A DNA stretch of 64,000 nt, from assembly GCF_000151665.1 (NCBI RefSeq), contig NW_013171816.1:1250204-1314203 (forward strand), written 5' to 3'. This DNA is from Blastocystis hominis. Taxonomy: Eukaryota > Sar > Bigyra > Opalinata > Blastocystidae. Below, piece after piece: positions 1 through 64,000 of the stretch (position 1 is its first letter; the number at the start of each line of letters is the position of its first letter). A program made the position numbers and the translations under genes. The notes beneath the pieces were generated by a model. The model ran no database searches, had not been told where the DNA came from, and worked only from the letters and a program-made list of their open reading frames with translations.

Positions 1-3000
1 ACGTGCGGCTTCTCTGAGGATTTGACCGCGAATCCTGGCTTTGCGCAGAACAGCATTGAGAAGGTCGATTTCTCGCAGACCTACCCTGCTGGCGCTTCCT
101 ACAACGTGCTCTTCGACGGTGATCCTCGTACGGCCATCAGCTTCGATGGCAATGATCACGAGACGATGGACATCTATCTGAGATCTCCCTACGTGCTGAC
201 GCAGATCGATTTGTATGCTGCTGCGGGTCCTGCTTCGCCGAAGAATCTGGAGTTCTATTTCGTTGACGATAGCGATTCGGAGAGCGAGCCTGCTCTTTTG
301 GCCTCGTGGACCAAGGCGAATGCGTTGGGCTGGAGCGAGTCGCCGGCGTTCTCTCGTCAGGGCACGCACTTCCGCTTGGTGTTCTTGGACAATTACGAGC
401 CGTCGTTCGAGTACATTCGCGTGAGCATGCTGCGCATCCATGGCTTCGCCCCCGTGCTGAACGGTAGTATCACGATCGTGACTGACGACGACTGCAGCAA
501 TGTGGTTGCCTCCGCGTCTGTCTCTCTGTGTGAGCCTGTTGCGACGTTGTTCCCTGGACACGGAATGAACCTTGCGGTGTGCTTCGACTTCGGAGAGGGC
601 GCTCCTAGACTGGTGCCGAACAGTCACTTCGACATGTACAACGTGACGGATATTCGCTTCACGACTGGAGACGCCCGCTCGATCGTGGTGACGACGTCGA
701 AGGATCTGGAGCTGATCGGTTCGATTCCTGCCTACACGTTCGTGCGATTCGTGAAGGCTACGGAGAGTTCTACGCTGGAGTCGTTGGCCGAGCAGTGCAA
801 GAGTGCTTCAAGCAGCCTGGAGGTGGTGAACGGTATTGTGCGGAATGTGACCTTCGAGGAGGGAGCGGATCGCATGTTCATGTGCTACCGTCTTCCTTTG
901 TCCATTCTGTACCGTCGCCTGGAGGAAGAATCGGATGAGGAAGGCTGGTCGGTGCTGGATGTATCGTTCATGGTGAAATCGCTGGACAGCATCACTCCTC
1001 AACTGCTGGTTGCGCAAACGAGTACGACGGTGACGGTGACCGGAATCGGCATTTCGAACTCCAGCATCGCCTTGAGCGAGGGAGATTGCGGATTGCTGGA
1101 AGACTCTGCGTTTAAGGTCTTGGAGGTGAATTCGGTTGACCTGATCCCCGCGATCCCCGAGAAAGAAGGAGTGCAGAACGTGTGCATGAAGTTCCCGAAC
1201 GAGCCTGCGTATGGACTGAAGACGGTCGATATTGCGTATGTCAAGCCCATGAACATCTCGATCATGGTGGATACGCCTCTCCATGTGCAGCTGCAAGGCT
1301 TCCATATCTCTGCTGGCGACCAGATGAGAATCTATCGCAACGGCGTGTGCGAAGAGCAGAATACCTTCACGGTGGAAGAGAATCAGAAGGTGTGGCTGAC
1401 GATGCCTGATCAGGGAGCATTCAGAATGTGCTATAAGTTCGTCAACAGCGTAACTTCGTTCCTGCCAATGGACATCCTTGTGACGGTCCAGCCGAGAAGT
1501 GTCACCTGTACTCCGAACTATGTCGTGAACGGAGCGAGTAACACGCTCGCCATCAACATTGCGGCGTTCAACGAGGGTGAGGACGGAGATTATGTTACGA
1601 TCAATGGAGAGGATGCCAACATCCGTATTGAGAACAACAAGATGTACGTGATCTTCTACGCGAACTTCAGCACTTCTTTGGACCACGTGACTTTGAACTA
1701 CTACCACGCGTCCGTCATGGAGCCTAGTAAGATTGATCTGCCGTTGTTCTACGTGAATCTGGACACGCATGGTACCTATACTGGCATTGTGGAGAGAGTT
1801 GGAATCGCCGGAGCCGGCGTGAATATGCTGCAGAGCATCGCATTCGCTGTTGGTAACAATTGTTCTAGCAGCACGGGCATGTTTGCCGTCGAGTCCTCTG
1901 TGGAGAGCGGTGGCTACTTCGCTGACGTGAACGTGTTGGAGGCGAGCTTGGATTATCACCTGTGCGCTTCGTTCGCGGAGGGTCTGCACGCTTACTTCAT
2001 CTCCAGTGAGAAGTTCGTGGTGGTGACCGTATCGGATTTGAAGCCTGCGGATTGGATTGCTGGTCTGCCTCTGCCTTCCAACTTGGGAGATGGAAGTCAG
2101 ATCATCGCATCCGGTGTTGGCTTCTCGTCCTCTGGTGATTCTCTGACGCTGTCTTCGACCTCGTCCGATTCGGATTCCGTTTCTCTGAGCGAGTACACCT
2201 ACGATCCGGAAGGAGCGGAGCGCGTGATGTTCAGTAGCTCGGTCACGCTGGGCACTGCGAGCAGCGAGACGATCACGGTCTACAACGCGTCGTACAAGTT
2301 CAGTCTTCTGGGCAAGCAGTACCTGACCAACAAGCAGATGACGGTGTATCCTCAGAGGTTCCCGGCTTCGATCACTCCTGAGAACCCGGTGGTGAACACA
2401 TCGAACGGCACAACGACGACGGTCACGCTTTCGCTGTCTCCTTACGTCCGTATTAACACGAACGACAAGGTGTTCCTGTCTACGGCTGCGCAGGGTTGCG
2501 CGGGTGCGAATCCGGACCCGAACGAGCTGCTGGATGTGGTGTGGAGTGACGAGGGCAAGCCGTTGGATATGACCCTGGAAGTGTCTGCTATCGCCGGCGA
2601 GCAGTTGGTGTGCTACATGTACGGAGGCAGTGAGCAGTACACTGTGGAGCTGCTGCGCTTCGTGGTGAGACAGTACAACGGTTTGCCGCAGACTCGCTTT
2701 GCCGTGGGTGTGGTTTCGGAAGTGGAGCTGAATATGGTGAACGGCGGAAAGGGTGACATTCTGCGTTTCCAGGCTCTGGGTGCCAATCCGAGCCAGCACG
2801 ACTTCTATGTGGACGTGGTTGACGGTAAGGCGGTGGTGCGCTTGGAGTTCACGGCCGTGGGAGACTACAAGGTGTCGTACAAGTACGCGAACAGCAGCGC
2901 GTTCTACGAGACAGGAGAGGTCGTGAAGGTGTCGGGCGTGTGGAGCGTGTATCCCACTCTGCTGATGACGGGAGAGACGCGCGCCTTCGAGATCGAGGGA

Positions 3001-6000
3001 TACGATCTGCGTGAGACCGACCGCATCCTGCCGACGGAGAATGGCGACTGTTCGGAGGCTGCTTCCTCTGCCTACTTTAAGGATTCGGAGATTACGTTCA
3101 GCGAGGCGGGCTCGTTCTATCTGTGCTACTACTACGACACGGTCGGCTCTGCGGTGGTGATGAGCTTCAACGTGACGGATATTACGTACCTGGGTCCTAC
3201 GGAGTTTGTGAATGGCGTGCCGGAGCATGTCGTGGTGATTGGCTTGGACGAAGAGGACGACCTTCTATTCGTCCGCGGCACGGACTGCAATTCGAACGTG
3301 ATCGTGCGCACCGCCTACAGCGAGGAGGGCGTGAACATTACGCTGCCGCTGAGCTATCATACGATTTCGGTGTGCTACAAGCTCTCCGAGCGTACGGATA
3401 TCATTCGCGACCCGAAGGTGCTGATCAAGTCCCTGGGTGTGGACTACATTTCCTCCACGGAGTGGCTGACGGATGTGACGACGGAGGAAGACACGTTCGT
3501 GCTCCACCCGGTGTTCCTGACTGTGGGCGATTTGGTGGTGTTCCAGATGTCGGAGGGAGAAGAGGTGGAGGTGTCTACGACGGTGAAGGAGGTGAGCGTG
3601 TCGGGCGCCCTTCTGAATCCTGTGAAGTTCACGACTGCGGGCAGCTATGCAGTGTTGGTGACCTTCTCGAACGGCAAGACCTTCCGAGCTGCCTTCGAGG
3701 TGGAGATTGTGCAGTCGTTCGTGTCTTCGACGTCCTTCCGTTCTGTGTACATGTATATCGACGACAAGACCGACATTCCGATGCACTTCACCGGAGTGTT
3801 CGACTTTGTGCCCGTGAAGGTGAAGTACGTGTCTGGAGACTGCTCTACAGGCCAGACCGTTGCGGACACCGAGATTTCGCTGTACAAGAATGGCGACGAG
3901 GCCTTGTTCAAGTTCCCGAGCGCGTCCGTGTACACGTTCTGCGCGAAGTTCGGCAATGAGGCTTGGTACGAGGTGGAGGAGCTGCGTCTCACCTTCCTGA
4001 CGCTGAACGACCAGACCCTGGTGGTGCTGAACATGGCGGAGCCGGTCGAGTTCCATCTGAGCGGCAACGGCATTCGTGAGGGCGACTTGATCCGCTGGAC
4101 GAACACGCAGAACGGAGATGCCTGCAAGCACGCCTTGCTGATGTCGTCGGTACAAGAGGACGCGACTGGATTCGTGAGCTCGTTCATGATTCCTTCGAGC
4201 GTGGTGGACAACTATCTGTTCATGTGCTACAAGATCAGCGGCGATACCGAGTACTATTTGTTCGCGAACAACATGCTGGATCTCCGCGGAGACTACAAGA
4301 TTTCGCCTGCCATTGCCTTCGAGAACATGCCGATGGAGATGACCGTGGAGGCTCGGAACTGGAGCAGCAACGACACGGTGAAGTTCGTGAAGCTGGACGA
4401 GGAGTGCACGGCTGAGGGCTTGGAGTACTCGTTCGTTGAAGGAAAGATGAACAAGGTGGAGGTGGTGTTCTCGGAGGTGGACGAGTACAAGATGTGCTAC
4501 AGATACGCGTCGCTGGACGAGTACTACGAGGTGCCGGTGTACACGCTGTCGGTCCGCAGCACTTCGAGCGAGGTGAACGTCTCCGTGATGAAGGACACGA
4601 AGCAGACGGTGGAGCTGCCATTCCTGGGTCTCGCTACGGAGGCTCAGGTCGAGACGCCGCTTGCGAAGCAGGAGATCGAGGTGGACTACAACATCTCTTC
4701 CCGCCCGACGCGCGGAAGCATTGACAACATTCTGGACGATCGCGCAACGACGTACGCCAGCTTCCTGGGTTCGTCGGATATCCGTATTGTGCTGTCGCTG
4801 ACGAGTCCCGTGGTGCTGAGCAGCATCAGCGTGCTGTCGGTAGACGAGTTCAGCTCGATGACGCAGGGTGCTCGCTCTGTGAAGGGCGCTTCGGTGTATG
4901 TGAGTGTGAACTCTGTGGAAGGCCCGTGGGAGCTGTGGTACAGCTACGAGCTGGTTGAGGAGCCGTCGGAGATGATGACGTTCAACGCGACCTACACGGT
5001 GGCCCAGTACGTGATGTTCATTGTGAACAGCAACTTTGGCGCAAGCACGACGACCATTAGCGACCTGAAGCTGAACTTCGTGGCTCGTGCGGGTAGTACT
5101 TCGGTGCGATTCGTGGATCCTTCGATCGTGAATGCGGGTCAGTGCGAGTCGAAGGCGGGAACCCCCGTGGCTCCGCTCTACGAGTACGCGAACGAGATGA
5201 TCATGGACCTGTCTGTCCAGAGCAACTACGTGCTGTGCGCGAAGTTTGGAGTGGACTGGATTCTGTTCAACAATGTGCGCGCGTTTGTGAAGAGCGTGTC
5301 GGACATTTCGCCGAAGGTGTTCGTGGCTGGAAACAAGTACCAGATCACGCTGACGGGTGCGAACCTGGACGTGGAAGATAAGGTGCTGTTCACTGCGACC
5401 AACTGCGAGTCGATGAGCGCGATTGCTGCTGAGCACACCGACGCGACGGTGGTGGAGGCGACGTTCCCTACCAGCATTGGAGGCGCCGTGTTCATGTGCT
5501 ACGATGGCGTGAAGCTGCCGATAGAGCTTTCTGTGGTGGAGACCACCGTGTCCATGACCTCTTCTTCTGAAGTGTACGCCAACTCGAAGGTGTTCTTCTC
5601 GGGTCCTGCGGTGACCGTGAACGACCAGGTGAAGTTGGTGCCTGCGGGCTCTTCGTGCAACGCGAGCGCGGTGGCGACGTACGACATGCAGATGGATGCG
5701 GAGTCTTCGCTGTACTACATGCAGCTGAGCCTTGCCGATGAGGAGGCGCAGTACAAGGCGTGCTATCTCTTCAATGGAGAGATTCTGAGCCCGAATGAGT
5801 TCGACCTGACTGTCCATTCCGTGAAGCTGACTCCGAGCCAGCTGTTCTACAACGTGCAGATGCAGCTGTCTGTGGAGAGCGGACAGTCGCTGGAGGACAG
5901 CGAGCTGGTGCTGTGCGACGAAAGCGCGGTGTGCTTGTCGGTGCCCGTGTTTGAGAACAAGACGATCCGCGTGACGGTGCCTAGCACGATGAAGGAGCGC

Positions 6001-8351
6001 CTGACCGTGTCTGTGAAGAAGGGCGAGACGGTGATGGAGACGCCCACTGTGCTGACGGTGGCCATGGCTACTGTGAGCAGCGTGACTCCTTCTGTGGCGT
6101 TCATCGGTGTTGCCACGACGTTCACGTTCGCTGGAGAGGGTCTCGGCGTTGGTACGAGCCCGGATCGTGTGGTGTTCACTACGATGGACAGCTGCGATTC
6201 CGAGAACCTTGAGGACAGCGTGGAGATCGTGGAGATGACGGCCACGAACACCTTCCAGGCCGCGGCCGAGAAGGTGCACCTCTGCGTGTCGCTGAGCAGT
6301 GGACCGTTCATGATGATGGCCTCCACGATCAGTGTCTACGGCTTGACCTCGATCCAGCCTACGAGCGTGCCTGCGTACAAGTCTGTGGAGTTCTCGCTGG
6401 AGGGAGTGGGTATCCAGGACGGCGACTTGTTGGTCTTTGTGGCCGCGGGCGAGGCTTGCGACCGCGAGGAGGCTCGCGTGGGCACTTCGGTGGTGCTGCA
6501 GAACATGAAGACGACCGTGACGCTGATGGGTGCGATCGACAAGGTGGACGTGTGCTACAGCTCTGTGACCTCGTCGCCTTCCGTGCTGACCAAGCAGCCG
6601 GTGCTGCTGACTCTGTACGAGGATGAGGAGACGGACACGGTGACGATGGAGCCGATTGAGTTGATCGCATTCGTGAACGTTGAGAAGCGCGTGCTGTTCT
6701 CCAGTCTGGAAATCGATAACAAGATTTCGTGGACGGAGAGTGGCGATTGCAACGATCTGGTGCTGAATCCTCCTGTGCGTGTCAACGAGCAGAAGGAGGT
6801 GCGCATGGAGTTCTCGGAAGGCTTTGAGTTGCTGCAGTTGTGCGTGTGCACCAACGGAGTGGACTTCGAGTTGCAGCCGAACGTGACGATGACTGTGATC
6901 AGTTTGAGCGGAGTGAGCGTGAAGGACATGCTGCTCTCGCTTCCGGAGGAGGTGCGTCTGAGTGGAACGGGCGTGTCGCTGGCCACGAACATGTTCTTCG
7001 TGAGTGGCGAGAGCGCGCGCCGTCTGGCCGCGGACGCAGCCTGCAGCAACGATCGTCGTGTGTCTACAATTGCCAGCGTGGTGGATGGAGCCGGCGAGAT
7101 CACGATAACCAAGCCTGTGGACAGTGCGATGCTGTGCGTGGCCTTCGAGGGATTGATGCCTCGCAGCTTCCCGGTGAGCATCTCCGTGGTGTATATTGAC
7201 AGCATGGAGCGCGTGACTCTGCCGGTGGGTGCTTCGAAGAGCGTGACGCTTCCTGTGCACAACCTGGATCCTGCCTTGGTGAACGTGCCTGCGTTCTTGC
7301 TGAACGACAACATGGAGTTGCGCAGCAACACCAACGTGACGGCGACTGCGGAGCCTGAAGGATTGCTGGAGGATATCTTCACGATGGACGAGAATAACTT
7401 GATGAAGTTCGGCGAGAAGCAGGTGAACATCACGATTATTCTGCCTGCTGTGTACGATATTCTTTCGATTTCGCTGGTGGCGCCGTCGAATGGATCGTAT
7501 CCTCAGACGATGACGGTGATGAAGTATGATTCTCTGGAGGTGCCGACTTCTGTCGGTACTGTGGTGCTGAGCGGAGCGAGCGAGGAGACTGCGGCTGCGG
7601 AAGAGTACTCGCTGCTTCTGAACACTCCTTTCACGAGCCAGGTGATCATGATCCAGGTGGAGTCGTCCTCGGAGAGCGATTTGCTGCTGCGCTATGTGGA
7701 GATGACGGTTCGTCCGATTGTGCAGCAGTCGGTGGTGTATGTGTTGCCGCCTGTGGAGAGCGAAGGCCGTCGTCTGGAGAGTGGTGACGCCGTGTGCATG
7801 GACGAGACGCAGTATGTGACGCGCCCGTACTATCTGAACGGAGAGAGCTCGTTCGTGGTCGAAGGCCTGGAGAGCGTGGAGAAGGGCGTGATGTGCTACA
7901 AGTACGCGGACAAGGCTTGGAAGATGTTCTCGGATTACGAGATTTCGATCGGAAGCATCAGCTCCATTGAGGTGATGAGCGGCGTGGCGGTGGTTGGTCG
8001 TCCGATGGATCTGCAGCTGAACGGCGTTGGCATTAACGACGAGGATAAGATTCTGTTCGTGAGCAGTGAGGCCATGAGTGACGAGGATTGCCTGGACAGC
8101 CAGTTCGCGGTGAGCGATGAGGTGCTGGTGGAGTCTCGCATGGCGAAGAACGTGGTGATTGTGAAGGCTGGAATGAGCAAGGTGTGCTACAGCTTCGGAT
8201 CTTACGGCTATGTCCTGTACGACAGTAACGTGGAGGTGGCCGAGTTCGTCGAGCTGACAACCTCCACATTCGTGGTTGCGAATGAAGAGTTCACGGCGAC
8301 CGTGAGCGGCAGTGGTTTGTCGGCTCTGGATCGTGTGCGTTTCATTGCGGT

Positions 8352-8384
<33 letters not shown>

Positions 8385-11300
8385 TGTGGATTGCTCGGAT
8401 GCCCGCTTCGAGTTTGCTGTGGGTGAGAATCTGGAGGTGAATGCGCTGATCACGGAGGGTGGCGACTATGAAGTGTGCTATGGATTCAAGAACGAGGTGT
8501 GGTACCACTACGCGTCTTCGAAGATCGCGGTTGCTGAGGTGAGCGGAGTGTCTTCGAGCTTCATCTACAACCACGAGACGAATACGATGTCCTTCACGGG
8601 TCATCTGATTTCTGCCTCGTCGACGACTGCCGATCGTGCGATGTTGAGTGAGAGCAGTGATTGCAGCATGCCGGTTTCGGTCGCGGACGTGTCTGCGGGA
8701 GTCGCGACATTCACCGATGTGTCCACCATGGCTACGGAGCTGTTCGTGTGCTACAAGTTTGCGGCGAAGGCCGACTTCATCTACACCGGAAAGCGCCTGG
8801 CGGTGGTCACGGTAGCGCTGAACGCGGTGGAGCCGGCGCGCGTGTTCGCTGGAGAGGAGGTGGTGTTCTCGTTCGACGTGGTGGGAGCCTCTGCGGACAA
8901 CGATCTGATCTCTGTGGGAGCGGACTGCACGACTGCGGAGAAGGTTGCGCTGGGCACTGCGATGGTTCTTCCTGTCGGCGTGTCTACGATGTGCTACTGG
9001 TTCAACGGAGTGATTGTGCGTCAGTTGACCGTCACCGCGGTGGATGTGACGATGATCCCGGATCCTTTGTTCATCCTGTCTCGCGAGCAGGTCGAGGTGA
9101 CGATCAACGGTTCCATGATCAGCAATGACATGATCGTGTCTCTGGTGTACACGGAGGGAGACTACAGAACGTATTCGGTGATGAACTCGAAGACGGTGAT
9201 TGTTGCTGGATACGGCGGTGACTTCGATCTGTACTTGTGTCTGGACAACGAATGCGGCATGAAGAAGAAGTTCGCTTCAGGAACGGTGCTGGAGATCGAT
9301 CCCATTGCGACGACGACGATCTGGACTGGAGGTAATACGGTCGTGACGATTACGGGCTACGGACTTACTGCGAACGACAAGTTCATCCTGAGCAAGACGA
9401 ATGGCGGTGAGGTGGCCTGCTGGGATAGAGATCTTGAGTTTGACGTGGATCTGGAGGACCGCAACACGGTGACCGTGACCATCCCGCCTCCCAAGGCGAT
9501 CTGCGATGGCGTTAGCTTCGATACGTACTACAAGTTCGGATCGCAAGCCCAGGTGAAGCTGAACCACACGATGACGATCTATCAGTCGACGTTCAGTCTG
9601 GCTCAGACGGTGTTTGCGGTGCCTCGCTCTGGCCTTGACTGCTCTGTGGCGGTGAACACGAATTACAACCTGGATAGAGACTTGTTCATCAAGTTGTCGA
9701 TTCCTGAGGATAGTTGTAATGATGTGGGAGAGTACACGGCGAAGGTGGAGAATGGAATGTGGCCGCTGCGAATCTCGGAGGGCTACGATGTGCCTCTGAG
9801 AGTGTGCTACAGTTTCGACGAGAATGAGTGGAATACGATGAACGATAAGAGCGTGTACCTGAAGAGCATTCTGCCCGGCACTGTGGCCGTTGCGCTCGTG
9901 AATACGCCCTTGACGTACTCTCTGCGCGCGACCGACATTTCGCTGGATGCGGAGGACCAGTTCAAGTGGGTGATCAAGGGCTCATCGTGCAGCAGCGTGA
10001 TTTCGTTCCCTGGAAGCGTTGGAGTGGATGGAAACCACACGGTGATCGTGGACAGCTATGAGGATGTGCTGTCCCTGTGCTACAACTTTGCGGGAACGAC
10101 GGAGTTCGTGCTGTACGACGACGTGGAGCTGCGTGTGGTCACTGTGGATTACCGTTCGCCTGCGAAGGTGGTCGCTAGCAAGTTTGTGAACATGGAGTTT
10201 GTCGGAAATGGTCTGGAGGGCGTTTCTGTGAAGTATGTGACTGCATCCGCGATGTCGTGCAACAGTGAGACGTTCGAAGAAAGCTCGGAGGGCACCATTG
10301 ATTCCGAGGGCAAGGTGCAATTGAAGTTCAACGGCGACATGATCGATGCCAAGCTGTGCATGCGCTACGGTGAGTCGCAGTACACGATGGTGGTGGATCG
10401 TCCTGATTTGCTGGTGACTGCGGTGCGCATGATGTCTATGCACAGCTTCTACTCCGAGAGCTCCGAGGTGTTGGTGACCTTCGACTCGATTCCGCTGGTG
10501 TTCACCACCACGGAGTCGGCTGCGGAGGCAGAGACTCGTCGTTTCCGAAGTGGAGTGTCCATGGACTGGTTCAGCAACGAGTGCGGCCGTGTGAGCCATG
10601 TGAATGCGGCCCAGAATATGGAGAGCCTGATCTCTGGCATGTACGAGATTCCTGCGACGGGCGCGTGCGAGGAGTCGGCGGGTCGCTGGATCCTGTTGGA
10701 TCTGGGCGAGTCTGCGAATGTGCGCGCGGTGCGCTTCGGCTTGCTGGAGAACGTGAAGTCCTTGATTGTTGGCTACCTGAGCGCGGTGGACGGCTACACA
10801 TTCATGCTGGTGAATCACACGAACTTGGAGGTGAGCTCGGTCGGAACGATTGATATTCCTGTGTCCTACGTGGGTCGTTACCTGAAGCTGCGGTTCGTGC
10901 CTGAAGATGAGCAGAAGAGTGTGTACGTGACGTTGGTGAACTTTGAGTACTCCAAGTCGGAGCCTGCTTTCGGTTCGGGAGTCCATGAGAAGGCGTTGCT
11001 GCGAAGTGTGTCGTCTTCAAGTGGTGCTGCTCAGCCTATGGAACTCTCTACGTTGGATCGCTCGATGACGTTCAAGTTCGAGGAAGGTGGATACTACTCG
11101 GTGCAGTACACATTCTTCGGCACAGAAGATATGAACTACAACAAGGATAGCTTCTCGAGCAAGATGCCAGTGAAGGATTTGACGGGCATGGAGTCGAACT
11201 CTGCGCTGTTGAACATTCCGAAGACGCTCAAGTTCATGTCGATTGGCAACCTGAACCGTACGGAGGACAAGGTGTACTACGTGCCGAAGAGCGAGGATGC

Positions 11301-14300
11301 GAAGTGCTCCATTGCGCTGGAGGCGGAGGCGATCGTTGTGGGTACGGAGGCGTATACCTTCATGGAAGCTGGCGAGTACTACCCGTGCTACTATTTCAGC
11401 GCTCTTGGCTTGGTGGACGAGTTTGTGTTGCTGACGCGCCCGGAGTTGACGGTGACGGTGTATGAGGATGTGCAGCTGTCTGTGTCTCCGACGAAGATGA
11501 TCACGCACGTGCCTACTCGTCTCACGATCAGCGGCCACTCGATCTCGTCTCGGGATACTGCGTTCATGTCGACGTCTTGTCCTCCAGAGACTGCATCGCA
11601 CGCTGTGGAGCTTGAGCTGGTGCAGGGAAGCGAGAAGGACACTGTGTATGCGGATGTGACGATGGACTACTTGGATCCGGAGTTCAGTATCTGCTACAAG
11701 TTCGAGAACGCGGACAACTACACGACTCTGCCGCAGACGATCAAGATGGCCTTGCTGCAGGATATTTCGCCTCGCGAGGTGGGTTATGACCATAACACGA
11801 CTCTGCGTCTGAGCGGTATGTCGCTGCAGACGTACGACCAGCTGAAGTTGGTGAAGGAGGGTGAACCATGCGACAGCGAGGGTTATGAGGCGCAGGTGAA
11901 CGACAGTCGCGCGGTGGTGTTCGTGGATAGAGTGAACGAGGTTTACGACGTCTGCTACATGTACTACATCATCGGCGATAACACATGGCACAAGGTGACT
12001 GGTTTGACTCTGAAGTCTGTGGCTCTGCGCTTGGAGTCTGTGGAGCCCTCGAACGTGTTCGTGTACAAGCCGACCACGCTGACTCTGAGCGGCACGGGTC
12101 TGATGTACGGATGCATGAAGTTCGTGTCGGAAGGCATGGAGTGCAGTGACATGGGTCACGAGATGGTTGGTACGAACCAGACGGTCATTCCGATCGTGGA
12201 CGGCAATAAGCTGCCTGTGAACTTCAAGGACGGAGGCAAGATGAAGATTTGCTTCAGCTTCGAGTGCACGCAGCCGTTCGGATACACCGGCAAGAATCTG
12301 ACTGCGTATGGTCTGACGGACGTGCAGCCTCGCTCGATGAATGCTTACGAGCTGGTGGTGTTTACTCTGGAGGGCTATGGCTTGCAGCCGGGTGACGCTG
12401 TGAAGATGGTGTCTCTGGATAGCGACTGCGAGCAGGATTCTTCCTACTCTTCGCTGACGATCCGGGATGATTTCACTGTGGTGATGTTCCCTCTGGTGGG
12501 AGGCGAGAAGAAGCTGTGCGTGGAGATGTCGATCGACGGCCAGAAGGTGTGGCATTCTGCGGATCACCTGCCTCTGATGGTGCGCGGCGTGACGCCTGGC
12601 GACCACGTCGCGGTGAAGGACGTGGAGCACACGTTCAACATGACGAACCAGCTCGGCTACACGTTGCAGCCCGGCGACGCGGTGCTGTTCACGCAGTCGG
12701 AAGCTTCGTCGGATGGAGACTGCTCGGGCATGGCGATTCTGGACGAGATCGTGGTGGTGAACGAGGACGGAACGTTCAACGTGACCTTCCCGCAGGCGGG
12801 CTTCGACTTCCGCATGTGCATTCGTTTCCACGACTCGGATCACTTCATTCTGCAGCGAAATGTGACGGTGGATGTGGTGACCCTGTCTTCGGTGTCGCAG
12901 CCGCTGCTGGTGGCTGGAACGGAGAACACGCTGGATCTGGAGGGAGTGGGTCTGACTTCGCAGGACCTGTTGGCGCTGGTGGCGGAGGACAGCTCGTGCC
13001 CTTCGGAGAGAGCTCTGTACTTCCCTGTGGTGATGGAGGATGACGGCTTCAAGTCGACGGTGCTGGTGCAGGAGGCGACGACGAGTCGGTACAAGGTGTG
13101 CTACATCTTCTCCGGTTACAAGATTCCGATCGAGTACAACTACATCCTGGAGGTGATCGATGCAACGATGGTGGAGACGGACGAGACGATCGTGCGCGAC
13201 ATTCCGGTGATCCTGCACTTCTCTGGACCGGGCTTCAATCTGTCCGCGGTGAACGTGCGTCCTCTGAATCAGAGCACATGGACGGGAAGAGTGGACGACG
13301 TGGAGGATGCCACGCTGACGGAGATGATCCGCACGGGCAAGGCGATGAGCACGACGTTCCCGCTGACGTTCTCCGTGGTGCAGTCGACGATCAACCACAT
13401 GCACTCGGTGTCTGTGAAGGTGGTTCCTTACGCCGCTGGCGTGACGCTGCCTCGTCCGATGGTGAAGATCAGCTACGAGTTCAACAACCGTGTGATGGAG
13501 GTGGAGACGATAGTGACAGACGTGGACGATGTGATGTCGATCGAGTTCATGACTCCGATCGCGGTGGACCACTTCACGATGGAATTCACTTCCGAGTCGT
13601 CGGAGCGCTACGTGCTGTCGAATCTGGTGGTGATGGGTTCGTTGCTGGAGGAGAACGCGTTCATCTACTACATTTCTGCCTATGATGACATCGACTGTAC
13701 GCAGGATCCCGAGCACTTCTATCCTGTGAACCTGGCGACGGGAACGGCTCTTCTGGTCTTCTCCGAGTCGGGTCCCATGAAGGCCTGCTTCCGCTTCGGT
13801 GGCAGTCAGTACGTGGAGCGCCCGAAGATCAACGTGCTGGTGAGCTACGCGTATATCCAGAACAGCTTGGTGAGCAGCGTGGTGGTGGGCGACACTGAGA
13901 GCAAGTCGATCGTGCTGAGCGGAGACGGACTGTCGGTGAACGACATGTTCAAGGTGGTGTACAACTCGTGTGACGAGGAGGGTCTGGTCGTTTCGAACGT
14001 GGAGGAGGAGGAGCAGGGCTCGATCGTGATTCGAGTGAAGCTGAGCTCTACGGAGCAGGACAAGGTGTATGTGTGCTACCAGTTCCCGAACTCCATCTTC
14101 TACATGTTGACGAAGGGCAAGAAGGTGGCGGAGCCGTACGTGATCAACGTCAAGGACATTCGCAGCTTCTCTGGCGCTGAAGGATTCGGCACTTCTGCGA
14201 TGGTGGTGATGGATAAGCTCTACCGACTGAGCGGCTTCGGCTTGTCGAACGATGACAAGATCGATTTCCAGAAGGAGAGTTGCCGAGACTCGGAGAGCGC

Positions 14301-17300
14301 GCTGGCAGTGATCGATGGCGAGGTGACGTTCAAGTTCAACGACGCGGGCATCTACCGCATGTGCTACCAGTTCAGCGGCGAGCGGATGGTGGAGTTCCCG
14401 TACCGTGTGCGTGTGGTGCAGGTGTCGAGAGTGGATCCCGAGTACGTGGTGAAGCTGGAGAACAGCACCGTGGACGTGTATGGTAAGGAGTTCGTGGAGG
14501 AGGATACGTTCGGCTACCTGATGAAGGAAGGCACCGGTTACTGCGAGCCTGTGGTCGACGTGTTCCTGTCTTCGGAGCAGGTGAGAACGAGCTACGTGTT
14601 CCCGGTGGCGGATACGTACTATGTGTGTATCCGTCTGGAGGGCGACTCGACGTTCTACACGATCGACAACGTGTACGAGACGGTGGTGAACGACTACGTG
14701 ATCGACTCTGTGGATAACGTGATGTTCCCTGTGACCACGATCGAGGAGAGAGATACGCACGAGATCGTCTTCAACGGCAAGACGGTGTCTGCCACCGACA
14801 AGGTGAAGTTCGTGGAGACGATGGATTGCTCGGAGGAGGCTGTGGAGTACCCCGTGGTGAAGAAGAATCTGAAGACGACGGTGAGCGCGGTGTTCTCGAA
14901 GAAGGTGCCGACGCTGTACATCTGCTACAAGTTCAACCAGAAGGAGTACATGCTGCTCAACCAGACGATCACTCTGATGTACGTGGAGACGGTGGAGCCG
15001 CAGTACATCGTGATTGCTACGGACTCCGTGCTGTACCTGACCGGAGAGCAGATCGAGAACGGTTATGTGAAGCTGTCGAGCGAGAACACGTGCTCCGACT
15101 CGCTGAGCGAGCGCAGACTGCGCAAGGACGCGTTCGGCAAGTACTACATCGAGACGATCGTGCGAAACTACCACCCGTTGGTGTACATGTGCTTCAAGTA
15201 CCCGAAGTACGGAGACAAGTACTACTACACAGGTCTGGCGGTCGACATGTATGGCTTGGATAGCATTTCGGAGCAGTCGTGGTTAGTGAATCTGCCTCTG
15301 CCGAGCGAGAACTCGGTGAACACGGAGGGTCTGGTCCTCTACGGAAAGGGTCTGAGCGAGGCGGTCATCCGTCTGGTGAAGTACAACTACGCGTGCAACA
15401 CGTTCGGCATTCCTCTGACGATTCACAAGATGAACACGAACGACACTTCTGCGGGCGTTACGGAGACTCCTGGATCGAACAGCACCAACAACATGGAGAT
15501 GGAGCAGTACCTGGTGGATCAGTTCACTGTAACGGAGGCTGGCAATTACAAGTTCTGCGTGCGGTTCGGAGACGAGTTCCTGAACTACGACTACGTGACC
15601 CTGCTGGTCGAGGAGTACTACGTGGGCATCGAGGGCGCTTCCAGCGTGGTGTCTCTGGTGAAGGAAGACGATCCGACATCGAAGAACTTTACGTTCACGG
15701 GTGCCGTGAAGTACTTCATCGACGTGGAGGTGAAGGTGATCGAAGGCAACGACTGCTCGGTCTCGAATGTGGAGGACGTGATGGTGTCCAGCGTGGACGG
15801 ATCTGTGGTGACGGTGTTGGCCAACAGTGGAGTCGAGTCCGTGTTGTATTTCTGCGTGCTCTTGGGCAGCGACTACTACCACGTGGACACGCCTCTGGAG
15901 GTGAAGGAGCTGACCACGGTGACGGTGAACGATATGGTGAACACGCTGAAGCTCACGGAGGGCACCTACGAAGTGTCTCTGGCGGGCTACCACGTTGGTG
16001 GCGAGGACATGCTGCGCTTCGTGCCTGTGGAGGAGAGCTGCGACTGGGTGTCCGTGTTGACGATGCCCGTGGGCGGCGATCGCAAGGCGACGCTGGAGAT
16101 CACTCCGGCGCTGACGCACGACGCGTACAAGGTGTGCTACAAGTTCAGCGGCGAGCAGGAGTATGCGGAGTATTCCAGCAAGACGCTGAATGTGTACCTG
16201 ATCTCCTCGATCCAGCCTACGCAGTTCGTGGCGAACGTGTACCAGGAGACGGAGATCATCGGTCTGGGCCGCGAGGTGGGCGACATGATCTGGTTCGTGG
16301 AGTCGGAGTGCGGCGAGCCTCCAGTGGAGGCGGTGGAGGTGACGAACGTGGAGGAGAATGTGATGCTGATGATCACCAACTCGATGGTGCACTACATGTG
16401 CTACTGGTTCCAGTCGTTCGGCACGGTACGCGTGAACATCGAGGTCACCGTGTTCGATGTGACGGCCTTGAGCCACAGCGGCTGGTTGACGGCTATTCCT
16501 CTGCCTACGACCGGCTATGCTTCGGACATGGAGAGCGGTCCGATGGTGCTGACGGGAAGCTTGTTCTCGCTGAGCGACAGCGTGAAGTTCGTGAAGAGCG
16601 AGGATGATTCTTGCACGGGTACCTCAACGGATCCGCTGCAGATCACGAACATCGAGATCGTGGACGTGGGCCAGAAGGCGACTCTGAGCAGCATCTTGTT
16701 CCCCGAGGCCGGAGACTACTATTTGTGCATCGTGCATGGAGCGAACAGCAACGAGTACCGACGCTACGGCAATCTGAAGGTGACGGTGGAGACGACGGCG
16801 ATCTCGGAGAGCCGCAACGACGCGGAGATGTTCGTGTTGACGGAGGATCCGATCCTGGACACGTTCTCGCTGACGGAGCCTTTCCTGAAGTACGTGTCTG
16901 GAACGGTGGAGCCTGTGTGGACGGAGAGCACGTGCATCAACTACGTGGACGTGACGGTGGAGAAGGTGAAGACGGAGGCTACGCTGGAGATCACGTCGAC
17001 ATTCACGCGCACGTACAACAGCCTGAGTCTGTGCCTGCGCCTTCCTGGCGACGTGTACGTGGCCTCGCGTATCCGCAAGGTGTTCAAGGTGTTCACGACG
17101 ATCGAGAGCCCGTCGCCGTTCATGTCGGAGACGCACAAGACGGTGCCTTTCACGATTCTGGGTCAGAACCTGAAGGTGGACGACCGAGTGGCTCTGGTGC
17201 CGACGAGCATGGAGTGCAGCGGCGTGGGATCCGTGGGATCCGTGGGATCCGTGGTGCTGAACAGCGGCAGTCTGAGCATCGAGCTGGATACGGCCTACAG

Positions 17301-19281
17301 CGACTACAAGGTGTGCTATCAGTACGCTGAGTTCGGAGAGACGAGCACCTTCTACCAGGTGGGCGATGTGGTGCTGACGGTGTACCAGTTGACGAGCGTG
17401 AGCCCGAGCACGTTGGTGCAGGGCCAGACGCAGACGGTGACTCTGGGACTGAAGAACGACAAGGACCTGCCTGCTGGCTTCGTGGTCCGCATTGTGGCGG
17501 CCTCGGAGAGCTGCACGATGGCGACGGCGTCCGTGAGCGCGATTGTGTCGAGCGACAACTCGATGGAGATGTCGCCCGTGGAGGACATCACGTTCGAGAA
17601 GGAGAACATGGTGTGCGTGAGCAGAGACGAGAACTCGCCGTTCTTCAGCTTCGATCTCGATGTGTCGTTCGCGAAGATTCTGCCGACGGAGGATCCGCTG
17701 CTGCTGCTGCGCAACTACAACAACAAGGTGCTGTTCTCGAACGAGGCCTCGGAGATGGACAAGTTCAAGTTCGTGGAGCTGAGCGACGACTGCGCGTCGA
17801 GCTCGAGACCGGACGTGCCGTTCACGCTGGAGGAGGAGACGAAGACGAGCGTGTTCAACCTGACGCAGGGCTTCATGGACAACAAGCTGTGCTACAACTT
17901 CTATCAGTCGCAGGGCTACTTCGCCTACGACCAGTACATGCTGAACATGCTGCCTCTGGAAGGAAACCAGCTGCTGCTGAACGAGATTGAGCATGCCTTC
18001 CGCGTGGTGAACAAGAATTACCAGAACCTGGTCACCTTCTTCATGGATGCGATGTCCATATCCTACACGGACTCCGCCGCCATCATGGACGGAGCTTCGA
18101 GCCTGGTGGAGAAGGACCTGGCGCAGTCCGCGAAGGTGCTCTACGTGCTTCGCATGCTGAACATGGACTTCGATTCGTTCGCTCGCCGCGTGGTGGGCGA
18201 GCTGACCGACAACGCCAATGTGACGGTGTTCGTGGGCGCCTACGCGCACGAGGTGATGAACGCGTATGCGGCTGGCGATTCGGAGCTTCCTCAGGCCTTG
18301 CTGGTGCTCATGGTGAAGGAACACGACGGCAACAGCGCGAAGGTGGAGGCGATCATGGAAGGATGGCGCTCGCTGGCCGAGTCGGCCGAGGGCAGCGTGG
18401 AAGGAGGAGAGACGGACTTCACGTTCAGCGATGGATCGGAGATTACGCTGGTGCCGAAGCCGACTTCGCGCCGTCTGGAAGAGACGACTGGCGGCAAGGT
18501 GTCGGTGAAGATCAACCGGTACGAGTGCGTGATGATCGATACGGATATCACGGAGGGCAACTGCTACGAAGTGCTGATCAACGGCACCGTGACGGGTAAG
18601 CTCAACGAGGACATGGAGCTTGGGTACACGAAGCGTATGGCCGGCGATAAGTTCTGCGCTCAGAAGGCGAACATGCTCTCGATCGGCTGGCAGCTGTATG
18701 ACGCCGCCGCAGAGAGCGATAGCTGCCGATTCGATTCGGGCAAGGCCTATGTGGTCGGCAAGTCGTTCGGTATCCTCACTACGTTCACGCAGCAGGAGAC
18801 GAGCGTCGCTGAGATCGACACGGGCGTTCTGACCGCTCTGCTGATCATGGCGATGGTGATCTTCGTGATTCTGTTCATTGGCCTGGCGTACGCGCTGTGG
18901 GTGTACGTGCATCCTGAGGACTTGTCGAGTCTGAACAACCTCTGGAGCGACTTCGATGAGCAGCGCAGGGAGAATCTGCAGAGACGCCAGAGAGAGCGCA
19001 TGAATAAAAGAGAGCAGATGCGCCGCGAGCAGCAGGAGTACCTGGACATGCAGAGAATGTTGGATGGTGAGGAGGAAGACTTCGTTGATGTGGATGACAA
19101 CAACAACATCAACTATCAGAACGTGCTGAACTACCAGCCCAACGAAGAGGAGCAAGCCCCGTTCCAGAACGCGCTGCGCGGAACCAACCAGTCGTCGCAG
19201 TTGGCCCAGATGATCGCGGAGAGTACGCAGATCTTCCAGGACGATACGATGATGAAGGAAGAAGACATCGGCGAGCACTAA
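1..19281 (+). CDS. Giant repeat-built type I membrane / surface protein (5' end outside window)
   Basis: The frame is open from base 1 through the TAA at 19279-19281, over 6,420 codons without an intron; the TTG at 22 is not a credible start, so the N-terminus and any signal peptide lie to the left. The protein is built of dozens of degenerate modules of about 100 residues. Each has a beta-sandwich-like pattern (P..V.....F...G.....D.V.F......C) and closes with a V/M-C-Y-x-F strand, so there are usually two Cys per module, as in IPT/TIG-like or Ig-like folds. Interspersed F5/8-C (discoidin)-like segments are seen near residues 5-130, about 1560-1690 and 3510-3640. A single membrane helix lies at about residues 6269-6295 (nt 18826-18906), followed by a charged, Gln-rich cytoplasmic tail of about 125 residues. 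N-glycosylation sequons are frequent. By layout it is an adhesin or receptor-like surface protein; the exact family is not recognised. The fold calls are pattern-based inference. Confidence 0.85.
8353..8383 (+). repeat. AGC trinucleotide run (poly-Ser) in giant gene
   Basis: About ten AGC triplets in a row encode a poly-serine stretch inside one module of the giant protein. It is a microsatellite and probably variable in length. Confidence 0.9.
17227..17253 (+). repeat. GGATCCGTG x3 tandem repeat in giant gene
   Basis: Three perfect 9-bp units encode Gly-Ser-Val three times within one module loop. It looks like recent slippage inside the coding frame. Confidence 0.9.
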
Positions 19282-19762
19282 ATAAAGCAAAGCAAGTGTG
19301 TCCGTGTTTGAAGGAAGGAAAAGAAGTTTAAGTTTGTTGTTTGTTTGAAGACGAGTGAACGAGTGAACGAACGAGTGAACGGAACGAGTTAACGAGTTAG
19401 CGTTGCCGTGTAAATTCATTGAATAGTTCTTAGGGGGGAGATGAAGCAGAATGGTCTTCTCTCAAAACCTGGGAAAAGAGGGTGATTACCTACATAGAGA
19501 GAACAATATAAAATAGAGAATATAAAGACAATTAGGATCCCATAACAATACAAATGCAACAGACATTTTTTCGTCGCTAGTCTCGTTGTGGCTAGCAGCA
19601 TTTTATCGCCTCTAGGACAAAACTCGTGTGTAGAAAATGGCATCTTTGCGAGCCAGCCTTGTGAAAATATCTGCTGTCTTTTCTCTTGTGATCATGGTGG
19701 TTTGTTACTAGTAATGGGTTTTTGGAGTGTGTTCGTAACGTTGTAGCGAAATTGTAGTTGTA
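19282..19762. other. Intergenic, 3' end of the giant gene
   Basis: No convincing gene is seen here. A TGTTTGTTTG-type 3' element lies about 55 nt after the giant gene's TAA (near 19337-19347). It is followed by short GAGTGAACGA-like imperfect repeats (about 19352-19390) and AT-rich DNA leading to the next start codon. Confidence 0.6.
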
Positions 19763-21079
19763 ATGAGTGCTCAAAGTGTGAAACCGCGTATTCAGCAAAA
19801 GAACCTTCGTCAAGAGGTAGGTCGTGACTATGTCGCTGGCATGGTAGTATATCGAACGAAAAGAAAGTTCCACCGCAACAATTACACTTGCAACTGTTAC
19901 AGAGTTATTCAGCATCATTTTTATAATCTATAGTGGGTCGCATTTTTCATATATATATTACCAGGTCGCTTTATGGACAGGGTGTGTCGTTTGAGGGGCG
20001 TTTGATTTTAGGCCTATTTGTGCTGCCATCTCGGTTCCGTTATCCGAAACGGGTAGTTTCGATGCAGTGGAGAAGAATGCAAATCTTCCTTCGCGTGTAA
20101 AACTGGTGAGGTTTGTTCAGTCGACACCATCTTTTCCTATCAACAAACTTCGCAATATGGCTTATCAGAACAGTGACACGACGCACGTTATGATGTTGGA
20201 TCGTGATATCATCCCAGCTCGTTTCCGACCCTCCTCCGATTGAATGGTAGCTTCTCTGTACACGACTTTGCTGTCTCTGCCGTCCAATCTTTTACTCGAC
20301 GAGAAGATGGCCATCGTGCTTCCGCTCTTCGAAATGATCCACTACAACGTCTTTTGCTCGAACTGGTTTTCGTGTGATAAGCAGTAAGGTCCTCTCCGCC
20401 GCCTGAAGGATAGACTGCGTCTCTTCTCCTCGCTCAAGAAGTACGATCTGCGGATGTGTACCATCACAAACGGCTGCAGCAATCTCGGATCCAACGGCCC
20501 CAACGTACCCGCACGCCCGCCTCCTCACTCGTAGCAGTACGTGAAGAGCTGGTGGCTCTCGCTGCCGTCGAGCAACCACTCCACGCCGTATTCCTGCTGG
20601 GAGAATCTGTCTCAGCAGCCGTAGCGCCGCGCGGGACGCCTGACGCGTAGGTTCCTGCTGGTGCGGAAGTCGGAGGCGGTGCCCGCGTTCGAGGAGGCGC
20701 TGGAGAACTACGGGAGCAACCGCCTGGAGTGGGTCAATCACCTGCGGCTGCGCGGGTTCAGGTTCACGCTGCTGTCGCAGTCGTGGCTGTATCACCTGCG
20801 GCACAAGCCGGCGAAGACGTCGCTGGCGGCGGACAAGAAGCAGGAGGTGAACATGAAGATTTTGCAGATTTTGGGGTATGAAAGGAACCAGAAGTACGCG
20901 GGGCAGTGGCGATTGCCGCTGTGCTCCGGGGAGGAAAGCTATCCCAACCCGGGAACGACCGTCGAGAAGTATCTGAATCAACTGCAGCTCGAGGACATGC
21001 GGAAGAAGTCGAAAGCGTACCTGGAGGAACAGAAAATCATGGAGAAGTTTGCTCGGAAGAGGAAGAATCGAAGACAACG

Positions 21080-21116
<37 letters not shown>

Positions 21117-21128
21117 GCACATCAATAA
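19763..21128 (+). CDS. GT49-family glycosyltransferase (LARGE / B4GAT1-like)
   Basis: Eight exons can be joined without a frame error: 19763-19816, 19848-19903, 19934-19981, 20012-20220, 20251-20383, 20414-20504, 20535-20620 and 20651-21128, giving 384 residues. The seven GT-AG introns are 31, 30, 30, 30, 30, 30 and 30 bp. The protein shows the GT49 order of landmarks: QVALWTGPI, then FPINKLRNMA, the DxD-type metal site in MMLDRDIIP, the AIVLPLFE strand, and the C-terminal block with NYGSNRLEW and a late His-x2-His-like motif (YHLRHKP). The family adds sugars to glycoproteins in the Golgi. No signal anchor is visible at the chosen start, which is unusual, so an upstream exon may be missing. 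The C-terminus is a poly-Gln tract (CAG run near 21080-21112). The gene is convergent with Rab5. Confidence 0.75.
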
Positions 21129-21186
21129 CCACAACAATAGTATGAACGAACATCACACAATGCAAACCTTTTCGAGAACTGTGCAG

Positions 21187-21201
21187 TGTTTGTAACAAAC
21201 A
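21187..21201. terminator. Near-palindromic 3' element between GT49 gene and Rab5
   Basis: TGTTTGTAACAAACA reads as a TGTTTGTA/T-type element on both strands. It lies about 60 nt after the glycosyltransferase stop and about 80 nt after the Rab5 stop, so it can serve both convergent genes. The role is inferred from the known Blastocystis motif. Confidence 0.55.
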
Positions 21202-21280
21202 AGAGATTCTTTCTATCTACAAGCAACGAGAGTAGCAGCGGAGCCATAGAGAAACATAATTAACGAAACATTCAAACAAG

Positions 21281-21969
21281 TTAACAGTCGCACTTCTTCT
21301 TCTCGCTCTGCTGAGGAGGTGCAATCACGAAGGCGTCCGTCTTCTCCTGCACCGGAGCTCCCTTCGGAAGCTTATGGCCGATGGACTCAAAGATCTCGCG
21401 GACATTCAGAGCCATCTTCGCAGACGTCTCCATGAACAGCAGACCGTTCTCCACTGCATACTCCTCGGCCTCTTCGCGAGGAATCTGACGGTTTTCCTCC
21501 AAATCACACTTGTTTCCAGCAAGAGCAATCACAACATTGGGATCACCGCGTCTCTGCAGTTCCTTCACCCAGGTCTTAGCGCCATTGAAGGACTCCTAAC
21601 CTTCACTTCAGTTTCCAACACTCTACTCGGCTCGTAATATCGTACACTACGATAGCAGCAGCAGCGCCACGGTAGTACATAGGAGCAAGACTGCGGTATC
21701 GTTCTGAAGGGTCACTCGAGAAAAAACACAGCCATACCCTGACCAGCAGTATCCCAGATCTCGAACTTAATGGTAACATTATCTACGTTCACTGTCTGCG
21801 TAAGGAAAGCAGCTATATCCATAATAACTCAAATTAACTCCAAACCGCCGATAGTAGGCTCCTGGAAAGGGAAAAACTCATCACGCACAAAGCGGACAAC
21901 AAGGCATGATTTTCCGACAGCAGTATCTCCAAGAAGAACAAGTTTGAAATGAAGAGATTGATCAGCCAT
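21281..21969 (-). CDS. RAB5: Rab5-type small GTPase
   Basis: Four exons are joined by GT-AG introns of 33, 34 and 31 bp (near 21813-21845, 21702-21735 and 21598-21628). The N-terminus has the P-loop GDTAVGKS. It is followed by the effector region [31 protein letters not shown] (switch II), NKCD and ETSAK. The phrase [15 protein letters not shown] and the KTWVKELQ segment are Rab5 hallmarks. The C-terminus KKKCDC is a CxC geranylgeranylation motif. Rab5 controls early-endosome fusion; the AP-2 sigma, ArfGAP and COPI-type genes elsewhere in the window belong to the same trafficking machinery but are not adjacent. Length and motifs are normal for the family. Confidence 0.93.
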
Positions 21970-22571
21970 GTTACTTTATTTAGCTATTAAAAAAAGGTGA
22001 GAACGATCCAAAGATTAATAAAGATCTTACCTAGAGTTCCTAATTATCAAATCTTAGTATTTTCTTCATTCATACCTGTTCATTCATATAGACATCCATA
22101 ATAATTAATAACATCCACGATAATAATCAATTGTTTCAATATGATTAATCTTTCATTTCGGATTCTGCCGTTGTTTTTTGCATTTTCAATAAATAGAGTC
22201 ATTTCGGCTAGGGTTCGTATGTAGAAACAGATACCTTAAAAATCACAACAAATTTGAAAATGTCAATAATTGAAAGGAAGCTAAAAGCATGGCTATTTAT
22301 CAACGACATGATATGGAATGAATCCTCCGAGTTTCAGAATCAGGTAAAATGTATATAATGTGAGTTTGTGTTTACGTGTTTGTAGATGTAGAAATGTAAA
22401 AATGTAGGTGATAAGATAGTTTTAATCCACAAAAGTGTTTTATTTCTGAAAATACACAAAACGAAGATGGAATGACAAATCTGGAGGGTATTTTGAGGGT
22501 CAAATGATCTCATACTTCGTTCTACAAAATTTTCATAATATTTTTAATTCGAGTTATAAAGCTGTTTGGAA
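21970..22571. other. Intergenic between Rab5 and the Cys-repeat gene
   Basis: About 600 bp of AT-rich DNA lies between two divergent start codons and presumably carries both promoters. The only open stretch of note is a 32-codon ATG frame at about 22259-22357, with a TGTTTGTA motif about 25 nt downstream. It is too short to call a gene. Confidence 0.5.
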
Positions 22572-23864
22572 ATGAATACTAACACCTGTTGTGGATGCCA
22601 TCTTAAGGAACAAGGCCTTGTTGCAGAAGAAGCTAATACTTGTCAAAGAGCCCATACAACCTGCTGCTGCAATAAATCTGGTTGCTGCTGTGACAAGAAG
22701 GAATGCTGCTGCTGTGAGGAATGCAAGTGTGGTGACAACTGTCAATGCACTGCTGAGAAGAAATGTTGCAAAGAATGCAAGTGTGGTGACAAGAAGGAAT
22801 GTTGCTGCTGCAAAGAATGCAAGTGTGGCGATAACTGTCAATGCACTGCTGAGAAGAAATGTTGCAAAGAATGCAAGTGTGGTGATATGAAGGAATGCTG
22901 CTGCTGCTGTGAGGAATGCAAGTGTGGAGACAATTGTCAATGCACTGCTGAGAAGAAATGCTGTGAGGAATGTAAGTGTGGTGACAAGAAGGAATGCTGC
23001 TGCTGTGAGGAATGCAAGTGTGGCGACAACTGTCAATGCACTGCTGAGAAGAAATGCTGTGAGGAATGCAAGTGTGGCGACAATTGTCAATGCACTGCTG
23101 AGAAGAAATGTTGCAAGGAATGTAAGTGTGGTGATATGAAAGAATGCTGCTGCTGCTGTGAGGAATGCAAGTGTGGCGACAACTGTCAATGCACTGCTGA
23201 GAAGAAATGCTGTGAGGAATGCAAGTGTGGTGACAAGAAGGAATGCTGCTGCTGTGAGGAATGCAAGTGTGGCGACAACTGTCAATGCACTGCTGAGAAG
23301 AAATGTTGCAAAGAATGCAAGTGTGGCGACAACTGTCAATGCACTGCTGAGAAGAAATGTTGCAAAGAATGCAAGTGTGGAGACAACTGTCAATGCACTG
23401 CTGAGAAGAAATGCTGTGAGGAATGTAAGTGTGGTGACAAGAAGGAATGCTGCTGCTGCAAAGAATGCAAGTGTGGCGATAACTGTCAATGCACTGCTGA
23501 GAAGAAATGTTGCAAAGAATGTAAGTGTGGTGATATGAAGGAATGCTGCTGCTGCAAAGAATGCAAGTGTGGCGACAATTGTCAATGCACTGCTGAGAAG
23601 AAATGTTGCAAAGAATGTAAGTGTGGTGATATGAAGGAATGCTGCTGCTGTGAGGAATGCAAATGCGGAGACAACTGTCAATGCACTGCTGAGAAGAAAT
23701 GTTGCAAAGAATGTAAGTGTGGTGATAAGAAGGAATGCTGCTGCTGCAAAGAATGCAAGTGTGGCGACAACTGTCAATGCACTGCTGAGAAGAAATGTTG
23801 CAAAGAATGTAAGTGTGGTGATAAGAAGGAATGCTGCTGCTGCTGCAAGGAATGCAAATGTTAA
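22572..23864 (+). CDS. Giant metallothionein-like Cys-repeat protein
   Basis: The single-exon frame of 430 residues starts at ATG 22572; the in-frame TTG two codons upstream is not used. A 49-residue N-terminal region with CCGC and CCC clusters is followed by 23 tandem modules of two kinds. Thirteen 18-residue A units have the pattern ECKCGDNCQCTAEKKCC(K/E). Ten 14-15-residue B units have ECKCGD(K/M)KE followed by four or five Cys. A and B mostly alternate, and the chain ends in ECKC. I count 157 Cys (about 36%), almost no aromatic or hydrophobic residues, and regular C-x-C and C-C motifs. This composition is that of metallothioneins, which bind Zn, Cu or Cd through thiolate clusters in the cytosol. 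It is many times longer than classical metallothioneins of roughly 60 residues. Metal binding is inferred from composition. A TTTGTTAA-type 3' element lies about 45 nt after the stop. Confidence 0.85.
   Translation: MNTNTCCGCHLKEQGLVAEEANTCQRAHTTCCCNKSGCCCDKKECCCCEECKCGDNCQCTAEKKCCKECKCGDKKECCCCKECKCGDNCQCTAEKKCCKECKCGDMKECCCCCEECKCGDNCQCTAEKKCCEECKCGDKKECCCCEECKCGDNCQCTAEKKCCEECKCGDNCQCTAEKKCCKECKCGDMKECCCCCEECKCGDNCQCTAEKKCCEECKCGDKKECCCCEECKCGDNCQCTAEKKCCKECKCGDNCQCTAEKKCCKECKCGDNCQCTAEKKCCEECKCGDKKECCCCKECKCGDNCQCTAEKKCCKECKCGDMKECCCCKECKCGDNCQCTAEKKCCKECKCGDMKECCCCEECKCGDNCQCTAEKKCCKECKCGDKKECCCCKECKCGDNCQCTAEKKCCKECKCGDKKECCCCCKECKC
22719..23861 (+). repeat. Coding tandem repeats, 54-bp and 42/45-bp units
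   Basis: DNA units of 54 bp (A module) and 42 or 45 bp (B module) are repeated 13 and 10 times with only a few synonymous or K/E and K/M changes. The order is A B A B A B A A B A B A A A B A B A B A B A B. The near-identity suggests recent expansion or gene conversion, and copy number is likely to vary between strains. Confidence 0.9.
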
Positions 23865-23957
23865 TATCTCCAAGAATCTTACTTAGCCTGTATTAATTAT
23901 CACGTTTGTTAAAAACAGAAATCAATCACTCTGTAAATTCATTCTAAGCACAATTAA

Positions 23958-24625
23958 ATGAGCGGAACTAGTAATGATCTATGATGATCTGACACGATAG
24001 ATTTAGCAGAAAGGAGACTCATGGGTGAAAGGAAACAATGGAGAAAAGATCATCCTGCAGGCTTCTCTGTACATTGCATTCTTGTTCTCTGCTATTATAG
24101 GCACATCCTGTCACATTGCCAGATGGAACTATTGATTTGAAAAGATGGAAGTGTGTTATTCCTGGAAAACAGGGAGTGGATTTTTGCTACTCTGATAATG
24201 TATAGACTATATGGGAAGGAGGAAAGTATAACTTGGAAATTATCTTTCCTGATGATTACCCTTCTGTCCCTCCTAGATGTGATTGAGAGTCTGTCAACAT
24301 TATGTGTAGGCGTTTTTAAGCCTGTTCTGTTTCACCCTAATGTCTATCCCTCAGGCACAGTTTGTTTGAGCCTTTTAAATCCTAAAAAGTCCGAGTTCGG
24401 CTGGAGGCCTTCGATATCTGTAAAAGAAATCCTGCTTGGGATCCAACACTTATTAGAAGCTCCTAATTGGGCAGATCCCGCGCAGGCAGAACCTGTTGTT
24501 GTGCATCAGTGCTATTTTCTATTGAGGACTAACTCTATAGAAAGTCCGAAGCTGCATATGAAGAACATGTGAAAGCCTTTGTGAAGAGCTATATGGAGCG
24601 TAGCCGTCAGGCGAGCAAAGAGTAG
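23958..24625 (+). CDS. UBC9: SUMO-conjugating enzyme E2 (UBC9)
   Basis: Six exons (23958-23970, 24001-24068, 24101-24175, 24206-24278, 24310-24508, 24541-24625) join in frame to 170 residues. The introns are 30, 32, 30, 31 and 32 bp. The N-terminus [13 protein letters not shown] matches the UBC9-specific basic helix that contacts SUMO and E1. [23 protein letters not shown] and [16 protein letters not shown] follow, with the catalytic Cys in the last motif. [15 protein letters not shown] and the DPAQAE motif close the UBC fold. The family transfers SUMO from the E1 to target lysines, mainly in the nucleus. Length is slightly above the usual 158 because of the basic C-terminus. Confidence 0.93.
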
Positions 24626-24813
24626 GTATCCAGAATATTGGGCATATATATTTTTATCCTCTAATTGTTTTTCCCTTTGTTTGTGTAATAAGGATGAAAT
24701 ACTAATATCTTTTTGTGTTTATACTTGATAAAATACTAGCATTACGGGATGGATTATGCTGTCTTCTATACTATCAAGTTTACATATATTTTTGTATTGA
24801 GAAAGAGTTTACT

Positions 24814-25273
24814 ATGGATTCTGTTGTGAGTAGTTCTGTTAGTGGCTTCTGTGATAATATGTTGAAGGAGGTAACATTTTCGGTAATTTTTGCAATTGTA
24901 GCTTAAAACCTTCAGATTAAGCGTCTGGGGAAAGTGGCTTGGTTACCTTGCTTCCCTGTTTTGTTTAGGCGCACTGTTTTCCTTTGGAAAGTACAGTAAC
25001 TTCTTCCATTGGATTATCGCCCTCGTACTGCTTCTTGCCGTTGTTGCATTGATCTGGTTCCCATGCTTCAAGTGCTTCAGTAGCATTAAGAATATCAACG
25101 AGAAGCTTTCTGCTGCTCACAATCCCTTGATTATTGGTGTTGTCATGCTTCTGACGTGCTGGAGTTTCTGGAAGCCCACCATCATTGGTGCCATCCTCAT
25201 TGGTATTGCTGGTCTCTTCGATATTATCGGATCCTTTGTCGATAAGAAGGGTGGCAACGATAGCATGGTTTAA
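24814..25273 (+). CDS. Small multi-pass membrane protein (COPI-associated/TVP15-like?)
   Basis: Two exons (24814-24870 and 24902-25273) flank a 31-bp intron and give 142 residues. After a short polar N-terminus the chain has about four hydrophobic segments: WLGYLASLFCLGALFSF, WIIALVLLLAVVALIW, PLIIGVVMLLTCW and TIIGAILIGIAGLFDIIG. It ends in a charged tail. Size and spacing resemble the four-helix Golgi families such as COPI-associated/TVP15, but no diagnostic motif is seen, so the identity is open. Its TAA overlaps the stop codon of the convergent Pcc1 gene by two bases. Confidence 0.7.
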
Positions 25274-25628
25274 CCGTTACGTTTTGTGGTGAATTTGTTA
25301 GAATAAACATTGGAATAAGCTCCAAATTCTGACAGGGTCTTTATCGCTACCTGAATCATATCGAAAAACGTAGAAACACTCAATCGCAGTGACTTTGCAT
25401 CTACGGCTCTAAAATGCCTGCAATTCAGGAGAAACAACAAACTCAGACACAACTAAAGTTTTTCCGCTAACTTCGTATGTTCTGTCGACTTTTTCTGGAG
25501 AGAGCTCCGGATCCACTTCCAGAACCTGTTTTACGATAGAGGCATATTCCTCCGAAGGAAACCCGATCTTAATATCGCTAAAGTCTAACGGTGCAGAAAC
25601 AACCTTACCCAAAAGAGTGGAACGTCAT
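25270..25628 (-). CDS. PCC1: KEOPS complex subunit Pcc1
   Basis: Three exons on the minus strand (25609-25628, 25449-25577, 25270-25417) are joined through two 31-bp GT-AG introns to give 98 residues. The core IGFPSEEYASIVKQVLEVD, KTLVVHFRAVDAKSLRLSVS and FFDMIQVAIKTLSEFG is the Pcc1/LAGE3 family pattern. Pcc1 is the dimerising subunit of KEOPS, which makes t6A37 on tRNAs. The dehydratase that converts t6A to ct6A is encoded about 2.3 kb away (27916), a functional link although the genes are not adjacent. The start is an ATG in a 20-nt first exon. Confidence 0.88.
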
Positions 25629-25688
25629 GAAAAATTATGAAAAAACAAACACTTCATATATTATCAAAACAAAGTGTACTATAATTAA

Positions 25689-27605
25689 TTAAACCATATC
25701 CTCCTTGTCCTTCTCAGCCTTCATCCGTTTAAGCTCTATTTGATGTTTGTCCTTCCGAGACAACTCCTTCATCGTTTTATTTAACTTTCTCTCCTTATCG
25801 CTCTTTCTGCACGACTACGTCTCAACTCCACCTCCCTCACCCACATAGTAGAAGCATGCAAACACGATAAAAACGAGCATGATCCACAAGAAGACATTGT
25901 TGTTAAACAGCCAGGAAATGTACTCCAAGTACTCGATCTGCACGCCGAAGATTCGTGCTCGTCAAGGATCTCCACGCTGCACAACTCTGCACGCAAGGAT
26001 ATCAATCACTTCGGACTGCGCAGCATAATCGCCGAACGCTTTCGAGCAGAACTGCAGAAGCGGCAGGACCGTCATGAGGATCAGACTACACGATCGAGCG
26101 AGAGGAGAAGGAAAAACCCTCCGTTGAACACGAGCGACGTGATCAGCGTGTCGTGCGGCTCCATTTCGTGCACGTTCATGAGGAACATGCGCAGACCGAA
26201 GCTGAATCCGCCGTTGATCGTGCAGAACATGAAATACAGCGCGAAGACGAGCAGCTACGCGTAACGGCGGGCACGCACTCGCACCAGAACGGAGGCCAGG
26301 ATCGGGAAGTAGTCGTTCAGACCGATGAACATCGAGTTGAGGAAGGGGAAGAGCGAGACGCCAGTGAATTGCTTGGGGAAGACGTAGAAGATCAGCTGGA
26401 GCAGCCACAGGATGGAGATGATGATGGAGAGAATGCCGAGAATCAGCTTCGCCACGGGCAAGAGAGGGTTGTTTTCTTTGTAGTTGAGATGCTCCGCGCG
26501 GAGTTTCAGATAGTCATTGTCCAGCTCCTTGCATTCTGCTCGGTACTGGTCCAACGCCTTCTTCGCCTCCTTCTTCAGCCGGCGCTTTTCCTTCCATCCC
26601 AGCGAGCTGTTCTTCGTGCCCTACGATCGAGTCCCTGCACTGCCCACACTTCCATCATCTGCGTAATCGACTCGCCCTGCGCAATCAGCTCCTGGATGCG
26701 CACCGCGATGCCCTTCTTCTCCTCGTTGAATCGCTCCTTCGGCATGTAGGTCGGGCGGTTTATAAACCCACTTTCCCTCATTCGAGACAAGAGCGACTTA
26801 CTAGATCAGCTTGTAGGGAAGCCCGATGATGCCGATGCCAGCGAAGATCACGAAGAAAAGCCACCCGATGATGCAGAAGAAGGCGATCATGCGGATGAAG
26901 ATAGAGACAGGGATGGAAAGAGTCTCCGATACGCTGGTGACACTATTCGCAGCATCGATTTCCTCAGGAGACAAAAAGTCCTCGACTGCGATCTTGTCCT
27001 CCCAGTTGGAAACTATGCTTAGATAAAATCACTGGAACTACGAATCAGCGTATCATCAGGATTCATATCGATGAGGAAGGTATTGTTTGCAGACACGGTG
27101 AAAGACTCGATATCAATATCTGTCTCCTTAATGAGCAGGCAGAAAATAGTTGTCAACGCAGCGACCACCACGATCACTCCCAGCGTCCAAGAGCAAGCCG
27201 ATCGGCAACGCTCTCCCGTTGGAGGTTGTTCGATATCCATCGTTTCGTAGAAGAATACGACAAATGGGAGAACAACGCAGAGAAGAACAACGATGATAAC
27301 AAACAATGTGTACCAGATGAACGTAAAAGGAATACGATCGCATCCTGTTCCATTTGCGTTACAGCCAATTGCTCCTCCTGCGTTAGCCACATCCAACGGG
27401 AAGAAGCAGATTGCAGAAACGGCTATGGTCAAAGATAATATCTATACGCTCAATCGAACCGTTGCCTGTAGTACGAAGACTATTTTGCCAGCATAGAATC
27501 CTTTTGCAAAGTCGTCAGAGAGATAATAGTACATGAGCCTCCATCCAATCAAAATTGTGAAGACAGGAAAGAGGATCAGTAATATAAGTAATGTAATATC
27601 AATCA
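25689..27605 (-). CDS. LMBR1-domain multi-pass membrane protein
   Basis: The frame begins with a hydrophobic segment (MIDITLLILLILFPVFTIL). A 33-bp intron leads into the family signature FFPLDVANAGGAIGC, then IPFTFIWYTLFVIIVVLLCVVLPFVVFFYE. A central cytosolic helical part (FNEEKKGIAVRIQELIAQG, MDQYRAECKELDNDYLKL) is followed by more membrane helices with LLPVAKLILGILSIIISILWL. The C-terminus is Lys/Glu-rich and ends DKEDMV. This is the LMBR1/LIMR (LMBD1-like) family, roughly nine helices, found in lysosomal and plasma membranes; family members act in cobalamin export or receptor endocytosis. Several further introns of about 30 bp interrupt the second half and were not all placed. A TGTTTGTT element lies about 35 nt past the stop. 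Confidence 0.75.
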
Positions 27606-27634
27606 TCTTTGATATATAACAAGATTTGCTTCAA

Positions 27635-27896
27635 ATGACACGAAAAGAAGCTTTGCCAAAATATGCTGGAAATCGGGAGATCCAGAAAATGCTCCGACTT
27701 TCTCACCAACTCCAAAAATTGAGAGCTTTGGGGTTGAAAGTGATGCTCCCTTCGTCCAAACTAACAAAGAGTAGAAGAAGCGCTCATGGGTCCTAAAGTC
27801 ATAGCGAGTAAAGATGAAACTTCAGTACCTTTAGAACAAGCAGAAACGTCTTTTTCAGATGTGACAGGAAGTAGATTTTTAAAATCGAGTTTATGA
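27635..27896 (+). CDS. Possible small gene or upstream exons (unresolved)
   Basis: Two overlapping ATG frames occupy the space in front of the tRNA-dehydratase gene. One is 53 codons (27635-27796), basic, with LPKYAGNREIQKMLRLSHQL. The other is 36 codons (27786-27896) in another frame. The first looks protein-like. They may be one spliced small protein or 5' exons of the next gene, but no GT-AG intron I tried joins them cleanly. No function is assigned. Confidence 0.3.
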
Positions 27897-27915
27897 TTCA
27901 GATAGTGAAGACAGA

Positions 27916-29351
27916 ATGCATCGCCAGCAATTTGCTCGCAATATCGCTTTCTTTGGGGAAGAGGGACAAAGACAAATCGAAAATGCGCATATTGCTATTG
28001 TGGGTTTAGGAGGAGTTGGAAGCCACGCAGCTCACATGCTTGCTCGCTCCGGTGTCGGCAACTTCTCGTTTTTTGATTTCGATGTCGTGACTGTCTCTTC
28101 GCTCAATCGTCATTCCGTGGCTGTGAGAAAAGATATCGGCAAACCCAAAGTGGAAGTCATGAGAGACCACATCTTGGAGTTCAACCCAATGGTAAATATC
28201 ACTGTACAGCGAGTTCTGGTGTCGAAGGACAATCTGCCTTCGTTGATCGATTCTTCCTGTGATTTTGTTGTGGACTGCATTGATGACTACTCCTCGAAAG
28301 CAGATCTCCTCGAGTACTGCATTCGGAACAATATCAAGGTGATCTCAAGCATGGGAAGTGGATGTCGCAGCAATCCCACTTCGCTTCTCTTCACCAACAT
28401 CACCGACGTGAAGTGTAAAAGTTCCTCCGTCACTCACCACAGTAGACGATCCCCTAGCCGCGAAGATTCGCCACACACTAAAAAAGCGCGGCATCGACTT
28501 CGATTCGAGCGAGTTTTCCAACCAAACCACCGAGACGGATTCCATGAAAGCCACGATCGTGAACACATCGTCCGGTGTTTTCATTCCGTGCGTGTCTTCC
28601 TACGAGAAGCCAGTGGTTTCCATCATGTCTTATGAGGAAAGCAAGCAGGAGAAGACGCAGGAGAACGACATGATGATCGAAGCTGCGCGGCAATCCAACT
28701 CGGAAGAACCCAAAGTGGCGGAAGCGATCGCTGCACCGAGCTCTTCGACGATGCGCTATCGCACGATTCCGGTGTATGGTGAGGTGTTCGAATCGTGGGT
28801 GACGGCTGTAGGATGTGTTCCAGCCGCTTTTGGGAACGCAATCTGCTCGTATATTCTGCACTCACTGTCTCATAAGTCCTTCCTGTACCTCTCTGGATGC
28901 CTTTCCTGAGAAATAGGGCGAGTTCGGTCGTGCCTTTATCGCAAGACGTGTTGCTAAAGCTGTGCAACACTCTGCAGACCAAGGAGAAGAAGCTGTACGG
29001 GAACACGGCGCTTCCCATCGATCGCTTCGATGTAATGTTCCTGGTGCAAAGCATCTTTCATCAGCGCAGCATTCTATCGGGGAAATCCATCGCAGGATCG
29101 AGGCTTGTAGGCTGCAGATCGACTAGTCTCACATAGGAACTAACTCGCTGGGATACGTCGAAGCCACCTACGCTGGATAACGTTGTGCTGCTGACTGCGG
29201 AGGAGTGTAGAAAGCACGAATCGACTCCATTCGCGGAGATCGATCCTGCCATTGTTTGCGTTTGTGAGTGGTGTGCGATTGTAGAAAAGCAGAGTGCAGA
29301 GTGTGATCGATCGCTTTGCAACTCCCGAGCTCCGTGATCAATGCTATTTCT
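27916..29351 (+). CDS. TCD1: tRNA threonylcarbamoyladenosine dehydratase (TCD1/TcdA type), stop made by poly(A)
   Basis: An E1-like Rossmann domain begins HIAIVGLGGVGSHAAHMLARSG, with SSLNRHSV and DCIDDYSSKADLL. This is the ThiF/TcdA family, which uses ATP to cyclise t6A37 of tRNAs to ct6A. After a 31-bp intron follow DPLAAKIRHTLKKRG and IPVYG-CVPAAFGNAICSYIL. Near the C-terminus is TRWDTSKPPTLDNVVLL, all in family order. Introns of 31, 33, 32, 30 and 31 bp were placed by homology. No encoded stop occurs at the expected C-terminus. The frame reads ...DQCYF and then a single T (29351), followed by four bases and TGTTTGTA (29356-29363), so poly(A) addition would give TAA. Continuing the frame instead runs antisense into the TPR gene. 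Confidence 0.88.
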
Positions 29352-29366
29352 GTGTTGTTTGTATCA

Positions 29367-30965
29367 TCAAAGAAGCCATTCATATTCGTATTGTTTTAAT
29401 AAGGTCATCACTTGTTCGTGCGATGAATCGATCTTGCTCGCCAGAAAGAGAATTCGTTTGCTTTCAGGAATATTCCCGATTTCGTGATAACACTGAGCCA
29501 TATCGATATACACCGAGATCTCGAGACTGCACCGCGCTCGCACCTTCTCATAGCAGTAGATCGCCTTTTTGTATTGTTTGTTTCTCTTCAAGAGCTCCGC
29601 TTTGAGGAGCAGTAACTAGATCACAGGCACACTGCTACATTTACTCCCATGCAGTTCTTATCGATCGAAAGCCCCTTATTGACTGTCTGATGCGCATTTT
29701 CCAGGTTTCCGGCCTGGATCCAGGCGCGTGCGAGTCGGCAATACGCATTCATACAGCCAGGAAAGATCGTGAGAGCTTGACAATAGTGAGCAGCAGCGGT
29801 TCGATTGTCTTTTCTCAGGTAATGGCAATCGCCCAAGCCTAGCCAGACTCGGTAGTCCGAATCATCCTCGCGAAGCGCATTTTGAAAGTACTGGAGGGCT
29901 GACGACGCGTCTCCTCGGTGCAGATATTCCTCTCCCAACAGATAATGCCCATAGCAGTAGGATGGATGCTTCTCACAAACACTAACTAAATGATGGATCG
30001 ATTTCTCTTCGTTTCGAAGCAGGTCGCGATTGCACAACACAACAGCGGTCTACAGGTCACACGCCGTTGGCTGCGATCACCTCCTTCAAGTCTTTCTCAT
30101 AGCGTTCGACTTCAACGCCCAACGAAACGAGAGCGCTGGCGTGCTTTTGAACAAACAGCACGCTACTGTACCGATCGATGCCTTCTCTCCACCACGGACA
30201 GAGCTGGCGAAGAGCTTGGTACGACGAAAGAGCTTCCGCGTATTGCGAGCGATCGTGCTGAGAAATGAACTGATAATACAAAGAGAGAGGCGAAGACAGT
30301 GTGGAGGGAGGAGTGTGACGCACTAAGCAACTATCTTGGATGCCTAATTGAATGACGCGACAGAGAAGAGCGTCGTTCTTGTCCTCTGTTTCAATTTCCT
30401 CGACGACTACAACCATTAAATGCATCCCAAGGAGTGAAGCTACAAATTCCGAGCTTGTGGAGTGCCTTTCTCACGCTAAGCAATCTCTTGTCTTTGTGGT
30501 AACTTGACATGTATGTGCTTTTGGCGAGATCCTTCTTTCCTAGTTGCATATAGATGTCTCCCAGAAGCTTCAGGAGAGCAGCAGAACGCAGCGGACCATC
30601 CTAAGGAGTAGAGCAAAATAACGAACAATACTGGAACCATTTCTAATAGAGCAGCAGCCTTGGCATACTCGGAGAGATGGTAGTAGCTTCTTGCCTGTAA
30701 AATACTATTTTTAGCAAATATCAAATGTCAACTACGTAGACTCAGCCGAATTGCAGCCACCCAAGCACAAGATACATCGATAATACAATCCCTTGTGATA
30801 GAGTGCTTTTCCAATATAGAGCAACCACTTTGAATCTCGATGTAATAGATTTGACTCTTCAGCAAGGATTAACGCTGCACTTCAATAACTCTTACAACTA
30901 CTACCGTCATCATATAGCTCATTATCAATCAAGTCCTCGATGGTATTTTCTATAGTAGATACCAT
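29367..30965 (-). CDS. TPR-repeat protein, APC/C subunit-like (APC7/CDC23 type)
   Basis: The proposed ATG is 30965, and a 30-bp intron lies in the first part. The chain is almost entirely tetratricopeptide repeats, for example HPSYCYGHYLLGEEYLHRG, DYRVWLGLGDCHYLR and NAYCRLARAWIQAGNLENA. The CPWWREGIDRYSSVLFV block resembles the REGxDxYS motif of APC/C TPR subunits (CDC27, CDC23, APC7). The C-terminal KAELLKRNKQYKKAIYCYEKV is closest in my reading to APC7. The expected role is scaffolding of the anaphase-promoting ubiquitin ligase, but the exact subunit is uncertain. Introns of 29-31 bp were placed near 29617 and 30057. The encoded stop (TGA, 29367-29369) lies only about 16 nt from the end of the convergent TCD1 frame. 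Confidence 0.6.
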
Positions 30966-31027
30966 TCAAACGAATGAGTAATTGTCAGAGTTTTCGGATA
31001 TCATATTTTTGTCCGCTATTTGATTTA

Positions 31028-33308
31028 ATGAGTCTCAAAACCGACGCCGAGTATAAAAAGGAATATACAACATTCATACAGAATCTGTCAAGTGAGTTTG
31101 TGAAGATTTACCCTTCAGACTCTGCTGGCAAGGATTTATTATACATATTTATATAGAGCCTAAATATATAATCGAAACCAAAGCAACGAATGGCGACGAA
31201 CTCTCTCGTGTATCGACTTTCTTGGAATGGAACCAGAAAGACCAACCACCTGTATCAAGCGACTTACTAAATGGATTCATGAAGAACTGGGGTGGTATCC
31301 GATCTGTATCTCCTTCTGGGAAATACTATCTGTTATTCGGAATGTGAAAGAGATCAATGGCTTTGAGGTGGGTGTGATAGAATCAGAATCCTATAAGGAA
31401 GTGTGCCAGGTTCGTTTTGAAGGTTATTCTCCTGCTAGTGGCTTATTTTCCGGGATTGCGTGGGATAAAGAAGAAAGGAACATTGCGTATTGTCCATTAT
31501 TTATTCTCTTGATGCACCTAGTATGGCCTGTAGTCCGAAGCCACTGCCATTCACTTATGATACGCCATGGCTATCCAATACATCTGTTGTTGATATGATT
31601 CCATGTGTAATCAATCTCACTAAGGGCGATTCCTTCTTTTTGGACAACCTTCCTCCTTGTTATTCCTATGGACAACCTGTTTGGTGTTCAGAATCGTTGC
31701 TCTGCATGATCGGTTGGTACAAAATGCCTGTCCATGAGAGTATGGATTCATTCTGCACGCTTCCCTCATCACTTCTGTTTTATGATCTGAATACTCACAC
31801 AGTGGACATTCTAGACCTCGAAGTAGCTTGTTATCCGCAGTCGTGAGTAGGAATAGTGCAATCCTCAACTCGTTCGATTCAATTCGGCAAAGAATCAACT
31901 CATCGTTTTGGGGCCTCATCGAAGCGTTCTTTCTCACAATTCGTCCTTGCAAATCATAGCGATTGATGTGCCATCCAAGACATGGAAACTGCTTGTAGAC
32001 CATCAGGAAACACCTCGAGCAGACGGGTATGCCGGAATCTTCTTTTTCTCGCTTCCAGACACGTCATTCTCTTCAGACGGATCATATCCTCTCTGCTTTT
32101 GTGCATTTCCTTGACCATGGAAGGAGTTTTTTGTGAACTGCATTCAGGGAACGAAGTGCGTTTGTTACTCCATCAATACATCTACCCCAGACACCATTAC
32201 TTGGAACGATTCCCCCTTTTCTTTTACCGAGTACGTCGGCGAGGTGTGGGGAAGCAAAGCCTATCGACTAAGCGCTCCCGATTGTCCTCCTTGTCTTGCG
32301 CTGTATGAGAATGGAAGATTCTTTCAAGTATGCGAGACAGGATTGAGATCGATTGAATCAGGCCTGTATTCTTCGCTCATTCAATGGAGTGTGATGAGTT
32401 CGAAGGATCAGAACGGTTGTGGAATGATTCTCTATGAACCGTCCAACGAACAGAGCGATTCGATGATCGTTTTGCTTCACGGAGGACCGCACAATTGCTT
32501 TGCAGCCTGCTACACGCCCGATATTTTGTTTTATGTGCATCAGAAATACACCGTTTTGGTTCCAAACTACCACGGATCGTTCGGGGCGGGCGACGCTTTT
32601 CTGCACAGTTTGTGCGGACACATAGGAGATATTGAAATCCGTGATGTTCTGGATAGTATCGAGACGGCGCTGAGAGCGAGGCCAAGCCTTTCTCCTGACT
32701 CTCTTTATTTGATGGGAAGTAGTTATGGAGGTTTTATCGGAATGAAACTTTTACAAACGAGACCGACCTTGTTCCGAGTAGTCGAATTGAGTGTCTTTGA
32801 TGTAGTATGCGATTCTGCGGAATGGAGTTTTTGACACCGTAACGATGTTGACTGCATCCGACATGTCTTCATGGATGCTGGTCCTCGCAGGGATCATTCC
32901 TTCGCGAGGGGAGCCAACAGAGAAAACACGAATGGTCCTGAGAGGACAATATGTTTATTCACTCGAGGATTTGCAGAGAATCTATGCAGTGAATCCGATT
33001 AGGGAGATGGAGAAGGTGGAGACTCCGATCTGCTTTATTTTGGGAGGAAAGGACTGTCGCGTTGTAAATCAGCAAACGTTCGAGGCTTATCGCTTGCTAA
33101 GGAGTTATGGAAGAGATGTCGAGTCGAGTCTTGGATGGTAATTTAGTGTAGAATCGTAATGAACGAAAACGATAACCATATGCTTCGATCTGCGTGTTCG
33201 AGTATTCTCACTTGCATCAATGTGCAAAAAAGATTCGCAAAAAACGACAACTGCAGGATTCGAACCTGCGCGGGCAAAGCCCAACAGATTTCTAGTCTGT
33301 CTCCTTAA
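31028..33308 (+). CDS. APEH: Acylaminoacyl-peptidase (S9C prolyl-oligopeptidase family)
   Basis: An N-terminal propeller-like half (SVSPSGKYYLL, FSGIAWDKEE) precedes an alpha/beta-hydrolase domain. The hydrolase has MIVLLHGGPHNCF, VPNYHGSFGAGDAF, the nucleophile elbow MGSSYGGFIG (Ser) and ICFILGGKDCRVV (Asp). The order and spacing are those of acylaminoacyl-peptidase, which removes N-acetylated residues from peptides in the cytosol. If the 29-bp GT-AG intron 33118-33146 is removed, the frame gains NENDNHML, which supplies the catalytic His. It then runs to a TAA at 33306-33308 inside the antisense tRNA gene. If unspliced, the frame stops at 33141 and lacks the His. Upstream introns around 31140-31380 and 32790-32840 are only roughly placed. 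Confidence 0.7.
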
Positions 33309-33326
33309 CCACTCGGACAAGTTGTC
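33245..33326 (-). tRNA. tRNA-Ser (anticodon AGA)
   Basis: On the minus strand the 7-bp acceptor stem GACAACT...AGTTGTC closes an 82-nt cloverleaf. It has a D-arm (GAGTGGTTAAGG), an anticodon arm with loop CTAGAAA (anticodon AGA), a long class II variable arm, and T-arm GCAGGTTCGAATCCTGC. The long variable arm and anticodon identify serine. No intron is seen. T6 runs directly follow the 3' end on the minus strand (33239-33244 and about 33226-33231), typical Pol III terminators. Confidence 0.93.
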
Positions 33327-33411
33327 TTGTATATCTTCTAAAGTTATACCTATATATGGGCTGTGGATAAGTATTGATTCTTTCCATTGTTTGTTTAATA
33401 CGATTATTAAT

Positions 33412-34265
33412 ATGGAACAGATTGATCCGGAAGTTAAGAAAGTAGTTGTCTACGTTTTCGATTGAGTTTGTAGAGTTTTGATAATCTGGTCGAAGAAACC
33501 AGGAAAGAAGCGATCGATATAATAAAAATTAAGATGCCTAAAAAGATTATCGCATTAAATGAATTGTCGAAAGTTTGCTTACTTTAAATGCTCTCAATCT
33601 ACTAGGATATTTTAGTTTGTCTGGAGCCAGATAAAGCCCATATTGAAACAAGGGACGCCATTATTCCTCCGAATGAAGTAGGGTACTGGGTGTGGTCCTA
33701 AACGTGAGGTGATTTGCAAACAGCTAGAAAAAATAAAGTCAGAGCTATGGGATATGATCAACTATATCCTTACTGTGAAGTAAGAGTGCAATGTGTCCTG
33801 TGTTGTTAGATTCTATATTTCTCTGAATCTTCCGCGAAAGGAAGATGGAAACAACTTTGGTGTGGAAGTCCAGGTATCGCATCTGTGCCCCATTTGATGG
33901 TAGAGTGAGATTATCAGCAATCTCTCGGATTCGTTGGACTCAGCTCGTCAAGTTCTGTCAGAAATGATCACTTACTTTGCAACTCGCGCTTCGTACATCG
34001 TGAGCGTATCGATTCTGTGTTCTGGGTGATCGTTAGAGTCGTCAAAACCCTCACATCGCTGATTACATGAATGGAATTGCGACATACGACAACAAAGAGT
34101 AAGCTTTGCGACTTGCTGCCATGCAGACTTCTTCTAATCTCTCAAGCCGTGATCGATATTCGGAATACATACGCTACTCTCTACGATCGCATCATGAAGA
34201 ACTACGATAAGCTCATGAATCCCTGCGGTGTTCACACTGGTATGAAGTGGGACACGATGTACTGA
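33412..34265 (+). CDS. Proteasome activator PA28 (PSME3-like)
   Basis: The first exon MEQIDPEVKK is followed by a 32-bp intron and then SFDNLVEETRKEAIDIIKIKMPKKI, matching the PA28-gamma N-terminal helix. Further on are KEDGNNFGVEVQ (the activation-loop region), a 30-bp intron and SARQVLSEMITYFATRAS. The C-terminal helix IDIRNTYATLYDRIMKNYDKLMNP leads to the terminal WDTMY. PA28 forms heptameric rings that dock by their C-terminal tails on the 20S proteasome and open its gate. Total length is about 230 residues, normal for the family. Other short introns in the middle were not all placed. The TGA is followed by one T, four bases and TGTTTGTT, so the 3' UTR is probably about one nucleotide. 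Confidence 0.85.
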
Positions 34266-34270
34266 TCGTC

Positions 34271-34287
34271 TGTTTGTTCCACAAACA
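34271..34287. terminator. Shared bidirectional 3' element, PA28 / PRP38B
   Basis: TGTTTGTTCCACAAACA is palindromic around a 3-bp centre. It lies 5 nt after the PA28 stop on the plus strand and 5 nt after the last PRP38B codon on the minus strand, so one element appears to direct 3' end formation of both convergent genes. Confidence 0.65.
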
Positions 34288-34291
34288 CAGA

Positions 34292-35872
34292 AATAATAGT
34301 CCGGGTTGTACTTGTCCTCCTCTTTATTTCGACTATAACGCTGCTGGATTTCTTCAAGGCGCTTCCGATTCGCGCGCTCGCGTTCCTTCCTCGCCTCTTC
34401 CTCTTTTAGCTTCTCCAGCGAATCCTCCGCCTCGATTTTATTCACCACCACGTTTCGTTCGGGCTGGTAATCCTGCTTTCTCGCAGTAAATCGATCCATT
34501 TTCAGCATGAGCGACTGCTTCACATGTCCCACCGTGTTGGCGACATGGCTGCTCGAGGTGGTAACCGATTCGCGCTCCTTCTCTCGCACCAATTCCTGCA
34601 ATCGCTTATCATCAAAGACAGGCGAGCTATGCATCAGAGAAGTCAACAAGACGCACACTGCGGAATCGTAGCGACGATGATGCGAAGAAGACGAAGAAGA
34701 ATGGTGATGATGATGGTGATGATGATGAGAATGTCGATGAGAATGCGACCGACTTCTGGACCGACTTCTGGACCGATTTCGGCTGTTTGACCGGCTTCTT
34801 GACCGGCTTCTTGACGGACTTTTCGACGGCCGCCGGCGCGACGAAGTCGAGATCGCATCGCTCGATTCTTCTTTTGGCGTTTTCGGCCTCGCTCTCACTC
34901 CTTTCCCTCACTCCTACTTAATATTCACGGGGTCCTCTCCCTCCACGAGCACATGTCCGCGCGTTCGGATCTCTTTGTTGTTGTACACATCGTACATGAT
35001 GTACAGCAAGTCCGCCTCCAGCACCTTCAGCACCTTCGCGGGGTACCATTTCATGTCCACTGCGTAGAACCCCATCACGCTGTCCCCCACGTGGATCTCG
35101 CACGGCTTTGTTTCGCGGTTATTCAGCGCGTCCAGCTTGATCAAATTCACCTCCCAGTCGCGCTTTACGACGATCGGAATCGTCGGAAGCATCACTGTTT
35201 GGTAGCGCTTGTTTGTGATCAGCCCGGTCACGAAGCGCCCGATCGTTCTGAAGGTGAAATAGGGGAAACGGGGAAACGTTGGGGTTTTGTCGCTGAAGGG
35301 AACCAAGGAAGTGTTGTCGTCGAAGTAGGGAGCGTAGAACTTCCAGAGCTCGCGAGGAGCGATTGCGAAACGGATGTAGAGATAACCAATGCCTCGCACA
35401 TAGGAGTTATCTAAGCAATGGATTAATTCACTGAGTTCTTGGTAGGTGATTCGCATGCGTGAGAGTTTGTATAAAATGCAGAAGGCAGAGGAGGGATGAC
35501 GAGACGAACCAATCACCAGCGGCTCTAACCATCAAATCCATACAACGAAAAACGAACCCAAGTCATGCACTTCTCGTTTTATCTCATTGATCACTTCCTC
35601 GATGTCCGTAAGGTCTCTAGAACCTAATACACATCCTTTCTCGACATACAGGACTTTGAAGAAATAGCGAGACTCCATAATATTCGATACCATAATATCT
35701 CCCAGATTGAAAGACTCTGCGTTTCCATTTCTAAATATGAGTCTAAAAGAAGAAGAGCATACATAGGGACTTCTCCCTCACGCTGAACATGCTGCTTCGC
35801 TAGTTTTGCCTTGAGTTGATTTTGATACTCGAGGATTGCATTTTGTCGGTATATCTCTGATGTATTAGGCAT
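34292..35872 (-). CDS. PRP38B: Pre-mRNA-splicing factor PRP38B-like, with Tudor-like insert; stop made by poly(A)
   Basis: After a charged N-terminus, a 32-bp intron leads to PINGNAESFNLGDIMVSNIM, and a 33-bp intron to SSAFCILYKLSRMRITYQEL. NSYVRGIGYLYIRFAIAPREL and FPRFPYF follow; this is the PRP38 domain of the B type, required for spliceosome activation. Next comes HVGDSVMGFYAVDMKWYPAKV to YDVYNNKEIRTRGHVLVE, which has the pattern of a Tudor/SMN-like barrel. The C-terminal part is Arg-Ser and His rich (around 34690-34820) and continues to KYNPDYY. The exon junction near 34885-34945 is unresolved, so the RS frame is chosen on plausibility. The frame ends TAT-TAT-T (last base 34292), four bases before TGTTTGTG on the minus strand, so the stop is probably created by poly(A). 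Confidence 0.75.
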
Positions 35873-35964
35873 TTCCGATTAGATAAAACGATCGCCACCA
35901 ACAACCAAAGATTTGAACCAATACTCAACGTTTTCCTTTTCAAACAAACAACTTCACACACACA

Positions 35965-37589
35965 CTATAAGTCTTTCGCATTTTCCTTCTTCAATTCCTG
36001 GAGCGTCTTCTCCAGGAACTCCATTCTCTCCATCAGCATCGTCAGCTCCTTCTCCACATCATCCACCGTCATCTTCCCCTGTTTCGGCACATACGCGGGC
36101 ATTGGAGAAGCCTCTCCATGTCCTCCCATCGACGTGGGCATCGGCGAGGCCTCTCGATGGGCGGTCGGCATGGACGCCATGGGCTTGTCTTCATGGACTT
36201 CTCCCACTTCGAACGGCACAAACTCATGCTTCAGCGTCTTCTCCACGCCCGGTTCCAGCGACTACGCGTCCAACCCCAGCTCATCGCCTACCATCAGCAC
36301 GGGGAAGCTGTTCTGTCCGCATCGCCACTCCTCGTTGCTCATCGCGGGGATTCCGGCATAGGAAGGCGGGTACACGTCGGGCTGGTAGCCTTCGAACTTG
36401 CGCGGCACGATGAAGGGCAGCGGCTCGACGTCGCCCTGCCCCGTCAGCTTCATAATGCGCGCCACTTCGCAGCGATTCACGTCGCAGGCCTTCTTGGGAA
36501 GCATGCAGAGGCCCTAGAGAAAAGGAGAAACGTGGAAGCTACGCGCGCGGAGACGGTGGAGGAGTACTGGGAGAGCGGGTAGAGCGAGGACTCCATCACC
36601 TCGTAGTAGCGAATATTGCCATCGCCCTTGCCTGCAAGATAGAGCATGTTGGTGTCCGGGTCGAAGAACGGAAGCAGCGTGCCCGACGACTGATCCAAGG
36701 CGTCGTGGCTGATCGGCTTCGCCAGGTTGCGCAGATCCCACATCTTCCACTCGCGCTGCGAGGAGCGGTTGAATCCAGTGGTGATAATGCGTGGATGCTC
36801 GCCGGTCCACGTCATTTTGGAGCATTTCGTGCCGTTGTGCGGACTCCACTCCGCAATGATCCGATTCTCACGAGGATCGAAGAGACGGTTCATCTTGTCT
36901 TTGGAGGAGACACAGAACATATCGCCTCCATAGCTCCAGTGGAGATCCTGGGGAAGCGCCTTGAAATTGCACGTCATGACCTCATCGCCGAGCTTGCAGT
37001 CCCATACTTTGGCGGTACCATCGCTAGAGTGAGAGGAATCGGACAGGAACTACGCTGAAGCAGAGACAGCAATCAGGTTGGCTACAGGATTGAACTCCAC
37101 AAAGGCGACCTTTCTGTGGTGTCCTGTAAGGGTCAGAAGCGGCTCCGTAATCGTTTCGGTCGGACCGCCCTCAGGGAACTCCCAAAGCTACCAATGAGAT
37201 AATGACAGGAGATTCAACCATAATCGTAAGGTCTGCAGACGAGCTGATAATTTGCTCATCGTTAAAAGGGTTGAAATCGAAATCACAAAGATCTCCCCTA
37301 GACTTCACACCAAAAAATCTGAGCTACTTATGCCCAGATAGAAGAGGTAGTTGGTTGGGCATTCTTCCGGGAGTATTATGCTTTCGGATACAGATGGGAC
37401 CACCACCACCGGCAGCAGGAAAAGCAAAATACTTAGAATTACCTTTGATGTAGTTCTGATCTCCTGTAGTCGTTGCCACTCTGAATCCTTGGTAGATCTC
37501 TTCAGCTAATCTTAAGGAATATCATAGTCTCAACGCTTCAGACCAGGACAAAAAACATGTCTATACTTTGATACTGGGGTATAATCCAT
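35965..37589 (-). CDS. CORO: Coronin (actin-binding WD-repeat protein)
   Basis: The start ATG 37589 gives MDYTPVSKYRHVFCPAEEIYQG, the typical coronin N-terminus with the F/YRHV motif. WD repeats follow: LTLTGHHRKVAFVEFNPVAN, DLHWSYGGDMFCVSSKDKMNR and the diagnostic GTLLPFFDPDTNMLYLAGKGDGNIRYYE. MLPKKACDVNRCEVARIMKL, VPRKFEGYQPDVYPP and NEEWRCG complete the coronin domain. The C-terminus ends in a short coiled coil (VDDVEKELTMLMERMEFLEKTL) for oligomerisation. Coronins bind F-actin and Arp2/3 and control endocytosis and motility. A 30-bp intron lies at the 36250 junction and several others of similar size occur upstream. The next genes to the right are also cytoskeletal. Confidence 0.92.
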
Positions 37590-37730
37590 GATATCGTTGA
37601 TAAATGCTATTTAAAGACCGTTTCGTTCCAGTTATCAAACACATGCCCCAAAACAGGGGATCCCACTCCCATCTGTTTTTCACAAACAAAACGAAATACA
37701 AACACACTAGAAGGGAAACCTAGAAACACT

Positions 37731-40376
37731 TTAGAAGAGCTGACGTTTCTTTCGTTCCCAGTTCTGCTTTCCTATTTTCAAGTGACTGAACTCATCCTTC
37801 GACATGCCGAACAATTTCTCGAACTCCTCATCCGAGAGGTGGTACTGCTTTCGTTCGCGATCCACATCCCTCGGCAGCGTGGATCCCTACATCCCTCACC
37901 CTCTCTTTCCGCGCCTACCTTCAGCACTTCATACGGATATATGGTCAATTTATCACGAGGCAATGCGGCCAGTCGCTCCTGCTCTCGTCGGTACTCTTCC
38001 TCGTCGAATTCTAGGGTTTCTAAGGCGAGGGCGATGACTCTTACCAGGCTCGGAGAGCTCGGCGGGGGCATCCTCCGAATCGGAGGAAGAAACCGATGAA
38101 TTGTCGTCCAGGAGCGAGTCGCGAGGCTTTTCTTCCTCTTCCTCACGCTCTGCAGGCTCTGCAGGCTCTACAGGCTCTGCAGGCTCCTTTGGTTCTTCAG
38201 GTTCTTCACGTACTTTAGGCTCTTCAGGCTCTACAGGCTCTACAGGCTCTACAGGCTCCTTCGGCTCTTCAGGTTCTTCATGTCTTTCAAGTTCCTTTGG
38301 CTCTTCCGACTCTTCTGATTCTTCCGACTCTTCTGATTCTTCTGGTTCAATAGGCTCTTTGGGTTCTTCCGACTCTTTAGGTTCTTCAATCTGTTTGGGT
38401 TCTTCCGGCTCATCCTGTTCCACTTGTGCTTCGGACTCCTCCTCAGGCTCTTCAGGTCTTGCGTCGAAGGCTTCGTTTCTTTCCGGCTTTTCAAAAGTCT
38501 CCAGTCGATCTCTCACATTTCCTTGGGATTCAAAGTCGGCGAGATGCTTGTTCTCCGCCTCCTCCGGTCTCGCGTCTCGACCCTCCTTTCGTCCTGATCG
38601 TTCGAACTCGTTCACACGATCTCGCACGCTTCCCTGCAGCTCGAAATCGTGGAGTTTTACGGGTTCTTTGGGCGTACTCAGGTCTTCAAATCGTTGGGAA
38701 TTCTCGAATTCGCTCACGCGATCTCGTATGTTTCCCTGCAATTCGAAATCGTCCAATTCGATAGGCTCCTTCGGTTCACCCAGTCGATAGCGTCGCGCCG
38801 CTTCCTCAAACTCATCCACACGATCTCGCACGCTTCCCTGCAACTCAAAATCGTTCAGTTCTGCGGGCTCTTTGGGCTCGCCCAGTCGATCACGCCTCGC
38901 CGCTTCCTCGAATTCGTTCACGCGATCTCTCACACTCCCCTGCAACTCAAAATCATGTAAATCAGCAGGTTCTTTTGGTTCACCCAGTCGATAGCGTCGC
39001 GCTGTTTCCTCAAACTCATCCACACGATCTCGCACACTCCCCTGCAATTCGAAATCGTTCAGTTCCGCGGGTTCCTTCGGTTCACCCAGTCGATCGCGTC
39101 TGGCCGATTCCTCGAATTCGTTCACGCGATCTCGCACGCTTCCCTGCAACTCAAAATCGTTCAGTTCCGCGGGTTCCTTGGGCTCGCCCAGTCGATCTCG
39201 CCTCGCAGACTCCTCGAATTCGTTCACGCGATCCCGCACACTTCTTTGCAGCTCGAAATCGCTCAGATCCGCAGGCTTTTTCGGCTCGCCCAGTCGATCG
39301 CGTCTGGCCGACTTCTCGAACTCGTCCGTGCGCTCGCGCACGTTTCCCTGCGACTCGAAGTCCGTCATATAGGCGTTCTCCACATCGTCCGGTCTTCGAT
39401 CCAGGCCCTCCCTCGTGGCTTTCTCAAACGCATCTGCGCGCTCGCGCACGTTTCCCTGCGATACAAAGTTTCTCATGTAGGCGTTCTCCACATCTTCGGG
39501 TCTTCGATCCACGCCATCACGCGTCGATTTCTCGTACTCGCCAGCGCGGCTCCGCACATTTCCTTGCGATTCGAAGTTCGTGTACGCATCGCTCGGAACT
39601 GAACTCGCATCCGGCTTCTCGTGGGGTCTTTCTTTCGCTCTTTCTTGGAGTTTCGTCCACGACGTCTTGCCGGTATAACCAGGATCACCGGGATAACCAG
39701 TGCGTGGAGGAATCGCAGAGCTCGGAGACTCTTCCACAAACATAGGCTCCTTTTCGTCACCAATCTCATTCTTGGGTTCGGGCGCATAAGAAGCTCCAGA
39801 CTGGGTTTCTCTCATCGAACAATCAATGTGGGAGTAGCTGCCGTTGTTGAATTCCAGCTACACGTGAGCAACATGGAACATCGCTACCAAGTCATATAAA
39901 GCTTGGTTACAATTCGGGCAGAGAGAGTTCTCCAGTCGCTGAGCGCAATTGTTGCAAAAGGAACGAAGGGCTGTGTAACCATCGACACAAATTGTTTTTG
40001 CCTTGTAAAAAGAAGGTTGCAACACAGTTTGACAACTGAAGCAAACGAAATGTTCCTGAGATTTAAAATGAGCCCCAAAACCCACTGGATGGTAATACTT
40101 TCCCATAACGTGAATTCGATTGCTTCCCTGAATAAGTTTTTTACATCCTGCACAGTACACAGATATTGCCTTTTTGAAACAATTGTTACAGTATATAACG
40201 TTCTAGACAACTAGGAAGCACCCGTCCAAACTTACGTCTCTCATGCGAAAAGGGGCGTCAATGACACTTTTCTTACAGCCTTGACAAACCAAACACTCGT
40301 AATGATACTCAAGTTGATCGATCATCACCTCCGGAGTCGGTATCTCTTTCTTACAGAAATTACACACGTTCTTCAT
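37731..40376 (-). CDS. LIM-domain / villin-headpiece protein 1, with 11 central repeats
   Basis: The N-terminus MKNVCNFCKKEIPTPEV to HYECLVCQGCKKSV is a LIM domain. A second follows with CAGCKKLIQ, GKYYHP, CFSCQTVLQPSF and CNNCAQRLE, then CPNC. The middle (39600-38460) holds eleven 34-residue repeats with the core DFELQGSVRDRVNEFEE. Next is an acidic Glu/Pro tract of about 120 residues with EEPKEP units. The C-terminus YHLSDEEFEKLFGMSKDEF to KKRQLF is a villin headpiece, an F-actin-binding module. LIM plus headpiece is the architecture of actin-binding LIM proteins (ABLIM). The repeats are not a family I recognise. Introns of about 30-50 bp separate the LIM and headpiece exons. The gene is the downstream copy of a tandem pair with the next gene. 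Confidence 0.8.
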
Positions 40377-40528
40377 CAGACTTGACTAACAATAGTTAAA
40401 ATGAAGATCAATTTATCCATGGGAGTTTCACTAGACCCTTTTGTCTCGCTTCAAACTTGAAGTTAAACACACGGTTCGGATGCATGGCCAACAAACAAAA
40501 CGAAATATTAACAAGCAACTCATTACAA

Positions 40529-42810
40529 TTAGAATAGACCATACGACTTACGCAGTTGGTTTCTTTTCCATTGAGGAAGTGTCTGATAGACCTTCTTGGA
40601 CATCTTGAACACTAACTCAAAGTCACTATCCGAGAGGTGATACTCTCGTCTCTTCGGATCCACGTCCGCAGGATAAGGCATCGTCTACACATCGCTCCCA
40701 ACAAGAAAAGGCCACCGTTAAAACCTGAAGACTGTAACTTTTAAGCTCTTCGACAGGCAGCTTCGACACGCGCTCCTGTTCCTTCAGATACGCCGTGTCC
40801 ACATTATCTACACAGTGAGGGACGGATCCCACCGCTACAGCTCAGGACCTTTTCCTGCGGCAGGTCCGCTTCGTTTTGCTTCTCCTCCTCGTCCTCTCCG
40901 CGCATGCCCATGACGCCTTCCGGCTTGGGGGCATCGCCCGACGAGATGGCAGTGTTGGGAATCGCGTTGAGCATCGATGTCGACAGCGTGGTGTTCAGGT
41001 CGTCCGAGCTGCTCTCCAGCGCGATTTCGTCCGGTCTGCCGTCCGCTTTGTCTCCAGTCTCCGCCTCTTCTGGCTTGGCATTCAGAGCGTCCTCCTCCTC
41101 TTCTGGCTTGGTATTCTCGTCCTCCACCTCTTCTGGCTTGGCATTCAGAGCATCCTCCTCCTCGTCCACCTCGTTGATGGCCTCCGGTCTCCGGTCTCCG
41201 CTCTCGCTGTGCAAGGTTCCCTCGATGCTCTCTCGGTTCTTCTTTCGATAGTCTCCGTACTGCGGGTACGCGAACACGGTGGACTTCGCCACATCGCCCT
41301 GATCCTGGTACTCCTCCACCGTGGTCTGTCGCGTCGGCATGTAGCTGGTTCGCAGCATGTCCGTCACCGACACCACCCGCGTGTTCTTTGTCGTGCTCTC
41401 CGATGGCGGCGCCGGCGGCAACGACGGCTGGCGGAACTCCGGCTGCGCCTTCTTCTCCGTGGGCAGATCGACCTCGTCCTCCGACTCCGCGAAATCCACC
41501 CAGCGATCCTTGGTGCGGTACTCCTCCAGCATCTCGCGAGCGGGGCGGTCCGGACGGTTCTCGCTGCGACGGCGACGCTCCTCTTCTCGCTCCTGACGAA
41601 GCTTCTCTTCGGCCTGCTTGCGCTCCGCCTCGCGCTCCTTCCGCTCCTGTCTGCGCGTCTCGCGCAGCTTCATGTTGCGCTCTCTCTCCTCTTTGTGCTT
41701 CTGTCGCTCTGCCTCTCGGCGCTCTGCCCTCAGCTTCGCCGCTTTCTTCTCTTCCTCCTGGCGCTTCTCACGACGCTCGCGGCGCTGCGAAAGCTCCTCC
41801 CAACGCTTCGCTTGCTCCTCGGCGATCTGCTTGCGTTCCGCTTCCTCCGCCTTCCGTCGCTCTTCCTCTTCCTCCTTCTCTCTTCTCTTTCTTTCTTCCT
41901 CTTCCTCCTTTTCTCTTCTCTTTCGCTCTTCTTCCTCTTCCTTCTCTCTTCTCTTTCTCTCCTCCTCCTCTTCTCTTTCTCTTCTCTTCCTCTCCTCCTC
42001 TTCCTCCTTCGCTCTCCTCGCTCTCTCTTCCTCTTCCTCCTTCTCTCTCTGTTTCCTCAACCGCTCTTCCTCCTCCTCTCTCTGCTTTTGCAGCTTCTCT
42101 TCTTCCTCCTTCTCTTGGAACGATCGAATCAGGGACTCTTCCCGCTCATGAGCAGCCACATCTTCGTTCATTTGCATCTCCGACAGGCGCAAATTGTGTT
42201 CGTCCACTTCATCGTCAGGGTGGTCCTGGAAGTAGCAGAACTTGTGGTAGAACTTCTCTCCGTCGTACGCACGCTACATTGGACACCACCATTTCAACGT
42301 ACAGAAGAACCCATCAGATGATTACACTTGGCGCAAGGCATATATTTCGTTTTTTTGTTACACTCCATGCACAGGGGCCTTATATACGATTCTCCGGCAT
42401 AGTAAATGTCTTTACGCACATATTGAGAATCCTGGAAAGGCTTCTTGCAACAAAAGCATACGAAGTGGTTCTAGATATCAAACCAGACAGGGAAGCACGT
42501 ACGCAATGGTAGAACTTTCCCATGGCTTCGATAAATTTGTCATCGGTAATATAGTCCTTACACTCGGCACACACTCTTTCAAACTCAACACTGTAGCAAT
42601 TAATACAATATAAATTGTTCTAAAGTATAAATTCGAAAAGACTTCAAAAAATACTTTTCGCATACGGAACGCTTCGGAAGAAAGCGGCTTTCGACACTGG
42701 CAGCAACAAAAACACCGGTGGTGGTAGTTCTTTCCAGCAATCATAATTACCTTTCCATAAAGCTCCGAGTTGCACAAACTGCAAATCCCATCAACAGCAG
42801 GGGGTGTCAT
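40529..42810 (-). CDS. LIM-domain / villin-headpiece protein 2, with long coiled coil
   Basis: The start ATG 42810 gives MTPPAVDGICSLC (an in-frame ATG at 42846 is an alternative). LIM zinc fingers follow: CSLCNSELYGK to HHRCFCCCQCRKPL, CAECKDYITDDKFIEAMGKFYH, and CMECNKK to CAKC. The central part (42150-41520) is a highly charged Glu/Arg/Lys coiled coil of about 200 residues, predicted to be one long helix. A linker with YQDQGDVAKSTVFAYPQYGDY is followed by EEVE/KPEE repeats. The C-terminus REYHLSDSDFELVFKMSKKV to LRKSYGLF is a villin headpiece. It is paralogous to the preceding gene in order of domains but not in the middle. It probably links actin filaments to LIM partners. The 3' element TTGTTTGTTGG lies about 35 nt after the TAA. 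Confidence 0.8.
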
Positions 42811-42888
42811 TGTATTTATTCCACGAAAAAAGTGATGGTATGACAAATAAACCGTTCAGGAGTTTCATTTTTCCCTAACCAATTTAAA

Positions 42889-43732
42889 ATGACCAAAGTT
42901 CCCTTTTCCCTCACCTATATACAATATGACAAAGAGGACGGAATTGTTGGATGGGTTATGGCCCTCGTATCGTTAACACCGGTGTACTACGAATTGTGCT
43001 TAGCTTGATTACTTTTTAGCTTCTTTGTGTGCATCTTATGCTCTTCCATCCTTTTGCACCGGGATATGCATTCTGTCTTCTTTCTAATTCAAATGGTAAC
43101 GGAAACACTCCTCTTCTGAAGGATAGATCTTGTGCACCATATTCAACCAAATACTAAAGCATCTTATAAAACAGCCACGCCCACTAAGTATGTGCTCATA
43201 CTAGCATCTAATCTGCAGCTGGAGGGGTTCAGCAGACGTATGGAATGCCTTCCGATCATTCCCAATTCATGTCGTGCTTCTGTATCTATTTTACTTTGTG
43301 GCTGTGCAACAAGTGGGTGCTATTCTCCTTTAAACAATCTGAGTAGAGTGGTCCTGTCAAGTCAAGTTCAGAAAGTTTTGGCATTACTAATCCTTTGGAT
43401 TGTCTGGGCTCTGGTTGTTAGTAGCCGAACCTATCTAGGTGAACACACGCTATCTCAGACGTTGGTGGGTATTTTAGTGGGATTTAGTTTTGGCTTATGT
43501 TGGTATTTTTTGGACGAGAAGGCATTTCTGTTTGACTGAGCGTGACGCTATAGTTTTTCCGTTCCTGGTACACAAAAATCGCCCAAACTCCTCTTTTTCG
43601 ATGGTTCGATTTTAAGGTATTCGTCTCCGTGCCGATCTTGAGGCGTAGGACTATAGTAGGGTTCAGAATGTTTTCGAAAGGGAGAGGGAAATGGCTGAGG
43701 GATTTTATTGTCAATATGTCAAGGAAGACTAG
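42889..43732 (+). CDS. DOLPP1: Dolichyl-diphosphate phosphatase (DOLPP1/Cwh8 type, PAP2 fold)
   Basis: The start gives MTKVPFSLTYIQYDKEDGIVG, the family N-terminus. PAP2 motifs appear in different exon frames: LKHLIKQPRP, then TYGMPSDHSQFM, then SSRTYLGEHTLSQ with the active-site His. The C-terminal exons, read through a 32-bp intron (43618-43649), give TPLFRWFDFKDYSRVQNVFERE and end KED. The enzyme recycles dolichyl diphosphate on the ER lumen side for N-glycosylation, which fits the many sequons in the giant surface protein of this window. Several introns between 43000 and 43560 were not all placed. The TAG at 43730-43732 lies exactly four bases before TGTTTGTT, so the mRNA probably ends at the stop codon itself. 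Confidence 0.82.
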
Positions 43733-43974
43733 TCCCTGTTTGTTCCATAAATATGCAACCGTGGCATGGAGCGATCATTCTAACGCTATTTTGTTCCTTG
43801 GGTGGTTTTGGCAACATATGTCCATTTAACGCCCGGAATATACTGCAATGAATACAACGGTTTAGGGATTATAATGGATAAATGCCATACATATCCTTTT
43901 GAAACGCCCAAGTAATGGCCGAAAATGGCCGTAAAATGGCAAAGATAACATTTCTCAATTTCTAACCATAAAGA

Positions 43975-45121
43975 ATGAGTCAGATCAAGGCTTCTCACAA
44001 AAAGATTCTGGAAGAGCTCCTGAAGAAGGATTGTAATAAGGTTTGCTGTGATTGCAGAGCTAAGGGTAGGAGGTTGTGTTGTGGCTCAGCTTATTCGTTT
44101 AGGACCTAGATGGGCTTCTGCTACTCTGGGTAGCTTTATCTGCATTCGTTGTTCTGGAGTCCACAGAAACTTGGGAGTGCACATTTCTTTTGTGCGTTCT
44201 GTCTCTCTTGATAGTTGGAAGAATGAGCACATTAAGAACATGCAGAAGTGGGGTAACAAGAAGGTCAATGCCTTTTACGAGGCTAAGCTCCCCAAGAACT
44301 ACCCTCGTCCTGACGAGCATAGTTCGATGGCTGAGTTGGAAAGATTCATTCGTGCTAAATACGAGCAGAGAAGATGGGTAGCCGACGACAAGTCCGAGTA
44401 TGAGGAGGATGAAGAGGAGGAGGAGGAGGAGTACTCTGAGGAGGAGGAGAGAAAGCCCGTGAAGAAGGCTCCTGCCAAGAAGGCTCCCGTGAAGAAGGCT
44501 CCTGTGAAGAAGTCTCCTGCTAAGAAGCCTGTCAAGAAGCAGCTGGCGGATGATGATTTCGACGCTGATGACGATATGTTCAACATGTCTCCTGTCCCTG
44601 AACCTTCTCCTGTGTCTCCTATGACCGAGCTGTTCGGAGATATGTCTATTAATGCTAAACCCGCTCCCAAGGCGGCTGCCAAGCCTGCGGCTCCTGCTGC
44701 CCAGCCCGCGGTGAATCCGATGGCCTCCATCATGGATCTTTACAACAAGCCTGCTCAGCCCCAGCAGCCTCAGCAGCAGGCCCAGCAGCAGCCTCAGCAG
44801 CAGGCCCAGCAGCAGATGGGCTATGGTATGCCGCAGCAGCAGATGGGCTACGGAATGCCTCAGCAGCAGATGGGTTATGGTATGCCTCAGCAGCAGATGG
44901 GCTATGGAATGCCGCAGATGGGCTACGGAATGCCGCAGCAGCAGATGGGATATGGCATGCCGCAGCAGCAGCAGGCCCAGCAGCAGCAGGCTCAGCAGCA
45001 GCCCCAGCAGCAGATGGGATATGGAATGCCCCAGATGGGTTACGGCTATGGCATGCAGCAGCAGCCTCAGCAGCCCGCTCAGCAGAACCCTGCTACGATG
45101 AACTTCAACTTCGCTTGGTAA
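43975..45121 (+). CDS. ArfGAP (SMAP/AGFG-like) with acidic, KAP and QMGYGMP repeats
   Basis: After MSQIKASHKKILEELLKK the zinc finger CCDCRAKGPRWAS to FICIRCSGVHRNLG has the CxxC-x16-CxxC spacing and the catalytic Arg of ArfGAPs. A 37-bp GT-AG intron interrupts it. VHISFVRSVSLDSWK and AFYEAKLPKNYPRP complete the domain, as in SMAP-type GAPs. The remainder is low complexity: a Glu-rich run, KKAPAKKAP-type basic repeats, an acidic DDDFDADDD block, and a Gln-rich tail with seven or more Q-Q-M-G-Y-G-M-P units. The family stimulates GTP hydrolysis on Arf during vesicle budding. The stop is an encoded TAA, and a TGTTTGTTTG element follows about 42 nt later. Confidence 0.88.
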
Positions 45122-45186
45122 GGAGAGTAAAGTGGTCAGTTTTGTCGCTTGTTATCCTAATTTTTATGTTTGTTTGAGACTGGTAA

Positions 45187-45628
45187 ATGTCTGCCGAGGG
45201 AAAGAGGGAACTGGAGATCAGCGAGGCGAGTGGGCGTTGGAAGGACCAGCGTGAATGGTAGTGGTGAGTCACCTTTTCTCGCAAATCGAAGTGAATCAGA
45301 CGGAGCAAGAAGAGCTCAACAATATCCTTAAGGTAGAAATCTTTTTCTTACTGCGTTTGTAAAACTCAGGAAATCGACAACATTGGGGAAGGAGAATACC
45401 TCGTCCATTTAGTAGGAGCTGCGCTTATCGACGAGCGTGTACCCGAAGCGAAGATGGAGCTATCTGAAAAGTTAAAGAGTCTAAAGGAGAATGAGTGAGC
45501 GCTTTCTGCACTTGTAACACGGTAGAAAGGATCTCCAAAGACAGTTGGAATCCGAGAAGCAGCGTTGTGACCGATTACGCAGTTCTGTACACTATGCGTA
45601 TTTGTTTGAAGAAACAACAACAAAGTGA
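45187..45628 (+). CDS. Prefoldin subunit 2-like
   Basis: Exons joined by introns of 32, 37 and 31 bp give about 110 residues: an N-terminal helix (VSHLFSQIEVNQTEQEELNNIL), then KEIDNIGEGEYLVHLVGAALIDERV, then a C-terminal coiled coil (ELSEKLKSLKENEKDLQRQL). The KEVD, R/MVGG-LV-ERTV order is that of prefoldin 2, a beta-type subunit of the hexameric prefoldin chaperone that hands actin and tubulin to CCT. The TGA at 45626-45628 is taken as the end; later splicing is possible. The match is by pattern, so medium confidence. Confidence 0.58.
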
Positions 45629-45725
45629 GGGAAACTAGAGTGAGCTTATCCCGCCAACGGAAATCCGACGCTTTCGGAAGGACTAACAGGTCGATCAACT
45701 GAACTGAAGTGCTCGCTCACTACGC

Positions 45726-46756
45726 TTAGATGCCAACTCCACCCAAACCTGAAAGATAATGCCGAGACTCGTCCATGTGGTATACACCATCTTCACTATC
45801 TTTGTGACTGCGAGTAGTTAACGTGAGCATATACTGCACGTCTTGGGTGTTGAACGGACCGTCGATCGTCGGATTGCTTTTCAGAATATTCTCTCGAACG
45901 CAGCTATCCACCAGGTCTTTTGGAACTTGGATATTTCCCAAATGAGCGATCCTATCTCTTAGAACGGAAAGAAGAGCCCACTCTCGGAAGTTGAAGTTAA
46001 AAACTAGCAGAATGAGTAGCTGGAGGGGAAGAAGTTCCAAACAAATGAAAAATAGAATGGCATCCAAGTTGTTGGGGACGAATGAAATGCGGACCACATG
46101 GAAGATACTGAAGAGGATGAAGCTAGAATGGAGAGAATGGACGAGGACAAAACAGGAAATGAAACACGACGAGGATATTAAGGGCGATTTCGCAGATAAA
46201 AGTACCCACTGTTCTGTTCTCGCTGATGGAGAACCGACGGGACGCTGAAAGACCCAGCTGCATCAGAGAAACGAGGAATGCTAGTATCATGCATACCGCC
46301 TCTATGACATGTCTACACTCAAGAGAACTCAAGGCAAAAACAGATAAATACTGTCAGCGTAGCGGGTCCATGCGAAAGCTGCACAATTCTAGGACTAAAG
46401 AAGAAGAAGAAAAGCCAAGCACGATATAGCAAACAAATTCGAAAGCTACGAATACTCTCCAAATCCAACTAAGAAGTCTAGTATTTTTACATCGTGTTTC
46501 GTAAAGACTCTACAATGTCGGAGTAGAACACGACAGGTACATAAATATAGTGATATGAGGGAAGTAAAAAGGAATAAATCACACACGGATAAATCAGATA
46601 TAAGACACACAGAGAGAGTTTTGCATTCTCTGCAACTTCGGGAAGAGACTGTGCAACTCGCAAAACAGTCCACAGAAGGGCATAGAGCAGAAACCAGAAA
46701 AATGAACTACAATTTTGAGTATATAAACGTGGGCTACTTTTTGATCGTCTGCTCAT
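45726..46756 (-). CDS. Multi-pass membrane protein, unidentified
   Basis: Separate minus-strand frames joined by short introns contain at least four to six hydrophobic segments: SSFFWFLLYALLWTVLRVAQ, LSLCVLYLIYPCVIYSFLLP, MILAFLVSLMQLG, IALNILVVFHFLF and LDAILFFICLELLPLQLLILL. A cytosolic C-terminal part begins REWALLSVLRDRIAHLGNIQVP. The pattern is reminiscent of seven-helix THH1/TOM1-type proteins, but no signature allows a firm call. The start and exon borders are approximate. The encoded stop is TAA at 45726-45728. Confidence 0.45.
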
Positions 46757-46873
46757 TTAAACAACATAGTACAATGAGAAATAGTACTTCTAAAAAGACA
46801 ATTCCAAAGAGGATCAGGTTGACTATCGCATAGTTAGTCATCCTCATTGTATATTTGGTTTCGATAGAGCAAA

Positions 46874-48306
46874 CTAGACTGATTGTTTAGTAACTCTTGC
46901 GCGTACAGTAGTTATTGGTAAAGGTGGAAGGCGTTTCAAACAAAAAAAGCAACTCTCTAAAAGAAGTAATATTCGAGAAACAGTGGAGACAATCCCCAGA
47001 AGAATTGAAAAACCGATAAGGATGTATGCTCCCGGAACGAGCCAGCCTGGACCGACAAAAGCAAGGGATTTCGCATCGTTCCTTTTTCGAAGTCTCTTCA
47101 CCACAGCGAGATAGTAGAGCGAGGGAAGAACGTAAATGAGAAGAATTCCTCCCGTGGAGCCGGTAAAACTGAAGACAACATCGAGCTGAGGTACCATGAT
47201 CGCTAAGAACCAAACGACTGTACACCAGACTAAGCTTTCTGCAAGTCTTCGCAGATAGGTCCTTTCGCTTGTGAAAAGGTACCGATCTATTGTGACGACA
47301 GACAGATAGGCAACCACCGGGTTGGAGAAGAGAATAACGAGTGCGTATGCAAACTTGACAATGCTTAGATACCAGACTTGTTTCTGCTGGAAATTGGTGA
47401 GTAGATTGCCAGCGATATCTTTCCCAAAAGCGATGTACGAGAAAACACCCACAATGTAGTACAGCAAGGTACAGGCAATCGCGGCTCGAGTTCCAATCTT
47501 AAACATTTTGGATATTTTGGATGTGTATTTGGATTTCTTGGGGAGTCGGAGCTCGTAAACCAACTTCGGGACATTGGAGTGAAAACAGAGCGCAGATGAG
47601 AGCACTGCTATGGAAGCAGCGACGTTCTTCAAGTCGATCGGCCAGTAGTTGTACTCCAGTGGCTACTGTCAAGAAACCAGAGAAGCCTTACCTGGTCGAC
47701 CAGCTGAGCAATCCCCAAGTAGATCGAAATGAACACAAACAGAGCTATACAAATGACCGCTCCGAAAGAGGTGTATTTCAGGTTGTCTAGGGATCGGATC
47801 GATAGGAGGGGAACCGACAGGAATAAAGTTACAAGGTACATGATCCACTAGAAGTGAAAACAAACTCACGTTTCGCTCACCCATTTGTTTTCATAAACGA
47901 AGGTGGCGTCTGCTATGTTCCAGGCTTGCAGCAAATCCCCCACCTGGTCAAACAGAATAACGAAATAGGCAGTGGAAACTCCCATCTCATAAATGATAAC
48001 AGTTAGATTGGCCAGCAGCTTCACAGTGGGTCCGTAGAGGGCATAAGCGATCTCTCCAAAGGAATCTCGCTTTGTGTAGGCTGCAGCCACAATAAGATAG
48101 AATCCGCCCAAGAGAGAAATAAGAAGGGAGCCAAAAAGAAAAAGGAAAGACCCGATAATCCCTGTACTATGAATGGTTGAGGGAATAGAAAGGATTCCAG
48201 CGCCAATAATCGTGTTGACCACATTGACCATGGTGGATTGATAGGACGCCCCCAACTCTTGTGGAATTCCAAACTCTGTATTTTCAGAAACTTTCACGTT
48301 AAACAT
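46874..48306 (-). CDS. Amino-acid transporter, AAAP/SLC38 family
   Basis: The ATG at 48306 gives MFNVKVSENTEFGIPQEL and then the family hallmark STMVNVVNTIIGAGILSIPS in helix 1. About eleven hydrophobic helices follow, including GSFLFLFGSLLISLLGGFYLI, TVIIYEMGVSTAYFVILFDQ, ALCFHSNVPKLVYEL (the conserved FCHTNxPxxYxEL-like block) and PVVAYLSVVTIDRYLF. The family moves neutral amino acids with H+ or Na+ across plasma or lysosomal membranes. Two or more short introns lie at about 47840-47870 and 47640-47690. Length, about 450 residues, is normal. Confidence 0.85.
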
Positions 48307-48416
48307 TATTTGAGGGATTAAGGCAAACACGCTAATCAGTGCAATCTATATCCCAAAATCTGTATTCACAAACAAACAAATAAAGAAGCAATCGGAAGGC
48401 ATTGAAAAATACCAGA

Positions 48417-48929
<513 letters not shown>

Positions 48930-49337
48930 ATGGCTCGTACTAAGCAGACTGCTCGTAAAAGCACTGGAGGAAAGGTTCCTCGTAAACAACTGGCTACCAA
49001 GGCCGCTCGTAAGAGTTCGCCCGCTGCTGGAGCTGTGAAGAAGCCCCATCGTTATCGCCCCGGAACTGTGGCTCTGCGTGAGATCCGCAAGTATCAGAAG
49101 AGCACTGAGCTTCTGATCCGCAAGCTGCCTTTCCAGAGACTGGTGCGTGAGGTGGCTCAGGACTTCAAGAACGATCTCCGTTTCCAGGGATCTGCTGTGA
49201 TGGCTCTTCAGGAGGCTGCTGAGGCTTACCTGGTTTCTCTGTTCGAAGATACCAACCTGTGCGCCATCCACGCCAAGCGTGTGACGATCATGCCGAGAGA
49301 TATGCAGCTGGCTCGTCGCATCCGCAACGAAAAGTAA
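48930..49337 (+). CDS. H3: Histone H3
   Basis: The start is ATG 48930 ([20 protein letters not shown]), not the upstream in-frame ATG at 48822, because this is the conserved N-terminus. The intronless frame has 135 residues with [20 protein letters not shown] and [13 protein letters not shown], then [12 protein letters not shown]. The region 27-36 reads [12 protein letters not shown], and the C-terminus ends NEK instead of the usual GERA. It pairs with H4 in nucleosomes. Whether it is the replication-coupled or the replacement form cannot be decided from sequence alone. Confidence 0.97.
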
Positions 49338-49391
49338 AGAAAGAAAGAAAAACAGTTATTCTGGTATTTGTCAATACCATCCTCAGATCAT

Positions 49392-49407
49392 TGTTTGTTA
49401 ACAAACT
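49392..49407. terminator. Shared bidirectional 3' element, H3 / EF-hand gene
   Basis: TGTTTGTTAACAAACT provides TGTTTGTT on the plus strand (H3, about 55 nt after its TAA) and AGTTTGTT on the minus strand. The latter lies exactly four bases after the last T of the EF-hand gene frame. Confidence 0.6.
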
Positions 49408-49411
49408 CTGC

Positions 49412-50372
49412 AATATACAAGGAGTTTATCGATGCAGTAGTCAGGATGAATGTCAATCATCCAGTCGCACTTTAAACCGTAGGAATTGACATGTTTATTA
49501 CAGACATCGCGCCACGCCTCCTTTCCAAAGACAGACTCCACGGTGCCATTGATATAGGAGCGAGGCATCCAGACCATCATCAGCACATATTTGTACGAAC
49601 TATCGGAATCCATGACCGGAAAGAAGGAGGAGTGTCTTAGAGAAGCCACCTTGATGAGTTCTTGCTGCATTGCCGCAAAGAACGACCGAATAACCTCTAC
49701 TGCTCAGTCTAGAAAGCGCGGCAAAACCTTCGCTGATCGCGAACAACGAAGAAACGACCACGTTTTTGTGGATGTACTCCAGGTTGGTGCGAAAGCTATC
49801 TACAGGTGACAAAAACCGATCGGTCCAAACAGCTAGGAAGTGCGCTTAGAACGGAGGTGCTGGTGTCGGAGGCGTTGGATCTTCGCTCGGAAGGCTGGAT
49901 GATGTGGCCAGATCGAAAAACGGAGGTGGGAAACGCTTGAGACTCGCTGAAGGAATCCTCAATACGCGAAACATTTTGACGGCTGATGTGGGTGTACGCG
50001 TTCATGCTGTAGTTCTTTGGAATGTTCATATCACGGATGGTTCGCAAACGAGTCCCTCCGTCAGCACCATATTCAGACATAGAAGTGTCTTGCAAATTCT
50101 ACCATGAATAGAAAAGATTGATAGAACCATAGTTTGGGACAAATCCGACTTAGCATACTCTTTGAGATCTCTACTCAAGTCCGCGTATCGTAGCCTTCCA
50201 TGTGACGCATTCCGATTGAAGATGTATGCCAGATCTGTCATCTTGAAGGAGAACGAGCAGTCGTACCTTTATCATTTAAAACAATATCCATTTTGCTCAA
50301 GAGCTGTCGAAATTCGCTCTGAGATAAACACTCATCTCGATCTGTATCAAGTTTCTGAAAATTCTCTTTCAT
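49412..50372 (-). CDS. EF-hand protein with novel C-terminal half; stop probably made by poly(A)
   Basis: ATG 50372 gives MKENFQKLDTDRDECLSQSEF, a canonical EF-hand loop (DTDRDECLSQSE). Across an intron of about 30 bp it continues to DLAYIFNRNASHGRLRYADL, a degenerate second hand. The rest contains IRDMNIPKNYSMNAYTHIS, VDSFRTNLEYIHKNVVVSSL and WMPRSYINGTVESVFGKEAW, none of which I recognise. The minus-strand frame reads ...DKLLVY and then T at 49412, followed by four bases and AGTTTGTT, which suggests a poly(A)-created TAA. An encoded TAA also exists four codons later, so both endings are possible. It may be a calcium-regulated adaptor. Confidence 0.55.
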
Positions 50373-50606
50373 ACGAGGTTTATTACTCGTTAACTGCCTC
50401 TACACATTAGTTGGTCTCTGGAGAGCACACATAAACATCGATCAGCGTTGAATAGCTGTCACTCATCAAATAATTAAATTAGGGATATATAGTAAGCAGA
50501 TATTGGCGATAATGAGAAACTCACAGAGAGTTTTTCTGCCAAAAAGTTTGGGTGGGAATACTACTTATTTTTGGATTGTGCACAAGCTCATTGATTCCTA
50601 TTTCTC

Positions 50607-51749
50607 ATGTTGAAATCAACTTTGAAATGGGGAAAACCGACATATGCTCTTCTTGCTCGATCCTTTTCTAGCAAGCCGCAACTGTTCGATCGGAGTAGAG
50701 TTCGGAGAGTTGCTATCAATATCCAGGTACAGTGATTTATCACCGAGATCATGTTGCAAAAAGAGAAGATCGCACGGTTTATTCGTATTTGCGAAATGAT
50801 TGCATAGAACAGCTATGTGATCGTCTTTTAGTATGTGACAGTGGTTTCTGAGCACATAGGATATAAAACGGCAATTTCCAGTGGCAGTGGATCTCGGTTG
50901 TTGGGATGGAGAGCTTGCTTCTGTGATCCGGGATCGTGGAGGAGTGAAGACCCTATACGAATGCGATTCATCATGTATCTTCTTGGAGAGTTTTATCTTT
51001 TGAGTCCCCATGCTGCAATTAGCCCGATCTCGATACCAGAATGAAAAGAACAGTTTTCTCCAGACCAACTACATTCAAGTAAACGAGGAGTTCCTTCCCT
51101 TTCGAAACAACTCCGTCAACATTGTCTTCTCTCCCTTGTATCTTCACTGGACGAACGACATTCTGCGTTGCTTCCGCGAAGTCTACCGCGTGCTCATTCC
51201 TGACGGATACTTCACCGGCGTCATGTTCTCCTCGAAGACGCTTCATGAACTTCGTGATGTGATGGAAACCGCGGAAATGCGAACAGAAAACGTGATGTCT
51301 CCCCATGTGTCGCCTCTCCCCACTCCCGGATCGATTGGCGATGCTTTGGTTGTAGAGAACGAGTGCGTGGCGTGAGGGATAGGAGGCGGGCTTCATCATA
51401 ACGAACGTGAATGCACAACCGGTAACGGTGGAATACCGCGACATGTACCATCTAATGCACCATTTACAGGGAATGGGAGAGAACAACGCGCTGACCGAGC
51501 GAAGACGGTTTGTGTCGCGAAGGACCTTCGAGGAGGCCGCTCGGCTGTACAAAGTGGGTTGTGGGGGCGAGAGATGATCGAAGGAGAAATACCCATCGCC
51601 GAACGGAGGAGTGAACGCGACGTTTGAGCTTGCGTTCTTCTCCGGATGGACGGTGTGTCCCGAAACGGCGGTGGTGCGGTATCCCAAGAAGCCTGGCGTG
51701 TCGCTCCAGGACTTTTTCAATTCCATTCCGGACGATGTGGGGGGGAAGT
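50607..51749 (+). CDS. NDUFAF5: Complex I assembly factor NDUFAF5 (methyltransferase), stop made by poly(A)
   Basis: The N-terminus MLKSTLKWGKPTYALLARSF is a mitochondrial-type presequence, followed by LFDRSRVRRVAIN. Introns of about 30-37 bp lead to the SAM-binding motif FPVAVDLGCWDGELASVI, then NEEFLPFRNNSVNIVFSPLY, LHWTNDILRCFREVYRVLIP and DGYFTGVMFSSKTLHELRD. FELAFFSGWTVCPE follows near the end. This is NDUFAF5, which modifies NDUFS7 during complex I assembly; it fits the mitochondrion-related organelle of Blastocystis, which keeps complex I. The frame ends ...DDVGGK plus a single T (51749), four bases before TGTTTGTA, with no encoded stop until 51829. Poly(A) addition would give TAA at the conserved C-terminus. 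Confidence 0.9.
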
Positions 51750-51753
51750 GCAT

Positions 51754-51769
51754 TGTTTGTAAACAAACA
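51754..51769. terminator. Perfect shared 3' element, NDUFAF5 / CDK11
   Basis: TGTTTGTAAACAAACA is read as TGTTTGTA on the plus strand and TGTTTGTT on the minus strand. Exactly four bases separate it on each side from the last encoded T of the two convergent genes (51749 and 51774), so the whole arrangement is a mirror image. Confidence 0.75.
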
Positions 51770-51773
51770 CTCG

Positions 51774-52941
51774 ATCGACTATTGTTGATCTTACGAGGAG
51801 GAAAAGTCGGCATGAGTCGACAATCTTGAGGAAAAGGAGCTTCGTTGAACCACGGATGATGGATCGCTTGCTGCGCCTACCAGTCAAAAACCATCTCCAT
51901 CCCGACAGTGATTCGCTTGTCAGGGTTGTACTCTAACAGCTGCTTCATCAGATCGATTCCGTTCCTTGACAGCATTGGGAAGGTTTCCTGCAATCGATCA
52001 CAAGGGAACTTATCTTCGTATCGCTGCACGACCATGTAATGAGGCAGCTCTTCGAGCTCTGGCCAGTCTCGCACGGAGGGACATCCCAGCAGAGCGAACA
52101 TCTTCAGGAGCTGGTCGTTCTCATTGTTCCCACAGAGCAGGGGATGTCGAAGCAGAAGCTCGCCGAGGATGCAGCCCACGGACCTACGGTCCTCACTCCA
52201 CAACAGACGCAACCATATGTCGAGCGCGAAGGAGTAGAGCTGAGAACCCAGCAAGAGCTCGGGAGGACGATACCAAAGCGTCACAACGTTCGTCGTCACT
52301 CGTCGCAGTGGAAAGCCCATCGTACGAACAAGACCGAAGTCGGCGACCTTCAGCTGCCCGTGGTTTGTATATAAAAGGTTCGATGTCTTTAGATCGCGGT
52401 GGATGATCCATCGCTCATGCAGATAGGACACAGCACAGAGTAATTGCCTAATCAAGCACTTTACTTCGGAGAGAGACCACGGACGACTCTGACTCTTAAG
52501 CAGATAGTCGATATCCTGGTCACAAAACTCCATAACCATATACACACTACAGTTGGGAGAAAGAGGAGGTTGTTACCTATCCCGGTCCTTTCCAACCACA
52601 ATGTCTACTAATTTTACAACGTTCTCATGGTCTATCGAGCTAAGCATTTGAATCTCACGAATGGAGGTGATAGGAAAGCCCGTCTATAACAAAGTGAAGT
52701 TCCCAGCACTATCGATTACTTGCCCCTCGTTATAAAGCTTAATCTTCTTCAGGGCAACAATCAACCCGTCCGACCTCCTTCTTCCTCGATAGACATACCC
52801 ATACGTCCCTTTGCCAATCTCATTTAGAATTTGATAGTCGTTGATGCTATTGCACAAACCATAGACTATTGCATCAGCTTTCTGTCAAAATAAATTCTAT
52901 ACTGCGTTTACTATTCATTGGCAAACTTTGGGTATTTCCAT
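51774..52941 (-). CDS. CDK11: CDK11-type cyclin-dependent kinase, stop made by poly(A)
   Basis: The N-lobe has NEIGKGTYGYVYRGR, IVALKKIKLYNE and GFPITSIREIQML, the PITSLRE-like cyclin-binding helix. MYMVMEFCDQDIDYLLKS follows. The C-lobe has HRDLKTSNLL, DFGL, VVTLWYRPPELLLG and SVGCILGELL. The end FNEAPFPQDCRLMPTFPP matches the CDK11 tail. CDK11 acts in transcription and splicing, in line with the spliceosome genes nearby. A 30-bp intron (51886-51915) restores ITAQQAIHHPWF. An intron of 45 bp or so after a proposed MEIPK start (52941) is tentative. The frame ends ...KINNSR plus T (51774), four bases before TGTTTGTT on the minus strand, so the stop is made by poly(A). Confidence 0.88.
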
Positions 52942-53066
52942 CAACTCGTTAACAAAAGTGTGAATCCTTGCTAGAAGTACTAATTTTTTAAATTCTTGTT
53001 CTGTGCCATTCGCACTGGCTAAAGGGCAAACCAGTTTGTGTTGGCAGTATCAGTTAATTGATTACT

Positions 53067-54869
53067 ATGTCTGCCAAGAATACCTATTGCATTGGAATTG
53101 ATATCGGGACGCGATGTATATATATTTCTGCGGCCGGTGGAGTTGACCGGAACTCTACATTGAAAACCATCACAACTCTGTTTAATATCGAAAAGCGACA
53201 GCGATCTATAATGTAGGACGCGAAAGCAGTATAATTCCTTAGTCCCGTCGTATCCTATTTTCGAGGTCAAGTCTTCACCTGTGAGCCGGGATACTACAAA
53301 GTAGAATCTTCGAATTATTTATTGACGTTCGTAGCATTTACAAAACCCGCAGAATTCCTTCCTTTTCCCCAAACTGTTTTTAGGCAAGCAAGTTGCGGCC
53401 GTGTGCTCAGAATACGATTATGACACGCTTGGAACCGTGTACAATGATGAGTGCAAAATGATCCAATTCGAGTTCTCGAATCTCGATGGGACAAAGAAGA
53501 CGATATCTGTGACGCAGGCCATTTCCTTCATCATTTTGGACGTGGTGAAGCTCATTGAGAACTCTTACCCCGACCTGGAGAACACACCCAGTACTATCGT
53601 TATAGGCGTAACAACATGCCATCTATTTTGATCTCTAGATTCCATCCTATTGGAATACCCAACAAGTTTCCCTGTTCCGTCGTTCCCTCGCCTCGACTCC
53701 TATCCACGATGCCGTGTTTCTTTACGACATCGAGGCGCTCTCTCTCGCTTACGGTTTCTATCCCAACCTCTACGGCGGTTTCAGTAAGAGGGAGCGAGTT
53801 GTGATGTTCGTCGATGTGGGATACGAGCACACGACAGTGTTTGCCGTCGTTTTCAAAGACAACGACTTTACGATCCAGCACGCGGACACTTCGCTCTCGC
53901 TCAGCTCGCGCTGGATCGATCAGCTCCTGATTCAGCTGGTGGAAGAGAAGCTGCAGGCGTACAACATCACGCACGACGTGATCGAGGCGAACAAGCGGCT
54001 GAAAGCCGAGATCCGCTCGTGTGTGGACAAGTATAAAGTGATTTTCTCGAACGAGAGCGGAGATCAGATGACGTTTGCGCTGAGCGTGTTTTCCACGGAT
54101 CAGGTCGATGTAGTGATCACGCAGAAAGAGTTCCAAAAGCGATGCGAGTCGTCCGGATTGCTTTCCGAGCTCGCTCGTCTCTGCACGACCTGCCTGGATT
54201 CTGTGAATGGCGTGGACGAAGTGATTTTAGAAGGAAGCGGAACGCGACTGTGCTTTATCGCGGATCAAGTGAGGATTCTGCTTCCCAATCCGAAGTACAA
54301 GCGAAAAGGAACGATTCTGTAGAGTGTAAAAGGGAGCGTGGTGAGTGTGTAGAAGCACAAACAATCCTGAAGAAGACCTCAGCCGTGGATGCTGCATTAT
54401 GGCGATTTGTAAGAGTTTCCCGGACACGACGAGCACGATTCGAATCACGTTGCCGAGCCATTACGGATTGTCAGAGAGAAGGAAGTATATTAGTGCCACA
54501 GATTTGCAGAAAGGTGGGATGGAACAAGGGGAGGACTGATGGGTAGAGGAAGCCCCTGACGAGCAGTTTAGAAACGAGCATGAGCAGGAACAATGCGAGG
54601 TGCAGAAGATGATGAATATCACGCTGATGCGAGATGAGATCTATAAGACGATTATTGAGTGTCAGAATCTTCTTTCAGACGACAAGCTCCCTATTTGGTA
54701 CAGAAAAGATATGATCGAGTACTCGAAGCTGCTCGCCTCTCAACTCTCCATGTCTGGAAGCCAGAAATTGGAATTCTATGATTACTCGTATCTCCGCAGC
54801 AATGCAGAGAATCTCCTGCTTGACATAAAGTGTAATTATGACAGAAAACCGATCATTCGCATTTCCTAA
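53067..54869 (+). CDS. Hsp110-like Hsp70-family chaperone (divergent)
   Basis: MSAKNTYCIGIDIGTR is the phosphate-1 motif. A 30-bp intron, then others, lead to IVIGIPSYWNTQQVSLFR, ALSLAYGFYPNLYG and VVMFVDVGYEHTTVFAVV (phosphate 2). RWIDQLLIQLVEEKL and EVILEGSGTRLCFI follow, then STNNPEEDLSRGCCIMA across a 34-bp intron. A 33-bp intron precedes the C-terminal part, which is short (MRDEIYKTIIECQNLL). Order and wording are closest to Hsp110/HSPA4, the nucleotide-exchange factors of Hsp70, but the adenosine motif (GSGTR instead of GGATR) and the shortened C-terminus are unusual. It is divergent from CDK11, with 125 bp between the start codons. The stop is an encoded TAA. Confidence 0.75.
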
Positions 54870-54932
54870 GGAAATGTCTTACAATTGTGAAATAATGTAG
54901 TTTGCCCGAGAAGTCGTCTTCTTTTTGGGATC

Positions 54933-54949
54933 TGTTTGTTAAACAAACA
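54933..54949. terminator. Near-palindromic 3' element after the Hsp110-like gene
   Basis: TGTTTGTTAAACAAACA is read as TGTTTGTT from the plus strand and TGTTTGTTTAAC from the minus strand. It is about 60 nt past the chaperone stop. The convergent helicase gene has its own element near 55310-55330, so a minus-strand user of this copy is not obvious. Confidence 0.55.
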
Positions 54950-54950
54950 A

Positions 54951-54990
54951 GGATACAAGGATACAAGGATACAAGGATACAAGGATACAA
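54951..54990 (+). repeat. GGATACAA x5 tandem repeat
   Basis: Five perfect 8-bp units lie directly behind the palindromic element in the intergenic space. It is a non-coding minisatellite. Confidence 0.95.
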
Positions 54991-55366
54991 CAGATATATA
55001 GAACAGATAGATAAAACGAAAGAAAAACGCGACGACTCTACAAATGTGTCAGACCAGATCATCTAGCGATCATGAAATATCACGTAGATTAAAGAATGTC
55101 CGGGAGTTCTTGCAAGGGTGAAAATTATAACAATCCATGGAAAGGACTGATATAGAGTGTAACTTGCGTCAACCCGTCTCGGTCACATTCACTTACCTAT
55201 ACAACCATCCTGGTCGCCACAAAAATGACAAAACCTAAAATGGAGAAACGGGGAACAAGGGCTTGGCTCCATTTTAAGAGTACACTACAGGCTTTCTCCA
55301 TAGATCCCCTTGTGAAAACAAACAACTCCAAAATCTCGATAAATAACCACATAAAAGACATATCTA
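54991..55366. other. Intergenic before DHX16, unexplained
   Basis: About 375 bp without a convincing frame lie between the Hsp110-like gene and the helicase stop. A TTGTTTGTTTTCAC element on the minus strand (about 55312-55330) serves DHX16. The stretch 55065-55300 is neither AT-rich nor repetitive and could hold an unidentified small RNA, but no snRNA signature holds up. Confidence 0.4.
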
Positions 55367-58309
<2,943 letters not shown>

Positions 58310-58504
58310 CACTGGTTAAGAAATTCGAATATCGGCACTAAAAATCCTCAGTAAACAATACCTAGAATTCCAGAAATTCGATATATTTTCTATTTCCAAT
58401 AATCGGGCAGAATATCCAAGTTTCGTACAGTGATTTACTATCATTATAAGCAAGTGACAACTGTACGGCTCCATTTCACCTTTCTCATCTAATCTTTATA
58501 TTGT

Positions 58505-58933
58505 ATGATCCGATATTTACTTCTTCAAAATAAGCAGGGAAAGACAAGACTTTCCAAATGGTATATTCCTGTGGAGTTTGAGGAGCAGTCTCGTCTTGAG
58601 ATGGAAATCCACAAGTTGGTGTCGGCGCGCGATTCTCGTATGACTAACTTCATTGAGTTCAGCACGTACAAGCTGATTACAAGACGTTATGCGGGCCTGT
58701 TCTTCACTGTGGCTGTGGATATCAATGACAATGAGCTGCTTACTTTGGAGACTATTCACTTCCTGGTAGAGACTCTGGATATGTACTTCAAGAACGTTCG
58801 TGAGGTTGATATCATTAACAACTTCTACAAGGTGTACGAGATCATGGATAACTACATTGTTGCTGGCGAGGTTATGGATGTGAATAAGGCGGAGATCATT
58901 ACTCGTATTAGAGAGCTTGAGAAGTTGAACTAG
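58505..58933 (+). CDS. AP2S1: AP-2 adaptor complex sigma subunit
   Basis: The intronless 142-residue frame starts [20 protein letters not shown]. It continues with [39 protein letters not shown] and [17 protein letters not shown]. This is the longin fold of the small AP subunits, and the N-terminus MIRF/YxLxQNxxGKTRL is sigma-2 type. It recognises dileucine signals and builds clathrin coats at the plasma membrane. It is divergent from DHX16, with a 195-bp spacer that must hold both promoters. TTGTTTGTTTTT lies about 30 nt after the TAG. Confidence 0.93.
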
Positions 58934-59022
58934 GCGATTCCTAGAAAGTGCATTTTGTTGCTTGTCTTGTTTGTTTTTGAAACTATTTTCGGTACGACGA
59001 AGATGATTTTAAACTTGTAATC

Positions 59023-59332
59023 ATGTCTGGAGGAGAGGTATATGAAATCGAGTTGGTTCTACTGTCTTAGACTCAGAAATCACTGTCACAGGTCGAAGAG
59101 GATATTAAGGAGGACATGGTGTATTATCGACAAACCCATACATCTTTTGTTGATCGAATGAAGGCTAACAAGGAGTTCCAAAACCCCAAAATTCTCGAGC
59201 AGACGGTGAGTTATTTCGGAATTGATGGAAACGGAACGCAATTTGAACCAGTTTTCTCATTGGTATACTGTAATTTATAGGAGGTATATGACCCGAAACA
59301 GTTTTCTCCAGAAGATTATGCTAGTCAGTTGT
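59023..59332 (+). CDS. SAP30BP/HCNGP-like protein, stop made by poly(A)
   Basis: Three exons (59023-59037, 59071-59250, 59281-59332) with introns of 33 and 30 bp encode 82 residues. The core HTSFVDRMKANKEFQNPKIL, SYFGIDGNGTQFEP and YDPKQFSPEDYA matches the HCNGP domain (NxxFxNPxIxExLxxxxxIDExGTN...D). SAP30BP-type proteins act in splicing of short introns and in transcription, which is notable in a genome of 30-bp introns. The frame ends ...ASQL plus T (59332). TGTTTGTT starts at 59337, exactly four bases later, so poly(A) would create TAA; no encoded stop is close by. The protein is much shorter than animal SAP30BP. Confidence 0.75.
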
Positions 59333-59336
59333 GTTG

Positions 59337-59344
59337 TGTTTGTT
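59337..59344 (+). terminator. TGTTTGTT 3' element of the SAP30BP-like gene
   Basis: A perfect TGTTTGTT starts 4 nt after the last encoded T of the gene. Spacing is the same as in NDUFAF5, CDK11, TCD1 and PRP38B. Confidence 0.65.
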
Positions 59345-59971
59345 TCATGATTCTTGCATTTTCTTATTCAACAAGACACGGAGGTCAAAGAAAACAGACG
59401 TTGAATCAGATAATGCAGCGACTCGTCATTTGGTTGTATTTTGTGTATCCTACAAATCTTAGTTGATAATAAAACTGAAATAAGGTATCGAGTTGAATCC
59501 CAAATATAATACAGATTTTAGATCATTTTTGGATAATTGAGATAACGTCTGTCTGTTTTAGAGATTAACTTGATGAAATCGATCTTCTCGAAGGTAAATA
59601 ATGTGATAATCAATGAATAATAAAGAGTGCGAGATTTGACTAGATTGTTTCTCTTTTTTTAGCATAGCATAATTCAGGTTGAAAGCAAGCGAGTGCAAAG
59701 AATTAATAATAATAATCATAATAATAATAATAATAATACAGATATTAAAAATAGATAGCAGTCTAAAGTGTTGATAGCTTCGCTATTCGGTGAAGTTCGG
59801 AAAGGTATTAATCATCTGTTTTTATAAAATATATTTGTATTTTACCGTGTTATATATACATATAGTAGTAGTAGTAGTAGTATATTCGTTTTATATATAA
59901 ATATATATTGATACAGTCAATAATCGATATCTTATTTTAGTGAATTACTATCTATATCCAAAATACTAATA
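59345..59971. other. AT-rich intergenic with AAT and TAG microsatellites
   Basis: No gene is seen. The stretch holds an AAT/AATAATC run (about 59704-59740), a TAG run (about 59864-59881) and many TA steps, and marks the left border of the AT-rich right-hand end. Confidence 0.7.
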
Positions 59972-62640
59972 ATGAATCGTATATCAGATGATATTTCAGA
60001 GAATGACGCAAAGGTCGTTCTCTGTTGTAACTTCACTTCGTCTATTGCAGTTTCTTTGAAGACCTTCTTTTCTTCACATGGATATGTGTCTATATTCCGG
60101 AACTCACTAAGTGAAGTAATAGCTCTAGGAAGATCAATACCAGCCTCTCTCATTTGCATTTCTGTTTCTGGATATGACACTTCATGGATTCGACTCATGA
60201 CAATAATGAATGTTGATCCTTTATTCTATGTTTCCCCGCTTCTGCTTATTAGTCAAAATGTGAGATTATTTGTTGATTCTTTTTTTAAGAGCTACTACCA
60301 GTTTTTTATTCAACAACAGAAGCAGTTCCATTTTTATTTACTTACAGATCCTATCTCATTTCAAAAACTATCTTATCTCTTACATACACTTGAAACTCCT
60401 ATTGCGATTCAATCATTGTAAATCATTTTATTCCTATATATGTCTTATATATTGTAGTGTAAACCATCATGCAGGCAAAGTCCTCATTATCGATGATTCC
60501 CTTGCAAGTTTATCTTCACTATCGTATCTTCTACAATGATTAGCAAAGTTGTTTTGTAGTAAAACGATGCGGATATACTCCAGTAACATTTTCTAAACCG
60601 GAAGACGCTATCAGCCATCTAAGTGAGAATTCGGATGTGAATATCAGATTCTCTTTTTATTTCATAGTATGACATTGCACTGATTGATTTAGTAATGCCT
60701 GGAATAAGCGGAATTCAGATGCTTCAAAAAATGAAAAACGACCCTCATCTATTTCTTATTCCCATAATCATATTATCTTCTTCTTCCGATAACGATAGCA
60801 TGGAACAGTGCTTTATTATGGGCGCATCAGAATACTTGTAAACATCACTTTATTCAATACAATCTCAACATAGGATTAAGCCTGTTTCATTTGAAGTTCT
60901 ACGATTACGAATGCAACGTGTTATAAGCGAAAACAGGGTTTACAAGGCGGTTTACAAAAACAACCTATCTTTGCTTCCTACCCAGACAATCGATGAAAAG
61001 GCCAAAGAGAGCACGCTATTCAATCTAGAACAGCCAGAACAACCAGAACAGCCAGAACAACCAGAACAACCAGAACAACCAGAACAACCAGAACAACCAG
61101 AACAACAATCAGACAAGAAATGGAGAAAGAGAGTTCATCGACTGCAGCAGCAGCTTCAACAAATGACTGATCAACTCGATTATTATAAGAAGGAGTATGA
61201 ATACCTTCAATATGGCACTCGGTCACTGAGAAAGCAGCTTGTTAGTCATTCAGTTATTCCCCAAATTCAATTAAAATATAACTACATGTATGATATGCAA
61301 CAGAATCAACTCCAAATCATTGATAGCGTGTTTCAAGAGAAGCAGTTACTTCTCTGTGAAACTCCCGATGATCTATTCAGTCAAACACTAATGAGTAAGC
61401 TGGAGGTTCCTAGTATTCTGCATCTTTCCATTCTACGAAAGTATTCTAACTTCATCCACTCCTGTCGAGCAGTAAAGTCAAGTGTATATTCGTATACGAA
61501 TTTAACAGGTGAAAAAGGTAGCCATCATTTTAATAATAATAATAGTAATAATAATAATAATAACAACAACAATAATGAGAATAAGATAAAGAATAATAAC
61601 AACTACTTTCAAAGATCAAAGCAGATTCCATTATCAAATCAATCTCTCTTTCTGTCTAGTACAGAACTAGAGCTGGGAGCAAGTATTTGGTGTGTAGAAC
61701 ATCAATCATTTGCTGACTGGTGGAAACTCTTTTTTCTTGGCTATGATAATAAGGAACGACTGTTTCAGAGTCTTTCTAACCAGGATACAGTAACATTTGC
61801 AGGCATAAAACAATTGATATGCGACTACTTGTTCTGGAACAAGGCTATCCAAATTGTTATTCATGATGCATACCAAACTCTATCAACCAACACATTTGCG
61901 ATGTGCTACCATCACTACATCTATTTAACAACTGTTGCTGCGGCTATATTGTTCAGTCTGAATGGATTAACATCGACTATGGTTGGTAAACGAGAATTCA
62001 TGCATTCAGGTTTATTCACAATTCTTCAGTTGCTGGATAAAAAGCCAATTACAGTGATCCTTCCATTCGCTCCTTCTTATTCACAACAAATATTTACCAG
62101 ATTCCAGTCACTTTGCGATACATTCGACGCGGAAATACTCAACCAGTCATGCTCTACGTGTCTACACCACTCTCCAAACTTTGATACTCAATTCGTGATT
62201 TCCGCTTCCAAGTTGATGGATTCGATGAATCCAAAACTATCCCGTTTATGTTTTAACAGAGCGTTTTCAAAAATTCATGCCCTTCTAAATCATCCTGAAG
62301 GAATGCAAATACATTATGAAGCATATGCTATGTTCAATATTTTATACAATGTACGTTCACAAAACTAAATGGTTTAGTATAGGACGCAATGGAAGGAAGT
62401 TCTCGTCGCTTCTGGTTTGAAATTATGGATGGGGATGGCGATGGAGTGTTGAACAAAGAAGATATTCAGGAACTAGTCAGAGAATGGAACAGTACGGCAC
62501 AGCAAACAGTAGAAAAGGAAACTATCTGGATCGAGTTGTGTGACTTATGTAGCATTCATTACGAAGATGAGATACACTATAAAGATGTCTGTAAAGAGAA
62601 CGTGAGTAAATTTTGCTTTCAGCGGTTAATACTCTGTTAA
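59972..62640 (+). CDS. Fusion: two receiver-like domains + PP2A B''-type EF-hand regulatory subunit
   Basis: ATG 59972 opens a degenerate receiver-like domain (KVVLCCNFTSSIAVSL to YLLHTLETPIAI) lacking the acidic pocket. A 40-bp intron leads to a complete receiver: GKVLIIDDSLASL (DD), KRCGYTPVTF, YDIALIDLVMPGISG (phospho-acceptor Asp), IPIIILSSS and LIKPVSFEVLR (Lys), with introns of 31 and 36 bp. Then come nine Gln-Pro-Glu units, a coiled coil, an Asn-rich run, and a half resembling the PP2A B''/PR72 EF-hand module: FADWWKLFFLGYDNKERLFQ, YIYLTTVAAAILFSLNG, IHYEAYAMFNILYN and, across a 32-bp intron, RRFWFEIMDGDGDGVLNKED. The stop is TAA 62638-62640. One junction near 60538-60566 has no canonical intron in the right frame. 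It may be a regulatory phosphatase subunit with a two-component input; the B'' match is by pattern order. Confidence 0.65.
61028..61106 (+). repeat. CAGAACAAC/CAGAACAGC (Gln-Pro-Glu) tandem repeat
   Basis: A 9-bp unit is repeated about nine times in frame between receiver and coiled coil. It encodes (Q-P-E)n and is a likely flexible linker of variable length. Confidence 0.95.
61531..61602 (+). repeat. AAT/AAC run (poly-Asn) in the receiver-B'' gene
   Basis: AAT and AAC triplets, interrupted by single codons, encode an Asn-rich loop in front of the B''-like half. Confidence 0.9.
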
Positions 62641-63282
62641 CATCTATGTAACAGCCCTGTTCTGTTTTGTTTGTAAAAAGCAGGTTTTTATATTTTTGTA
62701 ATTTAGAGTATGCCCCAATCAAAACGAGGGTTACATACCAAACGAATATGAAAGAAAATGAACAACTCAAATTAGCAACTAGTGAATCCAGAGAATAAAT
62801 ATCATATGTGTCGTTACTAATATGATTACTGACCTTACAACGCTCACATCGAGAAAAAAAGCGGTTATACGAAAAATGTTAATATTTGTATATGGTTAGG
62901 AATGAAGAAACCATAAGGCTATGTATATACAGATGGAACTCTATGCCGGAAAATAATGAATGGAGGGCACGAATTATAAATTTGAGTTACACTCTCATGA
63001 AGCATGCAGAAATTGTCCCTATTTTGGTCATATAGATCATCACCTTATTTGAGGAGTATAAACTATTTTGTAGGATATACTTCTATGTTCTTTTCATTGA
63101 CAAAAAACCCACAAGAAAGATAACACTTATGGACAATTAGCTGGAGAGTGTCTAACACTGTATGGGGTAAATCATATATGTTTATATGTATACAAGCAAT
63201 ATAATAATAGGTAATTACACAAACAACTATCAAATGCAAAATACTATCTTATTAATATACAGATCTTTGATTTTATATACAT
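62641..63282. other. AT-rich intergenic
   Basis: TGTTTGTA at about 62667-62674 is the 3' element of the receiver-B'' gene. A TTGTTTGTG element on the minus strand near 63220-63230 belongs to the following small gene. Otherwise only AT-rich DNA with short frames is present. Confidence 0.65.
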
Positions 63283-63510
63283 TTAGGACATAGATATAGC
63301 CAAAACCTCACTATACACGACTTCAGCGAAAAAGGGGGGAGAGGTGAAAGAATTAGGAATATCCACTTCTCTTAAACCAGATAATACAGACGCTTGTATG
63401 TTATCTCCAATATTCTGAAATACTACAGAATCATAGTCACTGTCGGGTTTGCCATTTCTAATATGTTCCAGATTTGCACTGACTATTCCTTGGGCATGCA
63501 TTAGTTCCAT
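63283..63510 (-). CDS. Small hypothetical protein (75 residues)
   Basis: The minus-strand ATG frame gives MELMHAQGIVSANLEHIRNG, then DSDYDSVVFQNIGDNIQAS, and ends AISMS with an encoded TAA. A TTGTTTGTG 3' element lies about 55 nt downstream on the same strand, which supports a real transcript. The composition is protein-like, but no family is recognised. It could be the last exon of a larger gene. Confidence 0.4.
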   Translation of the reverse strand: MELMHAQGIVSANLEHIRNGKPDSDYDSVVFQNIGDNIQASVLSGLREVDIPNSFTSPPFFAEVVYSEVLAISMS

Positions 63511-64000
63511 TTATTAACTCCCCAAAAAATAATATGAAGTCTAGATGACGCACATTTTGTATATAAGTAAAAGTGGAATTTTATTACCAAATAAGGACTA
63601 TTAAGAAACGTGTTGAAGGAGAGAAAGAGAGTGAAAATAGTATTATTTGCTAAATATTATTAAGAAACTACTTTACATCTCATAATAATTAATAATACCT
63701 AAACTATACAATATTAGAAATACATGCTTAAAGTACTTTTTTCCTGATAAAACATAGTATCAATTATCATCTACTATCGAGTGAATGAAGCCATACTGAA
63801 GAAACGGCTATTACTTTGAAAATGATCGAGTACACATATAATTGCCTTATATTGTAATTTTGTGCAAGCTCGCTTTGTAAAATCGTTTACCCATCACAGG
63901 AATAGCGTTGAGCACACTGCCACCCCCCCAGGAATTCCACAAGTTCCACAAGTTCCACGAGTCTGCAACAAACAACAAACTCAAACAACATTTTAAGCAA
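63511..64000. other. AT-rich end of window, no gene seen
   Basis: No supported frame. Near the right edge (63950-63990) there are ACAAACAACAAACTC repeats, which on the minus strand read as TTGTTTGTTG-type 3' elements. A minus-strand gene may therefore end just inside the border. A C8 run is at about 63925. Confidence 0.5.

Follow-up and report, generated by a model that had tools for sequence, protein, structure and literature searches.

A predicted Blastocystis gene joins an intact response-regulator receiver to a probable distant relative of PP2A B'' subunits

Blastocystis is a very common gut protist. We analyzed a 64,000-nucleotide stretch of Blastocystis hominis DNA (hereafter the window), which lies on contig C2 of a genome of 18,707,701 bases in 40 contigs that we also searched for partner genes. 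On the forward strand of the window we predict a six-exon gene encoding 834 amino acids once spliced, with limits identical to those proposed by an initial annotation made from the sequence (Table 1). The predicted protein contains a two-component receiver domain, a repeat-bearing linker, a predicted coiled coil, and a C-terminal half that resembles the B'' regulatory subunits of protein phosphatase PP2A. The stretch around the gene, from 59000 to 64000 of the window, is AT-rich (GC 0.30-0.38), and the adjoining 54.0-59.5 kb has a GC content of 0.39-0.60.

Table 1. Coordinates of the predicted gene, its parts, and a candidate partner kinase (window positions unless a contig is named).
Feature	Position	Strand	Details
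Whole gene	59972..62640	+	Exons 59972-60417, 60458-60523, 60549-60636, 60668-60837, 60874-62350, 62383-62640
Introns 1-5	60418-60457, 60524-60548, 60637-60667, 60838-60873, 62351-62382	+	40, 25, 31, 36 and 32 nt
Intron 2	60524..60548	+	25 nt, GT-AG, unusually short; exact junction uncertain
Exon 1	59972..60417	+	About 148 aa; receiver-like helix/strand order by eye; catalytic residues absent
Receiver domain	60480..60910	+	aa 157-269, with three introns inside; PF00072, E 8.5e-18
Predicted phospho-acceptor Asp207	60686..60688	+	Residue inspection
Conserved receiver Lys259	60878..60880	+	Shares its exon with the B''-like half
Nine-base repeat coding (Pro-Glu-Gln)n	61027..61106	+	Copy number differs in P0001
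Predicted coiled coil	61118..61249	+	aa 339-382; hydrophobic at 10 of 13 a/d positions in the best register
B''-like half	61253..62640	+	aa 384-834; Asn-rich insert around 61531-61599
YLTTV	61922..61936	+	Profile alignment with B''; PMC4090178
EF-hand loop DGDGDGVLNKED	62428..62463	+	Asp at position 12; aligns with the canonical EF7 of B''
Candidate poly(A) motif TGTTTGTA	62668..62675	+	One mismatch to the Blastocystis motif; 28 bases past the stop codon
C38 hybrid kinase gene	L004 (G000:C38:124800-134000)		Sole HisKA match in the genome

The splice model uses short GT-AG introns chosen by reading. Intron 2 is suspect because introns of Blastocystis subtype ST7 are most often 30 nt long, with many at 31-38 nt (PMC5608401); it is also the sole GT-AG option found by reading that preserves the length of the receiver. 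Against a small receiver profile, four readings of its junction scored between 98.2 and 101.2 bits. With a spread of 3 bits the profile cannot pick the junction, and the receiver holds under any of the four. The last strand and helix of the receiver (IKPVSFEVLRLRMQRV) stand at the start of exon 5, followed by the coil and the C-terminal half. Exon 5 is open from IKPV to NILYN with zero stops, placing the receiver lysine and last helix in frame with the C-terminal half. Within 59800-62800, only two sites, at 60267 and 62668, come within one mismatch of the published Blastocystis poly(A) motif, TGTTTGTT (PMC4159000). The absence of such a motif between the two halves is a weak argument for a single transcript, because the same interval holds 41 sites with up to two mismatches.

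The deposited model for this region, P0005, is a 203-residue 'uncharacterized protein [Blastocystis hominis]' that starts at 61901 inside exon 5, and the public gene model is therefore without the receiver. It uses the same exon 5-6 junction as the six-exon model and splices exon 6 differently near its end, where the six-exon reading retains a stretch that aligns with the B'' EF8 region. A search of the genome with exon 5 gave one strong match, the gene itself, and the remaining matches had E values of at least 0.011; as far as exon 5 shows, the fusion gene is single copy.

Relatives of the gene preserve the junction between its halves. A first search (1651 candidates, E<=0.01) returned four relatives, and a second with the C-terminal half (864 candidates, E<=10) returned nine: P0001-P0004, P0006, P0007, P0009, the deposited P0005, and P0008, the first part of which seems by eye to be unrelated. 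All nine belong to the gene's own family, and canonical B'' was absent from this database search up to E 10. Apart from P0005, the relatives look like unspliced open-frame predictions. In P0002 and P0004, the end of the receiver (IKPVSFEVL or IKPVSFDVL) is in frame with the B''-like half; P0007 starts at (M)SFEVLRLRM, P0001 starts at MQRVISENR, and the others start further in. The N-termini of P0002 and P0004 correspond to an out-of-frame translation of the receiver exon just before, codon-compatible with CFI.GASEYL or CFI.GA.EYL, and the C-terminal end of P0003 reads as exon 6 in a shifted frame, compatible with DAMEGSSRRFW. For each of these three proteins, none of 5,000 shuffled peptides was compatible. 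P0004 is 47-50% identical to the window protein, which suggests that the receiver/B''-like arrangement is probably of long standing in this group. Scans of viral and prokaryotic contigs for relatives yielded 38 and 130 pattern matches, respectively, with none confirmed. The continuous open frame, the same order in several relatives, and the deposited exon 5-6 splice together support the earlier proposal that the receiver and the C-terminal half form one gene, as predicted by splicing.

The initial annotation placed a degenerate receiver upstream of the complete one. Read by eye, the first strand of exon 1 is without acidic residues and its terminal LLTDPISF recalls the LIKPVSF of the receiver. 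Exon 1 gave zero Pfam matches up to E 10 and no significant BLASTP alignment to the gene's own receiver (best E 2.0). Comparison by hhalign aligned the two in register with a score of 16.9, against at most 14.8 for 30 shuffles and 16.0 for a reversed control. On these results the degenerate-receiver identity of exon 1 is unproven.

The domain downstream of exon 1 is a genuine, intact response-regulator receiver, in agreement with the earlier reading of a complete DD, Asp, Ser/Thr and Lys set. Pfam Response_reg (PF00072) matches residues 157-269 at 65.0 bits, above its curated cut-off of 30.2, and the catalytic set is complete (acidic pair D161/D162, acceptor D207, S237 and K259). Searching the PDB with the receiver returned PleD/PhoB structures at E values of 5.8e-14 to 2e-12, with PleD first, and the best-matching NCBIfam models were PhoB and PorX. 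As a positive control, hhalign comparison of the receiver with bacterial and HK receivers gave 99.7% probability and a score of 152.8. A search of 72,556 plasmid records found 136 matches, 125 of them from Rhizobium, Sinorhizobium or Neorhizobium; the best 30 of the 136 reached up to 35.4% identity. Since all 136 lie below 60% identity, recent transfer is not visible in that collection.

Between the receiver and the C-terminal half lie the Pro-Glu-Gln repeat and the predicted coiled coil. The length of the Pro-Glu-Gln repeat differs between the window and the near-identical P0001, as does that of the Asn repeat inside the B''-like half (61531-61599), suggesting that these linkers vary among isolates.

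The spliced C-terminal half contains WWKLFF (61718), YLTTV (61922), RRFWF and the EF-hand loop; the first, the third and the loop are among the signs of a PP2A B'' subunit that the initial annotation had named. When the half was searched whole (331 aa) against the PDB with phmmer, the top three matches were PP2A B'' alpha/beta proteins (8e-5, 3e-4 and 4.7e-4), with the next family at 0.18. We then compared a family profile (nine rows, six retained by the program, Neff 1.6) with one built from 14 vertebrate or unnamed B''-beta proteins. The hhalign alignment reached 94.8% probability and a score of 66.4 over 205 columns at 23% identity, against at most 23.5 for one reversed and 20 column-shuffled controls. 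It is collinear from YLTTV to the EF8 region and includes the second calcineurin-B-like domain. With the EF-hand loop masked, the register was unchanged at a score of 38.8 (36.4%), and 21 controls (one reversed, 20 shuffled) scored at most 24.7. Columns from exon 5 alone aligned in the same register with a score of 28.5 against at most 21.1 for 13 controls, at an hhalign probability of 4.7%; in global alignment their register was lost, and dropping most exon 6 columns from the comparison gave 15.6%.

Other searches with the half, or with pieces of it, gave less. Pfam EF-hand_13 scored the half at 18.7 bits, below its cut-off of 22.6, and scored the exon-5 pieces of the window protein, P0002 and P0003 at 11.9-12.8 bits, with no match in P0004. 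Exon 5 alone, and profiles of its relatives, had zero PDB matches up to E 10. Exon 6 alone found generic EF-hands first, with B'' first appearing at rank 19. Masking the 12 loop residues removed all phmmer matches of the half to the PDB up to E 10. Before YLTTV, which covers 229 of the 464 columns, we found no B'' signal (score 15.2); an Ile-Pro at residues 385-386, kept in all seven rows that reach it, and PSILHLSILRKY look B''-like by eye only.

PR70, a B'' subunit, has two calcineurin-B-like domains in which EF5 is non-canonical and EF7 canonical (PMC4090178). The half has one canonical loop, of the EF7 type; a second Ca2+ loop as in PR70 is not kept, since acidic residues in the expected pattern are missing at the EF5 position, ahead of which the alignment has 17 extra columns. 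AlphaFold prediction of 379 residues produced four helix-strand-helix units at low confidence (pLDDT 56.4, pTM 0.56), and pLDDT fell to 45.5 for the 203-residue protein. The strands of the 379-residue model lie at residues 562-564, 626-628, 698-700 and 735-737; in this low-confidence model they fall at positions that we read as EF3-EF6 of PR70, the last three by profile alignment and the first by eye. The phmmer and profile comparisons support the B'' assignment of the initial annotation, which had named a lack of B'' similarity in a profile search as refuting it, but the Pfam score lies below cut-off and the N-terminal part is without signal. We take the C-terminal half to be a probable distant relative of the PP2A B'' subunits; with EF-hand_13 missed and one of the two Ca2+ loops not kept, we stop short of counting it as a formal member.

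We searched the genome for components of both pathways. Response_reg matched two genes, the fusion gene and a gene on contig C38, and HisKA matched one, the C38 gene, which encodes a hybrid kinase. As the other receiver sits inside this kinase, the fusion protein appears, by domain models, to be the sole stand-alone response regulator. Exons of the C38 gene match HisKA (8.9e-8), HATPase (2.7e-7) and Response_reg (9.7e-14), with PAS_4 below cut-off at 0.0025, and its kinase motifs are readable (FHEVRNSLTP, INNFLSN, DTGIGI, GTGLGLSL, LLDYEMPG and LLAKPI). By simple hydropathy, its 959-residue N-terminal frame has no clear membrane segment (one 19-residue window above 1.6), and the kinase looks soluble. 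Oomycetes, too, have hybrid kinases that are rich in PAS domains and lack membrane segments (PMC3019232). HATPase_c had 12 matches in the genome, including the C38 gene; the remaining 11 presumably include Hsp90, MutL or topoisomerase types. The HPt model, which gives matches in 8 of 14 control genomes, gave none here up to E 1 in six frames. This miss is weak evidence, because conservation among HPt domains is poor (PMC4709007) and introns may interrupt them. Of the histidine kinases and HPt proteins that the initial annotation proposed to look for, the genome thus yielded one HisKA hybrid kinase but no HPt match, and a phosphorelay input to the predicted receiver is plausible.

PP2A itself is represented by an A-subunit exon (8.9e-37, on C36) and a C-subunit exon that matches at 5.8e-76, against 1.6e-47 for PP1; B56 subunits account for 15 exon matches. 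An earlier candidate for the A subunit, the first PF22646 match on C6, was dropped as it reads like SF3B1 by eye, and the C36 match was used instead; another PF22646 match lies on C40. PF17958 had no match in the genome up to E 1, and its controls were silent as well, so that this result is no evidence of absence. Searching the genome with vertebrate B'' up to E 1 found only one exon, on C34 (E 0.008), and missed the fusion gene. The C34 exons (L026 3437-4174) read by eye like a FASS/TON2-type B'' (ENKRSPEAVRYWFNILD) and lie apart from the fusion gene; Pfam gave them weak EF-hand matches below cut-off. The fusion gene is thus probably not the sole B''-like gene in the genome.

Our preferred reading, toward which the balance tips modestly, is that a predicted coiled coil links an intact receiver to a likely divergent B'' subunit, and that phosphorylation of Asp207 would alter the assembly or aiming of the PP2A holoenzyme. 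In such a scheme, a signal would cause the C38 kinase to autophosphorylate on its histidine and pass the phosphate to its own receiver, from which it may reach Asp207 of the fusion protein through an HPt or by direct transfer. Phospho-Asp207 would change the alpha4-beta5-alpha5 face, which adjoins the coiled coil, and may thereby alter dimerization; altered pairing could in turn affect how the B''-like half docks on the PP2A A subunit and which substrates are chosen. The single canonical EF-hand may add a Ca2+ (or Mg2+) input. More tentatively, and with somewhat less than even confidence, we propose that this organism has cut its His-Asp signaling down to a single soluble hybrid kinase and a single stand-alone regulator, itself a PP2A B'' subunit, so that the whole phosphorelay would end directly in a Ser/Thr phosphatase to which Ca2+ would give another input.

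Three other explanations bear on these proposals. We judge it highly improbable that the receiver exons belong to one gene and the B''-like half to another, or that the two come from alternative transcripts: the deposited P0005 does begin inside exon 5 without the receiver, and intron 2 is odd, but the beta5-alpha5 segment of the receiver (IKPVSFEVL) stands at the start of exon 5, in frame with the remainder, and the junction is preserved in P0002, P0004 and P0007, to which the distribution of close poly(A) motifs adds its weak argument. The identity of the output half is less settled. It may be an EF-hand (calcineurin-B-like) protein that is remote kin of B'' and works outside PP2A, which would make the whole a Ca2+-sensing response regulator with another target. 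The collinear alignment from YLTTV to EF8, which beats its 21 controls even with the loop masked, and the rank of B'' as the three best PDB matches of the whole half lead us to think this unlikely. It gains from the ordinary EF-hand character of exon 6 alone, the sub-threshold EF-hand_13 score, the silent region before YLTTV, the absence of canonical B'' from the nine database matches, and the failure of vertebrate B'' to find the fusion gene.

Doubt of a comparable size attaches to the input. The receiver may not be driven by phosphotransfer from the C38 kinase and its role may be that of a phosphate sink or of a constitutive dimerization or docking module. The missing HPt match points this way, though weakly for the reasons given above; all five catalytic residues are present and the genome holds a hybrid kinase with readable catalytic motifs, and we consider such a passive role doubtful. 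The reading we prefer is still a receiver that, once phosphorylated, would act on PP2A through a B''-like half.

The usual output of a response regulator is DNA binding or a catalytic domain. Some bacterial response regulators carry a PP2C-type phosphatase output, and Dictyostelium RegA combines a receiver with a phosphodiesterase. The fusion protein resembles these in that a receiver governs a signaling enzyme and not DNA binding, and differs in that they have their own catalytic domain, whereas its output would belong to a multi-subunit eukaryotic phosphatase as a regulatory subunit. Its receiver has the full catalytic set of PleD and PhoB, its best solved relatives, joined here to an EF-hand, B''-like half that is neither DNA-binding nor a cyclase. 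Like PP2A B'' (PR70/PR72, PPP2R3A/B), that half has the YITTV helix, the EF5-EF6 lobe, the Y.WF motif and the EF7 loop in the same order over the 205 columns. Unlike them, it shows 23% identity in that alignment, scores below the Pfam cut-off, has an Asn-rich insert and a non-canonical EF5 loop, and is preceded by a receiver and coiled coil, with an N-terminal domain that is not recognizable. Among 120 of 2173 B'' proteins listed, of which the named ones are vertebrate, none has a receiver among its precomputed Pfam domains. If the proposal is true, the protein would connect a bacterial-type phosphorelay directly to a main eukaryotic Ser/Thr phosphatase, and as domain models find a single HisKA kinase and a single stand-alone receiver protein in the genome, the whole pathway looks small enough for rebuilding in vitro.

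Ectocarpus BASELESS is a stramenopile PP2A B'' with a disordered region and two EF-hand domains (PMC10112911); it matches the fusion protein in being of the B'' class with EF-hands in a stramenopile and differs in that the available part of that paper mentions no receiver. A targeted search of open-licence literature (titles and abstract openings, with subscription journals mostly outside the collection) returned no report of a receiver-PP2A subunit fusion or of Blastocystis two-component proteins, which agrees with the earlier view that the architecture is undescribed. In the searched text of a comparison of ST1, ST4 and ST7, the words 'histidine' and 'two-component' do not occur (PMC5608401). 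The available parts of two other papers mention Blastocystis only as lacking aureochromes (PMC12558739) and only in a reference (PMC5447177).

Elsewhere in the window, a 434-residue open frame at 22560-23864 (+) consists of Cys-rich repeats (KECKCGDNCQCTAEKKCC) and looks by eye like a very long metallothionein-like array. At 1-19281 (+), a single frame of 6,426 residues, open at its 5' end, has repeated stretches and, by eye, a membrane-like segment near its C-terminus.
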